Source: Rahnella laticis (GTDB taxonomy: Bacteria; Pseudomonadota; Gammaproteobacteria; Enterobacterales; Enterobacteriaceae). From it: DNA of 64,000 nt. The notes below the pieces were generated by a model. That model saw nothing but the letters and a program-made list of their open reading frames with translations. It did not search any database and was not told the origin of the DNA. This document shows, one piece after another, positions 1 to 64,000 of this stretch. The stretch spans positions 1 to 64,000 of the forward strand of contig NZ_JADOBI010000007.1 in assembly GCF_015644585.1 (NCBI RefSeq), in the 5' to 3' direction. The stretch's first letter is position 1. The number at the start of each line of letters is the position of its first letter. Position numbers and translations under genes: made by a program.

Positions 1-449
1 TTTTCCACCTCTCCATACGGCGCGATTTTTGAAAGCGGCTAATGGCTTTTTAGTTCGCAACCTCTCCATGCCATTCATTATTCTGAAAAACGAAGAAGCA
101 TCGAAATCGATTCTTTTGAATGGTGAGATGGCGCGCTCAGAAATTTTGCTGACCGAGGGTTCGAGACCGCAAGGCTCGAAGCCCGTAGGGAAGGCACCGC
201 GCAGCGGCAAGATTTCGCGCCACACGCAGGTGTTGCAGAACATGTCCGTCGACCCAGCGACAGCGCGTGTTGAAAAAAGCGAGGAGGGATGCAAGGGAGG
301 AAAAGCACTTTCCTCCCTTGCTCGGTTTCGGCACCAGCCGCTGAGTAATCACTGCAAGTGAAAAACCGAAATTTTCCCGGTCAGAGAGTTCAGCCACTTC
401 ACTGCAAGTGAAAAACCAAAACCTCTGCGGTCAGCGATGCCCCGCGAGG
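1..449. repeat. Intergenic mosaic repeat R1 (right module, cut by window edge)
   Basis: This stretch has no credible gene. From about position 35 to 360 it is a close copy of the right half of the element at 2840-3180, sharing the block GAGATGGCGCGCTCAGAAAT, the GGTTCGAGACCGCAAGGCTC block and the CCGCGCAGCGGCAAGATTTC block. Near its end is a perfect 13 bp hairpin (291-303 pairing with 309-321, loop AGCAC), followed by CTCGGTTTCGGC and two copies of CACTGCAAGTGAAAAACC. It lies downstream of the uxuA stop codon. Open frames inside it have no family resemblance and run across the repeat. Confidence 0.8.
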
Positions 450-1634
450 TTACTCGCTAAAAAAACTTTGCTTCAATGCCCTCTCAACTCCCCGCAGCTC
501 GGCAAGCCCGCGCAGGCGACCAATCGCCGAGTACCCCGGATTCGTCTTCTTATGCAGGTCATCGAGCATCTGATGCCCGTGATCCGGACGCATCGGGATT
601 GCGCGCAGGTTACCGGCTTTGCGGCGGGTTTGTTCTTCGGTCAGGATGGCTTTGATGACTGCCACCATATCCACATCACCGTCTAAATGATCGGCTTCGT
701 GGAAACTGCCCGGGATCTCTTCGCGCTGGGTGGCGCGCAGATGGATGAAGTGAACGCGGTCGGCGTAGGTCGTCATCATCTTCACTAAATCATTGTCTTC
801 GCGAACACCGTAAGAACCGGTGCAGAAACAGAAACCGTTGTGGATGCTGTCGACCGCTTCTTTCAGCCATTGCATATCTTCAATGGTGGAGATGATGCGC
901 GGCAGGCCGAGGATAGGGCGCGGAGGATCATCGGGGTGAACCGCCAGACTGATCCCGCACTGCTCGGCAACCGGCACGATGCTGCGCAGGAAGTGCGCCA
1001 TGTTTTCGCGCAGTTTGGCTTTATCGATGCCGTCGTAAGTGGCCAGACGCGCACGGAACTGATCCAGCGTATAGCCTTCTTCCGCGCCCGGTAAACCGGC
1101 AATAATGTTGGACACCAGCTGGTCTTTTTCCGCCTGTGTCATCGCAGCAAAGTAATCTGCAGCCTGTTTTTGCTCTTCCGCGCTGTAATCGGATTTAGCG
1201 CCTTCACGTTTCAGAAGATGCAATTCGAAAGCGGCGAACGCGATGTGGTCAAAACGCAGGGCGCGGGAACCGTCCGGCAGTAAATAACCCAGATCCGTGC
1301 GCGTCCAGTCCAGAACCGGCATGAAGTTGTAGCAGACAGTGTCGATGCCACATTCCGCCAGGTTACGGATGGATTGCTGATAATTGGCGATGTGCTGATC
1401 GACGTTTCCGCTGCGGGTTTTGATTTCCTCATGCACCGGAATACTTTCTACCACGGACCACACCAGACCTTTAGCTTCCAGCTGTGCCTGACGTTTTTTG
1501 ATTTCATCCACCGGCCAGACTTCACCGTTCGGAATATGGTGCAGGGCGGTCACCACGCCGGTCGCGCCAGCCTGACGCACATCATCGAGTGAAACCGGGT
1601 CATTCGGGCCGTACCAACGCCAAGTCTGTTCCAT
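450..1634 (-). CDS. uxuA: Mannonate dehydratase UxuA
   Basis: UxuA removes water from D-mannonate to give 2-keto-3-deoxygluconate in cytoplasmic glucuronate catabolism. The 394-residue protein has the full family length and starts [20 protein letters not shown], the typical UxuA start. It keeps the conserved stretches [18 protein letters not shown] (near residue 230) and [12 protein letters not shown] (near 350), which in this metal-dependent TIM-barrel family supply active-site histidines and aspartates. The ATG at 1634 is preceded by AAGGA six bases upstream. The gene is divergent from a GntR regulator, which probably controls it. No uxuB or uxaC is in view, so partner genes must be elsewhere or left of the window. 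R1 follows its stop codon. Confidence 0.95.
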
Positions 1635-1711
1635 GTGTTTTCCTTAAAAGTGTTATCTGACATCTGAATGTAGTTGACGCATGGCCGGTGATAAGTTCAA
1701 TCTTAATGCGC

Positions 1712-1749
1712 GGTCTGGTCAGGTGGTCTGCTGGTCAGGCCATCAGACC
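1712..1749. promoter_or_regulatory. Candidate GntR/FadR operator between uxuA and its regulator
   Basis: The divergent intergenic region contains GGTCTG at 1712 and again at 1725, the second forming an inverted repeat with CAGACC at 1744-1749. A further GGTC lies at 1733. FadR-subfamily GntR repressors typically bind short palindromes built on TGGTC/GACCA half-sites, so this is the best operator candidate. It is not the classic UxuR/ExuR operator of E. coli (TGGTATACCA type). The assignment is inference from position and symmetry. Confidence 0.45.
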
Positions 1750-1830
1750 GACATATGATTCAGCATCGAACCGATCATTAATGTGATCGGGATAACAGAT
1801 TTGGGATCCAGCACCTGCATGGAGAAAATA

Positions 1831-2529
1831 ATGGATTTGCCGACCCTGAAAGTCGAAAGGCTCTATCGCCAGATTTCTAATGTATTGATTAATTGCATTA
1901 ATACCGGCCAGTTCGCGCCGGGGGCGATGATCCCTTCAGAACGCGATCTGGCCAAACAGCTGGGCGTCAGCCGCTCATCAATACGTGAAGCGCTGATTGC
2001 GCTCGAGATCACCGGCTGGGTGGAAATCCGCACAGGCACCGGGGTTTACGTCAATGACCCGCTCCCGCAAGCCACCCCTGCCGCGCCGGTGATGACGTCG
2101 GAAGAAGAGTTCAGCCTGCAATCGCTGGTCAGGGCGCGGCAGATTTACGAATCAATGACCGCCGAACTGGCCGCGCTGAACGGCACGGACGACCAGCGGG
2201 CCAAACTGAAAGAGATCGCCGATGAGCTAAATGGCCTGAACGCCAACAACGACGCATTTCTCGAAGCCGACCGCCGTTTCCACCTGATGATCAGTGAAAT
2301 GACCGGCAACGAAGTCCTGCACGATATGATGGGATACCTGTGGGACAAACGCCGTTCCCGCCGGTTTATGCGGCTTGAAAGCCATTACACCGAAGTCGAT
2401 TTCGCCCGTGAAATGAACGCCGACCACCAGGGAATTTTGGACGCCATTCTGGCGAAAGATGGAGCCGGCGCGAAAGCGCGGATGAGCCGGCATTTACAAC
2501 ATGTGTACGATCAGTTATTTGCGGAGTAA
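1831..2529 (+). CDS. GntR-family (FadR/FCD subfamily) transcriptional regulator
   Basis: This is a DNA-binding repressor of the FadR group. Residues 5-75 form the winged helix-turn-helix (IPSERDLAKQLGVSRSSIRE, then WVEIRTGTGVYV), and residues 95-230 form an all-helical FCD ligand domain with the metal-site pattern of this family (ADRRFHLMI, then a histidine in MSRHLQHVYDQ). I start at ATG 1831 because GGAG lies six bases upstream at 1821-1824; in-frame GTG 1783 and ATG 1819 lack a comparable site. It faces uxuA and probably responds to a hexuronate or aldonate. It differs enough from E. coli UxuR and ExuR that I give no symbol. Confidence 0.85.
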   Translation: MDLPTLKVERLYRQISNVLINCINTGQFAPGAMIPSERDLAKQLGVSRSSIREALIALEITGWVEIRTGTGVYVNDPLPQATPAAPVMTSEEEFSLQSLVRARQIYESMTAELAALNGTDDQRAKLKEIADELNGLNANNDAFLEADRRFHLMISEMTGNEVLHDMMGYLWDKRRSRRFMRLESHYTEVDFAREMNADHQGILDAILAKDGAGAKARMSRHLQHVYDQLFAE

Positions 2530-3219
2530 ATGATGCCTGAGCGGGCATCGGGGGCGCTTTTTAGTTCTAAATTCAACGTCAAGACCTTGGGTTGCCCTCC
2601 AAACTGGCCTCAAGTTCAAAACCTTGGGTTGCCACCCAAACTGGCCTAAAGAGGCGCCTGTCGCCGCGCCTCTTTAGAATCTCCGGCTCTTTCACTGCGC
2701 GCTGCCGCTGGCTGGCTATGTTCCAGCAACTCCGGCTAGTGCCGCAAACGCCGCCGCTGCGCGGTACTTTCGCTTCGGGTTTGAACCAGCTCGAAAACAG
2801 ACTCTCGCCGTTTCTCACCTCTCGCTCAACGTCGTTTTGAAAGCGGCCAGAGGCTCATAGTTCGCAACCTTGCCATGCTATTCATTATTTTAAAAAAACG
2901 AAGAAGAATCAAAATCGATTCTTTTGTGTGGTGAGATGGCGCGCTCAGAAATTTTGCTGACCGAGGGTTCGAGACCGCAAGGCTCGAAGCCCGTAGGGAA
3001 GGCACCGCGCAGCGGCAAGATTTCGCGCCACACGCTGGAATGACAGAACACGTCCATCGGCCCAGCGATAGCGCGCAGTAAAAAAGACGTGGAGAGTCCA
3101 GAGAGGGGCCGTCCTGGCCCTCTCTGGTCGGTTTCGGCGCGAGCCGCTGAGCGATCACTGCAAGTGAAAAACCGAAACTTTCTCGATCAATTTACGGCCC
3201 CTCACTGCAAGTGCCCCCC
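2530..3219. repeat. Intergenic mosaic repeat R2 (left + right modules)
   Basis: This 690 bp gap between convergent genes is almost entirely repeat. The left module (about 2583-2850) starts with CCTTGGGTTGCC and has a tandemly duplicated end (2583-2610 and 2621-2648). A perfect 12 bp hairpin follows (2646-2657 with 2666-2677), then the shared blocks CCGCTGCGCGGT and GACGTCGTTTTGAAAGCGGC (here with CAACGTCG). The right module (about 2860-3210) copies R1. Its end hairpin is 3098-3110 with 3116-3127, 12 pairs and one bulged G. The CACTGCAAGTG motif recurs at the end. No gene is credible here. Confidence 0.85.
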
Positions 3220-4869
3220 TCAACTCGGGTACGGGACCCAGCTTCCGCCATTTAACCGGATATAAATTTTCCCCTGATATTCCATCACCACCGAGTTTTC
3301 ATTCTCTGAAACCAGCGGAGTCTGCGGCAGGTTGGAGGCGAAGGTTTTCCAGTCCATCGTCGGGCTGGTGAAGACTTTGCCATCAACAGCGCGGGAAACC
3401 ATTTCGGAAATCGCCATGTAGCTGCTCGGGCCGTCGATTTTCATCGGCGATGAGGCGTGCTGCGCCTGCATACCGAAGAACTTCACGCCGACAGGGATGT
3501 GCGTAATCCCCGGGCTTGGGATGTCGCGCAGGCCCGAAATCTGCATTTTATCGCCGACCAGCGCCGCGCCGTGTTCCGGCACAACCACCAGCATCACTTT
3601 ACGTCCGGATTTCTCCAACTGATCCATAAAGGTATTGAGCTGGCTGAGCAGGGTCTGTGCACGGTTATGATAATCCGCGCCCTTGTTGCTGCCCACGTAA
3701 CGGTTGCCATCGTGCAGGGGGATCAGGTTGAAGAAGGTGGCGGTACGCGCCGTGCCTGCTTTTTCCTGATTTTCCAGCCAGCGGGAGAACAACTGTCCGT
3801 CGTTGAAAATCGGCGAACCGTCGAAGGAGGTCAGTTCATAACCCAGACCGGCCTGTGACATCAGCGGGGCTTTCATGTCGGCATCGTCACGCAGGTTGCC
3901 GATGTAATTACCAAACACGCCCGTGTGATCCATCGCCAGCTGACTGGTGAAGCCCAGACGCGCCAGATCGTCAAACAGATAACATTGCTGACCGGCAGGC
4001 TGGTAAAGATTGTGGTGCGATGTCTGGCCGCAGCTGGCGCGCAGCAGGCGAATCGACGCCGGGCCGCTGTAGGCGGTCGCTGAATTGAAATTACTGAACA
4101 CGAAATCGAAACGCGACCACAGCGGAGAACTGGAGAGATTCACGGCGTCCAGATCCGACCAGGCCAGCGAACAGATATTGATGACCAGCAGGTCGAAAGG
4201 CTGGGCATCCGCAGGCAATGCGTCCGGGAACTTCGTCGCCTTGTGGCTTTCGTTCTGGTAGAACTGCTCGAGATAAGCACTCAGATTGGCATTGGTCGGC
4301 GGGCCGTTAACGGTGTTATCACCGGCTGCCTGCGCCGGAGTGGCAGCGGTCGCGGCGGGGCTGTTTTGTGCCACCACGGCCGCCGGAGAGTGCGCGAAAA
4401 ACGGCGTAATCATCCCGCTCAGATTCACCCACAGCAGCGCGATAACCGTGAACGTGGTCAGGCGCACCCACTGGGAAATAAACAGATAACCCACCAGCAG
4501 CGCAAAGCCGACGGCAATCCACTGCCAGTTTATAAAGCGGTCTGCCAGTTCAAGCAGATAGCTCACGCTGAAACCCGCGACGTCCGCGCCCTGATTCATA
4601 ATTGAGCGCCAGCCCGGCAGCCAGGTGTCGTGATACAACAGCGCCAGACCAAACGGCAGGGCAATCCACTGGCGCCAGCGGTGCAGACGCAGCGAAGGCA
4701 ACGGGAATAATAATACGGCGGCAAATACCAGATTGCTCAGCGCGTCGAAATTCAGATAACCCTGTGAAAGCAGAACGAATTTAAGTAAGAAATAGTAGTT
4801 CCAGGCGCCAAGTCCGCGCCAGGATTGCCAGATCCGCAAACGCGGTGAAGAAGAATTCGGTTCGTTCAT
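3220..4869 (-). CDS. bcsG: Cellulose phosphoethanolamine transferase BcsG
   Basis: BcsG adds phosphoethanolamine to nascent cellulose at the periplasmic face of the inner membrane. The 549-residue protein matches the family length. The first 160 residues hold several hydrophobic helices (FVLLSQGYLNFDALSNLVFA onward), followed by an alanine/proline-rich linker and a periplasmic alkaline-phosphatase-fold domain. The RASCGQTSHHNLY stretch (near residue 280) carries the conserved serine nucleophile region, and VVVPEHGAALVGD near 425 supplies metal-binding residues. It overlaps bcsF by four bases (ATGA) and is the last gene of bcsEFG. R2 follows directly. Together with bcsRQABC this marks a type II, modified-cellulose system. 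Confidence 0.95.
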   Translation of the reverse strand: MNEPNSSSPRLRIWQSWRGLGAWNYYFLLKFVLLSQGYLNFDALSNLVFAAVLLFPLPSLRLHRWRQWIALPFGLALLYHDTWLPGWRSIMNQGADVAGFSVSYLLELADRFINWQWIAVGFALLVGYLFISQWVRLTTFTVIALLWVNLSGMITPFFAHSPAAVVAQNSPAATAATPAQAAGDNTVNGPPTNANLSAYLEQFYQNESHKATKFPDALPADAQPFDLLVINICSLAWSDLDAVNLSSSPLWSRFDFVFSNFNSATAYSGPASIRLLRASCGQTSHHNLYQPAGQQCYLFDDLARLGFTSQLAMDHTGVFGNYIGNLRDDADMKAPLMSQAGLGYELTSFDGSPIFNDGQLFSRWLENQEKAGTARTATFFNLIPLHDGNRYVGSNKGADYHNRAQTLLSQLNTFMDQLEKSGRKVMLVVVPEHGAALVGDKMQISGLRDIPSPGITHIPVGVKFFGMQAQHASSPMKIDGPSSYMAISEMVSRAVDGKVFTSPTMDWKTFASNLPQTPLVSENENSVVMEYQGKIYIRLNGGSWVPYPS

Positions 4870-5099
4870 AGTGGAGTCTTGGATTTCCCTGTAACCGGAG
4901 AAACATCAGTCAGCGCGTCGGAACGTTTGCGGTTCTTACTGATCATGCTGACTGTCATCGGGGTTAAATAACGAGGTGAAAGAAAACGTGTCGCCAGACG
5001 GTTTTTCCAGCCGGGAAGGCGGCTGCGCAAGGCGTATCCGAGCGGAATAAAAATCACCGCAGCCAGAATAAAAATCTCAATGATGTCCTGGATATCCAT
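4866..5099 (-). CDS. bcsF: Cellulose synthesis small membrane protein BcsF
   Basis: This 77-residue protein has one N-terminal membrane helix (IIEIFILAAVIFIPLGYALR, residues 5-24) and a basic cytoplasmic tail. In the enteric system BcsF sits in the inner membrane and helps recruit BcsE and BcsG to the synthase. E. coli BcsF is slightly shorter; the extra length here is in the tail (KNRKRSDALTDVSPVTGKSK). It lies five bases after the bcsE stop and overlaps bcsG by four bases, so the three genes are one operon and probably translationally coupled. Confidence 0.92.
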   Translation of the reverse strand: MDIQDIIEIFILAAVIFIPLGYALRSRLPGWKNRLATRFLSPRYLTPMTVSMISKNRKRSDALTDVSPVTGKSKTPL

Positions 5100-5104
5100 T
5101 TCGC

Positions 5105-6703
5105 TTACTCCGGCTGCTGCTGAACAGGCGTGTCGTTTAACGCGAGCGTCACCGGCACAGGGGCGTGGACCTGCGCGCGTTTCAGCGGTTCTGCTTTTTG
5201 TGGCACATAGGCTTCAGGGCCGGTCACGGCTTTTGCCATCGGCGGTTTAGCCGCAAGACGGCGGACTTCGGTCTGAATATCCAGCTCCTGACTCCAGAAT
5301 GTCTGGCTGGTGAAAACGTCTTTCACCGGCAGATTAAACAGGAAGGCCAGAACGTTCTCGACATCGCTGACCTGACAGTTCGACAGGAACAAATAAAGAT
5401 GCCGTTCGGTCACGGTAAGAATATCGCCGTCGCGGCGCAGGGAACACAACGACATCGCCTGCTGCGGGCTGATCCCGGCGGCAGGGCGCAGCGAAATCAG
5501 CAAACCGCGCGATTCAGTCGCCAGTGAAGCATGGTTCCAGATATCGTTCATGACGCTGCAAAAAACCGGCAGCGGCAGATAGCCTTTATGGTGCGTCGGT
5601 AACCGGCTGTCGAGCAGGGTTTCAATATCATCCTGCACGTGGCGGGTAAACGTCAGGTTTTGCAGATCGTCGAGCAGCGTCAGGAAATTGGAAAGCCGCG
5701 CGGCGTGCGGAACCACCAGGTTTGCGCCACAGGCCTGCAATAAACGCTGGTCAACGTAGCGCAGGGAAGAATTCATTTCACGCACCACAATTTTCAAACC
5801 CGTACCGCGCTGCATACGCAGACGGTGGATCTGGCGCGCCATCACTTCTACGGCGTCATTGCCGCTCAGGGCAAAAATGACCGTCGCCGAGCGGGCGTGT
5901 GCGGCTCTTTCTGCCAGTTCTTCATTACTGTCAAACAGGAACCAGCGCTCGGACAGCGCCGGTGCGCCTTCCAGCACCGACCGCTCCGCCAGCAACATCC
6001 ACTGATCGTCACCGGCCTGTTCGGCCACGGAGGCAGGGACGTTTTTCTGAATTTCCCAGCCGGTCTGGCGTGGTGTCAGCGGATAGAGCGTGTTCGCTTC
6101 CGCCCCTAATCCGTCGTGCCACCAGGAAATGCCCCACTGATTCGGGACGGTATCGGTTTTTAAATCAGCAAGACCATATATATTGCGATGATATAAATGC
6201 AGCTGAGTTTTAACCGCATTAATACCCGCGCCGTAGCAGATAATAAGGATTGTTGCTTCTTTACTATTCGCGCTGGTACGCATTTCACTCACCCAGCGGG
6301 CGAATTGTTTATCATTTAGCATCTGCCAGGAGGTGACAGGAAGTAATAAGATCATTAATAACGCAGGGTGACGAGGCAAACGATTAATATCGCCTGGCAA
6401 TCCAAGAAACGCTTTCTTGCCGTCGGCTAACTGGTAATAAAACGTTTGCCTGGGGTGTTTCTTCAAATGAGAGAGAAGAATGTCGTCGTCATTTAGTCTA
6501 TTTTCTTCTTCAGCGCAAATTAAATTGTGCTGTGGGAAAAATACAGTGACAGGTGTTTCGCCCTGCTGAGCTTCAAGAGCCTGTCCGCACAGGTGATACG
6601 CGGCTTCCTGTTTGTCAGCGTTGACCCAGTAAAGCCCCCGGGCCTGCATTTGGGCTAATCCATTCCAGTATTGCTTCATGCCCAATGAAAAGGAGAGTGC
6701 CAT
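5105..6703 (-). CDS. bcsE: c-di-GMP-binding cellulose regulator BcsE
   Basis: BcsE is a cytoplasmic protein that binds c-di-GMP and raises cellulose output through the BcsR/BcsQ/BcsF complex. The 532-residue protein matches the family. The N-terminal part resembles a degenerate receiver/ATPase-like domain, and the C-terminal part is a degenerate GGDEF domain. A canonical RxxD I-site is visible as RDGD in SLRRDGDILTV (near residue 430). It is the first gene of bcsEFG and is transcribed away from bcsR. I keep ATG 6703 although its ribosome site is weak; M9 is an alternative start. The last 60 residues are proline- and alanine-rich and probably disordered. Confidence 0.92.
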   Translation of the reverse strand: MALSFSLGMKQYWNGLAQMQARGLYWVNADKQEAAYHLCGQALEAQQGETPVTVFFPQHNLICAEEENRLNDDDILLSHLKKHPRQTFYYQLADGKKAFLGLPGDINRLPRHPALLMILLLPVTSWQMLNDKQFARWVSEMRTSANSKEATILIICYGAGINAVKTQLHLYHRNIYGLADLKTDTVPNQWGISWWHDGLGAEANTLYPLTPRQTGWEIQKNVPASVAEQAGDDQWMLLAERSVLEGAPALSERWFLFDSNEELAERAAHARSATVIFALSGNDAVEVMARQIHRLRMQRGTGLKIVVREMNSSLRYVDQRLLQACGANLVVPHAARLSNFLTLLDDLQNLTFTRHVQDDIETLLDSRLPTHHKGYLPLPVFCSVMNDIWNHASLATESRGLLISLRPAAGISPQQAMSLCSLRRDGDILTVTERHLYLFLSNCQVSDVENVLAFLFNLPVKDVFTSQTFWSQELDIQTEVRRLAAKPPMAKAVTGPEAYVPQKAEPLKRAQVHAPVPVTLALNDTPVQQQPE

Positions 6704-6744
6704 ATAGTTAATCTGCTTGTATTCGTTTTAGATAAAAAGTCTGC

Positions 6745-6774
6745 TTGGGACACACTGATAAATGTGAGTATAAT
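6745..6774 (+). promoter_or_regulatory. Candidate sigma-70 promoter for bcsRQABC
   Basis: In the AT-rich 203 bp between divergent bcsE and bcsR there is a consensus -10 box TATAAT at 6769-6774. A plausible -35 element TTGGGA lies at 6745-6750, with an 18 bp spacer. Transcription would start about 120 bp before bcsR, leaving a long leader. The assignment rests on motif match and position only. Confidence 0.4.
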
Positions 6775-6906
6775 AAATTCTATCATTGCTACATTAAATA
6801 ATCATAATACTTCACAATTATGTTTGATACTAAAATGCCGGTATGTGATCGGTAATTTTTTCGTGCCAGACTGCCAGCATTTTGATTGAAGCAGGGAGGA
6901 GGAACG

Positions 6907-7107
6907 GTGGGGCCCAATATTGTAGACTCGGAAGAATCCGAGCCGTCAAAAGATGATGATTTCTTTGCGCTGAGTCACCTTTTTTCTTTAACTGAATTAA
7001 ATTACGTGGATGTCGCCCGTAAAGAAAAAATTCCGCAACTAATGTCACGCTGGCCGTTACTGGCTGAACTGGCGCAATACGATAAACACGGCGCGGAGAA
7101 AAACTAA
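6907..7107 (+). CDS. bcsR: Cellulose biosynthesis protein BcsR
   Basis: BcsR is a short regulatory partner of BcsQ that stabilises the cytoplasmic BcsRQE complex of the synthase. The 66-residue product has an acidic N-terminus (EESEPSKDDDFFAL) and the family C-terminal motif near SRWPLLAELAQYD; E. coli BcsR ends in RWPLLAEFAQ. I choose GTG 6907 because GGAGGA ends six bases upstream. A TTG at 6886 would absorb that ribosome site into the coding region. It is one base from bcsQ and opens the bcsRQABC operon. Confidence 0.9.
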   Translation: MGPNIVDSEESEPSKDDDFFALSHLFSLTELNYVDVARKEKIPQLMSRWPLLAELAQYDKHGAEKN

Positions 7108-7108
7108 T

Positions 7109-7828
7109 ATGTCTGTCATTGCGTTACAGGGATTTCGTGGCGGCACGGGGACGACGTCAGTCACCGCAGCGCTGGCCTGGGGGCTCGCGCAACTCAATGA
7201 AAGGGTTCTGGTGATCGACTTTTCACCGGAAAATTTGTTGCGTCTGCATTTCGGAATGCCTTTCACACAGACGCGCGGCTGGCGTTCAGCCTTTAATGCC
7301 GGTGAACCCTGGCAGAAATCCGCCATGCGTTATCACTCGCATCTGGACTTTTTACCTTACGGTAATATCGGCCCTGAAAGTGACCGTGCACAAAGCGGGG
7401 CAGCACCAGAATTTGACTGGAAAAAAGCCATCACGCAGCTCAAAAACAGCGGCGTTTATGACTGGATCCTGATTGATTCTCCCGCCGCCGATCCGCTGCC
7501 TGCACAAGCCATCGCCGACAGCACGCTTGTTTTACTTCACGCCGACTCGCAATCTCATATCCGTCTCCATCAGCGCGCTTTACCGGCGAATGGCCGGTAT
7601 CTGGTGAATCAGTTCGTGCCGTCCAGCCAGTTGCAGCAAGACATTTTGCTGCTGTGGCAGGAAACTTTGCCGACCATGATCCCGGTTATTTTACACCGCG
7701 ACGAAGCGATGGCCGAATCTCTGGCGGCCAAACAACCGGTCGGCGAGTGGAAAGGAAACAGTAAAATCAGCCGCGAAATTAACACGCTGGCGAACTGGTT
7801 CCTGCTGAATTTGCGCGGAGCCCGATAA
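7109..7828 (+). CDS. bcsQ: Cellulose biosynthesis ParA/MinD-like ATPase BcsQ
   Basis: BcsQ is a SIMIBI-type ATPase that, with BcsR and BcsE, assembles the cytoplasmic vestibule of the cellulose synthase. The 239-residue protein begins MSVIALQGFRGGTGTTSVTA, whose deviant Walker A (RGGTGTTS) is the usual BcsQ form. It continues with VLVIDFSPENLLRLHF (switch region) and WILIDSPAAD (Walker B). The C-terminal HRDEAMAESLAAKQPVGEW stretch is highly conserved in enteric BcsQ. No frameshift or stop interrupts it, unlike the broken bcsQ of laboratory E. coli K-12. It is one base after bcsR and two before bcsA. Confidence 0.95.
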   Translation: MSVIALQGFRGGTGTTSVTAALAWGLAQLNERVLVIDFSPENLLRLHFGMPFTQTRGWRSAFNAGEPWQKSAMRYHSHLDFLPYGNIGPESDRAQSGAAPEFDWKKAITQLKNSGVYDWILIDSPAADPLPAQAIADSTLVLLHADSQSHIRLHQRALPANGRYLVNQFVPSSQLQQDILLLWQETLPTMIPVILHRDEAMAESLAAKQPVGEWKGNSKISREINTLANWFLLNLRGAR

Positions 7829-7829
7829 A

Positions 7830-10445
7830 ATGAACCGCCTGCTCAACCTGTTCCTCGTGCCACCGGTGGTGTCTGAATTACAAGACCGCTACCGGCGGTA
7901 TCGTGCCAGTCGTGCTTCACGGCTGGCCTCGGGAACGATGGTCTTTTGTATCGCTGTATGCTGGCTGTTTCTGCGTTTTGAATCGCCTTCCTGGCAAAAT
8001 GTGCAAGCCCGGCGCACCCGCTGGTATCCGCAATTTTCACCGTCAAAACCACGTCTGGCCGATCCTTTGCGTTATCTGGTTCAGAGCCTGTGGTTGCTGG
8101 TGATTATTCCTTCGAACGGCCTGCGCGAGCGCATCGTTTACACCCGGTGGCCGCAGCGCCTGCGTGAGAAAGTCATTCTGTGGCTGGAATCGCTGCCGAA
8201 ACAGGTAAAACAGAACCCGCTGGAAATTCGTGTCACACGCCGCATTGGTAAAATGAACCGCCTCGGCAAACGCGTGCTGATTATCCTGACCAGCCTGGTG
8301 GCGATTACGCTGGCGATGTTCTGTATTTCGCAGCCTTTCGGCTATATCGCGCAGTTTGTTTTCGTGGTGCTGTTGTGGAGCATTGCGATGATTATCCGGC
8401 GGATCCCGGGGCGATTCCCCGCGCTGATGCTGATTGTTCTCTCGCTGACCATTTCCTGCCGCTATTTATGGTGGCGTTATACCTCGACGTTAAACTGGGA
8501 TGATCCGCTTAGCCTGATTTGCGGCTTGCTGCTGCTGGGTGCGGAAACCTATTCCTGGACGGTGCTGGTGCTCGGTTATATCCAGACCATCTGGCCGCTA
8601 AACCGTAAACCGGTGCCGATGCCTGCGGATGTATCGACGTGGCCGACGGTGGATCTGATGATCCCGACTTATAACGAAGATCTGAGCGTGGTGAAACCGA
8701 CGCTGTATGCCGCGCTCGGGCTGGACTGGCCGCGCGACAAACTCACCATTTACCTGCTCGATGACGGCAACCGCAAGGAGTTCGCCGATTTTGCGCATGA
8801 AATCGGGGTACAGTATATTGCCCGTGAAACGCACGAACATGCGAAAGCGGGGAACATTAACCACGCGCTGAAATATGCCAAAAGCCAGCTGGTAGCTATT
8901 TTTGACTGCGACCACGTGCCAACGCGTTCTTTCCTGCAACTGACCGTAGGCTGGTTCTTTAAAGACAAAAAACTCAGCATGTTGCAGACGCCGCATCACT
9001 TCTTCTCACCTGATCCCTTCGAACGCAACCTTGGCCGCATGCGCCGCACGCCAAATGAAGGCGAGCTGTTCTACGGGCTGGTGCAGGACGGTAACGACCT
9101 GTGGGATGCCAGTTTCTTCTGTGGTTCATGCGCGGTGTTACGCCGTGACGTGCTCGATGAAATCGGCGGCATTGCGGTGGAAACCGTCACTGAAGATGCA
9201 CACACCTCGCTGCGGATGCACCGCCACGGCTACAGCTCGGCGTATATCCGCATTCCGCAAGCCGCCGGTCTGGCGACAGAAAGCCTTTCAGCGCACGTCA
9301 GCCAGCGTATCCGCTGGGCGCGCGGGATGGTGCAGATTTTCCGCCTTGATAATCCGCTGTTTGGCAAAGGGCTGAAACTGGCGCAGCGGCTGTGTTATGC
9401 CAACGCCATGATGCACTTTCTGGCCGGCATTCCGCGGCTGATCTTCCTGACTGCGCCGCTGGCGTTCCTGCTGCTGCACGCTTACGTGATTTACGCGCCT
9501 GCGCTGGCCATCGCGCTGTACGTGTTGCCGCACATGATCCACGCCAGCCTGACCAACTCGCGGGTGCAGGGGAAATACCGCCACTCCTTCTGGAATGAAA
9601 TCTACGAAACCGTGCTGGCGTGGTATATCGCCAGGCCGACGACCATCGCGCTGTTTAATCCGCACGCCGGGACTTTTAACGTCACGGCAAAAGGCGGCCT
9701 GAACAAACATGCGTATGTCGACTGGAAAATCAGCCGCCCGTATCAGGTGCTGATGCTGCTTAATCTGGCCGGTCTGTTCTTTGGGATTTACCGCGTGATG
9801 TATGGCCGCACCGACGAAATTCTCACCGTGCTGGTGAGTATGGCGTGGGTGATTTACAACATGATTATTCTGGGCGGGGCGATCGCGGTGGCGTTCGAAT
9901 CCAAGCAGGTGCGCCAGGCTCACCGCGTGGAAGCCAAAATGCCGGCGTCATTAATGCGCCCGGACGGACACATTTATGTCTGTACCGTGCAGGACTACTC
10001 TGACAACGGTGTCGGGCTGGAAACCGAGAGTGCCAGCCAGTTTCAGGCGGGTGACAACGTCACGTTGCTGCTTCACCGTGGTCAGCAGGAATATACTTTC
10101 CCGATGCAAATCAGCCGTGTATTTGGCAAAAGCATCGGCATGCAGCTTCAGCCTTTAACCACACAACAGCATATCGATTTCATTCAATGTACCTTTGCCC
10201 GTGCTGACAGCTGGGTATTGCGTGAAGACAATTTCCCGGAAGACAAACCTATGGAAAGCCTGCGTGAAGTGATGGGGCTGGGTATTCGCGGTTATCTGCG
10301 GATGCTGGACATTGCCCCGAAACAATATCGCCCTCTGGCCTCCGGCACACAGGCGTTTGGCTGCTGGTTGCTGTCTTTTGCTCCACGCAATCCGCCGCTG
10401 TCTGCTCAGCCTGATGAATCCAACCTGATGATGACTAAACAATGA
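7830..10445 (+). CDS. bcsA: Cellulose synthase catalytic subunit BcsA
   Basis: BcsA is the UDP-glucose-using processive GT2 synthase that also forms the membrane channel. The 871-residue protein has N-terminal helices and then the GT domain with IPTYNEDLSVV (near 275), FDCDHVP (near 360), TEDAHTSLRMHRHG (near 455) and the QRIRWARGM motif (QxxRW, near 492) that holds the growing glucan. More membrane helices follow. The PilZ domain near residues 690-790 has an intact RxxxR (RQAHR) and DxSxxG (DYSDNG), so c-di-GMP control should be retained. It overlaps bcsB by four bases. Confidence 0.97.
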   Translation: MNRLLNLFLVPPVVSELQDRYRRYRASRASRLASGTMVFCIAVCWLFLRFESPSWQNVQARRTRWYPQFSPSKPRLADPLRYLVQSLWLLVIIPSNGLRERIVYTRWPQRLREKVILWLESLPKQVKQNPLEIRVTRRIGKMNRLGKRVLIILTSLVAITLAMFCISQPFGYIAQFVFVVLLWSIAMIIRRIPGRFPALMLIVLSLTISCRYLWWRYTSTLNWDDPLSLICGLLLLGAETYSWTVLVLGYIQTIWPLNRKPVPMPADVSTWPTVDLMIPTYNEDLSVVKPTLYAALGLDWPRDKLTIYLLDDGNRKEFADFAHEIGVQYIARETHEHAKAGNINHALKYAKSQLVAIFDCDHVPTRSFLQLTVGWFFKDKKLSMLQTPHHFFSPDPFERNLGRMRRTPNEGELFYGLVQDGNDLWDASFFCGSCAVLRRDVLDEIGGIAVETVTEDAHTSLRMHRHGYSSAYIRIPQAAGLATESLSAHVSQRIRWARGMVQIFRLDNPLFGKGLKLAQRLCYANAMMHFLAGIPRLIFLTAPLAFLLLHAYVIYAPALAIALYVLPHMIHASLTNSRVQGKYRHSFWNEIYETVLAWYIARPTTIALFNPHAGTFNVTAKGGLNKHAYVDWKISRPYQVLMLLNLAGLFFGIYRVMYGRTDEILTVLVSMAWVIYNMIILGGAIAVAFESKQVRQAHRVEAKMPASLMRPDGHIYVCTVQDYSDNGVGLETESASQFQAGDNVTLLLHRGQQEYTFPMQISRVFGKSIGMQLQPLTTQQHIDFIQCTFARADSWVLREDNFPEDKPMESLREVMGLGIRGYLRMLDIAPKQYRPLASGTQAFGCWLLSFAPRNPPLSAQPDESNLMMTKQ

Positions 10446-12799
10446 AAAGACTTCCTTTGACGACTTTAATGGCATCCGCTTTGATGACATTGGCTTTGGG
10501 TTCAGCGGCTCCGGCCTTCAGCGAGCAGGCACCGGCGCGCGCGGGCAATGCTCCAGCACCCGACGCCGCACAAAATACGCCTGCACCGCAGGTGCTATTG
10601 CCGATGGTTGCGCCGGCGGTCAATCCGATGATTATTCCGGGTGCGCCGGTACGCAACGTGACGCTGCCGTTCGCGGATGTCGCCCCGACGCCGGGAGCGA
10701 TTACCCTGCGCGGTATTCAGCCCAACGGGCAAATTGAATTTGGTGTGCGCAGTGACGAAGTGGTGACGCAGTCCACCCTCAATCTTGAGTTCACGCCGTC
10801 GCCGTCATTAATTCCGGTGCAGTCGCACCTCAAGGTGTATCTCAACGACCAGCTGATGGGCGTTGAAGTGATTGATAAAGACCAGCTCGGCAAGAAAAAT
10901 CACTTACAGATGGTCATTGACCCGCGCTACATCACCGACTTCAACCGCATCCGGCTGGAGTTTATCGGCCATTATCAGAACGTCTGTGAAAATCCGGCTA
11001 ACACCACGCTGTGGCTGGAAATCGGCAAGGGCAGTTCGCTCAGTCTGCAATACCAGAAACTGCCGCTCAGCAACGATCTGGCGCATTTCCCGGTGCCGTT
11101 CTTTGATGCGCGCGACAGCCGTCCGCTGGATTTACCGATGGTGTTTGCCGCGTCTCCGGACGCCAGCCAGCAACAGGCGGCCGCCATTCTGGCATCATGG
11201 TTTGGTGCCAAAGCGCAGTGGCGCGGGCAGTCTTTCCCGACGCTGTACAACCAGCTGCCGGACAGCCACGCCGTAGTGTTTGCCACCAACGACAAACGTC
11301 CTGATTTCCTGAAAGACCTGCCGCCGGTGAAAGGGCCGGTCGTGCAGATGGTCAGCCGCGCGGACAATCCTTACGTCAAAATGCTGCTGATTCTGGGACG
11401 CGATGACAACGATCTGCTGACTGCCGTAAAAGGCATTTCGCAGGGCAATATCCTGTTCCGTGGCGAAACCGTCAGCGTGGATAACGTTGATCATATCCAG
11501 CCCCGCCAGCCTTACGACGCGCCAAACTGGGTGCGGACAGACCGTCCGATGAACTTCGGCGAGCTTAAACAGTACGCGGAACAGTTGCAGTCGGACGGCC
11601 TCCAGCCGAACCCGATCACCATGAACATCAATCTGCCGCCAGACCTGTTCCTGATTAACAGCACCGGTATCGATATGCGCCTGAAATATCGCTACACCTC
11701 GCCGCAGCTGAAAAATACCTCCCGTCTGAGCATCAGCCTGAATAACCAGTTTGTGCAGGATTTAACCCTTAAAGCCGGTCATGACGAAGATTCGCAGCTT
11801 CTGCATTTGTCCCTGTTACAGGGGCTGCTCGATGGCAGCAAAGACCTGAACATTCCGGCGCTTAAACTCGGCGCGGTAAACCAGATGCGCTTTGACTTCG
11901 ATTACACCTCGCTGCTGGCTAGCGGAATGGAAGGACGCTGCGAAACCTACACCACGGTGCCGAACCACGTCGTGATCGACGACAGTTCCACCATCGACTT
12001 CTCCGGTTACCGTCACTTTATGGCGATGCCGGATCTGCGTGCATTTGCCAACGCCGGTTTCCCGTTCAGCCGCATGGCCGATTTGTCACAGACGCTGGTA
12101 CTGGTTCAGCCGCAGCCGCAGCCGGTTCAGCTCACCACATTACTGGATGCGATGGGCAATATCGGCGCACTGACCGGTTATCCGTCACTCGGCGTTAGCC
12201 TCACGGAAGACGCGGCAAAAGCGAAAACCACCGACGCAGATTTGCTGGTGATCGGCAACCTGCCCGCAGGCATGCGAGACGACACCCTGCGTGATGACAA
12301 AAAAGCCAACCTGCTGCTGGATGCGGCGCGTGATGCGGTCAACACGCCAATCCGTCAGGCTGCGTTACCGGACAACACCGCTCCGGCCAGCGATGCGCGC
12401 GTCGACACAAGCACGCAGATCAGCGCGCAGGGGCCGATTGCGGCCATCGTCGGTTTGCAGTCGCCTTACTTTGACCAGCGCAGCGTTGTGGCACTGATGG
12501 CCAACGGTCAGAAAGGCTTTGAGATGCTGAACACCTCGATGCAGGACGCGAAACAACGGGCGCAGGTCTTTGGTTCTGTGACCGTGGTGCGCGATTCCGG
12601 CGTGAGCAGTCTGAAAGTCGGGGATACCTACTATGTCGGCCATCTGCCGTGGTGGGAACGCGTGTGGAATGGGCTGGCAAACCATCCTGCATTGCTGGCA
12701 CTGATGGCGGTTATTGTGGTGATTCTGGCTGCAATCTTACTGTGGACCGGCCTGCGTTCTCTGGCACGTCGTCGTCTGTCTGATGATGACCAGGAATAA
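10442..12799 (+). CDS. bcsB: Cellulose synthase periplasmic subunit BcsB
   Basis: BcsB is the inner-membrane-anchored periplasmic partner of BcsA and guides the glucan across the periplasm. The 785-residue product has a signal peptide (MKRLPLTTLMASALMTLALG and on to an Ala-rich cleavage region). Next come a proline/alanine-rich linker and the repeated carbohydrate-binding and flavodoxin-like domains. One C-terminal membrane helix (LLALMAVIVVILAAILLWTG, near 750) precedes a basic cytosolic tail (RSLARRRLSDDDQE). Its end overlaps the annotated start of bcsC, leaving no room for bcsZ. Confidence 0.96.
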   Translation: MKRLPLTTLMASALMTLALGSAAPAFSEQAPARAGNAPAPDAAQNTPAPQVLLPMVAPAVNPMIIPGAPVRNVTLPFADVAPTPGAITLRGIQPNGQIEFGVRSDEVVTQSTLNLEFTPSPSLIPVQSHLKVYLNDQLMGVEVIDKDQLGKKNHLQMVIDPRYITDFNRIRLEFIGHYQNVCENPANTTLWLEIGKGSSLSLQYQKLPLSNDLAHFPVPFFDARDSRPLDLPMVFAASPDASQQQAAAILASWFGAKAQWRGQSFPTLYNQLPDSHAVVFATNDKRPDFLKDLPPVKGPVVQMVSRADNPYVKMLLILGRDDNDLLTAVKGISQGNILFRGETVSVDNVDHIQPRQPYDAPNWVRTDRPMNFGELKQYAEQLQSDGLQPNPITMNINLPPDLFLINSTGIDMRLKYRYTSPQLKNTSRLSISLNNQFVQDLTLKAGHDEDSQLLHLSLLQGLLDGSKDLNIPALKLGAVNQMRFDFDYTSLLASGMEGRCETYTTVPNHVVIDDSSTIDFSGYRHFMAMPDLRAFANAGFPFSRMADLSQTLVLVQPQPQPVQLTTLLDAMGNIGALTGYPSLGVSLTEDAAKAKTTDADLLVIGNLPAGMRDDTLRDDKKANLLLDAARDAVNTPIRQAALPDNTAPASDARVDTSTQISAQGPIAAIVGLQSPYFDQRSVVALMANGQKGFEMLNTSMQDAKQRAQVFGSVTVVRDSGVSSLKVGDTYYVGHLPWWERVWNGLANHPALLALMAVIVVILAAILLWTGLRSLARRRLSDDDQE

Positions 12800-15700
12800 G
12801 CTTGTGAACACGCGTCGAAGAATACCGTTTATTTTCAACCGGCTGGCCCTGGCGCTGGGGCTGGCTCTGATCGCCGCGCCGTCAATTTCGGCGCCGGTGG
12901 TTTCCCCTGAACAGTGGTTGCTGGAACAGGTCCGTGTCGGGGAAGCCAGCCATCAGGACGATCTGGTGCGTCAGTCGCTGTTTCGTCTTGAATTAATGGA
13001 TCCGAAAAATCCAAAAGTGTTGTCCGCACGCCTGCGCCTTTCCCTGCGGGAAGGCGACCAGGTTAAAGCGCAGCAACAGCTGGAAAGAATTAAAGAGGTG
13101 GCGCCGGGTTCTGACGAATACCGTCAGGCGCAGCTGAGCCTGAAGATCGCCTCGCCGGAGATGCAGCAAAAACTCCAGCAGACGCGTTTGCTGGCAACGG
13201 CAGGGCGTCTGGATGAAGCGAAAGCGCAATACGATCAGCTCTTTGATGGCCAGCCGCCAACCTTAGATCTGGCCGTAGAATACTGGCAACTGGTTGCCCG
13301 TCTTCCGGGGCAAAAAGCGCGTGCGCAGGCGCAGTTACAGGCGCTGAATAACCAGTATCCGGGCGACGTGCAGTTGCGTTTGCAGCTGGCGCAGATGGCC
13401 TTTGAACAGGGCGATAACGCCAAAGCCGTGGTTCTGGTGAAACAGATTGCCTCCACCAACGAAGGGCGTTCACCCGCCGCTGATTTGTGGCTGGCGAAAA
13501 TCAAAGACCAGCCGGTGAGTAATGCCAGCGTTGACGCGCTGCAACAATTTATTGCCACGTTTGATACCGGCCCGCAGGTGATTGCGGCACAGCAGGAGCT
13601 TCAGCGTCAGCAGGGTTTGCTGGCCGATCCTCATTATCAGGCACGCGTTCGCGGGCTGGCGCAGGTCAGCAACGGCGGTTCAACCGGCGCGATCGCTCCG
13701 CTTAAACAGGCGTTGCAGGCCAAACCGAATGATGCCGAAGTGCTGGGCGCGATGGGGCTGGCGTATTCCCGCGCCGGTAACCGCCAGCAGGCGCTGAATC
13801 TTTTCGAACGGGCCAAAGCCGCCGAAACTGACGGTTATAATTCCGGTAAATGGACCAGTCTGATCCAGACCAACAGTTACTGGCTGAAAATCAGTCAGGG
13901 CGATAACGCGCTGAAAGCCAACCGGCTTGATCAGGCCGAAGCGGCGTACAAACAGGCGCAGCGCATCGACTCACGCGATCCGTGGGCGCTGATTGGCCTC
14001 GGTGATGTTGCCGTGGCGCGCAAAAATGACCCCCAGGCCGGGCAGGCTTATTTGCATGCGCTGCGTCTTGAACGTGATAACAGCAGCGCCCAGCGCGGGC
14101 TGGTGAATATTTATCAGCGTCAGTCATCGCAAAAAGCGCTCGATTACCTCAATTCATTACCGGCTGCTTCTCAGGCCAAACTGATTGATAAACAACGTGG
14201 TTTGCAAAGTGACATTGTCACCGCACAGGCCGAGAAGTATGTTGCTAACCACCAGTGGAATCAGGCGGCGAACCGTTATGCCGAAGCCCTGAAACTCAAT
14301 CCGGATGACGTCTGGACGACCTACCACTACGCTAATGCGCTGCGTGAAGCCGGAGAACCGGCGCAGGCCGACGCCGCTTTTGCGCATCTTGCGGCAAAAC
14401 GCCCGGCGGATCCGGAGCAGGTTTACGCATATTCACTTTACCTTTCCGGTTCTGACCGCGATGACGCGGCGCTTCGCCATCTGCATACGCTGCCGGAAAC
14501 GAAGTGGAACGACAATATGCGTGAAATGGCGCAGCGCATTCAGCTCGATAAAACCCTCACCGGCATTGATACCGCGATAGCGGCGGGTAACAAATCGCAG
14601 GCGAAACAACGGCTGCAAGCCGCCGATCTGAAAGGCATGAGCTTGAATCAGCAACGCCGTGTCGCGATGGCGTGGCTGGACGTGGGCGAAACCTCACGCG
14701 CCGCCGCACTGTTACAACCGCTGAAAACCGCAGCACGAACTCAACCTGCCGGGCAGGACAAAGCGCTGATTTACCGCAATGCGGCAAACGTCGAAGAACA
14801 GCTCGGTCAGCCGCAACTGGCGCGTCAGGATTACGAACAGGCGATGATTGCCAGCGGGATCACCGACAAACAGCCGCAGGACAACGACAGTTACACCCGT
14901 CTGACCCGTAACAACGCCAGCGATGACTGGTTGAAACGTGGTATCCGCTCGGACGCGCATGACCTTTACCGTCAGCAGGATGTGAACTTCACGGTGGACA
15001 CCGACTCCTGGACCTCCAGCGGGACGCCGGGGAAATCCGACCTCACCGCCAACACCACCATGTTCCAGGCGGATATGCCGGTTTATCAGGGGCGTGGATT
15101 CCTGCGTGCCGACTGGGTGCGTATGGATGCGGGAACGTTCGACAACGAAAACGGCAACTACGAAGCCAGTTTCGGGACCTGTAGTGATCAGAACTGCCGG
15201 AGCTACCGCAGCCAGACGGCCAACGGCGTCAGCCTTGGCGCGGGCTGGGAAAACGACAAATGGAAAGGGGATCTGGGCACCACGCCGCTGGGCTTCCCGG
15301 TCGTTGACTGGGTCGGCGGGCTGGCTTACAGCGGAGACTGGGGCGATATCGGCTGGACGACCACCGTTTCACGCCGTCCGGTTTCAAGCTCACTGCTTTC
15401 CTTTGCCGGTGCAAAAGACCCGGGAACCGGCACCACCTGGGGCGGCGTTCGCGCGACCGGTGCCAGCCTGGGCCTGAGCTACGATCAGGGGCTGGCAAAC
15501 GGCGTCTGGGCAGACGTCAGCGCACATCAGCTGACGGGTGAAAACGTCGAAGACAACACCCGCGAACGCCTGATGGGCGGCTATTACTACAAAGTTATTA
15601 ACGAAGATAACCGCCGCGCGACCGTCGGCCTCAGCTCCATGCTGTGGCATTACCAGAAAGATCTCAGCGGCTACACGCTGGGGCAAGGTGGTTACTACAG

Positions 15701-16094
15701 TCCGCAGCAGTATTTCTCTTTATCGGTACCGGTGAATTATCGCCAGCGCACCGAAAACTGGTCATGGCAATTGGGCGGTTCGGTTTCGTGGTCACGTTCA
15801 TCCACCAGCGATGAAAAGCGCTATCCGATCCAGAATCTCATACCTGATTCTCTGCCGGACAAAGGCGCCGTCGAAACCGGCAGCAGCGGTTCCGGGTTTG
15901 GTTACACGATTCAGGCGCTGGTCGAACGTCGCGTCAGTTCTCACTGGACAGTGGGCGCCGGGGTCGACATCCAGCAGGCGAAGGATTACACGCCGAGTCA
16001 TTATCTGCTCTACGCGAGATATTCCTTAAGCGGATGGCAGGGGGATTTGGATATGCCGCCGGAGCCGTTAGTGCCGTATGCGGACTTTAAGTAA
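12783..16094 (+). CDS. bcsC: Cellulose export outer-membrane protein BcsC
   Basis: BcsC is the exit pore: a periplasmic TPR superhelix followed by an outer-membrane beta barrel. The signal peptide runs through LALALGLALIAAPSISA. TPR repeats fill about residues 40-710, and the barrel occupies the last 350 residues, starting after the conserved NDSYTRLTRNNASDDWLKRG. The protein is about 50 residues shorter than E. coli BcsC, consistent with one fewer TPR unit. The start is uncertain: ATG 12783 overlaps bcsB by 17 bases, while GTG 12804 has AGGA eight bases upstream and gives a tidier signal peptide. The barrel ends in FK, not the usual C-terminal aromatic residue. Confidence 0.95.
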   Translation: MMTRNKLVNTRRRIPFIFNRLALALGLALIAAPSISAPVVSPEQWLLEQVRVGEASHQDDLVRQSLFRLELMDPKNPKVLSARLRLSLREGDQVKAQQQLERIKEVAPGSDEYRQAQLSLKIASPEMQQKLQQTRLLATAGRLDEAKAQYDQLFDGQPPTLDLAVEYWQLVARLPGQKARAQAQLQALNNQYPGDVQLRLQLAQMAFEQGDNAKAVVLVKQIASTNEGRSPAADLWLAKIKDQPVSNASVDALQQFIATFDTGPQVIAAQQELQRQQGLLADPHYQARVRGLAQVSNGGSTGAIAPLKQALQAKPNDAEVLGAMGLAYSRAGNRQQALNLFERAKAAETDGYNSGKWTSLIQTNSYWLKISQGDNALKANRLDQAEAAYKQAQRIDSRDPWALIGLGDVAVARKNDPQAGQAYLHALRLERDNSSAQRGLVNIYQRQSSQKALDYLNSLPAASQAKLIDKQRGLQSDIVTAQAEKYVANHQWNQAANRYAEALKLNPDDVWTTYHYANALREAGEPAQADAAFAHLAAKRPADPEQVYAYSLYLSGSDRDDAALRHLHTLPETKWNDNMREMAQRIQLDKTLTGIDTAIAAGNKSQAKQRLQAADLKGMSLNQQRRVAMAWLDVGETSRAAALLQPLKTAARTQPAGQDKALIYRNAANVEEQLGQPQLARQDYEQAMIASGITDKQPQDNDSYTRLTRNNASDDWLKRGIRSDAHDLYRQQDVNFTVDTDSWTSSGTPGKSDLTANTTMFQADMPVYQGRGFLRADWVRMDAGTFDNENGNYEASFGTCSDQNCRSYRSQTANGVSLGAGWENDKWKGDLGTTPLGFPVVDWVGGLAYSGDWGDIGWTTTVSRRPVSSSLLSFAGAKDPGTGTTWGGVRATGASLGLSYDQGLANGVWADVSAHQLTGENVEDNTRERLMGGYYYKVINEDNRRATVGLSSMLWHYQKDLSGYTLGQGGYYSPQQYFSLSVPVNYRQRTENWSWQLGGSVSWSRSSTSDEKRYPIQNLIPDSLPDKGAVETGSSGSGFGYTIQALVERRVSSHWTVGAGVDIQQAKDYTPSHYLLYARYSLSGWQGDLDMPPEPLVPYADFK

Positions 16095-16868
16095 TCCCGG
16101 AGCGGGCATTGGGCGCTAAGATTTTGGGTTGCCACCCAAACTGGCCTCAAGGAGCGCCTATCGCCGCGCCCCTTGAGAATCCCGGGCTCTTAAACTGCGT
16201 GCTGCCGCTCGCTGGCTATGTTTCAGCGGCTACCGTTAGTGCCGCAAACGCCGCCGCTGCGCGGTTCTCTCGCCTCGGCTTCGAACCTGCTCGAAAAAAG
16301 ATTCTCGCTGTTTCTCACTCCTCACTCGACGTCGTTTTGAAAGCGGCCAGAGGCTATATCATTCGGAAGATAGATGCAGGCCGATTGTTGGTTTTCTCCT
16401 TCCCCTCTCACGAGGGGAAGGCCGGGATGGGGTGTTGGTTTTAGCGGCTTAGTGGCCTGCTAAACCCCCTCCCGACCTCCCCCTTCGCAGGGGGAGGAGC
16501 AAACCAGCCGTTCGTGAAAGCTTGCAGAATTACATAGCTGTTAGCCGCTTTCAGAAAGCTTGCCGAGCGAAGTGTTTCGAGACCTGTGGCTCGAAACCGA
16601 GCAAGGGAACCGCGCAGCGGCAAGATTTCGCGGCAATAGCTGCGGCTGCTGAAACATAGCCAGCGAGCGGAGCGCGTGTTGAGAAAGCGTGGGGAAATCC
16701 AAAAGGGGAAAAGCACTTTCCCCTTTTGGTCGGTTTCGGCACCCGGCGCTGAGTAATAACTGCAATTGAGAAACCGAAATTTTCTCGGTCCTTTGAAATC
16801 GCCTCACGGCTAGTGAGAAACCGAAACTTACACCTGATCACACCAAGCGTCAGCGTTAAAAAGCGTGA
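16095..16868. repeat. Intergenic mosaic repeat R3 (complete)
   Basis: This gap between convergent bcsC and hutG is filled by a complete element (about 16119-16845). The left module starts GGTTGCCACCCAAACTGGCC at 16127 and has an end hairpin (16146-16157 with 16166-16177, 11 of 12 paired). It continues through GGCTATGTTTCAG to GACGTCGTTTTGAAAGCGGC. The linker holds a hairpin (16398-16407 with 16412-16421) and a CTCCCCCTTCGCAGGGGGAG palindrome. The right module starts GCCGCTTTCAGAAAGCTTGC, includes CTGAAACATAGCCAGC, and ends in a perfect 13 bp hairpin (16699-16711 with 16717-16729, loop AGCAC) and GGTCGGTTTCGGC. Confidence 0.88.
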
Positions 16869-17705
16869 TTAAACAGCGCCCTGTTTATATCTTTCCGATC
16901 CCCATGCCAGCATCCCCGCCAGCAATGGCTTCAACAAAGCCTGGAGTTCAGAGGCCTTGTCCTCTGAATAGCTGAACGGCTCAATTTCCTCCATGTAATT
17001 CACCTGCGCCAGTTCAAGCTGAACAGCATGCACATCGTTTTCCGGCTGGCCATAAGCCCGCGTGATGTACCCGCCTTTGAAACGGCCATTCAGGACATGC
17101 GTGAAACGCGTCTGCTGCTGGCAGGTTTTTTCGAGGATTTCACTCAGCGCGGGCGCACAGCTTTCACCGCTGTTGGTGCCGAGATTCAGATCCGGCAACT
17201 GGCCGTCGAAAAGACGCGGGATCACGGAGGCAATTGAATGGGCGTCAAACAGCAGCGCATAGCCGAATTCCTGTTTCATCCGCGCCAGTTCTGACTGAAT
17301 TTTCTGGTGATACGGCTGCCAGATTTCATCGAGATATTGCTGACGCTGAGCGTCAGTCGGCGTCATTCCCGGTTTAAAGGTGGCACGCCCGTCAAACAAT
17401 GTGTCCGGATACAAACCGGTCGTGGCCGTGGTGTAGAGCGGTTTATCGTCGGACGGACGGTTCAGGTCAATCACGAAACGCGAATACTGGCCGACCAGAA
17501 TGCTGGCACCCAGCGCGCGGGCAAAGTCATACAGCTTCGGGATATGCCAGTCGGTATCGGAAAGCGGCAGGGCGGCGTCACTCAGCCCGCTGGCGACTTC
17601 CGGCGTCAGGTGCGTGCCTGCGTGGGGAATGCTGATCAGTATTGGTGCTGTGCCGGGAATGAAATGGTAAGGATCGGCGATGACGTTAGCTGCTGAAAGG
17701 CTCAT
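16869..17705 (-). CDS. hutG: N-formylglutamate deformylase HutG
   Basis: The enzyme hydrolyses N-formyl-L-glutamate to glutamate and formate, the last step of the five-step histidine pathway. The 278-residue protein is of the N-formylglutamate amidohydrolase family, not the ureohydrolase-fold formimidoylglutamase that is also called HutG in Klebsiella. Visible family features are [12 protein letters not shown] (near residue 22), [13 protein letters not shown] (near 80) and [20 protein letters not shown] (near 150), which carry the likely metal-binding histidines and aspartates. It overlaps hutI by four bases. The presence of hutF nearby confirms the choice of pathway. Confidence 0.94.
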
Positions 17706-18964
17706 GAACGAAATTCTCCCCGGATTTCTCCGCGATAAACGATAGTGCAGGGCAACTGCCCGCCCAGCCAGTAAACCAGTTCTGCCGGTCGCGACAGCGG
17801 CCAGTGGATGAAATCAGCGACTTTGCCCGTTTCCAGCGTGCCGTGCGTTTCCTGTAATCCCAGCGCCCGCGCGCCGTGACAGGTGATCCCGGCCAGCGCT
17901 TCTTCCGGCGTGAGACGAAACAGCGTGCAACCCATATTGAGCATCAGACGCACCGAAAGCGCCGGAGAGGTTCCCGGATTGGCGTCGCTTGCCAGCGCCA
18001 TCGGCACGTTATGCTGGCGGAAATGCGCCACCGGCGGGCACTGCGTTTCGCGCAGCAAATAGTAGGCACCCGGCAGTAACACGGCGACCGTTCCGCTGGC
18101 GGCCATGGCTTTGGCGTCGTCTTCCGTGGCGTATTCAAGATGATCGGCGGAGAGTGCGTGATGCCGGGCTGCCAGCGCGCTGCCGTGCAGCGAAGAAAGT
18201 TGCTCCGCGTGCAGTTTGACCGGTAAACCCAGCGCCGCAGCAGCCGTAAATACCCGTTCAACCTGATCCGGCGAGAACGCCAGATGCTCACAGAACGCAT
18301 CCACCGCATCGGCCAGATTTTCGCTGGCGACCACCGGCAGCAACGTGTCGCAAATCAGGTCAATATACTCATCGGCGCGGCCCTTAAATTCAGGCGGCAG
18401 GGCGTGCGCGGCAAGGCAGGTGGATTTCACCTCAACCGGCAATATCACTCCCAGCCTGCGGATCACGCGCAGCATTTTCAGCTCGCTTTCCACGCTAAGG
18501 CCATAGCCGGATTTAATCTCAACGCAGGTAACGCCTTCGGCCAGCAGCGGTTTGAGGCGAAATAACGCCTGCGCCAGCAGTTCATCTTCTGTGGCGTCAC
18601 GCGTGGCGTTAACGGTCGAGAGAATTCCGCCGCCTGCTGCCGCTATTTGGGCATAACTTACACCGTTCAAACGCTGTTCAAATTCAGCGCTGCGATCGCC
18701 CCCGAACACCAGATGCGTATGGCAGTCGACAAAACCCGGCGTGATGATGCCGCCGTCAAAATCGTGCTGTTTTGCGTCAGAAAAGGCCGGGCAATCCGCG
18801 GCACTGCCTGTCCAGACAATCTTGCCGCCGGTGACGGCAATCGCGCCGTTTTCGATCAGGTTGTAATGCCCGTCTTTCATGGTGACGAGCGTGGCGCCGC
18901 GCCATACGCTGTCACAGTGAGAGGGCGGTTCGGAAGACAAACGGGGGGAAAGTGCTACCGGCAT
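17702..18964 (-). CDS. hutI: Imidazolonepropionase HutI
   Basis: HutI opens imidazolone-5-propanoate to N-formimino-L-glutamate. It is a metal-dependent amidohydrolase: [20 protein letters not shown] near residue 80 has the metal-site HTH, and [14 protein letters not shown] and [11 protein letters not shown] carry the later His and Asp ligands. I start at ATG 18964, which has GGAG six bases upstream and gives 420 residues. A TTG at 19000 is in frame but lies inside the HutC box and has no ribosome site. The gene leads the hutI-hutG operon, which is repressed by HutC through the box at 18988. Confidence 0.96.
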
Positions 18965-18987
18965 GACAGGCTCCAGGCTGAATTCAT

Positions 18988-19001
18988 CTTGTATAGACAA
19001 C
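18988..19001. promoter_or_regulatory. HutC box upstream of hutIG
   Basis: The sequence CTTGTATAGACAAC lies 24 bases before the hutI start codon. It matches 13 of 14 positions of the near-palindrome CTTGTATAGACAAG, which also occurs at 22277 upstream of the hut transporter. GntR/HutC-family repressors bind TTGTATA-type palindromes in front of hut operons. Here the box would block hutIG transcription until urocanate, the known HutC inducer, accumulates. Confidence 0.85.
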
Positions 19002-19080
19002 TAAAGTCAACCTAACGCATAACCGCTGAACCGGCAAGGCAGCCAGCGATAGTTTTTTCTTATTACGAGACGTCTTCCAA

Positions 19081-19116
19081 AATTTAAACGAAAGCATAGC
19101 GGCCTGGAACGGCCGC
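19081..19116 (-). terminator. Possible terminator of hutC
   Basis: Downstream of the hutC stop, GCGGCC (19099-19104) pairs with GGCCGC (19111-19116) around a six-base loop. Reading along the minus strand the stem is followed by TATGCTTTCGTTT, a weak T-rich tract. The stem is short, so termination may be partial. Confidence 0.4.
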
Positions 19117-19144
19117 GATTAGGGTATGGCGAAATGAAAGGGCA

Positions 19145-19945
19145 TCAGCCGTGGCTGGTGAAACGCCCAAACAGCTGGTAACGGGAACCCGGATAAATCA
19201 GGCGCGCCGAAGTCACTACGCGGCTGCCGCTCCAGGTACGGCGATGAATCAGGAGGCAGGGCTCATGCTCACTGAGTTGCAAAAGCTCGCGCTGTTCATC
19301 GCTGGCACCGACGGCTTCAACGCGGTGTTCACCGGCAGTCAGCGGTGCGATTTCCATCAGATAGGTGTAAGGCGTTTGCTTATTGAGCACTTGCTGAAGG
19401 TAATCCGGCGCAGTTTCCGGGTTAACAAAACGGTCTTCAATCTGCACCGGCACATTGTTTTCGTAATGCACAATCTGCGAGTAAAACAGCATGGCGCCCG
19501 GTGCAATACCCAGCTGAAGCGCCTGTTCTGCGTCGGCCAGACGGGCTTCGCACACCAGAATTTTGCTGTCGTGGCGGTGCCCGCGCTGGGCAATTTCATC
19601 GGCGATGTTATGCACTTCGAGCATCGGCGTGTAGGCCTTGGCTTCGGCAACGAACGTCCCAACGCCCTGCATGCGAATCAGAAAACCTTCGCTGGTCAGC
19701 TCGCGCAGCGCACGGTTGATGGTCATGCGGCTGACGCCCAGTTCGTTGACCAGTTCACTTTCAGAAGGCACGCGCTGATGCGGTTTCCAGACACCGGCGC
19801 GGATCTGCCCGATGATCGCCTGTTTCACGCGCTGATAAATCGGCGCGGGCGTGTCGCTCATGGCCGCAGCCAGTTCGGACAATGTCTGCTGAGACACTCC
19901 CTGTTGCGCTGCACTTTGCGAAGAAAGTGGTGTGGGCTCCGACAT
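19145..19945 (-). CDS. hutC: Histidine utilisation repressor HutC
   Basis: HutC is a GntR/HutC-subfamily repressor relieved by urocanate. Residues 30-100 form the winged helix (APIYQRVKQAIIGQIRAG, VPSESELVNELGVSRMTINR, GFLIRMQGVGTFVAE), and residues 105-255 form the UTRA ligand domain (HRRTWSGSRVVTSARLIYPG). The 30-residue N-terminal extension is a little longer than usual. ATG 19945 has GAGAGG eight bases upstream, which supports that start. It is divergent from hutF and shares the box at 20101, so it probably represses itself. Five matching boxes in this window define its likely local regulon. Confidence 0.95.
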   Translation of the reverse strand: MSEPTPLSSQSAAQQGVSQQTLSELAAAMSDTPAPIYQRVKQAIIGQIRAGVWKPHQRVPSESELVNELGVSRMTINRALRELTSEGFLIRMQGVGTFVAEAKAYTPMLEVHNIADEIAQRGHRHDSKILVCEARLADAEQALQLGIAPGAMLFYSQIVHYENNVPVQIEDRFVNPETAPDYLQQVLNKQTPYTYLMEIAPLTAGEHRVEAVGASDEQRELLQLSEHEPCLLIHRRTWSGSRVVTSARLIYPGSRYQLFGRFTSHG

Positions 19946-20100
19946 GTCTCTGACCTCTCAAAAAAATTCACAGGTATCTGGAAAGTTTCCCGGAATGTAC
20001 GCCAGTTTCCCTTCAGGAAAAGAAACGGAAAGGCGTGACGGAAAACTAAATTTATAAAAAAAGGATTGTTGCAAGTTTACAGCGCAATCAGGCATATGTA

Positions 20101-20114
20101 TATGTATAGACAAG
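20101..20114. promoter_or_regulatory. HutC box between hutC and hutF
   Basis: TATGTATAGACAAG matches the right half of the hut consensus exactly and the left half partly. It lies 73 bases before the hutF start and 156 bases before hutC, placed to control both divergent promoters. The left half-site differs from the other four boxes (TATGT instead of CTTGT or CCTGT), so binding may be weaker. Confidence 0.75.
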
Positions 20115-20186
20115 TCGCTTAAAAGTTTTGCAATTGTTTCTATAAAATTGCGTTTATGTTTCTCATTGCTGATCAGGAATGCTGTT

Positions 20187-21560
20187 ATGCCTGCTTATTT
20201 TGCTTCACGCGCCTTACTTGCCCACGGCTGGTCGCACAATGTGCGTCTGGACGTTGATGCCGCCGGAACACTGAGCGCCGTGACGCCCGGTGGTGATCCA
20301 CAAGGCTGTATCCGCCTTTCCGGCCCGGTTGTGCCGGGGATGCCAAACCTGCACTCTCACGCTTTTCAGCGCGTAATGGCAGGGCTGGCGGAAGTCGCCG
20401 GTGATCCGCAGGACAGCTTCTGGACATGGCGTGACCTGATGTATCGCATGGTCCGGCGCCTGACGCCTGAACAGGTTGGCGTTATCGCCCGTCAGTTGTA
20501 CATCGAAATGCTTAAAGGTGGCTACACGCAAGTTGCCGAATTCCACTATCTCCACAACGATATCAGCGGAAATCCTTATGCCAGTCGCGGTGAAATGGCC
20601 GCGCATCTGAGCCAGGCGGCCGCGCAAACCGGCATCGGCCTGACCATGCTGCCCGTGCTTTACACCTACGCCGGATTCGGCGCTCAGCCCGCGCAGGCCG
20701 GGCAAAAGCGGTTTATTCAGGATGCTGACGGTTACTTGCAACAGCAGGACATAATCCGCAGCCAGATTAAAAACCAGCCGCTGCAAAATCAGGGGTTGTG
20801 CTTCCATTCGCTGCGCGCCGTTTCGCTCGAACAAATGCAGCAGGTGCTGGCGGCGGGCGATACACAGTCGCCGGTGCATATCCATATCGCCGAGCAGCAA
20901 AAAGAAGTGAACGATTGTCTGGGCTGGAGCGGGCAGCGCCCGATCGCCTGGTTGTATGACAATCTCGACATCGATGCCCGCTGGTGCCTGATCCACGCCA
21001 CGCACGCCGACCGGTTTGAACTGGCGAGCATGGCGAACAGTGGGGCAGTTGCCGGGCTTTGCCCGACGACAGAAGCCAATCTTGGCGACGGCATTTTCCA
21101 CGGTGTGGATTACCTCGCGCAATCTGGCCGCTGGGGAATTGGCTCCGACAGCCATGTGTCCCTCAACGTGGTGGAAGAGCTTCGCTGGTTTGAATATGGC
21201 CAGCGGCTGCGCGACCAGCGCCGGAACCGTCTGACCACAACCTCGCAAAATTCCGTCGGCGATGTGCTTTATACACAGGCCTTACAGGGCGGCGCGCAGG
21301 CGTGCGGTGCGGCAATCGGGCAGTTATCCGCAGGCTACCGCGCCGACTGGCTGGTGCTCGACGGGCAGGATCCTTATCTTTCCGCCGCCAGAGACAGCGA
21401 GTTGCTTAACCGCTGGCTGTTTGCAGGAAATACCGGGCAAATCCGCGATGTGTTCGTCGGCGGTGTCGCGCGCATTGTCGGCGGGCAGCATGAACAGCAA
21501 CAGGAAGCGGCGGAAGATTTCCTGCACCTGCTGAATCAGCTGGCAGAGGATGCCGCATGA
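20187..21560 (+). CDS. hutF: Formimidoylglutamate deiminase HutF
   Basis: HutF converts N-formimino-L-glutamate to N-formylglutamate and ammonia. It is an amidohydrolase of the ATZ/TRZ-like group: GMPNLHSHAFQRVMAGLAE (near residue 50) supplies the first metal histidines, HIHIAEQQKEV (near 230) the next, and GIGSDSHVSLN (near 315) the aspartate. I start at ATG 20187, which has AGGA eight bases upstream and gives 457 residues; an earlier ATG at 20148 has no ribosome site. It overlaps hutD by four bases. With HutG deformylase it gives the five-step route. Confidence 0.95.
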   Translation: MPAYFASRALLAHGWSHNVRLDVDAAGTLSAVTPGGDPQGCIRLSGPVVPGMPNLHSHAFQRVMAGLAEVAGDPQDSFWTWRDLMYRMVRRLTPEQVGVIARQLYIEMLKGGYTQVAEFHYLHNDISGNPYASRGEMAAHLSQAAAQTGIGLTMLPVLYTYAGFGAQPAQAGQKRFIQDADGYLQQQDIIRSQIKNQPLQNQGLCFHSLRAVSLEQMQQVLAAGDTQSPVHIHIAEQQKEVNDCLGWSGQRPIAWLYDNLDIDARWCLIHATHADRFELASMANSGAVAGLCPTTEANLGDGIFHGVDYLAQSGRWGIGSDSHVSLNVVEELRWFEYGQRLRDQRRNRLTTTSQNSVGDVLYTQALQGGAQACGAAIGQLSAGYRADWLVLDGQDPYLSAARDSELLNRWLFAGNTGQIRDVFVGGVARIVGGQHEQQQEAAEDFLHLLNQLAEDAA

Positions 21561-22138
21561 CGAACTGGCAGCATTTCTCCTTTGAGAACTTACCGGTAAG
21601 CCCGTGGAAAAACGGTGGCGGCGAAACCCGCGAAATCCTCAGCTGGCCGCCGGGTAAAACCGATTTCGACTGGCGCGCCAGCATTGCCACCATCGCGCAG
21701 GACGGTCCGTTTTCCGCATTTCCCGGCATTGACCGCTCTATCACGTTGCTGAGCGGTGGGGGCGTTCACCTGCTTTGCGAACCGGAAATTAATCATCATC
21801 TCAGTGAAACGGGTACGCCTTTCGCATTCAGCGGAGACATCGCGCTGAATGCAAGTCTGCCGGGCGGAACAACGACAGATTTCAATATCATGACCCGCCG
21901 CAACGTGTGTTCCGCGCAGGTGATTTCCACCGCTAAAAGCCTCTGTGTTTCTCTTAACGATGGCGGTGTGCTGTACGCCATCCGCGGAACATGGCAATGG
22001 CCGGATGGTCGCCAGTTTGGTGGCGGAGAAGGGTTCTACCACGCCACTCTTGCTGATGCGAACCACGACGGTAAAAGCGTGGAAATCACGGCGCTTTCGG
22101 ACAACGGCCTTCTGCTCCGGGCAAAAATCGCGCGTTAA
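21557..22138 (+). CDS. hutD: HutD family protein
   Basis: HutD is a small cupin-fold protein encoded in many hut operons. In Pseudomonas it is proposed to limit hut activity, but it has no known catalytic role. The 193-residue product shows the typical start (SPWKNGGGETREI, DWRASIATIAQDGPFSAFPG, DRSITLLSGGGV). The start codon overlaps the hutF stop (ATGA), so the two are co-translated. Its length and family match are normal. Confidence 0.92.
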   Translation: MTNWQHFSFENLPVSPWKNGGGETREILSWPPGKTDFDWRASIATIAQDGPFSAFPGIDRSITLLSGGGVHLLCEPEINHHLSETGTPFAFSGDIALNASLPGGTTTDFNIMTRRNVCSAQVISTAKSLCVSLNDGGVLYAIRGTWQWPDGRQFGGGEGFYHATLADANHDGKSVEITALSDNGLLLRAKIAR

Positions 22139-22276
22139 CCGTGCGCTAAAAAAGAGCGTGCGGCGCACCGAATTGATTCATCCGCTGCCGGGTCACCGGG
22201 CAGTGTGAGACAGAAAACGACGTAAAACGGCCTCTGCCGGAACTGGCACAAAGCTTGCTTTAATACAGTTGACTGA

Positions 22277-22290
22277 CTTGTATAGACAAG
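22277..22290. promoter_or_regulatory. HutC box upstream of the hut ABC transporter
   Basis: CTTGTATAGACAAG is the best-formed of the five hut boxes and is a near-perfect palindrome (TTGT / ACAA arms). It lies 82 bases before the start of the first substrate-binding protein gene. This places the importer under HutC separately from hutFD. Confidence 0.85.
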
Positions 22291-22371
22291 AATATACAGT
22301 AGCGCAATTGGCCTGAGGTTTTTTCACCGCTTCAGGCGTTCCCCCGACAGGTACTTTGGCAGGAGTGGCAG

Positions 22372-23352
22372 ATGAGCAACATGATTTCCAGGGCTGTACT
22401 GAAACGTTCGTTGTCTTTGTTAGGGCTGGCTGTAGCGATGGGCAGCGTGACTGTCAGCGCGGCACAGGCGGCAGATACACCGGTAGCTATTGGTATCTCA
22501 GGGTGGACAGGTTTTGCACCGCTGACGCTGGCGGACAAAGCCGGGATCTTCAAAAAGAACGGCCTTGAAGTCACGCTGAAAATGGTGCCGCAGCAGTCCC
22601 GTCATCTGGCGATTGCTTCCGGTTCATTGCAGTGCGCGGCGACTACGGTGGAAACCTATTTAACCTGGAACGCCAGCGGCGTACCGATTAAACAGATTGT
22701 GCAGCTTGATAAATCCTACGGTGCGGACGGTATCGCCGTGCGCAGCGGGATTAACAAAATTACCGACCTGAAAGGGAAAACCGTCAGCGTCGATGCGCCG
22801 GGCACTTCTTCTTACTTCCTGCTGGCGTGGATCCTCGATAAAAACGGCATGACGATGAAAGACGTCAAACTAGCGACTCTCGGGCCTGACGCAGCCGCGC
22901 ATGCGTTTATCGCCGGGCAAAACGATGCGGCGGTAACGTACGAGCCTTACCTTTCCACCATCCGCCAGAGCCCGGACAAAGGCAAAATCCTTGCCACGAC
23001 GCTCGATTATCCGATGGTGATGGATACGCTGGGTTGTACGCCTGCATGGCTGGATAAAAACCCGAAAGCCGCACAGGCGCTGGTTAACAGCTACTTTGAA
23101 GCGCTGGATATGATCAAGAAAGACCCTGAGAAATCCAACGAAATCATGGGGGCTGCGGTGAAAGAAACCGGCAAACAGTTTGCGGAAGAATCCAGTTATC
23201 TGCGCTGGCAGGATCGCGATGCCAACAAGAAATTCTTCAGCGGTGAAATCGTCACCTTCACCAACGAAGCGGCGCGCCTGCTGACTGAGATGAAAATCCT
23301 GCGCAAAACGCCGGACATCAACACGTTATATGACGCGAAGTACGTGAAATAG
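22372..23352 (+). CDS. ABC transporter substrate-binding protein (NMT1/TauA-like), hut-linked
   Basis: This is a periplasmic binding protein of the NMT1/SsuA-TauA fold, which covers sulfonate, nitrate, thiamine-precursor and other ligands. The 326-residue protein has a signal peptide (LKRSLSLLGLAVAMGSVTVS, cleaved after AQA). The mature part has the family stretches WTGFAPLTLADKAGIFKKNG and PGTSSYFLLAWILDKNGM, and DAAVTYEPYLSTIR marks the hinge. It is followed by a permease and an ATPase and lies between hutD and hutH under a HutC box. The substrate is therefore probably histidine, urocanate or a related imidazole. This is not the HisJ or HutT type. Confidence 0.9.
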   Translation: MSNMISRAVLKRSLSLLGLAVAMGSVTVSAAQAADTPVAIGISGWTGFAPLTLADKAGIFKKNGLEVTLKMVPQQSRHLAIASGSLQCAATTVETYLTWNASGVPIKQIVQLDKSYGADGIAVRSGINKITDLKGKTVSVDAPGTSSYFLLAWILDKNGMTMKDVKLATLGPDAAAHAFIAGQNDAAVTYEPYLSTIRQSPDKGKILATTLDYPMVMDTLGCTPAWLDKNPKAAQALVNSYFEALDMIKKDPEKSNEIMGAAVKETGKQFAEESSYLRWQDRDANKKFFSGEIVTFTNEAARLLTEMKILRKTPDINTLYDAKYVK

Positions 23353-23369
23353 CCATGAAGGACAAAGAC

Positions 23370-24251
23370 ATGAACAGTTCTGTCACTCAGGCAGCCGTAC
23401 ATCCCGTTAATGCGCCGTCAGATTTACGCGAGCCGGCCCCGTTGCCGGCAAGCAAAAAAATCTGGCATAACCCGATGATGGTGCCTTTGCGTCCGGTCGC
23501 CGCAAGGCGACGCGGTTTCCTCGGGTTCTGTTTTTTTGTCCTGTTTTTCGCCCTGTGGTCGCTGGTGACGTTTACCGGATTCGTGTCACCGACGTTCCTG
23601 GCCAGCCCTGCCAGCATGTTGCAGGAAGGCGTTTTACTGTTTACCGATTTCGATTTCACTACCGATATCGGCATGACGGTGATGCGCGTGCTGGGCGGTT
23701 TTGTTCTGGCCTGCGCCATTGCCGTGCCGCTGGGCATTCTGATGGGGTCGTACAAACTGATTGAAGCGTTTTTTGAGCCGTTTGTGTCGTTTTGCCGTTA
23801 TCTGCCTGCGTCAGCGTTTGTTCCGCTGCTGATCCTGTGGGCGGGTATCGGTGAAATGCAGAAAATTCTGGTGATTTTCATCGGCTCCTTCTTCCAGATA
23901 ACCCTGATGGTGGCCGTGACGGTGGGCGCTGCGCGACGTGATCTGGTCGAAGCCGCGTACACGCTGGGTGCGACGAATCAGAGCGTGGTTCGCCGGGTGA
24001 TTATTCCGGGTGCCGCGCCTGAAATTGCCGAGCTGCTGCGGCTGGTGCTGGGCTGGGCGTGGACATACGTCATCGTGGCGGAGCTTATCGGTTCATCGAG
24101 CGGCATCGGCCATATGATTGTTAACAGTCAGGCGCTTCTCAATACCGGGCAAATGATCTTCGGCATTATCGTGATTGGCTGCATCGGTTTGCTTTCTGAC
24201 CTGTTATTTAAAGCGGCAAACCGCCGCCTGTTTGTCTGGAGTTCACTGTGA
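23370..24251 (+). CDS. ABC transporter permease, hut-linked
   Basis: This inner-membrane permease belongs to the SsuC/TauC group. About 60 cytoplasmic residues precede six predicted helices. The EAA loop is visible as EAAYTLGATNQSVVRRVIIPGA (near residue 200), which contacts the ATPase. I start at ATG 23370 because AAGGA lies upstream at 23358; ATG 23355 would swallow that site. The stop overlaps the ATPase start. It forms one importer with its neighbours; the substrate is inferred from the hut context. Confidence 0.9.
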   Translation: MNSSVTQAAVHPVNAPSDLREPAPLPASKKIWHNPMMVPLRPVAARRRGFLGFCFFVLFFALWSLVTFTGFVSPTFLASPASMLQEGVLLFTDFDFTTDIGMTVMRVLGGFVLACAIAVPLGILMGSYKLIEAFFEPFVSFCRYLPASAFVPLLILWAGIGEMQKILVIFIGSFFQITLMVAVTVGAARRDLVEAAYTLGATNQSVVRRVIIPGAAPEIAELLRLVLGWAWTYVIVAELIGSSSGIGHMIVNSQALLNTGQMIFGIIVIGCIGLLSDLLFKAANRRLFVWSSL

Positions 24252-25036
24252 TGAGCCATCCGAAACTGAGTGTCCGGCAGGTGGAACGTATTTTCACCGG
24301 CCCGAAAGGCGAGAAAACGCAGGCGCTGTTGCCGGTGGATTATCAGGTTAATGAAAATGACTTCATCACCATTCTCGGGCCTTCGGGCTGCGGCAAATCC
24401 ACGCTTTTGCGCATTGTGGCAGGGCTGGATCAGCCGACGCGCGGGGAAGTCTGGCTTGACGGAGAGCTGGTTGACGGGCCGGGCGCTGACCGGGGCATGG
24501 TGTTTCAAAGCTACACCCTGTTTCCGTGGCTGACGGTGGAACAAAACATCCGTTTTGGTTTACAGGAACGCGGTGTCAGCAAAGCGGCGCAAAAAGAGCG
24601 CAGCGACTATTTTATTAATAAGGTCGGGCTGCGCGGATTTGAGCAGCATTTTCCCCGCCAGTTGTCCGGCGGCATGCAGCAGCGCACCGCCATTGCCCGT
24701 GCGCTGGCGAATGACCCGAAAATTTTGCTGATGGACGAACCTTTCGGCGCGCTCGACAACCAGACCCGCGTAATGATGCAGGAACTTCTGCTGTCGATTT
24801 GGGAATCCTCGCGTAAAACCGTGCTGTTCGTGACACACGATATCGACGAAGCGATTTTCATGGCAAATAAAGTGGCCATTTTCAGTGCGCGGCCGGGGCG
24901 GATTAAGACAGAAATAGCCGTCGACTTCCCGCATCCGCGTGATTACACCCTGAAAACGTCACCGGAATTTATGGCGCTGAAAGCGCGGGTGACGGAAGAA
25001 ATCCGTACCGAAACACTGCAGACGATGGATCACTGA
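24251..25036 (+). CDS. ABC transporter ATP-binding protein, hut-linked
   Basis: This is the ATPase of the importer. Walker A is GPSGCGKST (near residue 45), the Q-loop lies in FQSYTLFPWLTV, the signature is LSGGMQQR (near 140) and Walker B is ILLMDEPFGALD. The H-loop is FVTHDIDEA. The layout is that of SsuB/TauB/NrtD-like proteins. ATG 24251 shares one base with the permease stop (TGATG); an in-frame GTG at 24248 is an alternative. A weak hairpin terminator and the hutH HutC box follow. Confidence 0.92.
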   Translation: MSHPKLSVRQVERIFTGPKGEKTQALLPVDYQVNENDFITILGPSGCGKSTLLRIVAGLDQPTRGEVWLDGELVDGPGADRGMVFQSYTLFPWLTVEQNIRFGLQERGVSKAAQKERSDYFINKVGLRGFEQHFPRQLSGGMQQRTAIARALANDPKILLMDEPFGALDNQTRVMMQELLLSIWESSRKTVLFVTHDIDEAIFMANKVAIFSARPGRIKTEIAVDFPHPRDYTLKTSPEFMALKARVTEEIRTETLQTMDH

Positions 25037-25088
25037 TCTCTCCCTGCGGGTAAGCATTGAACGTTGTTGTGTCAGGTATTGCATAAAC

Positions 25089-25119
25089 ACCCGGCGGGCT
25101 GAGGCCTTAGCCGGGTTTA
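25089..25119 (+). terminator. Hairpin after the hut ABC transporter
   Basis: ACCCGGC (25089-25095) pairs with GCCGGGT (25110-25116) across a 14-base loop and is followed by TTTAC. The short T-tract suggests partial termination between the importer and hutH, which has its own HutC box just downstream. Confidence 0.45.
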
Positions 25120-25131
25120 CTTCCCGTTTCA

Positions 25132-25145
25132 CTTGTCTATACAGG
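25132..25145. promoter_or_regulatory. HutC box upstream of hutHU
   Basis: CTTGTCTATACAGG reads as CCTGTATAGACAAG on the minus strand, identical over 14 bases to the box at 38955. It lies only eight bases before the hutH start codon, so it overlaps the ribosome-binding region and the promoter must lie close upstream. Confidence 0.85.
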
Positions 25146-25153
25146 AATAGATT

Positions 25154-26704
25154 ATGGCTTCTTCATCCACCGATTTAACCCTTTGCCGCCTGCAACCGGG
25201 CCACGTTGACCTGCCGATGCTGCGCAAAATTTATCAGGGCAATGTCCGCCTTGAACTGGCTGAGGAGGCACGCGCTGGCGTACTGGCTTCGCAGGAAACG
25301 GTCACCCGCATCGTCGAGTCGGGCAAAGTGGTTTACGGGATCAACACCGGTTTCGGCAAACTGGCGCAGACGCGCATTCCTGCTGAACGGCTGGCTGAGT
25401 TGCAACGTAATCTGGTGCTGTCGCACAGCGTCGGTATCGGCAAGGATCTGGCGGATAACGTGGTGCGTCTGGTCATGGCGACCAAAGTCCTGAGCCTGTC
25501 GCGCGGGCATTCCGGGATACGCATTGAAGTGATTGATGCGCTGATTACCTTGTTTAACGCGGGCGTGTATCCGTGTATTCCGGAGAAAGGCTCGGTCGGC
25601 GCTTCCGGCGATCTGGCTCCGCTGGCGCACCTCTCCCTGATGCTGATTGGTGAAGGTCAGGTCACGGCGAAAGGTGAAAAAATGTCGGCCATCGCCGGGC
25701 TGGCAACCGCCGGTCTGGTGCCGTTTGAACTTGGCCCGAAAGAAGGGCTGGCGCTGCTTAACGGCACCCAGGTTTCAACGTCTCTGGCGCTTTCCGGTTT
25801 GTTCGAAGCGGAACGCGTATTTTCTGCCGGGCTGGTGGCAGGCGCATTGTCGCTGGAAGCCATCAAAGGTTCGGTAAAACCGCTCGATTCGCGCATTCAC
25901 GAAGCACGCGGTCAGCAGGGCCAGATTGGCGTTGCAGCGGCGCTATCAACTATTCTGGCAGGTAGTGACATTGTCACGTCTCATGCCGATTGTGGGCGTG
26001 TGCAGGATCCGTATTCCATCCGCTGCGTGCCTCAGGTGATGGGCGCTTGTCTGGATAATCTGCATCACGCTGCACGTATTCTTCGCATCGAAGCCAACGC
26101 CGCCTCCGACAATCCGCTGGTCTTCTCTGAAAATGGTGATGTGATTTCCGGCGGTAACTTCCACGCGGAACCGGTGGCATTTGCTGCGGACATCATCGCG
26201 CTGGCGGTGGCGGAAATCGGTGCGATTTCAGAACGCCGCATGGCGCTGCTGCTTGATACCGGCCTTTCCGGTTTACCCCCGTTTCTGGTGAACGACGGCG
26301 GTGTGAACTCCGGTTTCATGATTGCGCAGGTGACGGCGGCCGCGCTGGCGTCAGAAAACAAATCGCTGGCACATCCGGGCAGCGTCGACAGCCTGCCTAC
26401 GTCGGCGAATCAGGAAGACCACGTTTCAATGGCGACTTACGCCGCACGCCGTCTGGGCGACATGTGCTTTAACACCAGCGTCGTGGTGGGTATCGAAGCC
26501 ATGGCGGCCGTACAGGGGATTGATTTCCATCGTCCGCTGCAAAGCTCTGTGACGCTGGAAAACGAAATGAAGGACATCCGCGAAAACGTCGCATTTCTTG
26601 AAAAGGATCGCCTGATGGCGCCGGACGTCGAAATGATGCGCCTGTGGGCTTCCCGTGAACACTGGCCAGCGGCGATTGAAGCGCTGCTGCCAAGCTTTGT
26701 CTGA
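25154..26704 (+). CDS. hutH: Histidine ammonia-lyase HutH
   Basis: HutH removes ammonia from L-histidine to give trans-urocanate, the first step and the source of the HutC inducer. The 516-residue protein has the expected length. The MIO prosthetic group forms from Ala-Ser-Gly in [15 protein letters not shown] (near residue 145). The active-site tyrosine lies in [13 protein letters not shown] (near 57). Other conserved stretches are QDPYSIRC (near 285) and [14 protein letters not shown] (near 415). The gene is followed 61 bases later by hutU and is expressed from a HutC-controlled promoter. There is no sign of damage. Confidence 0.98.
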
Positions 26705-26765
26705 CTGCAAGATTCGCCTGATTATTTTTGTGTTAACACACCCTGTTTGAGAGAAGGAACCGACG

Positions 26766-28448
26766 ATGAACGCTCCACAAAAAACGGCCGTAGCCCGCGT
26801 TGTTCGTGCGCCGCACGGGACTGAACTGAGCTGCCAGAACTGGCTGATTGAAGCCGCGTACCGCATGATCCAAAACAACCTTGATCCGGATGTCGCAGAG
26901 CGCCCGGAAGACCTGGTGGTTTACGGCGGGATTGGTAAAGCGGCGCGTAACTGGCCCGCGTTTGAAGGCATTCTGGAAAGCCTGCGCCAGCTGCGTGAAG
27001 ACGAAACGCTGCTCGTTCAGTCCGGCAAACCGGTCGGCGTATTCCGTACCCATACCGATGCGCCGCGCGTGCTGATTGCCAACTCCAATATCGTGCCGCA
27101 CTGGGCAAACTGGGAGCATTTCCATGAGCTGGATAAAGCCGGGCTGATGATGTACGGCCAGATGACCGCCGGTTCGTGGATTTACATCGGCGCGCAGGGC
27201 ATTGTTCAGGGCACTTACGAAACGTTCGCCGAAGCGGGGCGTCAGCACTACAACAGCGACCTGCGCGGCAAGTGGATTTTAACCGCCGGTCTGGGCGGTA
27301 TGGGCGGCGCACAACCGTTGGCGGGCGTTCTGACCGGGGCGTGCGTGCTGGCGATTGAATGCCAGGAATCGCGTATCGATTTCCGTCTGCGTACCCGTTA
27401 TGTCGATTACAAGGCGCACAGCATTGATGAAGCGCTGGCGATGATTGAAAAAGCCTGTGCGGAGAAAAAAGCCATTTCCGTCGGCCTGCTGGGCAACGCC
27501 GCGGAGCTGATGCCGCAGCTGGTGGCACGTGCGAAAGAAGGCGGTTTGCGCCCGGATATCGTCACCGATCAGACCTCGGCGCATGACCCGCTGAACGGTT
27601 ATCTGCCGGAAGGCTGGAGCCTGGAAAAATGGCAGGAAGCGCGTAAATCGGATCCGCAATCTGTAGTGAAGGCCGCAAAAGCCTCGATGGCAAAACACGT
27701 TCAGGCGATGCTGGATTTCCACGCAATGGGCATTCCGACCGTTGATTACGGCAACAACATCCGTCAGGTGGCGAAAGACGAAGGCGTAACCAATGCTTTT
27801 GATTTCCCGGGCTTTGTCCCTGCATATATCCGTCCGCTGTTCTGCGAGGGCAAAGGCCCGTTCCGCTGGGTGGCGCTTTCCGGTGACCCGGAAGATATCT
27901 ATAAAACGGACGCCAAACTCAGGGAGCTGTTCCCGGATAATGCCAACCTGATCAACTGGCTGGATATGGCGCGCGAGCGCATCGCCTTCCAGGGTTTACC
28001 GGCGCGTATCTGCTGGCTCGGTCTGGGCGAGCGTCATATTGCCGGTCTGGCGTTCAATGAAATGGTGCGCAACGGTGAGCTGAAAGCGCCTGTTGTCATT
28101 GGCCGTGACCATCTGGATACCGGTTCAGTGGCCTCGCCAAACCGTGAAACCGAAGCCATGAAAGACGGCTCCGATGCGGTTTCCGACTGGCCGCTGCTCA
28201 ATGCGTTACTCAACACCGCGGGCGGCGCGACCTGGGTCAGCCTGCACCACGGCGGCGGCGTCGGCATGGGCTTCTCACAACATGCGGGTATGGTCATTGT
28301 GGCGGACGGCACTAAAGAAGCCGATGCACGCCTTTCGCGCGTTCTGTGGAATGACCCGGCAACCGGCGTGATGCGTCATGCTGATGCCGGTTATGAGCAG
28401 GCCAAAGCCTGCGCGGAACGCAATGACCTGAACCTGCCGATGTTATGA
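26766..28448 (+). CDS. hutU: Urocanate hydratase HutU
   Basis: HutU hydrates urocanate to imidazolone propionate using tightly bound NAD. The 560-residue protein is standard size. It shows [20 protein letters not shown] (near residue 128), the glycine-rich nucleotide-binding stretch [16 protein letters not shown] (near 172), [15 protein letters not shown] (near 360) and [15 protein letters not shown] (near 495). It is the last hut gene of this unit, and a clear terminator follows at 28502. An AGAGAAGGA ribosome site precedes the ATG. Confidence 0.98.
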
Positions 28449-28501
28449 AAACCGTTTGGGTGAGTCATTAATACAACGGCAATTAAACTGAACAAAATCA
28501 G

Positions 28502-28535
28502 CGGGCAGTGGCGCAGGTCGCTGCCCGTTTTGTTT
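28502..28535 (+). terminator. Rho-independent terminator after hutU
   Basis: CGGGCAG (28502-28508) pairs with CTGCCCG (28521-28527), followed immediately by TTTTGTTT. This separates the HutC-controlled hutHU unit from the next three genes, which must use read-through or their own promoter. Confidence 0.75.
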
Positions 28536-28629
28536 CTAAAATAATCTGAAAATGCGTTAAAAAGTGGCGTAAAACCGCGCGGACTTCCGGCATACTCGGG
28601 AACAGAATCTTCACAGCACGAGGTAAAAG

Positions 28630-29784
28630 ATGGCTTCAGATCCGACAGCTTTTGATGCAGCAAAAGAGTGCCTGAAAAATCTGGCAAGGCCCGCATCACG
28701 GGCGCTGGGCGTGTATAACGCCGGGCTTTCAGCCGACGCTGTACAGCAAAAATATGGCGCAGCCCGTATCGCCAAACTGGCGAGCAATGAAAACCCGCTG
28801 GGGGCCAGCCCGAAAGTCATCGCAGCACTTGAAGCCGATGCCCGTTTCAGCGCGATTTATTCTGATGCCTCGAGTGCGGCATTGCGTGCGGCGCTGGCGG
28901 AAGAAACCGGTGTCAGCGCGGAAAACATTGTGGCCGGCAACGGTTCTGAAGACATTTTACACATGCTGGCGCTGGCCTTTCTGAACCCCGGCGACCGCGT
29001 CGTCACACTGATCCCGTCTTTTGGTTTGCATGAAATTTTCCCGCGCATGATGGGGGCAGACGTCACGCTGGTGGGCGTCAGCGCACAGCAGCAGTTCGAT
29101 ATTGAGGCCTGGGAACAGGCGCTTTCCACACCTGCAAAAATGGTGATTTTCAGCAATCCGTCGAACCCCGTGGGCTGCATGCTGGGGCGCAAAGGATTCG
29201 CCCGAATTATCGATGCCGCCCCGCAGGATTGCATTCTGGTGATTGACGAAGCTTATTTCGAATATTGCGAAGACGAGCCGGATTACCCTGACAGCCTGCG
29301 CGTTCTGGCTGCGCAGCCGCGTCCGTGGATTGTGTTGCGTACCTTCTCCAAAGCTTACGGGCTGGCCGGTTTGCGCATTGGCTATGGTTTAGCCAGTCAT
29401 CCTGAACTGGTGAATCTGCTCGACCGTGTCCGGACACCGTTTAACATTAACCGCTCGGCGCAAACTGCCGCCGTTGCGGCTTTGCAGGACAAACAGCACG
29501 TGCGTGACAGCATTGCGCTGGTCACCGCGCAGCGAGAAAAAATGGCTGCAGAGCTGACGGCTCTGGGCTTTACCGTTGCCCCGTCGCACGCCAATTTCCT
29601 GTTCTTTGACTGCGGTCAGCCGAGCGCGGAACTGGCACAACGATTGCTTACTTATGGCGTCATTATTAAGCCGTGGCGCGAAACCGGTTATGAAAACTGG
29701 ATCCGCGTTTCAGTCGGCAACGAGCAGGATAACCGGCAGTTTATGGAAAGCCTGAAACACATTCTGGCGGAGGAAGCCGCGTGA
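28630..29784 (+). CDS. HisC-like class I/II aminotransferase
   Basis: This is a PLP aminotransferase close to histidinol-phosphate aminotransferase. The 384-residue protein contains LASNENPLGASPKVIAAL (substrate-site loop), FSNPSNPVG, VIDEAYFEYCED and the PLP lysine in TFSKAYGLAGLRIGYG (near residue 243). Its place next to hut genes, outside a his operon, and its pairing with an FMN hydroxyacid dehydrogenase argue for a catabolic role. One possibility is interconversion of imidazolepyruvate and histidine. That role is inference; another aromatic 2-oxo acid is possible. GAGG precedes the ATG, and the stop overlaps the next gene. No HutC box is seen in its 181 bp upstream region. Confidence 0.85.
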   Translation: MASDPTAFDAAKECLKNLARPASRALGVYNAGLSADAVQQKYGAARIAKLASNENPLGASPKVIAALEADARFSAIYSDASSAALRAALAEETGVSAENIVAGNGSEDILHMLALAFLNPGDRVVTLIPSFGLHEIFPRMMGADVTLVGVSAQQQFDIEAWEQALSTPAKMVIFSNPSNPVGCMLGRKGFARIIDAAPQDCILVIDEAYFEYCEDEPDYPDSLRVLAAQPRPWIVLRTFSKAYGLAGLRIGYGLASHPELVNLLDRVRTPFNINRSAQTAAVAALQDKQHVRDSIALVTAQREKMAAELTALGFTVAPSHANFLFFDCGQPSAELAQRLLTYGVIIKPWRETGYENWIRVSVGNEQDNRQFMESLKHILAEEAA

Positions 29785-30929
29785 AGCGTGCTGCGTTAAA
29801 CATTGAAGAATTGCGCCGTCAGGCCCGGTGCGCGTTGCCGCGTTTCGCTTTCAGCTATGTGGAAGGCGGGGCGGATGATGAAAAAACGCTGAAAGATAAC
29901 CGTGAGGTTTTTGCCCGCTGGCGCTTTATTCCGCCGGTGCTGACGGATTCCAGCCAGCGCGATTTATCTGTCACGCTCTGCGGGCAGACGCTCTCTGCGC
30001 CGCTGCTGATTGCACCGACCGGTTACAACGGCATGCTGCGTTTTGGCGCAGACGCCATGCTGGCGCGCACGGCTAAACGCGCCGGTATCGGATACATCCA
30101 GAGCACGGTGTCCACGGCGTCGATTGAAGAAATCGCGGCTGAAAACCTGCCGCAGCACTGGTTTCAGCTGTACGTATTAAAAGATCGCGCGGTGACAACC
30201 GGTCTGCTGGAGCGGGCGAAAGCTGCCGGATGCACCACGCTGGTGGTGTCAGTCGATGCCGTCCATTTCGGTAATCGCGAAAAAGACAAACGCAACTACC
30301 GGCGGCCAATGAAGCTTTCGTTGTCGAGCCTGGTGGATGTTGCGCTGCATCCCGGCTGGGTGTGGCGGACGCTGAAACCGGCGGGTATGCCCGGTTTTGG
30401 CAATTTAAAACCTTACGTGCCTGCAGATAAACAGCGTGGCGCGGGTGGGGCGAGTTATTTCTCGGAGCAGATGGATACCCGCCTGAACTGGGAAACTCTT
30501 GCCTGGATCCGCAGCCAGTGGAAGGGCGCGCTGCTGATTAAAGGCATTCTGGCACCGGCCGATGCGCAACGGGCGCTGGACGCGGGCGCCGACGGCATTG
30601 TGCTGTCCAACCACGGCGGCCGACAGCTCGATGGTTCGGTCAGTGCGATGGAAGTCCTGCCGGAAATTCGCCAACTGTGCGGCGCGGATGCCACTATTCT
30701 TATCGACAGCGGTTTTCGTCGCGGTACCGACGTGGTGAAAGCGCTGGCGCTGGGCGCGAATGCCGTATTGCTTGGCCGCCCGATGCTCTACGGCGTGGCG
30801 GCGGCGGGCGAAGCGGGCGCACAACGTGCGCTGGAGATTATCTTGCAGGAAGTAGACCGCACGCTGGCGCAGCTTGGTTGTACGTCGGTGAAACAGCTGG
30901 GGCCGCATTTGCTGCGCCCTCAGCGTTAA
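29781..30929 (+). CDS. FMN-dependent alpha-hydroxyacid dehydrogenase/oxidase
   Basis: This TIM-barrel flavoenzyme oxidises L-2-hydroxy acids to 2-oxo acids (lactate dehydrogenase LldD / glycolate oxidase family). The 382-residue protein has SYVEGGADDEKTL (near residue 26), LIAPTGYNGMLRFGAD (FMN site), WFQLYVLKDR, VVSVDAVHFGNREKDKRN and LSNHGGRQLDGS (catalytic histidine and substrate arginine, near 276). It starts with GTG at 29781 and overlaps the aminotransferase by four bases. A hydroxyacid dehydrogenase coupled to a HisC-like enzyme next to hut suggests conversion of imidazole-lactate to histidine; this is inferred. Confidence 0.9.
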   Translation: MKRAALNIEELRRQARCALPRFAFSYVEGGADDEKTLKDNREVFARWRFIPPVLTDSSQRDLSVTLCGQTLSAPLLIAPTGYNGMLRFGADAMLARTAKRAGIGYIQSTVSTASIEEIAAENLPQHWFQLYVLKDRAVTTGLLERAKAAGCTTLVVSVDAVHFGNREKDKRNYRRPMKLSLSSLVDVALHPGWVWRTLKPAGMPGFGNLKPYVPADKQRGAGGASYFSEQMDTRLNWETLAWIRSQWKGALLIKGILAPADAQRALDAGADGIVLSNHGGRQLDGSVSAMEVLPEIRQLCGADATILIDSGFRRGTDVVKALALGANAVLLGRPMLYGVAAAGEAGAQRALEIILQEVDRTLAQLGCTSVKQLGPHLLRPQR

Positions 30930-31010
30930 TGCGCACAAAGTAAAAACAGTCAACATCCTCAGAATTTTTAACCTGAATCAGTCAGACACAAGCATCACGG
31001 AGAAGCAGTT

Positions 31011-32096
31011 ATGCAGGCACAGAACATTATCTTTCCGGCGCAAATTCTGCGCGGCCCCGGCGTTATTTCTCAGCTTGGCGATATTTGTGCGTTGCTGGGA
31101 AAACGCGCGCTGGTGATTGGCGGGCATCAGGCCCTGATGGCGGTGGGCGATAAAATTCGTCATCAGCTTGAAGGCTGTGCGGTGGAACTGGTGGGCAGCG
31201 AATGGTTTGGCGGTGAAAGCAGCGAAAGCAATATCACGCGTCTGGCGAAAGTCGTGAAAGACAAAAAGGCTGACATCGTGATTGGCGTGGGCGGCGGGAA
31301 ATCTCTCGATACCTGCAAGGCCGTTGGCGTGGAAACCAACGTGCCGGTGGTGACCATTCCCACCATCGCTGCGACCTGCGCTGCCGTGACGCCGCTGACT
31401 ATCCGTTATCACGATGACGGGCATTTCCGTGATTTATTCCCGCTGCCGCAGGCCCCGGCGGCGGTCATTATCGACAGTGATATTCTGGCTGCCGCGCCGT
31501 TGCGGTGGCTGGCTGCCGGGCTGGGCGATACGCTGGCAAAATGGTACGAATTCCGCGCCATCAGCAGTCATCACGGCCAGTTAAGCGGCGTGGCGCGATC
31601 TTCGAGCGCCAACAGCCGGATTTGTTATGACCTGATCGAATCCTGTGGCCCGGCTGCCTGCGACGCGGTGCGCGCCGGTAAACCGAACGCCGAACTGGAT
31701 CAGGTGCTGGACGCCATTTTCATGTTTGCCGGTCTGACCTCGCTGATGAGCAGTGGGGCCCATGCCGCCGCATCCCACGCGATATATGAAGGATTTACCG
31801 TTTGCGATAAAACGCGTGAATTCGGCCACGGTTTGCTGGTCGGTTTCGGTAATCTCTGCCTGCTGGCGCTGGAAAACCGCAGCGACGAAGAGCTGATGGA
31901 AGCCATCAGACTCGCCCACGCCTGCGCCGTGCCGCTCCGTCTGAGTGAAATCGCCGAACTGAACGCCGAAGAACTCGACAGCATCGTGAAGGCCTCGCTG
32001 CACGCACCGGATATGGAGAATATGCCGGGGCATGTGACGGCCGGGGGATTGTATGAGGCGATTTCACGGGTAGAGGCAATGGCGGATCTGATTTGA
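31011..32096 (+). CDS. Iron-containing alcohol dehydrogenase, glycerol dehydrogenase-like
   Basis: This is an NAD-dependent, metal-dependent dehydrogenase of the GldA/dehydroquinate-synthase-like fold. The 361-residue protein has the NAD-binding glycine motif IGVGGGKSLDTCKAVG (near residue 88) and TIPTIAATCAAVTPLT. Likely metal-binding histidines lie in SSGAHAAASHAIYEGF (near 250) and REFGHGLLVGFG (near 270). It follows the FMN enzyme by 81 bases on the same strand and ends just before R4. It may reduce or oxidise an alcohol related to the same substrates, but the sequence does not identify the substrate. True GldA carries closely similar motifs, so a plain glycerol dehydrogenase remains possible. 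Confidence 0.85.
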   Translation: MQAQNIIFPAQILRGPGVISQLGDICALLGKRALVIGGHQALMAVGDKIRHQLEGCAVELVGSEWFGGESSESNITRLAKVVKDKKADIVIGVGGGKSLDTCKAVGVETNVPVVTIPTIAATCAAVTPLTIRYHDDGHFRDLFPLPQAPAAVIIDSDILAAAPLRWLAAGLGDTLAKWYEFRAISSHHGQLSGVARSSSANSRICYDLIESCGPAACDAVRAGKPNAELDQVLDAIFMFAGLTSLMSSGAHAAASHAIYEGFTVCDKTREFGHGLLVGFGNLCLLALENRSDEELMEAIRLAHACAVPLRLSEIAELNAEELDSIVKASLHAPDMENMPGHVTAGGLYEAISRVEAMADLI

Positions 32097-32870
32097 TCTT
32101 TTTGGCTTGCAAGTTTGGGGTAGCGACCTGAACGGGTTTTAAATTCAAAATCAAGACCTTGGGCTCGCCGCCCAAACTGGCCCAAAGGGCGCGTTAACGC
32201 GCGCGCCCTCTGGACACCCGCGCTTTTTAACTGCGCGCTGCCGCTCGCTGGATACGTTTCAGCAACTCCGGCTAGTGCCGCAAACGCCGCCGCTGCGCGG
32301 TTCTCTCGCCTCGGCTTCGAACCTGCTCGAAAAAAGACTCTCGCTGTTTCTCACCACTCACTCGACGTCGTTTTGAAAGCGGCCAGGGGCTATGTAATTC
32401 GGAAGATACATGCAGGCTGGATTTTGATTTGCTCCTTCCCCTTGGCAAGGGGAAGGACGGGATGGGGTTCGAAATGGCAACTTTAAAGGTGGGTTGTTTG
32501 CAAAACCCCCTCCCGACCTCCCCCTTCGCAGGGGGAGGAGCAGACCAGCAACTCGCAAAAGCTTGCAGATTTACTTTGCCTCCAGCCGCTTTCAGAAAGC
32601 TTGCCGAACGAAGGGTTTTGAGACCTGTGGCTCGAAACCGAGAAAGGGAACCGCGCAGCGGCAAGTTTTCGCGGCAATAGCGGTGGTAACTGAAACATAG
32701 CCAGCCAGCGATAGCGCGCAGTTAACGAGCCCGGGATTTTCAAGGGGTGCGGCGATAGGCGCCCCATGAAGCCGGTTTGGGTGGCAACCCAAGGTCTTGA
32801 CCTGAGCGAGCAGCGACATTGATAAACCGAAATTTTCTCGATCATTTGTCAGCGCAAAAGCTGCAAGCGT
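32097..32870. repeat. Intergenic mosaic repeat R4 (complete)
   Basis: This region between convergent genes holds a complete element (about 32140-32850). The left end CCTTGGGCTCGCCGCCCAAA leads into a hairpin (32182-32193 with 32202-32213, one internal mismatch). The left module ends GACGTCGTTTTGAAAGCGGC. The linker has an 11 bp hairpin (32433-32443 with 32447-32457, loop GGC) and the CTCCCCCTTCGCAGGGGGAG palindrome. The right module begins GCCGCTTTCAGAAAGCTTGC, contains CTGAAACATAGCCAGC, and ends with a GGGGTGC...GGCGCCCC hairpin and GTTTGGGTGGCAACCCAAGG. It is near-identical to R5 through most of its length. No gene is seen. Confidence 0.88.
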
Positions 32871-33626
32871 TCAGATCCCCGCTAGATACCCCCCATCCAC
32901 ATATAACACCTGTCCGGTGATATACCGCGCGGCCTCGCTGCTTAAAAACACTGCCGCGCCGGTCAGGTCGTCGAGTTCTCCGAAACGTCCGAGCGGGATT
33001 TTCTCCTGCATTTGCTGGCACCAGTCGGCATTTTCGTAAAACTCAGCCGTCAGATCGGTTTTGAAATACCCCGGGCCGATGCCGTTAACGCGAATGTTTT
33101 TTGCGGCCCATTCCGTTGCCAGCGTGCGGGTCAGACCGGCCATGGCGGATTTCGATGCACCGTATGCTGCGGCACCCGGAACGCCGACCTGGCTGGTGAG
33201 CGAGCAGAGGTTGAGGATACTGCCGCCGCCGTTATCGGCCATCAGGCGTGCGGCGGCCTGTGCGCAGAAAAATGCGCCTTTGAGGTTAGTAGTGAGAATG
33301 GTGTCCCAGAGCGCTTCGTCAACGTCCAGTGACGGGCAAAGGTGTTCGGTTCCGGCGTTGTTGACCAGCACATCAGGCGGTGCGGGCAGCGAAGCCAGCG
33401 CGGCGGCGAAGGTGGCGGGTTGCGTGACGTCGAGCACCAGCGGAAAGGCCTCCGCGCCAAGTTGACGGATTTCCCCGCAGACGGCGTTTATCGTGACGTT
33501 GTCACGTCCACTGAGGATCACGCTGGCACCGGCTTTTGCCATGCCGATCGCCAGCGCTTTACCGATGCCGCGTGAGCTGCCGGTGATCAGCACCCGTTTG
33601 CCTTGCAGCGAGAACGGATCAGTCAT
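32871..33626 (-). CDS. SDR-family oxidoreductase
   Basis: This is a classical short-chain dehydrogenase of 251 residues. The cofactor motif is VLITGSSRGIGKAL (near residue 12), with an arginine favouring NADP or relaxed specificity. NNAG, the serine in LNLCSLTSQ and the YxxxK motif YGASK (near 155) complete the active site. I start at ATG 33626, which overlaps the upstream gene by eight bases (ATGACTGA); longer frames have no family similarity. It is the last gene of the HutC-box operon 38.9-32.9 kb. By position it may oxidise or reduce the HisD-like enzyme's substrate or product. The substrate is unknown. Confidence 0.9.
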   Translation of the reverse strand: MTDPFSLQGKRVLITGSSRGIGKALAIGMAKAGASVILSGRDNVTINAVCGEIRQLGAEAFPLVLDVTQPATFAAALASLPAPPDVLVNNAGTEHLCPSLDVDEALWDTILTTNLKGAFFCAQAAARLMADNGGGSILNLCSLTSQVGVPGAAAYGASKSAMAGLTRTLATEWAAKNIRVNGIGPGYFKTDLTAEFYENADWCQQMQEKIPLGRFGELDDLTGAAVFLSSEAARYITGQVLYVDGGYLAGI

Positions 33627-34947
33627 TAGCTTTCTCCGCCGGGCTGATCCCGGCCAGCCACTGGCTGAATTCGTCGAGATCTTCCACCGGCTGGCTGCCC
33701 AGCATGACGGACATCGCCAGACCGAGAGCGGAGCTGGTGGGGGTATGGCCACTGAAACCGCCTGCGCGGAGATCCAGAACCAGCGTCGGGCAGCAGAACA
33801 TGGCAAGGCGGAAAATCCGCTGCCAGTGCGGCGGCAACCAGCCACGGCGGGCGAGTTGTGCCAGTAACGGCTGCCAGTATTCCTCGCCCTTGTCGCGCAG
33901 GAAGGCGGCGCGCAGCGGCGTCAGCTGCCAGTTGTGATCCACAAACAGCGTATCGCCACGGCGCATGACCGTGACTTTGTACAGTTCGCCGCAGCGCGCG
34001 GGTTCATACAGCCACAGCGGATGCGCAAAAATATTGTGGAAGGTGGCTTTGATTTCCGCCAGCAGCGCCGGAATGTTGCGCCCGGCGAACGCGGGGTCGA
34101 AACTCACCAGCTGCGGAATTTCTTCTGACGTGTCGTACCAGACGTTGGCGTTGTGCGCGTCGCCGTGTGCGGTGATGACGCCGTGATCGGCAAGTGCGGC
34201 GGGCGCGAGGCGCGTTCCCGCTTCGGCGAATAATTGCCGCAGGCTGTGTTCATACGCCACGCCGTTGATGACCCAGCGCAGGTTGCTCAGCGTTTGCCAT
34301 TCCAGCTGTTCGTCTTCGAGCTGGAAACTTTTGCCGGCGTAAAAACGCGCGACGCGGCCACCGAAACCGGCGGGGATCTCCGGGTTGTCCGGGGAAACCA
34401 GCCGGTGATGGAACAGCTGGTGAATGGGTTCTGCGGAAACGGCGTCCACCGAACCGGCTTTCAGCGTCGGTAGCGTACAGGTGAGGATATCGCGGTCAGC
34501 GCGGCGCTGGGCTTCTTCGATTTCGGCTTCCTGATCCCACGCCTGCTGCTGTTCGATGTCCCGGCAGACATCCGCCATGCGCCGGTCGTGGCGCAGGGTA
34601 TACATCAGAATCTGCCGCCCCGGTTCGCCGCAGGCATACACTGGCACATCGACCCGAAAGCCGCTTTCACGCAGCAATTCAGCGTTGTAATACTCTTCGA
34701 TGGTTTTATCTTCGCCTTCTTCATTGTGATATTTGAAGAACAGGGCGCGACCATCGTCGAGCGTCACCGTACCGTTGAGGGAATTCAGGCTGTACTGGTC
34801 ACGGTTGATGGTCAGCTGACCGGCCTTCACGCCGGTGACTTCGCCGATCAGCTGGCGGAGCGCATCCGCCGCTTTTTGCCATTCTCCCGCGTGGACTAAC
34901 TGACGCGCCTGCGCGGCCAGCGGTTCACTGCCCGTCAAATTGCTCAT
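33619..34947 (-). CDS. Phosphotransferase (APH/choline-kinase fold) enzyme
   Basis: This is a protein-kinase-fold small-molecule kinase. The 442-residue protein shows a likely ATP-contacting lysine in ALFFKYHNEEGEDKTIEEYY (near residue 73), the Brenner motif HGDAHNANVW (HGDxxxxN, near 262) and the following metal aspartate in LVSFDPAFAG. It is longer than typical APH proteins, with about 120 extra C-terminal residues. It sits between an SDR and a HisD-like gene in a transporter operon, so it probably phosphorylates an imported hydroxylated compound or an intermediate. Antibiotic resistance is unlikely given this context. The substrate cannot be read from the sequence. Confidence 0.8.
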   Translation of the reverse strand: MSNLTGSEPLAAQARQLVHAGEWQKAADALRQLIGEVTGVKAGQLTINRDQYSLNSLNGTVTLDDGRALFFKYHNEEGEDKTIEEYYNAELLRESGFRVDVPVYACGEPGRQILMYTLRHDRRMADVCRDIEQQQAWDQEAEIEEAQRRADRDILTCTLPTLKAGSVDAVSAEPIHQLFHHRLVSPDNPEIPAGFGGRVARFYAGKSFQLEDEQLEWQTLSNLRWVINGVAYEHSLRQLFAEAGTRLAPAALADHGVITAHGDAHNANVWYDTSEEIPQLVSFDPAFAGRNIPALLAEIKATFHNIFAHPLWLYEPARCGELYKVTVMRRGDTLFVDHNWQLTPLRAAFLRDKGEEYWQPLLAQLARRGWLPPHWQRIFRLAMFCCPTLVLDLRAGGFSGHTPTSSALGLAMSVMLGSQPVEDLDEFSQWLAGISPAEKAND

Positions 34948-34949
34948 CG

Positions 34950-36290
34950 TTATTGGCCTTTTTTGTTGAGGATCTCAGTGCGTAATGCCGATACCGCCAG
35001 CGCGTGGCCGGGGAAGCCCTCGTACAGTGCGAACGCGTGGGCTTTTTCGGCCAGCGGCGCGTAGCCTTCGCGGGTCACGTAGCCGACTGAAATACGTTTC
35101 ATGTAATCGAAAACGGACAGCGGGCCGACGGTTTTTGCCGCGCCGTTGGTGGGCAGGACGGCGTTCGGGCCGAGCACGAAATTCCCCAATGTGATCGGCG
35201 TGTAGTTGCCGAGCAGGATTTCTCCGGCGTTGCGGATTTTGCCCATCACGGCCATCGGTTCTTCGGCAAGGATTTCCAGATGTTCCGGCGCGTACTGGTT
35301 AACAAATTCAACCGCAGTGTCGAAATCGGGCGTCAGCACCACGCCGCCGTGCGTACCGCATAACACAGCCTGCGAGAAACCGGCGCGCTTTTCGCCGATT
35401 TGCGCCCAGTAGCCGGGCAAGGCGGCAATGGCTTCTTCGGCCACGCGGCGGCTGTTTGTCACCAGATAAGCCGAGGAATCCGGCCCGTGTTCGGATTCTA
35501 TAATGAGATCTAAGGCCGCCAGCGCGCCGTCCACGCTGTCATCGGCCAGAATTAAGCTTTCGCTGGGCCCGGCGGGAATGCCCGGATCGATAAGGTTTGA
35601 TAACTGGCGTTTAGCCGCCACAACCCAGGGGCTGCCCGGCCCGACGATTTTCAGGCATTTCGGTACGGTTTCGGTGCCGAATGCCACGGCCGCCACGCCC
35701 TGTGCGCCGCCGCATTTATACACTTCGGTGATGCCCACCAGCCTTGCGGCGACCAGCGTGGCGTCGTCCACTTTGCCGTCCGGCCCCGGCGGGGTGATGA
35801 CAATGGCGCGTTTGACGCCAGCCACCACCGCCGGGATCGTGGTCATCAGAAAGACGCTGGGGAAAGACCCTTTGCCGCGCGGCACGTAGCAGGCGACGGA
35901 GTCGATCGGCACATGGCGGTCACCGGCAAATGCGCCGGGGCGGATTTCTTTCATCCACATGTCTTCGGGTTTCTGCGCTTCGTGGAATGCGCGGATGTTT
36001 TCCACCGAGAAACGGATGGATTCGATAACCTGCGGATCAAGGCGTTCAAACGCCGTGGCGAACTCGGAATCTTCCGCCATGATGCTCATTTCCGGCGCGG
36101 TGACCGCGTCGAAATCGCGGGCAAAGCGTTGCAGGGCGGCGTCGCCTTCGGTGCGCACGGCGTCGATAATCGGTGTCACGCGCTCAATGAAAAAGGATAA
36201 ATCCGCTTCGGTGCGCTGGAATAATGCCGGTGGCAGGTCGGTCGAGTCGCTCAGGTCATGAAAAGTCACAGCTTGAAAAGGTGCAGACAT
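34950..36290 (-). CDS. Histidinol dehydrogenase-like (HisD family) protein with altered metal site
   Basis: This belongs to the HisD family of zinc, NAD-dependent dehydrogenases that take an alcohol through an aldehyde to an acid. The 446-residue protein keeps the catalytic Glu-His pair in NQYAPEHLEI (near residue 326) and the metal histidine in SEHGPDSSAY. By my hand alignment to E. coli HisD, zinc ligand Gln259 is Glu (ESEH for QAEH), Asp360 is Asn and His367 is Ala (GNFVLGPNAV for GDYASGTNHV). These changes resemble paralogues with other substrates, such as the sulfopropanediol dehydrogenase HpsN, so a true histidinol dehydrogenase is doubtful. It sits in the HutC-box operon 16 bases after the ATPase gene. 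Confidence 0.85.
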   Translation of the reverse strand: MSAPFQAVTFHDLSDSTDLPPALFQRTEADLSFFIERVTPIIDAVRTEGDAALQRFARDFDAVTAPEMSIMAEDSEFATAFERLDPQVIESIRFSVENIRAFHEAQKPEDMWMKEIRPGAFAGDRHVPIDSVACYVPRGKGSFPSVFLMTTIPAVVAGVKRAIVITPPGPDGKVDDATLVAARLVGITEVYKCGGAQGVAAVAFGTETVPKCLKIVGPGSPWVVAAKRQLSNLIDPGIPAGPSESLILADDSVDGALAALDLIIESEHGPDSSAYLVTNSRRVAEEAIAALPGYWAQIGEKRAGFSQAVLCGTHGGVVLTPDFDTAVEFVNQYAPEHLEILAEEPMAVMGKIRNAGEILLGNYTPITLGNFVLGPNAVLPTNGAAKTVGPLSVFDYMKRISVGYVTREGYAPLAEKAHAFALYEGFPGHALAVSALRTEILNKKGQ

Positions 36291-36306
36291 GGTAAATCTC
36301 CGGTGA

Positions 36307-37077
36307 TCAGGCCAGCGCGGCGCGGGTGTGGCCGCTGCGGATAGTGTGGAGAACCTGACGTTGCAGGTCAGTGAATTCAGGGCTGGCGGTCAGTTCTTCG
36401 CGGCGCGGGCGCGGCAACGGCACATCAAACGTTGCCTGAATGGTGCCCGGTCCCATCACCACGATGCGATCGGAAAGATAAACCGCTTCCTCGATATCGT
36501 GGGTGACGAACATCACCGTCAGCCGGTGTTGTTCCCAGATACCGGTGAGCAACTCCTGCATCTGGTGGCGCGTCATGGCATCGAGCGCGCCGAAAGGTTC
36601 ATCCATCAGCAATATTTTCGGGCGATAGGACAGCGCGCGCGCAATCGCCACGCGTTGTTTCATACCGCCGGAAAGCTCGGACGGCCAGGCGTCAGCAAAC
36701 GCCGTCAGCTGAACCAGTTCGAGATGCTGATCGGCTTTTTCGCGGCATTCCGCCCGGCTGAACCCGGCGGCTTTGAGCGCAAATTCGATGTTCTGCCGCG
36801 CCGTCAGCCAGGGTAATAAAGTATAGGACTGAAACACCACGCCACGGTCGATGCCCGCGCCGCGTATGGTTTGTCCGTCAACCTGGACGTCGCCGCTGTC
36901 GTAATCCTCAAGGCCTGCCGCGATGGACAGCAGGGTGCTTTTGCCGCAGCCCGACGTGCCGACGACCGAGACAAATTCGTTGTCCGCCAGCGTCAGGCTG
37001 ATGTCGTGCAGTACTTCGCGCGTCTGTTTGCCGACCTGAAAACTTTTGTGTAAATGGGAAATGGTTAAAACCGACAT
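36307..37077 (-). CDS. ABC transporter ATP-binding protein (second NMT1-type importer)
   Basis: This is the ATPase of the second importer. Walker A is VGTSGCGKSTL (near residue 40), the signature is LSGGMKQRVA (near 135), Walker B is ILLMDEPFGALD and the switch is FVTHDIEEAVYL. I start at ATG 37077 (MSVLTISHLHKSFQVGKQTR), whose first base is the last base of the permease stop codon. A longer frame upstream is only the permease region read in another frame. The 256-residue length is typical of SsuB/TauB proteins. Confidence 0.92.
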   Translation of the reverse strand: MSVLTISHLHKSFQVGKQTREVLHDISLTLADNEFVSVVGTSGCGKSTLLSIAAGLEDYDSGDVQVDGQTIRGAGIDRGVVFQSYTLLPWLTARQNIEFALKAAGFSRAECREKADQHLELVQLTAFADAWPSELSGGMKQRVAIARALSYRPKILLMDEPFGALDAMTRHQMQELLTGIWEQHRLTVMFVTHDIEEAVYLSDRIVVMGPGTIQATFDVPLPRPRREELTASPEFTDLQRQVLHTIRSGHTRAALA

Positions 37078-37886
37078 CACGCATGCCTCTTGTTGTAGCG
37101 GAACAGTACGCGCTCGGCGGCACGCATAATCTGGTCGCTGATTAACCCCAATATCCCCAGCAGCAGGATGTAGCCGATAATGGTGTCGGTCTGGAAGAAG
37201 CGCTGGGACACGACGATGCGGTAACCCAGCCCGGAAGTGGAGGCGACCAGTTCGGCCAGCACCAGCCACGTCCACGCCCAGCCGAGGCTGATGCGCAGTG
37301 CGTCCCAGATGCCCGGCAGCGCGCCCGGTAAAACGATGCGGAAGAGGATTTTGCGATCCGGCATGCCGAGCGTGCGGCCTAAACCGACGAAATCGCCCGG
37401 CACGCGCTTCACGGCGTCGATCACCATTAACACCTGCTGGAAGAAGGTGCCGATCCAGATAATCAGGAATTTCTGCACATCGTCCGTACCGGTCCATAAA
37501 ATGGTCAGCGGCACGAACGCCACCACCGGCATGTAGCGAATGAAATCCACCAGCGGTTCGGTCAGGGCTTTGAAGAAACCGTAACAGCCTGCCAGCACGC
37601 CAATCACAATCGACATCACCGAGGAAATGGCGAACGCAATACTGATGCGGTAGAGGCTGCTTTTGACGTCACTCCACAGCGTGCCGTCCTGCGCCAGTGA
37701 CACCATTTTCAGCCACACGTCGGTGAGTTTTGGCAGAAAAATCGGCGGAATGGCGCCGCTGCGGGTCGCCAGCCCCCACGCCAGAAACAGGACAACGAAC
37801 AGCGCCACGGCGATGCCGACGAACAATTTGCGCGACGGCAGGCGGCCAATCACCATCAGGTTGAGCGGTTTACGGCGCGAACTCAT
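37077..37886 (-). CDS. ABC transporter permease (second NMT1-type importer)
   Basis: This 269-residue inner-membrane permease has an N-terminal helix (LFVGIAVALFVVLFLAWGLA) and further helices around the EAA loop, GLGRTLGMPDRKILFRIVLPGA (near residue 170). It belongs to the SsuC/TauC group. Its start overlaps the binding-protein stop by four bases, and its stop overlaps the ATPase start by one base, so the three subunits are tightly coupled. Confidence 0.92.
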   Translation of the reverse strand: MSSRRKPLNLMVIGRLPSRKLFVGIAVALFVVLFLAWGLATRSGAIPPIFLPKLTDVWLKMVSLAQDGTLWSDVKSSLYRISIAFAISSVMSIVIGVLAGCYGFFKALTEPLVDFIRYMPVVAFVPLTILWTGTDDVQKFLIIWIGTFFQQVLMVIDAVKRVPGDFVGLGRTLGMPDRKILFRIVLPGALPGIWDALRISLGWAWTWLVLAELVASTSGLGYRIVVSQRFFQTDTIIGYILLLGILGLISDQIMRAAERVLFRYNKRHA

Positions 37887-38893
37887 GGCAGGCTGTTCAC
37901 AAAGCTGGCGTCAATCACCTGCGCGGCGGCGACTGGTTTTGGGATCAACCCGGCGGCGGTGGCGGCTTTCAGCACATGCGCAAACGTCTGGTCGGAGAAC
38001 GAATGGCTGAGCACCTGTTTGTTTTCGGCCAGCGAATAATATTTCACGCCGTCAAACGCTGATTCTAAATCAGCCGGTGTGGCACCCACGGCTTTGGCAA
38101 TCAGGGCGCGGTCGGCGGTGGTGTTGGCCTGATAATGGGTCAGGGCGGCGTCCCAGCTTTTAATCAGCGCGGCAATCTGGCCCGGTTTTTCTTTCAATAC
38201 GGAATCGCGAACCACCAGAACGTCGCCGATCAGGCCCGGATCGGAAGAGCCGCTGTAGAGCATTTTCAGCGACGGATCCTGTTTTCTGGCGGCAGAAATG
38301 TACGGCTCGTAGGTCACGGCAGCGGTGACGCGTTTGGCAATCAGCGCGCTGCCTGCGGAATCGGCAGGCATCGGCACCGGCGTGATATCACTCCATTTCA
38401 GCCCGGCCGAGTTGACGGCGCTGTGCAGCAGAATGTCGCTGGTGGTGCCTTCTTCGAACGCCACCTGTTTACCTTTCAGGTCTTTCAGCGTGGCGATGTC
38501 TTTGCCGACCAGCAGGGCATCGGCGGTTTCGCTCTGATCGAGCAGTAAGACGACTTTCACCGGCAATCCGGCGGAAACCATTGCCATCGCGGTGTGTGTG
38601 GCGATGTTTGCGCCGTCAATCTGCCCGCTGGCTAACGCGGCGTTGATGTCTTTGTCTTCGGCGAAGTTAATGATGTCGACCTTTTCCAGCCCCTGCTGTT
38701 TAAAAATGCCCTGACTTTGTGCGACGTGCCATTGTCCGTAGCCCAGCCAGGGTTCGATACCCATTTTGAAGGTACCGGCTTCCGGCGCTGTCGTTGCCGC
38801 GCCAGCACTCAGGCTGAATGTCGTGAGAGCGCCAAGGCAACAGGCCAGCGCAACTTTGTTTTTTAAGGCGTTTAAGGTCTGAGTAGGTGACAT
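37883..38893 (-). CDS. ABC transporter substrate-binding protein (second NMT1-type importer)
   Basis: This is a periplasmic binding protein with the NMT1/TauA fold. The 336-residue product starts at ATG 38893, supported by AGGA six bases upstream. A signal peptide (VALACCLGALTTFSLSAGAA) follows. The mature region includes GIEPWLGYGQWHVAQSQGIF, SGQIDGANIATHTAMAMVSA and AVTYEPYISAAR. It is the first gene of a six-gene operon headed by the HutC box at 38955. It is only a distant relative of the binding protein at 22372, so it probably binds a different ligand. The regulation suggests an imidazole or histidine-derived compound. Confidence 0.9.
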   Translation of the reverse strand: MSPTQTLNALKNKVALACCLGALTTFSLSAGAATTAPEAGTFKMGIEPWLGYGQWHVAQSQGIFKQQGLEKVDIINFAEDKDINAALASGQIDGANIATHTAMAMVSAGLPVKVVLLLDQSETADALLVGKDIATLKDLKGKQVAFEEGTTSDILLHSAVNSAGLKWSDITPVPMPADSAGSALIAKRVTAAVTYEPYISAARKQDPSLKMLYSGSSDPGLIGDVLVVRDSVLKEKPGQIAALIKSWDAALTHYQANTTADRALIAKAVGATPADLESAFDGVKYYSLAENKQVLSHSFSDQTFAHVLKAATAAGLIPKPVAAAQVIDASFVNSLP

Positions 38894-38954
38894 GGTGATC
38901 CTCGCATGGTGTTGAAAGAGAGAAAGACGGCTAATAGAAATCCTAATGTGCAAC

Positions 38955-38968
38955 CCTGTATAGACAAG
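38955..38968. promoter_or_regulatory. HutC box upstream of the HisD-like transporter operon
   Basis: CCTGTATAGACAAG is identical over 14 bases to the hutH box read on the minus strand. It lies 62 bases before the substrate-binding protein start, about the same distance as in the hut transporter. It is the only one of the five boxes that precedes no known hut gene, which ties this operon to HutC and histidine metabolism. Confidence 0.8.
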
Positions 38969-39171
38969 TGAGTAAAGCAATTACTACGCCACAGTTGAAA
39001 TCACGGAAGGAAATCAGGCAGGGCATTGATGTTATACATTTTTGGATAATTAATGAGAAGGAGGTAAACGAATTTATAATTAAAAGTGATAACCTGCACC
39101 ACAATATGACTTTCATTGCTCTGCGCCGGTGCACAAGACGACGGAACCGGCAATATTCCCGCTTAATCGAA

Positions 39172-40152
39172 TCAGCTGGCTTTCGCTTCAGGCCGGGGAA
39201 TGAGTGCCTGTTTGAGGGCGCTAAAGAATAAATTCAGCACGGAATTAAACGGTGCGCCTTTTTTTACTACCAGGCTGAACGGGGTGGCTATTTCAATATT
39301 ATCCGGCATCAGGGCTTTGAGTTTATTTCCGCCCATGAACGCACTGGCATAATGTTCCGGTAAAAAACCGAGATAATTACCGGTCATCAGTAACATGGTG
39401 ACTGCTTCGACCTGTACGGCGATGGCGTGCGGCGTTGTGACGTCGGAGAAGATATTTTTCTTACTGTGATTGGCGTAAAAGTGATTCACCATTTGCGAGG
39501 ATTTGATTTGTGATTCTTTAATTTCCTGAGCCGGAACGGAGAAGAACGGGTGTTTATCGCCACAATAAAGATAGGTCATTTCGTGATACAGGAAAAAGTA
39601 ATCAAATTCCGGTTTCTCCTGATAGACAGGCATGATGCCGCAGGTAAAACGGCCATCAATCACGCCGCGTTCAATCTCATCGAGCTGGGTGGCGTGCAGG
39701 CGGATGTTCACCTTTGGCGCCTGACGGTAAACCTCGCCTAAGCCACAGACGACGGGCGATTGCGGATCCGTGATGGTGTTGTCGATAATGCCGATGTTCA
39801 GTTCGCCGAACAGTTCGTGGCGGGCATGATTGAGTTTGTCGCGAAAGAGGTTGATGGAAGAGAATAAATCCAGACAAGCCTGATAGGCGACTTTTCCGTG
39901 TTCGGTTAAATAAAACCCCTCACGCCCGCGCGTGCAAAGTTTCATCCCGAAGCGGATCTCCAGATCCGATATTTGTTTGCTGATTGCCGCCAGGCCAATA
40001 TTCAGTTCATTACAGGCGGCGGTAAATCCACCGGCCTCTACCACGGTTTTAAACACGCGCAAAAGTTTTAAATCTGCGACGCCAAGGCTGTGCTGGTTAA
40101 TATCACTTTTCGCGGGTGACGTGTTTCCTGATTTGGAAAGTGGACTTTCCAT
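39172..40152 (-). CDS. LysR-type transcriptional regulator
   Basis: This 326-residue regulator has a 30-residue leader, a helix-turn-helix at about 35-90 (LRVFKTVVEAGGFTAACNEL, AAISKQISDLEIRFGMKLCT) and a ligand-binding domain for the rest. It is divergent from the argininosuccinate-lyase-like operon with 186 bp between start codons, the usual arrangement for a LysR activator of its neighbour. The gene is AT-richer than its neighbours. The inducer is unknown. No HutC box lies on its side, so it probably governs the operon at 40.3-47.4 kb. Confidence 0.88.
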   Translation of the reverse strand: MESPLSKSGNTSPAKSDINQHSLGVADLKLLRVFKTVVEAGGFTAACNELNIGLAAISKQISDLEIRFGMKLCTRGREGFYLTEHGKVAYQACLDLFSSINLFRDKLNHARHELFGELNIGIIDNTITDPQSPVVCGLGEVYRQAPKVNIRLHATQLDEIERGVIDGRFTCGIMPVYQEKPEFDYFFLYHEMTYLYCGDKHPFFSVPAQEIKESQIKSSQMVNHFYANHSKKNIFSDVTTPHAIAVQVEAVTMLLMTGNYLGFLPEHYASAFMGGNKLKALMPDNIEIATPFSLVVKKGAPFNSVLNLFFSALKQALIPRPEAKAS

Positions 40153-40338
40153 AATAAATATTTACCCCCGCTCTAAAAATCTACAACATCAAATTCACTT
40201 AGCCTCACTCGTTATTACGCTGTAAGCCCAGATTGTTCAGTGTCATTCGAAATGCTGCCGGCTGAAATTTATTTCAACGCCGTCAGACAATACGCTGGAT
40301 TCAGGTTTGCAACATCTATGCCATAAAAGGAAACGATC

Positions 40339-41766
40339 ATGTCCCAGCAGCCAGAACTTCTTTGGGGAGCCCGCTTCAAACACGGGCCAGCCGCGGCGTT
40401 AAGCGCCTTATCGCGCAGCCCGGAATATTATTTTTCACTTGCTGAATATGATCTGGAAGGGTGCCGCGCACACGCTTATGAATTAAAGCGCGCCGGTTTA
40501 CTTGACGAGAATGAAACCCGGCAGATGGTTGAGGCCATTGAGCAACTGGCCGCCGATTTTCGCGCCGGAACCGTGACGCCGGTTCAGGGCGATGAAGACG
40601 TGCATACGTTTATCGAACGCAGCCTGACCGAACGGCTGGGCGCACTTGGCGGCAAACTGCGCGCCGGACGTTCCCGTAATGACCAGACCGCCAACGATTT
40701 GCGTCTGTATCTGCGCGATAACACCCGCAAAATCGTGGTGGCGCTGCTGGAATTACAAACCGCGCTGATCAAACAGGCTGAACAGCATATCCATACCCTC
40801 GCACCCGGTTTTACGCATCTGCAACAGGCGCAGCCGATTGTGTTTGGTCATCAGCTGATGGCGCATGCGCAGTCGTTTTACCGCGACGTTGAACGCCTGC
40901 GTGACTGGGATAAACGCTGCGCACTTTCCCCGCTCGGGGCGGCGGCGATGGCCGGTTCTGCCATCGCGATGCACCCGGAATTATCCGCCAAAGATCTGGG
41001 CTACGACGGTGCCTGTGAAAACTCCATTGACGCCGTTGCCAGCCGTGACCACGTCGCTGAATTTCTGTTTGCCGGCAGCATGCTGAGCGTCAACTTATCG
41101 CGCATTTGCGAAGAAGTTTGCCTGTGGGCGTCGCGCCAGTTCCGCTGGGTCGAGCTTGACGACGGTTACGCCACCGGCAGTTCCATCATGCCGCAGAAGA
41201 AAAACCCTGATATTGCCGAGCTGACCCGGGGCAAAAGTGGCCGTCTGATTGGCAACGTGACGGCGATGCTCACCACCATGAAAGGGCTGCCGCTTTCGTA
41301 TAACCGCGACCTGATTGAAGACAAACGTAATGCGATGGACACCGTTGATCAACTGTTGCTGGTGCTGCCTGCAATGGCCGGAATGATCGACACCATGAAG
41401 GTGAACGTTGAACGGCTGCGCGAACAGGCACCGGAAGGTTTCACGCTGGCGACCGAAGTGGCGGACTGGCTTTCCCGCCGCGGCGTGCCGTTTAAGGAAG
41501 CGCACGAAATCACCGGCCAGCTGGTGCAGGTTTGCGAGCAACACAATCTGGCGCTGCATGAACTCAGCGACGCACAGCTGCTGGCTGTAGATCCGCGTCT
41601 GAACGCTGACGTGCGCGATTGCCTGACGTTAGAAGCCGCGGTGAATGCCCGCAGCGGCTGGGGCGGTACGTCTCCGGTGCGCGTGGCCGAGCAGATTGAA
41701 CGGTTGAAAGTGCGTCTGGCCGGGCAGTCGGCCTGGGCAACGGCGTACACCGGCCTGTCTTTATAA
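40339..41766 (+). CDS. Argininosuccinate lyase-like C-N lyase
   Basis: This is a member of the fumarase/aspartase superfamily closest to argininosuccinate lyase. The 475-residue protein has LRAGRSRNDQTANDLRLYLR (near residue 108), TLAPGFTHLQQAQP (catalytic histidine region), SPLGAAAMAGSAI, ENSIDAVASRDHV and the signature GSSIMPQKKNPDIAE (near 283). It differs from housekeeping ArgH at many other positions, and it is followed by an amino acid ABC importer, deacetylase-family proteins and an MmgE/PrpD protein rather than arg genes. The family includes EDDS lyase and similar enzymes that release fumarate from N-substituted aspartates, which fits this context better. AAAGGA precedes the ATG. Confidence 0.85.
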   Translation: MSQQPELLWGARFKHGPAAALSALSRSPEYYFSLAEYDLEGCRAHAYELKRAGLLDENETRQMVEAIEQLAADFRAGTVTPVQGDEDVHTFIERSLTERLGALGGKLRAGRSRNDQTANDLRLYLRDNTRKIVVALLELQTALIKQAEQHIHTLAPGFTHLQQAQPIVFGHQLMAHAQSFYRDVERLRDWDKRCALSPLGAAAMAGSAIAMHPELSAKDLGYDGACENSIDAVASRDHVAEFLFAGSMLSVNLSRICEEVCLWASRQFRWVELDDGYATGSSIMPQKKNPDIAELTRGKSGRLIGNVTAMLTTMKGLPLSYNRDLIEDKRNAMDTVDQLLLVLPAMAGMIDTMKVNVERLREQAPEGFTLATEVADWLSRRGVPFKEAHEITGQLVQVCEQHNLALHELSDAQLLAVDPRLNADVRDCLTLEAAVNARSGWGGTSPVRVAEQIERLKVRLAGQSAWATAYTGLSL

Positions 41767-41803
41767 CGTCTGCATAACTTCTACACCTCGCGGGGAGCGG
41801 CGA

Positions 41804-42676
41804 ATGACTTTGTATCAAAAGACGTCTGAAAATGTGAAAACCGCTGATATCGATCTCAGCGAATACCACTACGTGCCGCAGCGTTATTACGGCCGGATTT
41901 TTGCCTCGGTTGTGATCCTGGTGCTGCTGGCCTTGCTGGTGAACGCCTTTGCGCACGGCAAAATCGAATGGCAGTACGTGGCGCAGTTTCTGACCGCCAA
42001 AGCGATTTTGTTCGGGCTGGGCAACACCATTGTGATGTCGGTGCTGGCGATGGCGCTGGGGATTGTGTTCGGGGTGATTATCGCGGTGATGCGCATGTCG
42101 CAAAACCCGGTGCTGCGCAGCGTGGCGATGGGCTATACGTGGATTTTTCGCGGTACGCCACTGATTCTACAGCTGTTGCTGTGGTTTAACCTGGCACTGA
42201 TTTTCCCGACCATTTCCATTCCCGGCCTGTTCAGCATTCAGACCGTGGACATCATGACGCCATTCACTGCCGCGCTGCTTGGCCTGAGCATTAATCAGGG
42301 CGCGTACACCTCGGAAGTGGTGCGCGCCGGGCTGATTTCGGTCGATCTCGGGCAGTACGAGGCGGCGAAGTCCATCGGCATGACGCGTCTGCATGCGCTG
42401 CGGCGGATCATTTTGCCGCAGGCGATGCGGGTGATTATTCCGCCTATCGGCAATGAATTCATCAGCATGGTGAAGACCACCAGTCTGGCGAGCATGATCC
42501 AGTATTCCGAAGTGCTTTATAACGCGCAGACCATTTACTTCGCCAATGCGCGGGTGATGGAACTGCTGTTTGTCGCCGGTATCTGGTACCTGGTGGTGGT
42601 GACGGTGTTGTCGCTCGGGCAGAACCGTCTGGAACGCTATTTCGGCCGTGGCACCCGCCGCCGCACCAGCCACTGA
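41804..42676 (+). CDS. Polar amino acid ABC transporter permease
   Basis: This is a HisM/GlnP-type inner-membrane permease of 290 residues. A 35-residue cytoplasmic lead is followed by helices from [20 protein letters not shown] onward. The family motifs are [15 protein letters not shown] (near residue 108) and the EAA loop [20 protein letters not shown]. One permease gene implies a homodimer. GGGGAG precedes the ATG. It starts 37 bases after the lyase gene, in the same operon. Confidence 0.93.
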
Positions 42677-42687
42677 GGAGCGAGACC

Positions 42688-43452
42688 ATGAAAAGTATTA
42701 TCAAAGCCGTCAACGTCAATAAGTACTTTGACCAGTTTCAGGCGCTGAAAAACATCAATCTTGAGGTTAAACACGGCGAAGTGATGTGCATCATCGGGCC
42801 GTCAGGCTCGGGGAAAAGTACGTTTCTGCGCTGCATTAATCAGCTTGAGCGCATCGACAGCGGCGGCGTCTGGGTGGATGACGAACTGGTCGGTTACCGC
42901 ATGGACGGCAAGAAACTTTATCCGCTCAATGACCGGCAGATTGCCCGCCAGCGGCTGAAAACCGGCATGGTCTTTCAGCGTTTCAATCTGTTCCCGGACA
43001 AAACCGCGCTGGAAAACATTATCGAAGGGCCGTGTCAGGTTCTGCTGCGGCCGGTGAAAGAAGCCACGCAGGAAGCCATGGTGCTGCTCGAACGCGTCGG
43101 GCTGGCGCATAAGCGCGATGCGTATCCGCTGGAGCTTTCCGGTGGTCAGCAACAGCGCGTGGCGATTGCCCGTGCGCTGGCGATGAAACCCAAAGTGATG
43201 CTGTTTGATGAACCGACGTCAGCACTCGATCCGGAAATGGTCGGCGAAGTGCTGGCGGTGATGCGCGGCCTTGCCGCTGAAGGGATGACGATGATTGTGG
43301 TCACGCATGAATTAGGTTTCGCGCGGGAAGTCGCTAACCGCGTGGTCTTCATGGATGAGGGCGGAATTATAGAAAGTGGTAATCCGGAAGACATTTTGCT
43401 TAATCCACAAAACCCGCGGACGCAGAACTTTATCTCTGCCGTCCTCATTTGA
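42688..43452 (+). CDS. Polar amino acid ABC transporter ATP-binding protein
   Basis: This 254-residue ATPase resembles HisP/GlnQ. Walker A is [19 protein letters not shown] (near residue 38), the signature is [15 protein letters not shown] (near 150) and Walker B is [19 protein letters not shown]. The H-loop is [13 protein letters not shown]. Its insertion [20 protein letters not shown] is typical of the histidine/arginine class. The gene is 11 bases after the permease and belongs with the binding protein that follows. Confidence 0.94.
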
Positions 43453-43490
43453 CCCGTTTGCCGTTAACTTTTGACTATGGGAATGCCTTC

Positions 43491-44312
43491 ATGAAAAAAA
43501 CACTGTTGTCCCTTATTACTGCGGCTGTTCTGTTGCAGGGCGCGGTTTCTGTCGCCAGCGCCGCTGAGCTGAAACAAAAAGACGAAATCAAAGTGGCGAT
43601 GATGCCGAACTATCCGCCGCTGGAATTCAAAGATCCGGCCACCGGCCAGCTGACCGGGATGGATTACGATCTGGGTATGGAACTCGGCAAACGCCTGAAC
43701 CGCAAAATCAGCTGGCAGGAAATCGGCTTCGAACAGATGGTGAACGCCGTCGCCACGCATCGCGTGGACATGATCCTTTCCGGCATGACTGACACCAAAC
43801 CCCGCCAGGATATCGCCACATTTGTCGATTACTACAACAGCGGACCGCAGTTCTACACCACCGTCGCGCACAAAGAAATCAACACCATGTCAGATCTCTG
43901 TGGCAAGAAAGTCGGCACCAGCCGCCGCACCACTTTCCCGGCTGAAATCGCCGCCTGGAGCGAAGCAAACTGCGTTCCGGCAGGCAAACCGTCCATCGTG
44001 GTGATTGGCGCGGAAGGCACGGCGGATGCGCGTACCCAGCTGCGTCAGGGGCGAATCGAAGGCGTGGTGCAGGGCAGCGAAACTTTGCCGTACATCATGA
44101 ATCTGGAAAAAGACACCTATAAACCGCTGGGCAAAGCTTTTGCGTATCAGGTCACCGGCATGGGGATCAGCAAAGACGATCAGCCGCTGATTGACGCGGT
44201 GAAAGGCGCGCTGACCGGCATGATTGCCGATGGTACGTATCTGAAAATCCTCACCAAATGGGGCCTGCAGGATGGTGCAATTCAGGAAGTCACCATCAAT
44301 AAAGGCAAATAA
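43491..44312 (+). CDS. Polar amino acid ABC transporter substrate-binding protein
   Basis: This is a family 3 (SBP_bac_3) periplasmic amino acid binding protein. I start at ATG 43491, with GGGA upstream and a clean signal peptide (KTLLSLITAAVLLQGAVSVA, cleaved near ASA). The 273-residue product has PNYPPLEFKDPATGQLTGMD, LGMELGKRLNRKISW and VDMILSGMTDTKPRQDIATF, the usual ligand-binding lobes. The pathway downstream suggests an N-substituted amino acid or amino-dicarboxylate ligand; the fold alone does not tell. Confidence 0.93.
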   Translation: MKKTLLSLITAAVLLQGAVSVASAAELKQKDEIKVAMMPNYPPLEFKDPATGQLTGMDYDLGMELGKRLNRKISWQEIGFEQMVNAVATHRVDMILSGMTDTKPRQDIATFVDYYNSGPQFYTTVAHKEINTMSDLCGKKVGTSRRTTFPAEIAAWSEANCVPAGKPSIVVIGAEGTADARTQLRQGRIEGVVQGSETLPYIMNLEKDTYKPLGKAFAYQVTGMGISKDDQPLIDAVKGALTGMIADGTYLKILTKWGLQDGAIQEVTINKGK

Positions 44313-44333
44313 CCTCAGGTAACGGACCGACTC

Positions 44334-45191
44334 ATGACGATTTCAGCACAACACTCGGCCAGTCTATGGCCGGAAGGCAAACGCGGCTGCATGGCGCTGG
44401 CGTTTGATCTCGACGGCCCGACCGGCGACGCGATGCTTAACGGCACAATCTGGCAGAAAGCGGATTACTTTACCTTCGGTGCTTACGGCCCTTACCGGGC
44501 GCTGGGGCGGATCCTCGATTTGCTCAGTGAACATCAGCTTCCGGCGACGTTTTTCATTCCCGCGTGGGTGGTGGAAAACTGGCCGAAACAGTGTCAGGCG
44601 ATTGTCGAACACGGCCATGAAGTGGCGTATCACGGTTATCGTCATGAGTCTTTTTACGCCATCAGCGCCGAAAAACAGCGCTGGGTGATGGAGAAATCCC
44701 GCGAGATTTTCTGGCAGGTGTTAGGGATACGCGCCGAAGGTTTCCGCACACCGTCCGGCGACTGGCACAAGGAAACACCGGCGATGCTGCTCGACGCGGG
44801 CGTGACGTATTCCAGCAGTATGCGCGGCGACGACCGGCCTTATCTGATCACCGTGCCCGGCCATGAGCGCCCGCTGGTGGAAATCCCCGGCCGCTGGGAA
44901 ATGGACGATTACGCGTCTCTGGCCTACACCCGCGAGCCGAATTTCCCGTCGGGTCTGGATCGCACCGCCAGTTACGCGCTGACGCTCGACAACTGGTGCC
45001 GTGAATACGACGGCGCGATGAATGAAGGGCTGAGCCTGACGACGTTGTTCCATCCGAAAATCAGCGGAAAACCGGGGCGCATCATGCTGCTTGATCAATT
45101 TTTCAGCCACCTTAAAGCGCGTGACGATGTGTGGTTTGCGCGCTGCCGCGACGTGGCGCACTGGTGGATGCAGGAGCACGCCAATGACTAA
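44334..45191 (+). CDS. NodB-type polysaccharide deacetylase/allantoinase-family protein, catalytic-type
   Basis: This 285-residue protein belongs to the carbohydrate esterase 4 (NodB) superfamily, in the branch that includes allantoinase PuuE and Helicobacter PgdA. The first metal-site motif reads AFDLDGPTGD rather than TFDDG. The HxxxH metal motif is present as HGYRHESF (near residue 103). Later FRTPSGDWHKETPAML and TTLFHPKISG supply the arginine and histidine regions. There is no signal peptide, so it acts in the cytoplasm, which argues against a cell-wall substrate and for amide or cyclic imide hydrolysis of an imported compound. It overlaps the next gene by eight bases. Confidence 0.85.
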   Translation: MTISAQHSASLWPEGKRGCMALAFDLDGPTGDAMLNGTIWQKADYFTFGAYGPYRALGRILDLLSEHQLPATFFIPAWVVENWPKQCQAIVEHGHEVAYHGYRHESFYAISAEKQRWVMEKSREIFWQVLGIRAEGFRTPSGDWHKETPAMLLDAGVTYSSSMRGDDRPYLITVPGHERPLVEIPGRWEMDDYASLAYTREPNFPSGLDRTASYALTLDNWCREYDGAMNEGLSLTTLFHPKISGKPGRIMLLDQFFSHLKARDDVWFARCRDVAHWWMQEHAND

Positions 45192-46086
45192 TCAAAACTG
45201 GCCGCAGGGCTATCGCTGCGCGGTGATTATCACTGTGGATTTCAACGATATTCACGGCATTCTCAGCCAGGTTCCCGCCGTAGCTGGCCGCGAAAAAACG
45301 CTGTCGGTCTGGCGATACGGCACGCTGCGCGGCATTGACCGTTTGCTGGCGCTGCTGGATGAAAAAAAACTGCGCAGCGCCTGGTGTGTGCCGGGCATTG
45401 TGGCGGACGAAAACCCGGAGAAGATCCGCGAAATCGACCGCGCCGGTCACGAGCTGGCGACCTGTGGCTATGAATTTGCGCATTTCGACGGGCTGACGCT
45501 GGCGCAGCAAACTGACAGTCTGCAACGGGGCAAAGCGGCGCTAAAAGCCCTGACCGGCAAGGTGCCGCGCGGTTTCCGTCTGCCCGCAGGAAACTGGGCA
45601 CCGGGTTTTGCGGATGTGCTGACGGATGAAGGTTTCAGCTGGACCTCCGGCTGGCGCGGCGATGATTTGCCGTATTTCCAGCCCATGCAGGATGGCTTGC
45701 CGTCGCGGCTGGTGGAATTACCACTGCATTATGAGATGGAAGACGAGCCGTATTTCGCCTTTAACCTCAGCCCGGCGGTGCCCCCGGCGCAGTCACGTAT
45801 TGCGTCCTACAGCCAGACGCTGGGCAACATGAAGATGGATTTCGACGGTTTCTACCGTTTTGGCCTGTGCTATGTGCTGCGGCTGCATCCGGAAGTGATC
45901 GGCACCGCCGGACGCATTGGCGTGCTGGCTGAACTCCTGGACTACATCACGTCAAAACCGGATGTCTGGGTCGCCAGCGCCAGCGAGGTGGCCGACTGGT
46001 GGTCACAGAATCAGCTGCAAAACGAGGCGTCCCATCCGGCGCAGATCTGGATGCAACACACCGCGCCGGGAGTCAGCCATGAGTAA
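45184..46086 (+). CDS. NodB-type deacetylase-family protein with degenerate metal site
   Basis: This 300-residue paralogue of the preceding protein starts at ATG 45184 inside the previous stop region. The fold is the same (AVIITVDFNDIHGILSQ, FRLPAGNWAPGFADVL, LHYEMEDEPYFAFNLSP, YVLRLHPEVIG). However, the HxxxH metal motif is replaced by ATCGYEFAHFDG, where the first histidine is Cys. Loss of this ligand suggests an inactive or altered partner, perhaps in a heteromer with the upstream enzyme. No signal peptide is present. It overlaps the MmgE/PrpD gene by eight bases. Confidence 0.82.
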   Translation: MTNQNWPQGYRCAVIITVDFNDIHGILSQVPAVAGREKTLSVWRYGTLRGIDRLLALLDEKKLRSAWCVPGIVADENPEKIREIDRAGHELATCGYEFAHFDGLTLAQQTDSLQRGKAALKALTGKVPRGFRLPAGNWAPGFADVLTDEGFSWTSGWRGDDLPYFQPMQDGLPSRLVELPLHYEMEDEPYFAFNLSPAVPPAQSRIASYSQTLGNMKMDFDGFYRFGLCYVLRLHPEVIGTAGRIGVLAELLDYITSKPDVWVASASEVADWWSQNQLQNEASHPAQIWMQHTAPGVSHE

Positions 46087-47434
46087 GATTTCGCAGCAGC
46101 AAGTTCTGAGCGAATTTGTGGTGAATACCCATTTCGACGATTTGCCGCCACGGCTGGTGGAACGTACCAAAAGGCATATTCTCGATACGATTGGCGCGGG
46201 GCTGGTGGGCGCCACCAGCGACGTGGCGAAAGATGTGGCCGCGATGATCCTCGGCGAAGGCGCACTGCCGCTTTCGCCGGTCTGGGGCTACCGCGAGCTG
46301 ACGTCCGCGCGCAACGCTGCGCTGCTCAACGGCGTGGCGGCGCACGCGCTGGAACTCGATGACACCGGCGGCTGCGATCATTCCGGCGCGGTGGTCATTC
46401 CCGCCTTGCTGGCGGTGTTGCCGCTGTGCCCGCAACCGGTCAGCGGCAAAGCGTTTATCACGGCAGTCGTTATTGGTTACGACGTGGCGCGCCGCGTGCT
46501 GGAAGCCTGCGGCGGCTATTCTCCGCATAACCGTGCGGGCTGGCATTCCACGTCAACCTGCGGCGTATTTGGCGCAGCGGCGGCCGCGGGGAAAGTTCTC
46601 GGCCTGAGCGCAGGGCAGATCAGCTCAGCACTGGGCATTTCCGGCAGTTTCAGCGGCGGCCTGTGGGCGTTTATCCATGACGGTTCACAGAGCAAAAAAT
46701 TGCACGCAGGCCGCGCCGCAGAAGGCGGAGTACTCGCCGCGCTCAGCGCCCGGCAGGGTATCAGCGGGCCTGCGCAGTTATTCGAAGATAAGTGGGGCGG
46801 ATTCCTCTCAACGCTGGCACCGCCAAGCGCAATGCCCGAAATGCTGACGGCAAATCTGGGTGAAATCTGGAAGCTGGAGCGTTGTTCCATCAAGCCTTAC
46901 GCCTCGTGCCGTGGTACGCATTCCGCCATCGACGCGACCGGCATTTTGCTTGAGGAAATGCACGCGACCGCCGGTGATATCGAAAAAATCGTCGTCCGTT
47001 TGTGCCCGTTCCTCAACGGCATGTGCGGAGATAATGAAATCGCCACGCTGGCGGCGGCGCAGATGAGCCTGCGTTACGCCATTGCGGCGCGTGTCGTTTT
47101 CGGCCACGCCGGGCTGGACGCTTACGGCGCAGCACAACGGCAGGCCCCGGATTTGCTGGCGATGATTACCCGGATCGTGCTGACGGAAGATGCCACGATG
47201 AGTTCCGACGGCGAGCCGGATGTCACGATTTTCACCCGAACCGGCGAATCAAAAACCTTGCGTGTAGATGTCGCGCTGGGCGCGCCGGGAAATCCGGTGT
47301 CGGATGAGCAGCTTAAGGAGAAGTTTATGTCGCTGGCGACCCGGGTGATTTCAGTGGCGGGTGCCGGGAGGATCTGGAGCAGCGGGATGGAGATGGAGAA
47401 TTTGCCTGATGTGCAGGGGGTGTTTGGGCGGTGA
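46079..47434 (+). CDS. MmgE/PrpD family protein
   Basis: This 451-residue protein belongs to the MmgE/PrpD family, which covers 2-methylcitrate dehydratase, cis-aconitate decarboxylase and iminodisuccinate epimerase. It shows the all-helical domain with ERTKRHILDTIGAGLVGATS (near residue 25), VAAHALELDDTGGCDHSGAV (near 90) and SRKLHAGRA-like QSKKLHAGRAAEGG (near 205), followed by IKPYASCRGTHSAID. It is the last gene of the operon. With an argininosuccinate-lyase-like enzyme upstream, an epimerase role on an N-linked dicarboxylate is attractive but inferred. prp genes are absent, which argues against methylcitrate metabolism. Confidence 0.87.
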   Translation: MSKISQQQVLSEFVVNTHFDDLPPRLVERTKRHILDTIGAGLVGATSDVAKDVAAMILGEGALPLSPVWGYRELTSARNAALLNGVAAHALELDDTGGCDHSGAVVIPALLAVLPLCPQPVSGKAFITAVVIGYDVARRVLEACGGYSPHNRAGWHSTSTCGVFGAAAAAGKVLGLSAGQISSALGISGSFSGGLWAFIHDGSQSKKLHAGRAAEGGVLAALSARQGISGPAQLFEDKWGGFLSTLAPPSAMPEMLTANLGEIWKLERCSIKPYASCRGTHSAIDATGILLEEMHATAGDIEKIVVRLCPFLNGMCGDNEIATLAAAQMSLRYAIAARVVFGHAGLDAYGAAQRQAPDLLAMITRIVLTEDATMSSDGEPDVTIFTRTGESKTLRVDVALGAPGNPVSDEQLKEKFMSLATRVISVAGAGRIWSSGMEMENLPDVQGVFGR

Positions 47435-48225
47435 GGGGGGAGTTGAAATTGGAAAATTTCGAGTTCAACTTTAAGACCTTGGGCTCGCCGCCCAAACTGG
47501 CCCAAAGGGCGCGTTAACGCGCGCGCCCTCTGGACACCCGCGCTTTTTAACTGCGCGCTGTCGCTTGTAAAGTATGTTTCAGCTGCCGCAGCTATTGCCG
47601 CAAACGCCGCCGCTGCGCGGTTCTTTCGCCTCGGGTTCGAACCTGCTCGAAAAAAGACTCTCGCCGTTTCTCACTCCTCACTCAACGTCGTTTTGAAAGC
47701 GGCTACAGGCTATGTAATTCGGAAGATACATGCAGGCTGGTTTTGATTTGCTCCTTCCCCTTGGCAAGGGGAAGGACGGGATGGGGTTCGAAATGGCAAC
47801 TTTAAAGCTGAGTTGTTTGCAAAACCCCCTCCCAGCCTCCCCCTTCGCAGGGGGAGGAGCAAACCAGCCGCTCATAAAAGCTTGCAGAATGGCATAGCCA
47901 GTGGCCGCTTTCAGAAAGCTTGCTGAGTGAGTGTTTCGAGACCGTGGGCTCGAAGACCGAAATGAAGGAACCGCGTAGCGGCAAGTTTTCGCGGCAATAA
48001 TTGTGGTGGCTGAAACAGTGCCAGCCAGCGATAGCGCGCAGTTAAAGAGCCCGGGATTCTTAAGGGGCGCGGCGACAGGCGCTCCTTAAGGCCCGTTTGG
48101 GTGGCAACCCAAGGTTCTGCCCTGTTGGCCCGAACCAAATTTTTACTTGTCCCGCTCTGTAAGCTGGTGTCAAATCAGGTGATTAGCGTCCTGACGGGCA
48201 AGACCGTTAAACAGAGGAAAATCCC
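47435..48225. repeat. Intergenic mosaic repeat R5 (complete)
   Basis: This 791 bp gap between two plus-strand genes holds a complete element (about 47468-48125) that is nearly identical to R4, including the left end GGGCTCGCCGCCCAAACTGG, the TCCTTCCCCTT linker hairpin and the double CTCCCCCTTCGCAGGGGGAG palindrome. Its right end differs: the hairpin is TTAAGGGGCGC pairing with GGCGCTCCTTAA, changed from R4 on both sides. It is the only complete copy not placed between convergent genes. The last 90 bases hold only the ydgJ promoter region. Confidence 0.88.
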
Positions 48226-49269
48226 ATGTCCCAGACTCTCCGCGTTGGCCTGATCGGCTATGGCTTCGCCAGTAAAACTTTCCATTCACCTTTGATTGAC
48301 GGCACGCCGGGCCTTGAGCTGGCGGTGGTGTCGAGCAGTGACGCCGCAAAAGTCCATGCCGACTGGCCAAATGTCACGGTTGTTGATTCCCCGGAGAAGC
48401 TTCTCGCCGATCCGTCTATCGATCTGGTGGTGATCCCTACGCCAAACACTACGCATTTCCCGCTGGCGAAGCTGGCGCTGGAAGCCGGTAAACACGTTGT
48501 TGTCGATAAACCGTTTACCGTGACGCTCGAAGAAGCCCGCGAGCTGGACGCGCTGGCGCGTGAAAAAGGCAAAGTGCTTTCTGTGTTCCACAACCGTCGC
48601 TGGGATTCTGATTTCCAGACCGTGAAGGCATTGATCGAAGAGGGTTCGCTGGGCGAAATCGTGTATTTCGAATCCCATTACGATCGCTACAAACCGCAGG
48701 TGCTTGCGCGCTGGCGTGAAAGCGATGCGCAGGGCAGCGGCATCTGGTACGACTTAGGTTCGCATCTGCTGGATCAGGCGCTGCAATTATTTGGTTCGCC
48801 GGATTCGTTACAGGCTGACCTGGCAGTGCTGCGTCCGGGCGGTAAAGCCGTGGATTATTTCAATGCCGTGCTGACGTATCCGCGCCGTCGCGTGGTGTTG
48901 CACAGCACCGTGTACGCCGTGGCAGAAACGGCCCGCTTTATCGTTCAGGGCGAAACCGGCAGCTACGTGAAATTTGGTCTGGATCCCCAGGAAGATCGTC
49001 TGAAAGCGGGCGAACGTCTGCCGCAGGAAGACTGGGGATACGACAAACGTGACGGCGTGATCACGCTGAGCCACGACGGTGTGCTGGCAGAGAAATCCCT
49101 GCTGACCATTCCGGGGAACTATCCTGCGTATTACGCCGGTGTGCGCGATGCAATTAACGGCAACGGCGAAAATCCGGTTCCGGCGTCAGACGCTATCCGC
49201 GTAATGGAAATGATTGAGCTGGGCATGCAATCTTCAGAACAACAGGCGACGCTGAAAGTAAAAAAATAA
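48226..49269 (+). CDS. ydgJ: Gfo/Idh/MocA family oxidoreductase YdgJ
   Basis: This is an NAD(P)-dependent dehydrogenase of unassigned substrate. The 347-residue protein has the Rossmann start VGLIGYGFASKTFHSPLI, the family VVDKPFTVTLEEARELD (near residue 95, EKP-type motif as DKP) and SGIWYDLGSHLLDQALQLFG (near 168). It matches E. coli YdgJ throughout, and its neighbours (add, malYXI) are the same as in E. coli. AGAGGA precedes the ATG. Confidence 0.92.
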   Translation: MSQTLRVGLIGYGFASKTFHSPLIDGTPGLELAVVSSSDAAKVHADWPNVTVVDSPEKLLADPSIDLVVIPTPNTTHFPLAKLALEAGKHVVVDKPFTVTLEEARELDALAREKGKVLSVFHNRRWDSDFQTVKALIEEGSLGEIVYFESHYDRYKPQVLARWRESDAQGSGIWYDLGSHLLDQALQLFGSPDSLQADLAVLRPGGKAVDYFNAVLTYPRRRVVLHSTVYAVAETARFIVQGETGSYVKFGLDPQEDRLKAGERLPQEDWGYDKRDGVITLSHDGVLAEKSLLTIPGNYPAYYAGVRDAINGNGENPVPASDAIRVMEMIELGMQSSEQQATLKVKK

Positions 49270-49320
49270 GCCGCCGTTAAACCGATTCACTTTTACTCGT
49301 TCAACTGGCAAGGAAGGTTC

Positions 49321-50331
49321 ATGTCCTGGTTAAAAATCGATAAATTTTTGCTGATTCTGATTTGTGTGGTCGTGGTCGCGTCGTTTTTCCCTTGTGAAGG
49401 GATCTATAAGACGATTTTCGAACATCTGACCACCGCTGCCATCGCGCTGCTGTTTTTCATGCACGGCGCGAAGCTCTCGCGTGAGGCGATTATGGCGGGG
49501 ATCGGCCACTGGCGTTTGCATGTTGTGGTTTTCCTCAGCACGTTTGCGCTGTTCCCGCTGCTGGGGCTGGGCATGAAATGGCTGGTGCCGGTCGGGATTC
49601 TGACACCCACGCTGTATTACGGTTTTCTGTATCTGTGTGCGCTGCCGGCTACCGTGCAGTCGGCGATTGCCTATACGTCGGTGGCGGGCGGGAATATCCC
49701 GGCGGCGATTTGCAGCGCGTCGGCGTCCAGTATTCTCGGCGTGTTTTTATCGCCGGTGCTGGTGGGGTTGCTGATGCATACGCAGGGCGGAACCAGCGAT
49801 ACGCTGCACGCGATCGGTTCGATTGTTTTGCAACTGATGGTGCCGTTTATCATCGGGCATTTGTGTCGTCCTCTGATTGGCGGCTGGGTGCAGCGTCATA
49901 AGAAGATCGTGAATATTACAGACCGTTCATCGATTCTTCTGGTGGTGTACGTGGCGTTCAGCGCGGCAGTGGTGGAAGGTATCTGGCATCAGATTGATGG
50001 CTGGTCTCTGCTGGCGGTGCTGGGTTGTTCGATTGTGCTGCTGACCATTGTGCTGATTATCAATACGTTTGTTGCGCGGCTGTTTGGTTTCAATACCAAA
50101 GACGAAATCACCATTGTCTTCTGTGGTTCTAAGAAGAGTCTGGCGAACGGTATTCCGATGGCGAACGTGCTGTTCCCGGCGTCAGCGGTGGGCGCGATGG
50201 TGCTGCCACTGATGATTTTCCATCAGATCCAGCTGATGGTGTGCGCGGTTCTGGCGTCGCGTTACGCGAAACGGGTTGCGCGTGAAGAGGCGGCGAAACT
50301 GGCCGTGAAAGAAGAAATCAAATCAGCATAA
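49321..50331 (+). CDS. Bile acid:sodium symporter (SLC10A7-type) family protein, YfeH-like
   Basis: This 336-residue membrane protein has about ten helices. TTAAIALLFFMHGAKLSREA, LPATVQSAIAYTSVAGGNIP and IVFCGSKKSLANGIPMANVL are near-identical in E. coli YfeH and mark the SLC10A7 branch of the bile acid symporter family. The physiological substrate is not established. It is inserted between ydgJ and add, a place where E. coli has the small gene blr. AAGGAAGG precedes the ATG at 49321. A strong terminator follows. Confidence 0.88.
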   Translation: MSWLKIDKFLLILICVVVVASFFPCEGIYKTIFEHLTTAAIALLFFMHGAKLSREAIMAGIGHWRLHVVVFLSTFALFPLLGLGMKWLVPVGILTPTLYYGFLYLCALPATVQSAIAYTSVAGGNIPAAICSASASSILGVFLSPVLVGLLMHTQGGTSDTLHAIGSIVLQLMVPFIIGHLCRPLIGGWVQRHKKIVNITDRSSILLVVYVAFSAAVVEGIWHQIDGWSLLAVLGCSIVLLTIVLIINTFVARLFGFNTKDEITIVFCGSKKSLANGIPMANVLFPASAVGAMVLPLMIFHQIQLMVCAVLASRYAKRVAREEAAKLAVKEEIKSA

Positions 50332-50347
50332 CGGGCTGATTGAAAAG

Positions 50348-50378
50348 AAAAGGGCGGGAATTCATCCCGCCCTTTTTT
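50348..50378. terminator. Bidirectional terminator between yfeH-like gene and add
   Basis: AAAAGGGCGGGA (50348-50359) pairs perfectly with TCCCGCCCTTTT (50365-50376) around a five-base loop. A T-tract follows on the plus strand and a partial A/T tract on the other side, so it can end both convergent transcripts. Confidence 0.9.
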
Positions 50379-50406
50379 GTGCTCATAATCTGGTGCTCAG
50401 AAAACG

Positions 50407-51405
50407 TTACGCAGACACTTTATCGCGAATCGCCTGTTTTTCTGCGCCGGTCAGGAAGGCCATCGTCAGACCATTTTCCTGCGCTTTGCGGATTTCATTC
50501 TGAGTCAGACCAGCGGCTGGCGCGGCAACGTTGTATTCGTTGGCAATTTCGATGCCCTGAACGGCCGGGTCGTCAGTATTGATTGACGCCAGAACGCCGT
50601 GGCGCAGGAAAGTTGCCAGCGGATGCTGTTCAAACGATGAGACCGTGCTGGTCTGAATATTCGACGTCAGGCAGGATTCAATCCCAATCTGGTGCTTCGC
50701 CAGGAAATTCATCAGCGCCGGGTCTTGCGCGGCTTTCACGCCGTGGCCGATACGCTCTGCACCCAGCTCACGAATTGCCTGCCAGATGCTTTCCGGGCCT
50801 GCGGCTTCACCGGCGTGAACGGTAATGCGCCAGCCTGCGTCGCGCGCACGGTTAAAGTGGCTGAGGAACAGGCTGCCCGGGAAACCGAGTTCATCACCGG
50901 CCAGATCCAGCGCGGTAATGCCGTCGCGGTGCGCCAGCAAACCTTCCAGCTCTTGCAGACACGCATCTTCACCGAAAGTACGGCTCAGAATACCAATCAG
51001 ACGCACATCGATATCGTGACTTTTCTGGCCTTCACGGATGCCTTCGATCACGGCTTCCACCACGCCTGCGACCGGCAGTTTGTGGTTCATCGCCATGTAG
51101 TAAGGGGAGAAACGCAGCTCGGTGTAATGCAGACCGGCTTTGGCCGCATCTTCAACGTTTTCTTTAGCAATACGGCGGCAGGCGTCGAGGTCGCCCAGCA
51201 CTTTGACGCCCCAGTCCAGTTTTTGTAAAAAGCTCACCAGATCGGGTTCCGCGTGCATCACCTGCACATGCGGGCGCAGGGCTTCAAGTTCACTGGCAGG
51301 TAACGTCAGGTTAAACTGGCGGCCTAAATCGAGAATCGTTTGAGCGCGGATGTTGCCATCAAGGTGGCGGTGAATGTCGGTCAGGGGAAGGCGTGTGTCG
51401 ATCAT
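50407..51405 (-). CDS. add: Adenosine deaminase Add
   Basis: Add converts adenosine and deoxyadenosine to inosine and deoxyinosine in purine salvage. The protein is 332 residues, one fewer than in E. coli. The zinc site is [11 protein letters not shown] (near residue 8), with [18 protein letters not shown] (His and Glu, near 190) and [10 protein letters not shown] (near 275). I start at ATG 51405 ([14 protein letters not shown]) because it matches the E. coli start and an upstream GTG at 51414 has no better ribosome site. Its order relative to malY is as in E. coli. Confidence 0.97.
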
Positions 51406-51490
51406 GGGGTGCACTCGTTATTATTGAAATGTGCGGGGCATTATAACGTCAGATCGGGGGATAAGAAAACGTTGTTGCGCAACGGCAGGA

Positions 51491-51521
51491 GAAAGCTCCT
51501 TCCCCTGTACAAGGAAGGAGC
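51491..51521 (-). terminator. Hairpin downstream of malY
   Basis: GCTCCTTCC (51495-51503) pairs with GGAAGGAGC (51513-51521) with a nine-base loop, between malY and add. On the minus strand the stem is followed by TTTCTCC, a poor T-tract. The stem resembles the linker hairpin of R3-R5 (CTCCTTCCCC), so it may be a solitary piece of that repeat. Confidence 0.4.
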
Positions 51522-51542
51522 GAAACGGAAAATTCCTGAACG

Positions 51543-52730
51543 TTACGGCAGCAGGGTATTAATCGCGCGAATTAACGCCTGAACACCGGCTTCTACTTTT
51601 GTACGCGGACAACCGACGTTGAGGCGCAGGAAGCCTTCGCCTTCCGTGCCATAAGTGTAGCCCGGCATGATCGCGACTTTCTGATGTTCGATCAGCTCTT
51701 TTTGCAGCAGTTTGTCGTCGATGTTTAGCGCACGCAAATCAATCCAGGCCAGATATGTGGACTGCGGAGGTTGCCAGTTCAGCTGCGGGAACGCGGCGTT
51801 CAGCTGTTCCGCCACATAGTGCAGATTTCCCTGCAAGTAGTCGCGCAACGCGTCCAGCCACGGTTCGCCCGCGTGATACGCCGCGACGTGCGCATGCACC
51901 GCCAGTACCGCCGGAGAGGATAAACCGTCGCAGGCTTTCAGCTGATGCAGATACGCATCACGCGGCGTTTTATGGCTGATAAAACCGTACGCGCCGGTCA
52001 GCGCAGGGATATTGAAACTTTTCGAGCCGGACGTCAGCAGCGCCCATTCACCGCGCGCCACCTCATTCCACGGCGTATGTGGGTTCCCGCCCCAGACCAT
52101 ATCCATGTGGATTTCATCGCTGATCACCCGCACGCTGTGGCGCTCGCAAAGTGCTGCAATCAGCGTCAGTTCTTCGCGCGTCCAGACCTTGCCGGTCGGA
52201 TTGTGCGGGCTGCACAGCAACAGCAGCGAACAGTCCGGTTGTGCCAGCAGGCTTTCCAGATTTTCGGCATCCAGCGACCAGTCGTTGCCGTGTTTAATCA
52301 GCGGGCAGGCCAGCAGGTTGCGCTCATTGCCATCAACCACTTTAAAGAACGCGTCGTAGGCCGGGGTAAACGTCACCACGCCGTCACCCGGCTGGCTCCA
52401 CTGGCGGATAAGTTGCGCCACCATGTAAATCACCGACGGGCCATACACCACCCAGTCGCGGTCAATCTGGCTGTTAAATCGCTGCTGATACCAGTGTTCA
52501 ACGGCACCGAGAAAATCGTCATGATGCCAGCGGCTGTAGCCAAGCACGCCGTGTTGCAGGCGTTTTTGCAGCGCGTCCAGAATGCACGGCGCGGTGGCGA
52601 AATCCATGTCTGAAATGGTAAATGGCAGTAAATCATCACGGCCAAAACGGTCGGCGACGTAATCCCACTGAGTACACCAGGTTCCGTGACGATCAACGAC
52701 GGTGGAGAAATCAAAAGAAGCTGAGGACAT
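51543..52730 (-). CDS. malY: PLP-dependent cystathionine beta-lyase / mal regulator MalY
   Basis: MalY is a pyridoxal-phosphate C-S lyase that also damps the maltose activator MalT in E. coli. The 395-residue protein has the PLP lysine in LTSGSKSFNIPALTGAYGF (near residue 235) and the aspartate in LCSPHNPTGKVWTREEL (near 175). The start MSSASFDFSTVVDRHGTWCT matches the family. It lies 60 bases after malX in the same orientation, so malXY are one operon controlled by MalI from the region at 54.45 kb. Confidence 0.95.
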   Translation of the reverse strand: MSSASFDFSTVVDRHGTWCTQWDYVADRFGRDDLLPFTISDMDFATAPCILDALQKRLQHGVLGYSRWHHDDFLGAVEHWYQQRFNSQIDRDWVVYGPSVIYMVAQLIRQWSQPGDGVVTFTPAYDAFFKVVDGNERNLLACPLIKHGNDWSLDAENLESLLAQPDCSLLLLCSPHNPTGKVWTREELTLIAALCERHSVRVISDEIHMDMVWGGNPHTPWNEVARGEWALLTSGSKSFNIPALTGAYGFISHKTPRDAYLHQLKACDGLSSPAVLAVHAHVAAYHAGEPWLDALRDYLQGNLHYVAEQLNAAFPQLNWQPPQSTYLAWIDLRALNIDDKLLQKELIEHQKVAIMPGYTYGTEGEGFLRLNVGCPRTKVEAGVQALIRAINTLLP

Positions 52731-52790
52731 TTTTCACTCCCTGAAGAAAGCAGAAAAGGGCGACACGAAGTCGCCCTGTGGATTCAGTGT

Positions 52791-54404
52791 TTACACCATC
52801 GCCGGTTCGGGCGCGGGCTGATTAGCTGCCTCACGGATAAGGTAATCCAGCTCATCTTTCACCGACTGCACCTGAGGGCCGATCACCACTTGCAGGTTGT
52901 GTTCGTTGAGATGAACCACGCCAATTGCACGGTTGGCTTTCAGCGTCGCATCGTCAACCAGCGACATATCTGCCACGGAAAGACGCAGACGGGTGATGCA
53001 GTTATCGAGTGAAACGATGTTAGCGGCGCCGCCCAGTGCGCTTAAGATCACCGGTACGTTGTAACCGGATTTGCTGGAAGACGGCACGGCCGCGGCGGCT
53101 GGCGTACTTTCAGATTCACGACCCGGCGTTTTGATATTAAAGCGCGTGATGGAGAAGCGGAAGATTACGTAGTAAGCCGCGAACCAGATTGCTGCCACCA
53201 CCGGCACCAGATACCACTTGGTGGCTGTGCCGTGCAGGATACCGAAGACCACGAAATCGATGATGTTACCGTCGGTATTCCCGATGGTGACGCCCAGTAC
53301 CGACATAATGGTGAAGCCCAGACCGGTCAGGATTGCGTGGATCACATACAGAACCGGCGCAACGAACAGGAACAGGAATTCGATCGGTTCAGTGGTTCCG
53401 CCGACAACACAAGCGACCACACCGGAAATCAGCAGACCTTTAATTTTATGACGGTTTTCAGGTTTCGCGCAGTGGTACATCGCCAGCGCAGCACCCGGTA
53501 AACCCCCGAGGAATGCAGGCATTTTGCCCTGAGACAGGAACTGTGTCGCGCTTTCAGAGAAACCGTGCGTGGTCGGGCAGGAAAGTTGCGCCTGGAAGAT
53601 AGTCAGGGCACCGCTGACTTCGCGGCCACAGACGTCCATTGTGCCACCGGCTTCGGTGAAACGGATCAGCGCAACCAGAATGTGGTGCAGACCGAACGGT
53701 AACAGCAGGCGTTCGCCGGAACCGAAAATCATCGGCCCGAAAACGCCTGCGCCCTGAATCAGACGGCCCAGACCGTTAATCCCGGCGGCGAAGAATGGCC
53801 AGATTAACGGGATCAGCAGACCGACTAAACCGAGCACGACGGTGGTGAAGATCGGCACAAAACGCGTACCGCCGAAGAATGCCAGCGCATCCGGCAGGCG
53901 GATGGTGTTGTAACGCTCGTGCAGGATGTACACGATGATACCCACGATCACCGCGCCCAGAATACCGGTGTCGATAGACTGGATACCGAGGATCATCTGG
54001 ATGTTGTTGGCTTTCAGTACCAGCGGATCAACCGTTGGCAGGGTGCCGTTGGCGGTCAGGTAGAAGTTGATGGCCAGGTTCAGCACGGCAAAACCGACAA
54101 AACCGGAGAAGGCGGCAACGCCTTTGTTCTCACGCGCCATACCCAGCGGGATAGCGATGGCGAACATGACCGGCAGGAAGCTGAAGGCAAATGAGCCGAC
54201 TTTGCTCATCCACACGAAAATCAGCTGAAGAACAGGATTGCCCAGTGCAGGCAGTAATGTAACGACATCGTGGCTGCTTAATGAGCTGCCGATGCCCAGC
54301 ATGATGCCGCAGAATGACAACAATGCGACGGGCAACATGAAGGTTTTACCAAGGCTTTGGAAGAATTCCCAAAGTGTGACTTTTTGTTTTTTATTTGCAG
54401 GCAT
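52791..54404 (-). CDS. malX: PTS EIICB component, maltose/glucose type MalX
   Basis: MalX is a membrane phosphotransferase permease; in E. coli it can move glucose and maltose, though its natural substrate is unsure. The 537-residue protein has an EIIC domain of about 400 residues (many helices, GAVIVGIIVYILHERYNTIR, GLHHILVALIRFTEAGG, GTTEPIEFLFLFVAPVLY). A linker and an EIIB domain follow, with the phosphorylated cysteine in SLDNCITRLRLSV (near residue 475). There is no EIIA part. It is the first gene of malXY, divergent from malI. Confidence 0.95.
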   Translation of the reverse strand: MPANKKQKVTLWEFFQSLGKTFMLPVALLSFCGIMLGIGSSLSSHDVVTLLPALGNPVLQLIFVWMSKVGSFAFSFLPVMFAIAIPLGMARENKGVAAFSGFVGFAVLNLAINFYLTANGTLPTVDPLVLKANNIQMILGIQSIDTGILGAVIVGIIVYILHERYNTIRLPDALAFFGGTRFVPIFTTVVLGLVGLLIPLIWPFFAAGINGLGRLIQGAGVFGPMIFGSGERLLLPFGLHHILVALIRFTEAGGTMDVCGREVSGALTIFQAQLSCPTTHGFSESATQFLSQGKMPAFLGGLPGAALAMYHCAKPENRHKIKGLLISGVVACVVGGTTEPIEFLFLFVAPVLYVIHAILTGLGFTIMSVLGVTIGNTDGNIIDFVVFGILHGTATKWYLVPVVAAIWFAAYYVIFRFSITRFNIKTPGRESESTPAAAAVPSSSKSGYNVPVILSALGGAANIVSLDNCITRLRLSVADMSLVDDATLKANRAIGVVHLNEHNLQVVIGPQVQSVKDELDYLIREAANQPAPEPAMV

Positions 54405-54453
54405 GACTGCTCCCTGAGTGGTTTGGTGTTGGCTGTGTGGTAATGGTGGCTAA

Positions 54454-54469
54454 GATAAAACGTTTTACC
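54454..54469. promoter_or_regulatory. MalI operator, malX-proximal
   Basis: GATAAAACGTTTTACC is a near-perfect palindrome centred on ACGT, 50 bases before the malX start. It matches the E. coli MalI operator GATAAAACGTTTTATC except at one position. MalI bound here should repress malXY. Confidence 0.85.
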
Positions 54470-54531
54470 AAAACAATACGTGTCGGAACTCACAATATTG
54501 GAAGATTGCTGCACCATCAGGGTGAAATGGA

Positions 54532-54548
54532 GGTTTAACGTTTTACTC
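54532..54548. promoter_or_regulatory. MalI operator, malI-proximal
   Basis: GGTTTAACGTTTTACTC shares the AACGTTTTA core of the malX operator and lies 112 bases before malI. Two operators 78 bp apart fit the E. coli pattern in which MalI represses both malXY and its own gene. Confidence 0.75.
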
Positions 54549-54643
54549 AATCTGACGAGTCGGGTATAACTGTTTGACCGCATTACTGATTTAAACGCTT
54601 AAGTCCGACGAACGGGTCATAATCCCGCTTCATGGAGTCTGGA

Positions 54644-54661
54644 ATGAACGACATAGCCTGA
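54644..54661 (+). other. Short upstream open frame overlapping the malI start codon
   Basis: ATG 54644 opens a five-codon frame (MNDIA) with GGAG six bases upstream. Its TGA stop shares an A with the malI ATG at 54661 (TGATG). malI itself has no clear ribosome site, so ribosomes may reach it by termination-reinitiation. An in-frame ATG at 54632 would extend the frame to nine codons. It is too short for similarity tests. Confidence 0.4.
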
Positions 54662-55692
54662 TGAATCATAAAAAAATTACGATTATCGATGTTGCGCAGC
54701 ACGCCGGTGTTTCTGTCACCACGGTTTCGCTGGTGCTCAGCGGCAAAGGGCGCATTTCCCTGAGTACGGCTGAGCGGGTAAACCGTGCGGTGGATGAACT
54801 GGGTTTTGTGCGTAACCGGCAGGCCAGCACGTTGCGCGGCGGTGAGTCCGGCGTGGTCGGGTTGATTGTGCGTGACATCTGCGAGCCGTTTTATGCGGAA
54901 ATGACCGCCGGTCTCAGCGAGATGTTTGAAGCGCAGGGCAAAGTATTATTTCTGCTGCAAAGTGGTCCGTCAGGCAAAGGTCTGATGCGCTGTTTCGACA
55001 CTTTGCTGACCCACGGCGTTGACGGCATTGTCATCGCCGGTGGCACCAGTTCTATTTCCGGCCTGAAAGAAAAGGCCGATGAACAGGGCGTTCCGCTGAT
55101 TTGCGCCGCGCGTTCCGGTGGTATTGAAGGCGTCGATGTTGTCCGCCCGGACAATATGCTCGCCGCCAAAATGGCCACCGAATATCTTATCCGTCACGGC
55201 CACAAACAAATCGCTTACCTCGGCGGCCTGAGTAATTCGTTAACCCGCGCCGAACGCCTCGGCGGTTTCTGCGCCACGCTCGTGCAGTACGGCCTGCCGT
55301 TTCGCAGCGAATGGATTATCGAGTGCGATTACCAGCAGAAATGCGCCGCCGACGCCGCCGAAACGCTGCTGACCCATTATCCGAAAATCAGCGCCATCGT
55401 CTGCCATAAATCGTCCGTCGCGCTCGGCGCTTATTTCGGCGTTTTGCGCACCGGCGCGGAAGTCGGCGGCGGGGCGGTCGACAGTTTCTTCCAGCAAAAA
55501 GTGGCCCTTATCGGCATGGAAGATGCCCCTGAATCTGAACTCACCGAACCGCCGCTGACGTCAATCGCGAACTCCGCGCGGGAGATTGGTCATGCGACGG
55601 CAAGACGGTTATTGCTGAGGATCGGGGGGCAGAATCTCGAAGCACAGAATATTATTGTGCCACCGGGGCTGGTAGAGAGGGAGTCGGCCTGA
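54661..55692 (+). CDS. malI: LacI-family repressor MalI
   Basis: MalI represses malXY and itself. The 343-residue LacI-type protein has an N-terminal helix-turn-helix (TIIDVAQHAGVSVTTVSLVL, hinge GRISLSTAERVNRAVDELGF) and a periplasmic-binding-protein-like core (VVGLIVRDICEPFYAEMTAG, DGIVIAGGTSSISG). It sits in the same divergent arrangement with malX as in E. coli. Its two operators are at 54454 and 54532. R6 follows its stop codon. Confidence 0.95.
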   Translation: MNHKKITIIDVAQHAGVSVTTVSLVLSGKGRISLSTAERVNRAVDELGFVRNRQASTLRGGESGVVGLIVRDICEPFYAEMTAGLSEMFEAQGKVLFLLQSGPSGKGLMRCFDTLLTHGVDGIVIAGGTSSISGLKEKADEQGVPLICAARSGGIEGVDVVRPDNMLAAKMATEYLIRHGHKQIAYLGGLSNSLTRAERLGGFCATLVQYGLPFRSEWIIECDYQQKCAADAAETLLTHYPKISAIVCHKSSVALGAYFGVLRTGAEVGGGAVDSFFQQKVALIGMEDAPESELTEPPLTSIANSAREIGHATARRLLLRIGGQNLEAQNIIVPPGLVERESA

Positions 55693-56317
55693 GAGCACCT
55701 TTGAGAAAGGTGACAAATTCAAGTTCAAGCTCAAGCTCAAGTTCAAATTCAATTTCAAAGTCGTGGGCGTCGGCCCACACCGACCAAAGACCCGGTAACG
55801 CGCGGGTCTCTGGACTCTGCGCTTTTTTAACTGCGCGCTGCCGCTCGCTGGCTATGTTTCAGACACAATAGTGATTGCCGCGAAAACTTGCCGCTACGCG
55901 GTTCCCTTACTCGGTTTCGAGCCATTGGTCTCGAAACACTTCGTTCGGCAAGCTTTCTGAAAGCGGCTTGGGGCTTATCTAAATTCAACGGCATTTTTAA
56001 GTAGCAATCCGCAGTGAGGTTGCGAATTAGAAAGTCTATGGCCGCTTTCAAAACGACGTCGAGTGAGTGGTGAGAAACTGCGAGAGTCTTTTTTTCTCGC
56101 TGGTTCGAATCCGAAATGAGAGGACCGCGCAGCGGCGGAGTTTGCGGCACTAGCAGGAGTTGCTGAAACATAGCCAGCGAGCGGCAGCGCGCAGTTTAAG
56201 AGCCCGGGATTTTCAAGGGGTGCGGCGATAGGCGCCCCTTGAAGCCGGTTTGGGTGGCAACCCAAGGTCTTGACCTGGGTTGCCACAAAATATTACCGAG
56301 CGTGATGCCGGTCTGCA
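55693..56317. repeat. Intergenic mosaic repeat R6 (reverse orientation)
   Basis: This gap between convergent malI and a DUF1161 gene holds the element (about 55735-56288) in reverse orientation to R2-R5. The first part is the inverse right module (GCAAGCTTTCTGAAAGCGGC at its end), and the second is the inverse left module (GCCGCTTTCAAAACGACGTC at its start). The two GC-rich linker palindromes are missing. Its left hairpin (55784-55794 with 55803-55813) has the CCA...TGG frame of R4 but a different stem core; the right hairpin is GGGGTGC with GGCGCCCC. A run of CAAGTTCAAGCTCAAG-like hexamer repeats (55715-55760) precedes it. Confidence 0.85.
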
Positions 56318-56617
56318 TCACTGAGAATCCTGGCTTGTCCCCGTCTTAGGACTCGCTGCTGTCGCATCATCCGCGCCAGCGGTCTTCGTATAGATAATCT
56401 TCTGCGTATCATTCCCGCAATGACCCACAACCTGGCCACCGGCCTGATCAACCTGATCGTTCGGGACGATGTCGAGCTTAAAGCCGGATTCCGGCAAACC
56501 GTTGGCGACGATTTTCTGGGTGATATCCGCTTTCACGCTTTCACAGGTGGCAGCCTGAACCGCCAGCGGCGCTAACATCATGACCGCAAGGCCAGCTAAG
56601 AGTGTCTTTTTCATCAT
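56318..56617 (-). CDS. DUF1161 family periplasmic protein
   Basis: This 99-residue protein has a signal peptide (KKTLLAGLAVMMLAPLAVQA) and a small domain with two cysteines (TCESVK and VGHCGNDTQKIIYTK), which could form a disulfide. The core FKLDIVPNDQVDQAGGQVVG resembles DUF1161 proteins of Serratia and Pseudomonas. The function is unknown. Either ATG 56617 or 56614 may be used; AAAGGA precedes both. The tail after ADDATAASPK is low complexity. Confidence 0.8.
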   Translation of the reverse strand: MMKKTLLAGLAVMMLAPLAVQAATCESVKADITQKIVANGLPESGFKLDIVPNDQVDQAGGQVVGHCGNDTQKIIYTKTAGADDATAASPKTGTSQDSQ

Positions 56618-56724
56618 TCATTCCTTTTATGAGAAACAGTGTATTAATGAGTTTAGCAGATAGAGACAGCAGCAAAGTTTGCCGCTGTCGGGCAGGAAAA
56701 GGGCGGAAAGATTTTATTACGGTA

Positions 56725-57081
56725 TCACGGTGCCATCAGCTGACGGCCGGTGCGGCGGTCGAGGCAGCGCTGGGTGTTATCTTCCCAGTACGCGTTGATA
56801 TTCTGGCTGGCGTTGCATTTATCACGCAGATCCACAGAATTATCGTACTTGGAATAATCTTTCTCAGCGCGCTGGTTTTTCAAAGCCCGCAGACGCTGGG
56901 TTTCGTTCCACTGCTCTTTGCTCTGGCGCGCTTCTTCGTTGGACATGGCGTCATTGCCGCTGCCGCCAAAGACACAGGTTCCGCCCGCACAGTTGGTGGC
57001 TGCCAGCGCAGGTGCCTGCCAGCTTGCTGTCATAACAAGCAGCGCAACAGGCAGTAAATGGCGTAAAAACGTTGTATTCAT
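56725..57081 (-). CDS. ynfB: UPF0482 / DUF1283 periplasmic protein YnfB
   Basis: This 118-residue exported protein of unknown function matches E. coli YnfB. The signal peptide runs through HLLPVALLVMTASWQAPALA. The mature part has TNCAGGTCVFGGSGNDAMSN and the charged KEQWNETQRLRALKNQRAEK stretch, with four cysteines. The family C-terminus (NINAYWEDNTQRCLDRRTGR) is intact. It is next to ynfA, as in E. coli. AAGGA precedes the start codon. Confidence 0.93.
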   Translation of the reverse strand: MNTTFLRHLLPVALLVMTASWQAPALAATNCAGGTCVFGGSGNDAMSNEEARQSKEQWNETQRLRALKNQRAEKDYSKYDNSVDLRDKCNASQNINAYWEDNTQRCLDRRTGRQLMAP

Positions 57082-57215
57082 TAGCTAATCCTTTTAATTT
57101 ACACATCGCTCAGGCGAATACTTTCAATTATAACATCACCCTGAGTCACGTCACCCAAAGCCTGCTAACGGGTTGAATTCATGTTTAACTTACGACTGTA
57201 AACCTGGCGATTCAC

Positions 57216-57542
57216 ATGCTCAAAACGACTTTACTGTTCTTTGCGACCGCGCTGGCGGAAATCATCGGCTGTTTTCTGCCATATCTCTGGCTGCGCAAAG
57301 GCGGCAGCTGGCTGCTGCTTTTCCCGGCGGCGCTGAGCCTGGCGGCGTTTGTCTGGTTGCTGACGCTGCATCCGGCAGCCAGCGGCAGGGTCTATGCGGC
57401 GTACGGCGGAGTCTATGTGATGACGGCGATGTTGTGGCTGCGGTTTGTCGATGGCGTGAAACTCAGCACCACCGACTGGCTCGGAGCCTGTGTGGCGCTG
57501 GCCGGGATGCTGATTATCATTTCTGGCTGGAAAGCGGCATAA
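57216..57542 (+). CDS. ynfA: UPF0060 inner-membrane protein YnfA
   Basis: This 108-residue protein has four membrane helices and matches YnfA, a small-multidrug-resistance-like family. The conserved stretches are [32 protein letters not shown] and [17 protein letters not shown]. Drug export has been reported for some relatives, but the usual role is unknown. It is divergent from ynfB and converges on the LysR gene with only three bases between stop codons. Confidence 0.94.
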
Positions 57543-57545
57543 CGG

Positions 57546-58451
57546 TTACTGCGACAGTTTTTCCATCATCACGATCACTTTCTGAATCACAATCTGCGCG
57601 GCGCGGGAAAGCTGACGGCGGGGCGCAACGCACAGCGCGAGCGTCAGCGGTTTGGCGCTGCGCCCTTGCAAGGGCACAAACGCCAGCCGGTTTTCCTGCA
57701 AATCGGGCAATACGTCGAGCAAACTCAGCACACCCACGCCAGCCCCTTTGCGGATAAGTTCGCGCATCATACGCACGTCATTACAGACAATCGACGGCGT
57801 ATCCAGCAGCTGATAACGGTTGTACAGCAGCTTTGCGCGGGCGTTCACCATCAGCGGTTCTGACGGAATAATCTGCCGGTAAGCCGCGATATCGCTGAAC
57901 GACAGCGATTCCTGCTTTGAGAGTTCATGCCCGACCGGCATCGCGATGCCAATCGGCAATTCCGCAAACGCCTGCACTTCCAGCCCGGTATGCTCGATAG
58001 GGTCAAGCAGCAGGCCAAAATCCACTTCCGCCGAACTGACTTGTTCACTGATATTCCGGCTGTCTTCAATGCGGATATCAAACGTGAGGTAAGGATGTTC
58101 AGCGCCGACTTCGGCAATCAGCTGGGCCATAATTCCTTCACTGAGCGCCGCGATAATGGAAATGGTGACGTGCCCGCGCCGCAAACCCTGAATTTCATCA
58201 AAGCGTTCGCGGGTACGGGAAAATTCTTTCCGCCAGCGGCGGATATCATCGAACAAAATCTCACCGGCGGACGTCAGTTTCAGGCCGGTCGGCAGGCGCT
58301 CAAACAGCGGCGTTTCCAGCGTCTGTTCGGCCTGTAAAATCTGCCGGTTAATGGCCGAAGCGGAGACGTGCAGCGCTTCTGCCGCTTTGCGCAAACTTCC
58401 TGTTCGGGCGACTTCGGTAAAATATTGCGAAAAACGGGAGAAGGGTGACAT
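57546..58451 (-). CDS. LysR-type transcriptional regulator next to purine permease
   Basis: This 301-residue LysR protein has a helix-turn-helix at residues 10-65 (FTEVARTGSLRKAAEALHVS, ASAINRQILQAEQTLETPLF) and a ligand-binding domain thereafter. It is divergent from the AzgA-type permease gene with 327 bp between start codons, so it probably controls that gene, perhaps in response to a purine. That link is by position only. Confidence 0.87.
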   Translation of the reverse strand: MSPFSRFSQYFTEVARTGSLRKAAEALHVSASAINRQILQAEQTLETPLFERLPTGLKLTSAGEILFDDIRRWRKEFSRTRERFDEIQGLRRGHVTISIIAALSEGIMAQLIAEVGAEHPYLTFDIRIEDSRNISEQVSSAEVDFGLLLDPIEHTGLEVQAFAELPIGIAMPVGHELSKQESLSFSDIAAYRQIIPSEPLMVNARAKLLYNRYQLLDTPSIVCNDVRMMRELIRKGAGVGVLSLLDVLPDLQENRLAFVPLQGRSAKPLTLALCVAPRRQLSRAAQIVIQKVIVMMEKLSQ

Positions 58452-58778
58452 AGGTGTACTAATTTATGCAGTGAATAAGTGAGATATCTATTATGGACTG
58501 CATCACTCATTTTTCCTAGATTGTGCGATGGCCTTTGTAAACAATCACCTCAGATTGTTTTATGTGCAAATCTCTGCACAAAAGAGGTCAAAAGGGTAAT
58601 GACAGGGTTCGTCAAAACACGTTGAGCACGTGAGCCGCTTTTCTTTGGACAGAAGGGGTGCGAATTGTGGCATTCGTACTGCTGGCGCGCGTGCGTGTTT
58701 TGAAAAACAACACTAATAACAAGCGTGCGCTTTTGATCACCCGGTTGAAGTGATCACGCGACCAAGAGATTCCTTCTC
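58452..58778. promoter_or_regulatory. Divergent regulatory region with paired inverted repeats
   Basis: This 327 bp region holds no gene. It contains AAACAATC (58539-58546) inverted as GATTGTTT (58553-58560), then TGTGCA (58563-58568) inverted as TGCACA (58575-58580), and nearer the permease GATCAC (58734-58739) inverted as GTGATC (58749-58754). The first two may be operators for the LysR protein or leader hairpins. I see no PurR box and no purine riboswitch fold. Confidence 0.5.
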
Positions 58779-60074
58779 ATGTTAGAAAAACTATTCAAGT
58801 TAAAAGCTCACCGTACTAACGTGCGGACTGAGATTGTGGCAGGACTGACTACATTTTTAGCAATGGCCTATATTCTGTTCGTTAACCCGTCCATTTTGGG
58901 CGCGACGGGGATGGATAAAGGCTCGGTTTTCGTGGCAACTTGTCTTGCTGCCGCAATCGGTTCCGCACTGATGGGCTTTATCGCCAACTACCCGATTGCA
59001 CTGGCGCCGGGCATGGGTTTAAACGCCTTCTTCACCTACACCGTCGTGCTGCACATGGGTTACACCTGGCAGATCGCGTTGGGTGCTGTTTTCCTTTCCG
59101 CGTGTATCTTCTTCGCGTTGTCGATTTTCAAAATTCGTGAATGGATTATCCGCAGTATTCCACTGCCGCTGCGTTCGGCGATTGCGGCCGGTATCGGGTT
59201 ATTCCTGGCGCTGATTGCGCTGGAAAACGCCGGTATTGTGATTGCAAACCCGGCCACGTTGGTCGGTCTGGGCGACCTGACCAAACCGGGTCCGCTGTTT
59301 GCGATGCTCGGTTTCATTCTGATTGTGGTTCTGGAAGCGCGTAAAGTGACCGGTGCTGTGCTGATTGGCGTGCTGGCTGTGACGGTTCTGGCGATTGCGC
59401 TGGGCTACTCACCGTTTGGCGGCGTGATGTCTATGCCACCTTCCATCGCACCAACCTTTATGCAGCTGGACATCAAAGGCGCATTCAACGTTTCGCTGAT
59501 CAGCGTCGTGTTCGCATTCCTGTTCGTAGACGTCTTCGATAACTCCGGTACCCTGATCGGCGTAACCAAACGCGCAGGTCTGGCGGACGAAGATGGCAAC
59601 ATCCCGAAAATGGGGCGTGCGCTGGTCGCGGACAGTGCGGCTGCGCTGTTCGGTTCACTCCTAGGGACATCAACCACCACCAGTTATATCGAATCTGCTG
59701 CGGGCGTGAGCGCCGGGGGCCGTACCGGTCTGACGGCGATCGTGGTTGCGATCCTGTTCCTGCTGAGCCTGTTCTTCGCACCGCTGGCTGGCAGCGTTCC
59801 GGCATTCGCCACCGCGCCGGCTCTGCTGTTCATCGCGGTTCTGATGACCTCAGGTCTGGCTGAAATTGACTGGAAAGATATCACCGTTGCCGCACCGGTC
59901 ACCGTGACTGCGCTGACCATGCCGTTCACGTATTCCATCGCTAACGGTATCGCGTTTGGTTTCATTACCTGGACGCTGGCAAAACTGCTGACCGGCCGCT
60001 GGCGTGAACTGAATTCCGCGCTGATCGTTCTGTCGATTCTGTTCGTGATCAAACTGGGCTGGCTGAGCGCGTAA
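58779..60074 (+). CDS. AzgA/AdeP-type purine permease
   Basis: This is a proton-coupled nucleobase transporter of the AzgA branch of NCS2. The 431-residue protein has 12-14 helices and the family stretches VAGLTTFLAMAYILFVNPSI, ALAPGMGLNAFFTYTVVLHM, FVDVFDNSGTLIGVTKRAGL and STTTSYIESAAGVSAGGRTG. It resembles the E. coli adenine permeases AdeP/AdeQ more than the guanine/hypoxanthine pair GhxP/GhxQ, but the substrate is not proven. A strong terminator follows. Confidence 0.93.
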   Translation: MLEKLFKLKAHRTNVRTEIVAGLTTFLAMAYILFVNPSILGATGMDKGSVFVATCLAAAIGSALMGFIANYPIALAPGMGLNAFFTYTVVLHMGYTWQIALGAVFLSACIFFALSIFKIREWIIRSIPLPLRSAIAAGIGLFLALIALENAGIVIANPATLVGLGDLTKPGPLFAMLGFILIVVLEARKVTGAVLIGVLAVTVLAIALGYSPFGGVMSMPPSIAPTFMQLDIKGAFNVSLISVVFAFLFVDVFDNSGTLIGVTKRAGLADEDGNIPKMGRALVADSAAALFGSLLGTSTTTSYIESAAGVSAGGRTGLTAIVVAILFLLSLFFAPLAGSVPAFATAPALLFIAVLMTSGLAEIDWKDITVAAPVTVTALTMPFTYSIANGIAFGFITWTLAKLLTGRWRELNSALIVLSILFVIKLGWLSA

Positions 60075-60091
60075 CCGCTCTGCGGGTCGTG

Positions 60092-60126
60092 AAAGGCGCG
60101 GGTTTGACTACCGCGCCTTTTTTGTG
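60092..60126 (+). terminator. Rho-independent terminator after purine permease
   Basis: AAAGGCGCGG (60092-60101) pairs with CCGCGCCTTT (60111-60120) around a nine-base loop and runs into TTTTTTG. It is a canonical terminator 18 bases after the stop codon. Confidence 0.9.
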
Positions 60127-60150
60127 CTCAAAATCGGGTGAAAACCCAAT

Positions 60151-60175
60151 AAAAAAAGCAGCCGCAGCTGCTTTT
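60151..60175 (-). terminator. Rho-independent terminator of ydfG
   Basis: On the minus strand AAAAGCAGC and GCTGCTTTT (arms at 60167-60175 and 60154-60162, loop of four) are followed by further Ts from the A-run at 60151-60157. It lies 21 bases after the ydfG stop. Confidence 0.85.
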
Positions 60176-60196
60176 CATGGTCATCACAATGTCTGA

Positions 60197-60946
60197 TCAG
60201 TCTTCGCGGTGAACCTGCAAACCGGCCAGAGACTGGCTGACAGGCATCATCTCAATGCTGTTGATGTTCACGTGCTCAGGCAATGTGGAAACCCAGAACA
60301 CGGATTCGGCGACGTCTGTTGCCGTCAGCGGGTTGGTCTTGTCGTAGGTTTTGCTGGCTTTCTCATCATCGCCTTTAAAGCGAATGTTGGAGAACTCCGT
60401 TCCGCCGCAAAGACCCGGCTCGATATTGGTTACGCGAACGTGAGTGCCGTGCAGGTCGGTGCGCAGGTTCAGGCTGAACTGACGGACGAAGGCTTTGGTC
60501 GCGCCATACACGTTGCCACCGGCATACGGCCAGTTGCCCGCCGTTGAACCGATGTTAATCACATGGCCGGTGTTGCGTTCAACCATGCCCGGCAGGACAG
60601 CGCGGGTCATGTACACCAGACCTTTGGTGTTGGTGTCGATCATTTTGTCCCAGTCTTCCAGCGACGCTTTGTCGGCTTTTTCCAGACCGAGCGCCAGACC
60701 GGCGTTATTGACCAGCACATCGATGTTGCTCCATTCGGCAGGCAGGCTGTCGATGGCATCTTTGATGGAAGCACGGTTGGTCACATCCAGCTCAACGGTA
60801 TACAGCGCGTCACCCAGCTCCGCTTTCAGGTCGTCCAGACGCTCTTTACGGCGGCCGGAGGCAATCACTTTATGGCCTTCTTTGACAAAGCGGCGCGCGA
60901 TTTCAGCACCAAATCCGGCGGTCGCGCCGGTCACAAAAATAATCAT
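60197..60946 (-). CDS. ydfG: NADP-dependent 3-hydroxy acid / L-allo-threonine dehydrogenase YdfG
   Basis: YdfG oxidises L-allo-threonine, L-serine and 3-hydroxypropionate with NADP, and reduces malonic semialdehyde. The 249-residue SDR has the cofactor motif VTGATAGFGAEIARRF, the NADP arginine in IASGRRKERL, NNAG, the serine in INIGSTAGNWPYAG and YGATK (near residue 150). The C-terminal VNSIEMMPVSQSLAGLQVHR is typical of YdfG. It ends at a clear minus-strand terminator. Confidence 0.96.
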   Translation of the reverse strand: MIIFVTGATAGFGAEIARRFVKEGHKVIASGRRKERLDDLKAELGDALYTVELDVTNRASIKDAIDSLPAEWSNIDVLVNNAGLALGLEKADKASLEDWDKMIDTNTKGLVYMTRAVLPGMVERNTGHVINIGSTAGNWPYAGGNVYGATKAFVRQFSLNLRTDLHGTHVRVTNIEPGLCGGTEFSNIRFKGDDEKASKTYDKTNPLTATDVAESVFWVSTLPEHVNINSIEMMPVSQSLAGLQVHRED

Positions 60947-61062
60947 CCCGGTAATCCTTAGTATTTAAATAAATAGAATGAAATAAAAATCGAATCAAAA
61001 ATGAACGGTTTTGCTCGCGCACGGCGTGCAGAAAAAGAAACGCTATAAGTATTAACACAAAA

Positions 61063-61091
61063 ATAACCAGACCGGCAGCGGATGCCGGTCT
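61063..61091 (-). terminator. Terminator after aldo/keto reductase gene
   Basis: AGACCGGCA (61069-61077) pairs with TGCCGGTCT (61083-61091). On the minus strand the stem is followed by GGTTATTTTT. It separates the reductase gene from ydfG. Confidence 0.7.
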
Positions 61092-61121
61092 GACTTGGTA
61101 TCATTTTATTGCGATGACCTT

Positions 61122-62186
61122 TTATGACGATGTTTTTTTCAAATAAGGCGCAATCAGCGATAAATCTGCCGCAGACAGCCGGTCCGGCGCGGTCTGAGCC
61201 TGATGCCAGTAAGGATACAGCAACGGCAACTGGCTGACTTGATTAAGCCTTTCAATTTCTTCGCTATTCAGGTTCAGATTTGCCGCAAGCAGGTTGTCCT
61301 GCAACTGGGTGTCGTTACGCGCGCCGACAATCACGGACGTCACCTGCGGGCGTGCAATCAGCCACGCCAGCGCGATTTGCGCCGCAGAAACACCGCGTTG
61401 CCCGGCGATATCCACCAGAACATCCACCACGTCATACAGCGCATTTTCGTCACGCACAGGCGGCTCGCCCCAGTCCGCCAGATGGCGAGTCCCTTCGGGC
61501 GCGGCCTGATTACGGCGGTATTTACCGGAAAGCAGGCCACCGGCCAGCGGGCTCCAGACCAGAATGCCCAGCCCCTGATCCTGCGCCACCGGCAGGAGTT
61601 CGTATTCGGCTTCACGCGCCTGAAGCGTGTAATGGATTTGCTGACTGACCGGGCGGATATAGTGATTTGCTGCCGCCACACCGAGCGTTTTCATCACATG
61701 CCAGGCGGAAAAGTTGGAGACACCGACATAACGCACTTTGCCGCTGCTGACCAGGTCGTCGAGCGCGCGCAGCGTTTCTTCCAACGGCGTCTGACCGTCC
61801 CATTCATGCAACTGATACAAATCCAGATAGTCCGTATTCAGGCGCTTCAGGCTGGCTTCGCAGGCGCGCAGAATATGGTGGCGTGATGAACCGCGATTGT
61901 TCGGGCCATCGCCCATCGGGAAGCGGGCTTTGCTGGCAACCAGCACGTCATGACGCTGAGTGCCCAGCGCCTTGCCCAGAATCACTTCCGATTCACCGCC
62001 TGAATAAACGTCGGCGGTATCAAATAAGTTAATGCCAGCGTCCAGACACAGGCCGATCTGGCGCTGTGCGGCACTGACGTCGGTCTGGCCGGTTTTAGCG
62101 AATTTTCCCTGACCACCAAACGTCATGGTGCCCAGGCTGAGAACTGAAACTTTCAGGCCGGAATGGCCTAACAGACGGTATTCCAT
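61122..62186 (-). CDS. Aldo/keto reductase
   Basis: This 354-residue NADP-dependent aldo/keto reductase has the full catalytic set: DTADVYSGGESE (Asp and Tyr, near residue 55), VASKARF (Lys) and LDLYQLHEWD (His, near 122). SVIVGARNDTQLQDNLLAAN near the C-terminus is the NADP phosphate site of the family. It resembles the YajO and YghZ group, which reduce diverse aldehydes and ketones. The substrate is not readable. It lies 47 bases after the MFS gene on the same strand, so they may be cotranscribed. Confidence 0.9.
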   Translation of the reverse strand: MEYRLLGHSGLKVSVLSLGTMTFGGQGKFAKTGQTDVSAAQRQIGLCLDAGINLFDTADVYSGGESEVILGKALGTQRHDVLVASKARFPMGDGPNNRGSSRHHILRACEASLKRLNTDYLDLYQLHEWDGQTPLEETLRALDDLVSSGKVRYVGVSNFSAWHVMKTLGVAAANHYIRPVSQQIHYTLQAREAEYELLPVAQDQGLGILVWSPLAGGLLSGKYRRNQAAPEGTRHLADWGEPPVRDENALYDVVDVLVDIAGQRGVSAAQIALAWLIARPQVTSVIVGARNDTQLQDNLLAANLNLNSEEIERLNQVSQLPLLYPYWHQAQTAPDRLSAADLSLIAPYLKKTSS

Positions 62187-62233
62187 GGGTTTTCTCCATT
62201 TATCGGATACTTAATTTCAGTTTAGCAACGTCA

Positions 62234-63679
62234 TTATTTTTGTGACGAAGCCGGTTGCGGTACAGATTCTTTTTTGCGGCGTATTTCATCGCCCGCGGTA
62301 GGGTCGAGCGTCAGACTGTCGAGTGTTCCTGCCAGAGAAAACACCCCGATAATAATAAAAGCGATATGAAACGTTCCGGTCTGCATCCCGGCGCTGGCCG
62401 GTAAAAAATGTTCCGCGACGCGCAGGGAAAGCGCGCCGATGGCAATGCCCAGCCCGGTAGAGAGCTGTTGCGCGGTGTTAAATAACGTATTTGCGCCGCT
62501 CATTTGTTCTGCCGGAACCTGCGAAAAGGCCAGTGTATTGAGCGCGGTGAACTGCATCGAACGGGTCATGCCGCTGGCGAACAGGAACAGCAGCGTGATG
62601 GCAGCCGGCACTTCCGGTGTCAGCAACGCGCAGGCAAATATCGTTGCAGAATTGAGCAGGCCGTTAACCAGCATAATCGACTTAAAGCGGAAGCGGTGCA
62701 AAATCGTCGAGGTAAACGGCTTCATCCCCAGATTACCGGCGAACACGGCAAGCACCAGCAGCCCGGCACCAAACGCGTTCATGCCGTAACCCAGCTGGAA
62801 CATCAGCGGCAGCAAAAACGGCAGGGCGCCGATAGCCACGCGAAACAATGAACCGCCGTAAATCGTGACGGCGTAACTTTTAATTTTCAGCGCCGTCAGC
62901 GGCAGCAACGGATACGCTGCCCGCCCGGAATGCCAGACGGCCAGCGCCCCGACGATCACCGCGCCGCCCACCATCGTCACCGGTTTCCAGTTAATGGAGC
63001 CCTGATTAAACATATCCAGCCCGAAGATTAACCCCAGACACGCCGCGCCGGTCAGCACAAAACCGGTGATATCAAACGGCACGCCTTTCTGCCCCTCAAC
63101 CTGCGGGATCAGCTTACGGCTGAACATCAGTGCGATAATCCCGAGCGGCAGATTGAGCAGAAATATCCAGTGCCAGGAAGCATACGTCGTAATGAATCCA
63201 CCCAGCGGCGGACCGAGGATCGGCGCTACCAGCCCTGGCCAGGTAATCGTCGCGATTGCGCGGATCAGATCTGATTTTTGCGTATTCTTCAATACCACCA
63301 GCCGCCCGACCGGCACCATCAGCGCGCCGGCAAACCCCTGCAACATGCGGGCGGCGGTAAACGTGCCGAGACTGTCGCTGGCGGAACATAACAGTGACGC
63401 GAGGGTGAACAGGATCAGCGCCAGCGAAAAGACGTTACGCGTGCCAAATCGGTTAGCGATCCAGCCGCTGGCCGGAATAAACACCGTCAGCGTCAGAATG
63501 TACGCCGATACGCCGATATTCATATCGACCGGATGCACGCCGAAATCTTTCGCCATCTGCGGCAGCGCGGTGACAATCACCGTGGCATCCAGATTTTCCA
63601 TAAAGAACGCGCCCGCCACCAGCAACGGCAAAGCGGAACCCGGCGGCAGCGGGAATTTTTTGTTTGAGAAGAAGCTCAT
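62234..63679 (-). CDS. MFS transporter, DHA2 (EmrB/QacA-type) family
   Basis: This 481-residue drug:H+ antiporter-type protein has about 13-14 helices. Motif A appears as GWIANRFGTRNVF (near residue 70), motif C-like GLVAPILGPPLGGF near 155, and the charged MENLDATVIVTALPQM in helix 1 is typical of DHA2. I start at ATG 63679 (MSFFSNKKFPLPPG); a frame extending to 63727 would add a non-homologous 16 residues. The ribosome site is weak at both. The transported compound is unknown. Confidence 0.88.
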   Translation of the reverse strand: MSFFSNKKFPLPPGSALPLLVAGAFFMENLDATVIVTALPQMAKDFGVHPVDMNIGVSAYILTLTVFIPASGWIANRFGTRNVFSLALILFTLASLLCSASDSLGTFTAARMLQGFAGALMVPVGRLVVLKNTQKSDLIRAIATITWPGLVAPILGPPLGGFITTYASWHWIFLLNLPLGIIALMFSRKLIPQVEGQKGVPFDITGFVLTGAACLGLIFGLDMFNQGSINWKPVTMVGGAVIVGALAVWHSGRAAYPLLPLTALKIKSYAVTIYGGSLFRVAIGALPFLLPLMFQLGYGMNAFGAGLLVLAVFAGNLGMKPFTSTILHRFRFKSIMLVNGLLNSATIFACALLTPEVPAAITLLFLFASGMTRSMQFTALNTLAFSQVPAEQMSGANTLFNTAQQLSTGLGIAIGALSLRVAEHFLPASAGMQTGTFHIAFIIIGVFSLAGTLDSLTLDPTAGDEIRRKKESVPQPASSQK

Positions 63680-63758
63680 AGAAGGTAAGCGCGCTAATGA
63701 AATAAGCAAAGTCTGAGCATAGCGCATCGGGGCAAGGCGTCAACGGCGAGATTGAGGT

Positions 63759-63784
63759 TCTCCCCCAGTGAAAGGGGAGATTTT
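63759..63784. repeat. Small palindrome between MFS and ABC genes
   Basis: TCTCCCC (63759-63765) pairs with GGGGAGA (63774-63780), followed on the plus strand by TTTT. No plus-strand gene ends here, so it is either a minus-strand stem without a T-tract or a fragment of the GC-rich palindrome found in the R-element linkers. Confidence 0.35.
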
Positions 63785-63794
63785 GCACATTAAT

Positions 63795-64000
63795 TCAGAG
63801 TTCTGTTTCTGCCAGTCGTTCCCCGGTCTGCGCATCGAACAGATGAATGGCGTCGCTGTTGGCTTCGAGGTACAGCGGTTGGTCGGTGCTGACGCGGGCG
63901 CGGCCAGCGAACTGGACGTGCAGCGGGAAGCCGCTCCAGTCGATGTGCAGCAGGCTGCTTTCGCCGGTGACTTCCAGCAGACGCAGTGTGGCAGCGGGTT
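63795..64000 (-). CDS. ABC transporter ATPase, C-terminal end (MalK/UgpC-like), partial
   Basis: The minus strand encodes the last 68 codons of a protein cut by the window edge. The readable part ends LEVTGESSLLHIDWSGF, then RARVSTDQPLYLEANSD and a C-terminal HLFDAQTGERLAETEL. This matches the TOBE-domain end of sugar-importer ATPases of the MalK/UgpC/MsmK type, where a phrase like FDAQTGERL closes the protein. The catalytic domain lies outside the window, so the substrate class is uncertain. Confidence 0.75.
   Translation of the reverse strand, partial: PAATLRLLEVTGESSLLHIDWSGFPLHVQFAGRARVSTDQPLYLEANSDAIHLFDAQTGERLAETEL

Follow-up and report, generated by a model that had tools for sequence, protein, structure and literature searches.

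A conserved operon joining an ArgH-branch lyase to an MmgE/PrpD protein: a possible scavenging pathway for fumarate adducts of arginine-like amines

Introduction

Iminodisuccinate degradation in Agrobacterium tumefaciens BY6 depends on an iminodisuccinate (IDS) epimerase and a stereoselective C-N lyase, and Cokesa et al. are said to have concluded in 2004 that all isomers of the compound are degraded by this pair of enzymes. The epimerase converts R,R- and S,S-iminodisuccinate to the R,S isomer (PMC7347537). A second comparable arrangement is the variant 2SL locus of the yxe/scm type, in which a polar amino acid ABC importer, a lyase, a deacetylase and YxeQ are found together; a yxe locus is defined as one where at least three of YxeK/2SL, YxeL, YxeMNO, YxeP and YxeQ are clustered (PMC9706529).

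Here, we examine an operon in a window of 64,000 nucleotides of Rahnella laticis (positions 1 to 64,000 of contig NZ_JADOBI010000007.1). A preliminary description of the window had listed a LysR gene, a lyase, a three-gene importer, two NodB/PuuE-type proteins (here PDA1 and PDA2) and an MmgE/PrpD protein (here MmgE) and had proposed an undescribed catabolic pathway. Compared with the yxe definition, the operon includes an importer, a lyase and MmgE, and YxeL and YxeP are absent.

Gene organisation and conservation

The gene content, coordinates and strands agreed throughout with the ORF list and the Pfam profiles (Table 1). The spacing was re-derived from the gene coordinates and is also as first given, with gaps of 37 bases between the lyase and permease genes, 11 between the permease and ATPase genes, 38 between the ATPase gene and the ATG of the binding protein gene and 21 between the binding protein gene and PDA1, followed by overlaps of 8 bases at both the PDA1/PDA2 and the PDA2/MmgE junctions. 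For the binding protein, PDA2 and MmgE, the start codons are those of the preliminary description; the mechanical ORF list offers earlier TTG starts.

Table 1. Genes of the operon and its divergent regulator in the window
Feature	Position	Strand	Profiles
LysR-type regulator, divergent; presumed operon regulator	39172..40152	-	PF00126 (HTH_1), PF03466 (LysR_substrate)
ArgH-branch C-N lyase, 475 aa; predicted fumarate release from (1,2-dicarboxyethyl) adduct	40339..41766	+	Lyase_1, ASL_C2, TIGR00838
Polar amino acid ABC importer permease	41804..42676	+	PF00528 (BPD_transp_1)
ABC importer ATPase	42688..43452	+	PF00005 (ABC_tran)
Periplasmic binding protein, 273 aa, ligand site altered	43491..44312	+	PF00497 (SBP_bac_3)
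PDA1, cytoplasmic NodB/PuuE/HP0310-branch amidohydrolase, metal site intact	44334..45191	+	PF01522 (Polysacc_deac_1)
PDA2, PDA1 paralogue, metal site broken; possible partner or metal-free hydrolase	45184..46086	+	PF01522 (Polysacc_deac_1)
MmgE/PrpD-family protein, 451 aa, predicted epimerase	46079..47434	+	PF03972 (MmgE_PrpD_N), PF19305 (MmgE_PrpD_C)

All eight genes were found together in 71 of the best 80 named genome loci, and the gene order is identical in these complete loci with a single exception (L115). Six of the remaining nine begin inside the operon at a contig end, two (L051 and L071) are cut at the LysR gene and one (L118) lacks only a LysR match. The divergent LysR gene adjoins the lyase gene in 71 of the 80, and PDA1, PDA2 and MmgE accompany the lyase in every one of the 74 loci other than the six that begin inside the operon. 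The hosts are Rahnella, Rouxiella, Erwinia, Pantoea, Pseudomonas and halomonads, and by name many are plant or soil bacteria. The gene set was also present in 13 of 14 Enterobacterales regions, though some of these genomes overlap with the 80. Burkholderia stagnalis and Burkholderia pyrrocinia share the gene order and rhizobia have a variant arrangement. Recurrence of the complete set in 71 of the 80 loci shows that the operon is not a chance cluster, and the co-occurrence of these families that the preliminary description proposed to look for in other genomes is present. Its author would have given up the idea of a new pathway for a lyase clustering with true ArgH and complementing an argH mutant, together with neighbours without conserved association; the lyase does fall inside the ArgH family tree (see below), but the neighbours are clearly conserved. 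No description of the operon turned up in the literature searched.

The lyase is a specialised branch of ArgH

The lyase scored 539.4 bits against the NCBIfam argH model TIGR00838 (cut-off 279.5), and the catalytic core (Ser283, Lys289, Asn291, Thr161, His162, Arg115 and Asn116, duck numbering) is kept in 84 of 84 operon lyases, in agreement with its earlier assignment as a C-N lyase of the ArgH type. The resemblance to EDDS lyase suggested at the same time did not hold, and EDDS lyase was rejected as its identity because the protein is far closer to ArgH both by score (489 bits to the Mycobacterium tuberculosis ArgH, 6iem, versus 216.1 to EDDS lyase, 6g3d) and in the tree, where the operon lyases form their own clade, sister to the actinobacterial ArgH and nested within ArgH. 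The window lyase has His160, and the general-acid His of ArgH is found in all 84 operon lyases, where EDDS lyase has Gln159.

Two further positions set the operon lyases apart. The position of Asp33 is occupied by Tyr (83) or Phe (1), and that of Gln328 by Ser (66), Ile (10), Gly (4), Ala (3) or Val (1), whereas all 40 other ArgH examined have Asp and Gln. We take Asp33 and Gln328 to be the residues that hold the arginine part of argininosuccinate, and the substitutions support an enzyme that appears intact on the fumarate side of the pocket and altered on the amine side. The changed pocket is not universal, as alternative lyases that lie beside the same kinds of partners in L187 and L199 retain both residues. 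A second, better-scoring ArgH was present in each of the 18 operon genomes tested; hence, the operon lyase is not the sole ArgH of its genome, and it is located with the importer, PDA and MmgE genes and not with those for arginine biosynthesis.

The importer and the cytoplasmic enzymes

The importer genes (SBP_bac_3 protein, permease and ATPase in Pfam) lie together. The best NCBIfam equivalog match of the permease was the cystine permease model and the best matches of the ATPase were GlnQ and TcyN, all below their cut-offs. The binding protein, which by eye has an N-terminal signal-like stretch, retains Arg77 of HisJ and has Gly at the position of HisJ Asp161 and Arg at that of Gly119, in each case in 92 of 92 rows and 79 of 79 distinct sequences. 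The lost Asp is the residue that would be expected to hold the ammonium group of the ligand. From these site residues, the predicted ligand bears carboxylates, as had been proposed, and apparently lacks a free alpha-ammonium group.

The preliminary description had two cytoplasmic deacetylases of the NodB type. The family assignment is upheld, but the two are not equivalent. In PDA1 the metal triad Asp27, His100 and His104 is intact (94 of 94 rows, 86 of 86 distinct sequences), whereas PDA2 is without the first metal His (95 of 95 rows, 89 of 89 distinct). No N-terminal signal-like stretch was seen by eye in PDA1 or PDA2. A structural model of PDA1 matched 3rxz (Z 29.0), HP0310 (26.8) and PuuE (26.7). 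PuuE allantoinase itself was considered and rejected for both proteins, which scored 88.4 (PDA1) and 76.7 bits (PDA2) against TIGR03212 (cut-off 424.6). The PDA proteins may open an amide or imide.

MmgE includes both domains of its family (PF03972, 208.7 bits, and PF19305, 100.3 bits; cut-offs 32.1). Its best solved match, IDS epimerase (2hp3, 127.8 bits), is in line with the link to this enzyme made previously, although cis-aconitate decarboxylases and Bacillus subtilis IRG1 score nearly as high (114-127 bits). Asp94, His101, His156, Lys206, His209, Lys272 and His281 are present in 97 of 97 rows (91 of 91 distinct) and are candidate active-site positions identified by sequence alignment only. 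Epimerisation would be a plausible role.

Arginine, guanidine and nitrogen genes near the operon

Genes for arginine or guanidine catabolism adjoin the operon in several lineages, a finding that is new here. The clearest case is Prodigiosinella, where a complete astCADBE lies 100 bases downstream on the same strand in both P. confusarubida (L112) and a second genome (L041). In the single genome searched for AstA, this cluster encodes the only one. An agmatinase-family gene directly follows the operon genes in Agrobacterium, Neorhizobium and Microvirga, the last with arginase and ornithine cyclodeaminase genes upstream, and such a gene lies 1.1-6.4 kb downstream in nine of ten loci of the Pantoea-Erwinia type, the tenth being cut by a contig end. 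Among 57 Pseudomonas loci, astA is near 13 and ctlX near 14. A rough count made after the fact puts the chance of each such closeness at 0.1-3 %, and the Pantoea-Erwinia and Pseudomonas cases may each represent one old chromosomal place. Most loci, including that in the window, have no arginine genes near the operon; in the window's own genome AstA is present and an arginase-family protein was not found.

The agmatinase-family gene is absent from five of eight alphaproteobacterial loci. The alphaproteobacterial ureohydrolase tested is closer to guanidinopropionase (285.7 bits) and guanidinobutyrase (258.8) than to agmatinase (202.1), and matches arginase weakly; hence, its substrate may not be arginine itself. 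In view of the neighbours in several lineages, the amine released by the lyase may be arginine or another guanidino compound. In a PDA-free variant (L048), the lyase and MmgE genes lie beside a DcuA/DcuB C4-dicarboxylate carrier, as expected if fumarate is a product.

Expression of the Sinorhizobium meliloti homologues argH2 and the importer genes was lower in a tolC mutant, and the authors put drops of this kind down to a probable decrease in NtrC (PMC2912261). A sigma-54 site that would back nitrogen control of the operon was not found. GNAT genes related to the YxeL type are near some rhizobial operons only.

Discussion

Our preferred reading, held at somewhat less than an even chance, is that the operon scavenges a fumarate adduct in which the amine is rich in nitrogen and is most likely arginine or a closely related guanidino compound. 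From the observed gene content, conservation, residue patterns, phylogeny and neighbours, we infer its substrate, reactions, regulation and the order of its three middle steps. The substrate would be an argininosuccinate-like conjugate with the amino acid head blocked, cyclised or altered, and the binding protein and ABC importer would bring in this acidic ligand without a free alpha-ammonium group. PDA1, with PDA2 as a degenerate partner, would hydrolyse a small amide or ring (removing an acyl group, or opening a cyclised form of the acyl-guanidine or imide type), MmgE would epimerise the succinyl carbon such that every stereoisomer could be used, as with IDS epimerase, and the ArgH-derived lyase would then eliminate fumarate and set the amine free. 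Fumarate would be used in the TCA cycle. The other product, arginine or the guanidino compound, would follow whichever route the host has: the AST pathway, arginase with ornithine cyclodeaminase, or an agmatinase-family ureohydrolase. Of the scheme proposed in the preliminary description, a ligand with carboxylates and a C-N lyase intact on its fumarate side are supported, and the opening of an amide or imide and the epimerisation may be retained as predictions.

The same importer, epimerase and lyase chemistry could instead serve a non-guanidino amine, for example iminodisuccinate, an EDDS-like chelator or a fungal toxin of the aspergillomarasmine or lycomarasmine type, with PDA opening an amide or lactam. 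The best solved match of MmgE is an enzyme that converts iminodisuccinate isomers (PMC7347537), a binding protein with an extra Arg and no ammonium Asp is what such a ligand needs, and many hosts are plant or soil bacteria. We nevertheless regard this as unlikely, though deserving serious attention, given a lyase that lies in the ArgH branch remote from EDDS lyase and has the ArgH His in place of Gln, and arginine and guanidine neighbours that it leaves unexplained. Those neighbours, the nesting of the lyase in the ArgH tree and its score well over the TIGR00838 cut-off would all fit a spare argininosuccinate lyase in an operon for the uptake and cleavage of free argininosuccinate, with a side function for PDA and MmgE. 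This is improbable when Asp33 and Gln328 are lost from all 84 operon lyases and kept in all 40 other ArgH compared, the binding protein has no Asp for an alpha-ammonium group, and PDA1, PDA2 and MmgE stay with the lyase in all uncut loci.

The closeness of the MmgE scores for decarboxylases and IDS epimerase would allow a hydratase or decarboxylase, with the lyase acting on another dicarboxylate in a pathway that is not about fumarate adducts; we doubt this strongly, since the lyase has the core of an argininosuccinate lyase and, in the PDA-free variant, its gene and that of MmgE stand with one for a C4-dicarboxylate carrier. Very little credence is given to a sulfur route, in which the lyase would cleave an S-(2-succino) thiol in the manner of 2SL from the yxe/scm loci. 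YxeQ of these loci is presumably an MmgE/PrpD protein, which we count in its favour, as is the cystine model closest to the permease. The architecture of importer, lyase-class-I enzyme and deacetylase is also similar (PMC9706529). However, the window operon has neither a YxeL-type acetyltransferase nor YxeP, related GNAT genes occur in some rhizobia only, the lyase sits within ArgH, the known neighbours are nitrogen and not sulfur genes, and the S. meliloti homologues shift together with nitrogen genes (PMC2912261).

Taken in full, the fumarate-adduct reading would amount to a new route for the catabolism of argininosuccinate-type conjugates in blocked or cyclised form, in which arginine or a guanidino acid is joined to fumarate. 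It would employ a neofunctionalised ArgH, a heteromeric NodB-fold pair of which one member bears metal and the other is degenerate, and an MmgE/PrpD epimerase of a new kind, feeding arginine to the AST or ureohydrolase routes. We put this forward tentatively, as more likely wrong than right. If true, such conjugates occur in soil and on plants often enough for many Proteobacteria to maintain an operon dedicated to them. Dozens of genomes of Pseudomonas, Pantoea, Erwinia, Rahnella and rhizobia carry this conserved gene set, which automatic annotation conceals under the names argininosuccinate lyase, polysaccharide deacetylase, 2-methylcitrate dehydratase and ribulose-phosphate 3-epimerase. Should the model be right, it would indicate a soil or plant-surface nutrient of which the papers searched made no mention, would assign roles to an MmgE/PrpD clade and to the two NodB-fold proteins, and would provide a case of a biosynthetic enzyme turned catabolic through changes on the amine side of the pocket. 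With the residue changes and neighbours given above, the model is open to testing by standard genetics.

Comparison with known systems

With iminodisuccinate degradation the operon shares an MmgE/PrpD protein, a C-N lyase and the predicted use of all N-(1,2-dicarboxyethyl) stereoisomers, but its MmgE is distant from IDS epimerase (127.8 bits) and it adds the PDA pair, a dedicated importer and arginine-related neighbours. Like the 2SL locus (PMC9706529), it brings together in one cluster an ABC importer of the polar amino acid type, a lyase, predicted here to release fumarate from an adduct of the 2-succino kind, and a deacetylase-family protein; it differs in having no acetyltransferase or YxeP, an ArgH-derived lyase and, presumably, N and not S as the heteroatom. 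PuuE allantoinase and the HP0310-type deacetylases are the nearest named solved relatives of the PDA proteins, in the cytoplasmic small-molecule branch of the polysaccharide deacetylase family, but PDA1 is far below the PuuE cut-off (88.4 versus 424.6 bits) and has a full metal triad, and the operon has no purine-degradation genes. EDDS lyase of Chelativorans BNC1, which handles N-substituted aspartates, fumarate and amines, belongs to the same superfamily as the operon lyase, which is far nearer to ArgH (489 versus 216 bits) and has His in place of Gln159. By family, catalytic core and descent the lyase is itself an ArgH, but one changed at Asp33 and Gln328, placed in a catabolic-type operon and redundant with the genome's own ArgH.

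Conservation and distribution of the operon

The genes, strands and spacings (37, 11, 38 and 21 bases, then two overlaps of 8 bases) in the preliminary description agree with the ORF list, and the protein families it named were borne out by Pfam. A search of named genomes with an MmgE-clade alignment as query gave 279 matching loci, the best 80 of which were used as the conservation sample. The proposed association of these families across genomes holds: LysR, lyase, permease, ATPase, binding protein, the two NodB-type proteins (PDA1 and PDA2) and MmgE are found together in 71 of the 80. In six of the other nine loci the sequence begins within the operon because the contig ends there; two are truncated at LysR, and one (L118) lacks only the LysR match. 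This is a conserved operon of catabolic type.

Coordinates of the features discussed, in the window unless a locus is named
Feature	Location	Strand
Cellulose synthesis row: bcsQ, glycosyltransferase with PilZ domain (bcsA-like), bcsB, bcsC	7109-16094	+
Histidinol-dehydrogenase-family gene; SsuA-type binding protein, permease, ATPase; SDR oxidoreductase	32871-38980	-
LysR gene	39172-40152	-
Operon, lyase to MmgE	40339-47434	+
PDA1	44334-45191	+
PDA2	45184-46086	+
MmgE/PrpD protein	46079-47434	+
Importer, NodB-type and MmgE genes beside a different ArgH-like lineage	L199:2037-10365	
MmgE and lyase flanking a C4-dicarboxylate carrier	L048:8149-13169	
Neorhizobium PDA and MmgE genes	L195:8965-11240	
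MmgE gene of S. meliloti 1021	L005:12955-14357	

Hosts among the best 80 of 279 include Rahnella, Rouxiella, Serratia sp. M24T3, Acerihabitans, Erwinia, Pantoea, Winslowiella, Prodigiosinella, Mangrovibacter, Vreelandella and Halotalea, together with 57 Pseudomonas/Metapseudomonas loci; the closest is Rahnella sp. AA, with an MmgE 96 % identical. P. fluorescens FW300-N2E3 (L074) has the operon. Some MmgE match was present in 66 of 295 sampled genomes of the host's family, and the full gene set in 13 of the 14 best regions outside the window's own genome, one of which (L043) has the permease and PDA1 each read in two frames. The operon is sporadic, because none of the other genomes of its genus in this sample, three in number, gave an MmgE match. 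In a phylum-wide sample, a match at E <= 1e-100 was found in 7 of 398 genomes, the window's included. Among 5426 E. coli genomes none carries 80 % of the operon, and 314 match over a short stretch; in the five matches listed, this is an 83-base part of the ATPase gene. The same gene order occurs in Burkholderia, on plasmids and secondary replicons. Gene orders vary in the alphaproteobacteria, where seven of eight loci have the lyase, importer, MmgE and one PDA gene (metal motif intact); the eighth, in Ochrobactrum quorumnocens, has both PDA types and a different lyase (38 %).

No description of the operon was found in the open-access papers searched, and none of these was found to name argininosuccinate lyase together with MmgE, which does not imply that the operon is unpublished. 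Elsewhere in the window, the minus-strand gene group at 32871-38980 may serve the catabolism of a sulfonate or related compound.

Expression and promoters

In a tolC mutant of S. meliloti 1021, argH2 and the importer genes SMb21094-SMb21097 are reported as down 10- to 21-fold on arrays, with argH2 down 4.5-fold by RT-PCR; the authors consider lowered NtrC the probable cause for transport genes of this kind (PMC2912261). By name and replicon, argH2 and these importer genes are taken to be those of the S. meliloti 1021 locus found here (L005). The NtrC remark in PMC2912261 suggested that the lyase might have a sigma-54 promoter in front of it. This was rejected, as GG-N10-GC matches (39 of 99 upstream stretches) are about as frequent as in simple letter shuffles (36 %); a score of 9 or more, reached by 2 % of shuffles, was found in none of the 99. 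A sigma-70 scan of 39100-48300 found no promoter.

The lyase is an ArgH relative with a probably altered pocket

The lyase scores as ArgH (539.4 bits, cut-off 279.5), and its nearest solved protein is M. tuberculosis ArgH (489 bits), EDDS lyase being far off (216 bits). A tree of 58 rows chosen from all those collected (24 operon, 28 canonical, 3 alternative, 2 actinobacterial and 1 EDDS-like) was built by a quick method with SH-aLRT support only. All 24 operon lyases group together in a single clade (SH-aLRT 100). Kinship of the lyase to EDDS lyase was rejected on bit scores, residue comparison and tree. The nearest neighbours of the clade are the two ArgH rows from actinobacteria (SH-aLRT 100 for both groups together), and four gammaproteobacterial ArgH rows with duck delta crystallin join next with weaker support (86). 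An actinobacterial donor is tentative, because only two actinobacterial rows are in the tree. An Arthrobacter homologue (51 %) sits, as read by eye, in an apparently ordinary arg gene cluster, as expected for an ancestor-type ArgH.

Across 84 operon lyases (identical sequences counted once; operon-type lyases below 55 % identity, those of L048 and L136, left out) the catalytic core is identical to that of ArgH. Differences lie at three positions (duck numbering) that are Asp33, Gln328 and Ser29 in all 40 comparison ArgH rows, which include the window genome's own and were judged canonical from their family match and not their context. In the operon lyases the Asp33 position is Tyr (83) or Phe (1), the Gln328 position is never Gln, and the Ser29 position is Cys (46), Ser (36) or Ala (2); in the lyase itself the first two are Tyr31 and Ile326. 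From delta-crystallin complexes, we take these residues to lie on the side of arginine's amino acid head and not of the fumarate half. A separate, higher-scoring ArgH is present in all 18 operon genomes tested.

Loci L199 and L187 have like importer, NodB-type and MmgE genes beside an ArgH-like lineage 38-39 % identical to the window lyase; these alternative lyases keep Asp33 and Gln328, while positions 29, 323 and 330 are Cys, Phe and Ser.

Binding protein

The binding protein groups with polar amino acid binders. In an alignment that left out rows of <44 % identity or <200 columns, all 92 operon rows (79 of 79 distinct) have Gly at the HisJ Asp161 position, Arg at the Gly119 position and Arg77 kept; Asp is found at the first of these in all four solved relatives aligned. 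Presumably Asp161 of HisJ binds the alpha-ammonium of the ligand and Arg77 its carboxylate. The altered site fits an acidic ligand with a substituted alpha nitrogen, and this evidence is independent of that from the lyase.

The PDA pair

PDA1 lies nearest to the cytoplasmic PuuE/HP0310 branch. Its predicted structure (mean pLDDT 77.9, pTM 0.81) best matches 3rxz (Z 29.0, rmsd 2.8, 262 aligned), followed by HP0310 (26.8), PuuE (26.7), 1z7a (26.7) and 3s6o (26.3), the next row being 20.8. Identity as a PuuE allantoinase was rejected, the score being under the family cut-off. As described in PMC3084791 and PMC10967932, the branch has a cavity reduced for small molecules; the PuuE substrate is a small cyclic imide, PuuE is not metal-dependent and HP0310 binds metal.

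The two genes are adjacent in all of the best 80 of 279 loci. The PDA1, PDA2 and MmgE alignments left out rows of <60 % (PDA1) or <50 % (PDA2, MmgE) identity or <80 % length, and these and the binding protein alignment hold repeats, some genomes being in twice (94 PDA1, 95 PDA2, 97 MmgE and 92 binding protein rows; 86, 89, 91 and 79 distinct). Asp27, His100 and His104 are present in all PDA1 rows, and the first metal His is lost in all PDA2 rows, distinct rows giving the same results; PDA2 keeps the second His in 78 of 95. We infer that the two form a heteromer with hydrolase activity, or that one is a metal enzyme and the other works without metal, as PuuE does; the role of this pair is the weakest step of the model. 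In a Neorhizobium locus (L195), the names 'ribulose-phosphate 3-epimerase' (PDA) and '2-methylcitrate dehydratase' (MmgE) are misleading.

Neighbouring genes and the proposed product

It is probable that the operon handles a fumarate adduct. The fuller statement, in which the amine released is arginine or a guanidino compound, falls a little short of an even chance. In Prodigiosinella confusarubida (L112) and a second genome of that genus (L041), astC, astA, astD, astB and astE lie 100 bases past MmgE on the same strand; in the former all five are above curated cut-offs, AstA is single copy in the genome, and one weak terminator-like match lies between operon and ast genes. An agmatinase-family gene is the final gene of the row in Agrobacterium and Neorhizobium, and is present in Microvirga too, with an upstream arginase and ornithine cyclodeaminase; no related ureohydrolase was found in the other five alphaproteobacterial stretches. 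Nine of 10 Pantoea-Erwinia-type loci have such a gene 1.1-6.4 kb downstream, on the opposite strand and beside a LysR gene, the tenth being cut by a contig end. Downstream of the 57 Pseudomonas loci, astA was found in 13 and ctlX in 14. The rough chance of each such neighbour is 0.1-3 %, for families picked after the neighbours were seen, and the Pantoea-Erwinia and Pseudomonas cases may each go back to one old event; the neighbour evidence is therefore good, not decisive. Against the arginine reading, no arginase-family protein was found in the window's own genome, though AstA is present there, and most loci had no arginine- or guanidine-type gene found nearby.

Fumarate as product fits the arrangement at L048, where a DcuA/DcuB C4-dicarboxylate carrier stands between MmgE and a 41 % lyase, with a GntR-like regulator (by eye), and no PDA or ABC importer was found beside them. 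This locus marks lyase and MmgE as the core, and may represent a fermentative form of the pathway.

In several Enterobacterales (L053, L054, L057, L058 and Pantoea-Erwinia loci), a glycerol-dehydrogenase-like iron alcohol dehydrogenase adjoins the operon on one side or the other, also where the ureohydrolase is absent. GNAT genes are present beside some operons, and were not adopted as a core part: those of Agrobacterium, Sinorhizobium and Shinella are mutually related (55-79 %), those of Chelatococcus and Microvirga are distant from them (28-37 %), and that of Burkholderia is unrelated.

Relationship of MmgE to known enzymes

The MmgE gene of S. meliloti 1021 is in two frames; other S. meliloti records, among the matches listed, have one match over 97-98 % of the protein. 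Asp94, His101, His156, Lys206, His209, Lys272 and His281 are conserved in all 97 MmgE rows (91 distinct, same result). Among solved proteins, MmgE scores highest with iminodisuccinate epimerase (127.8 bits), then with B. subtilis IRG1 (126.6), followed by cis-aconitate decarboxylases at 125.0 or below. According to PMC7347537, all active-site residues are common to iminodisuccinate epimerase and B. subtilis IRG1; hence, family membership alone decides neither epimerase nor decarboxylase, and MmgE is read as a predicted epimerase because its partner is a C-N lyase.
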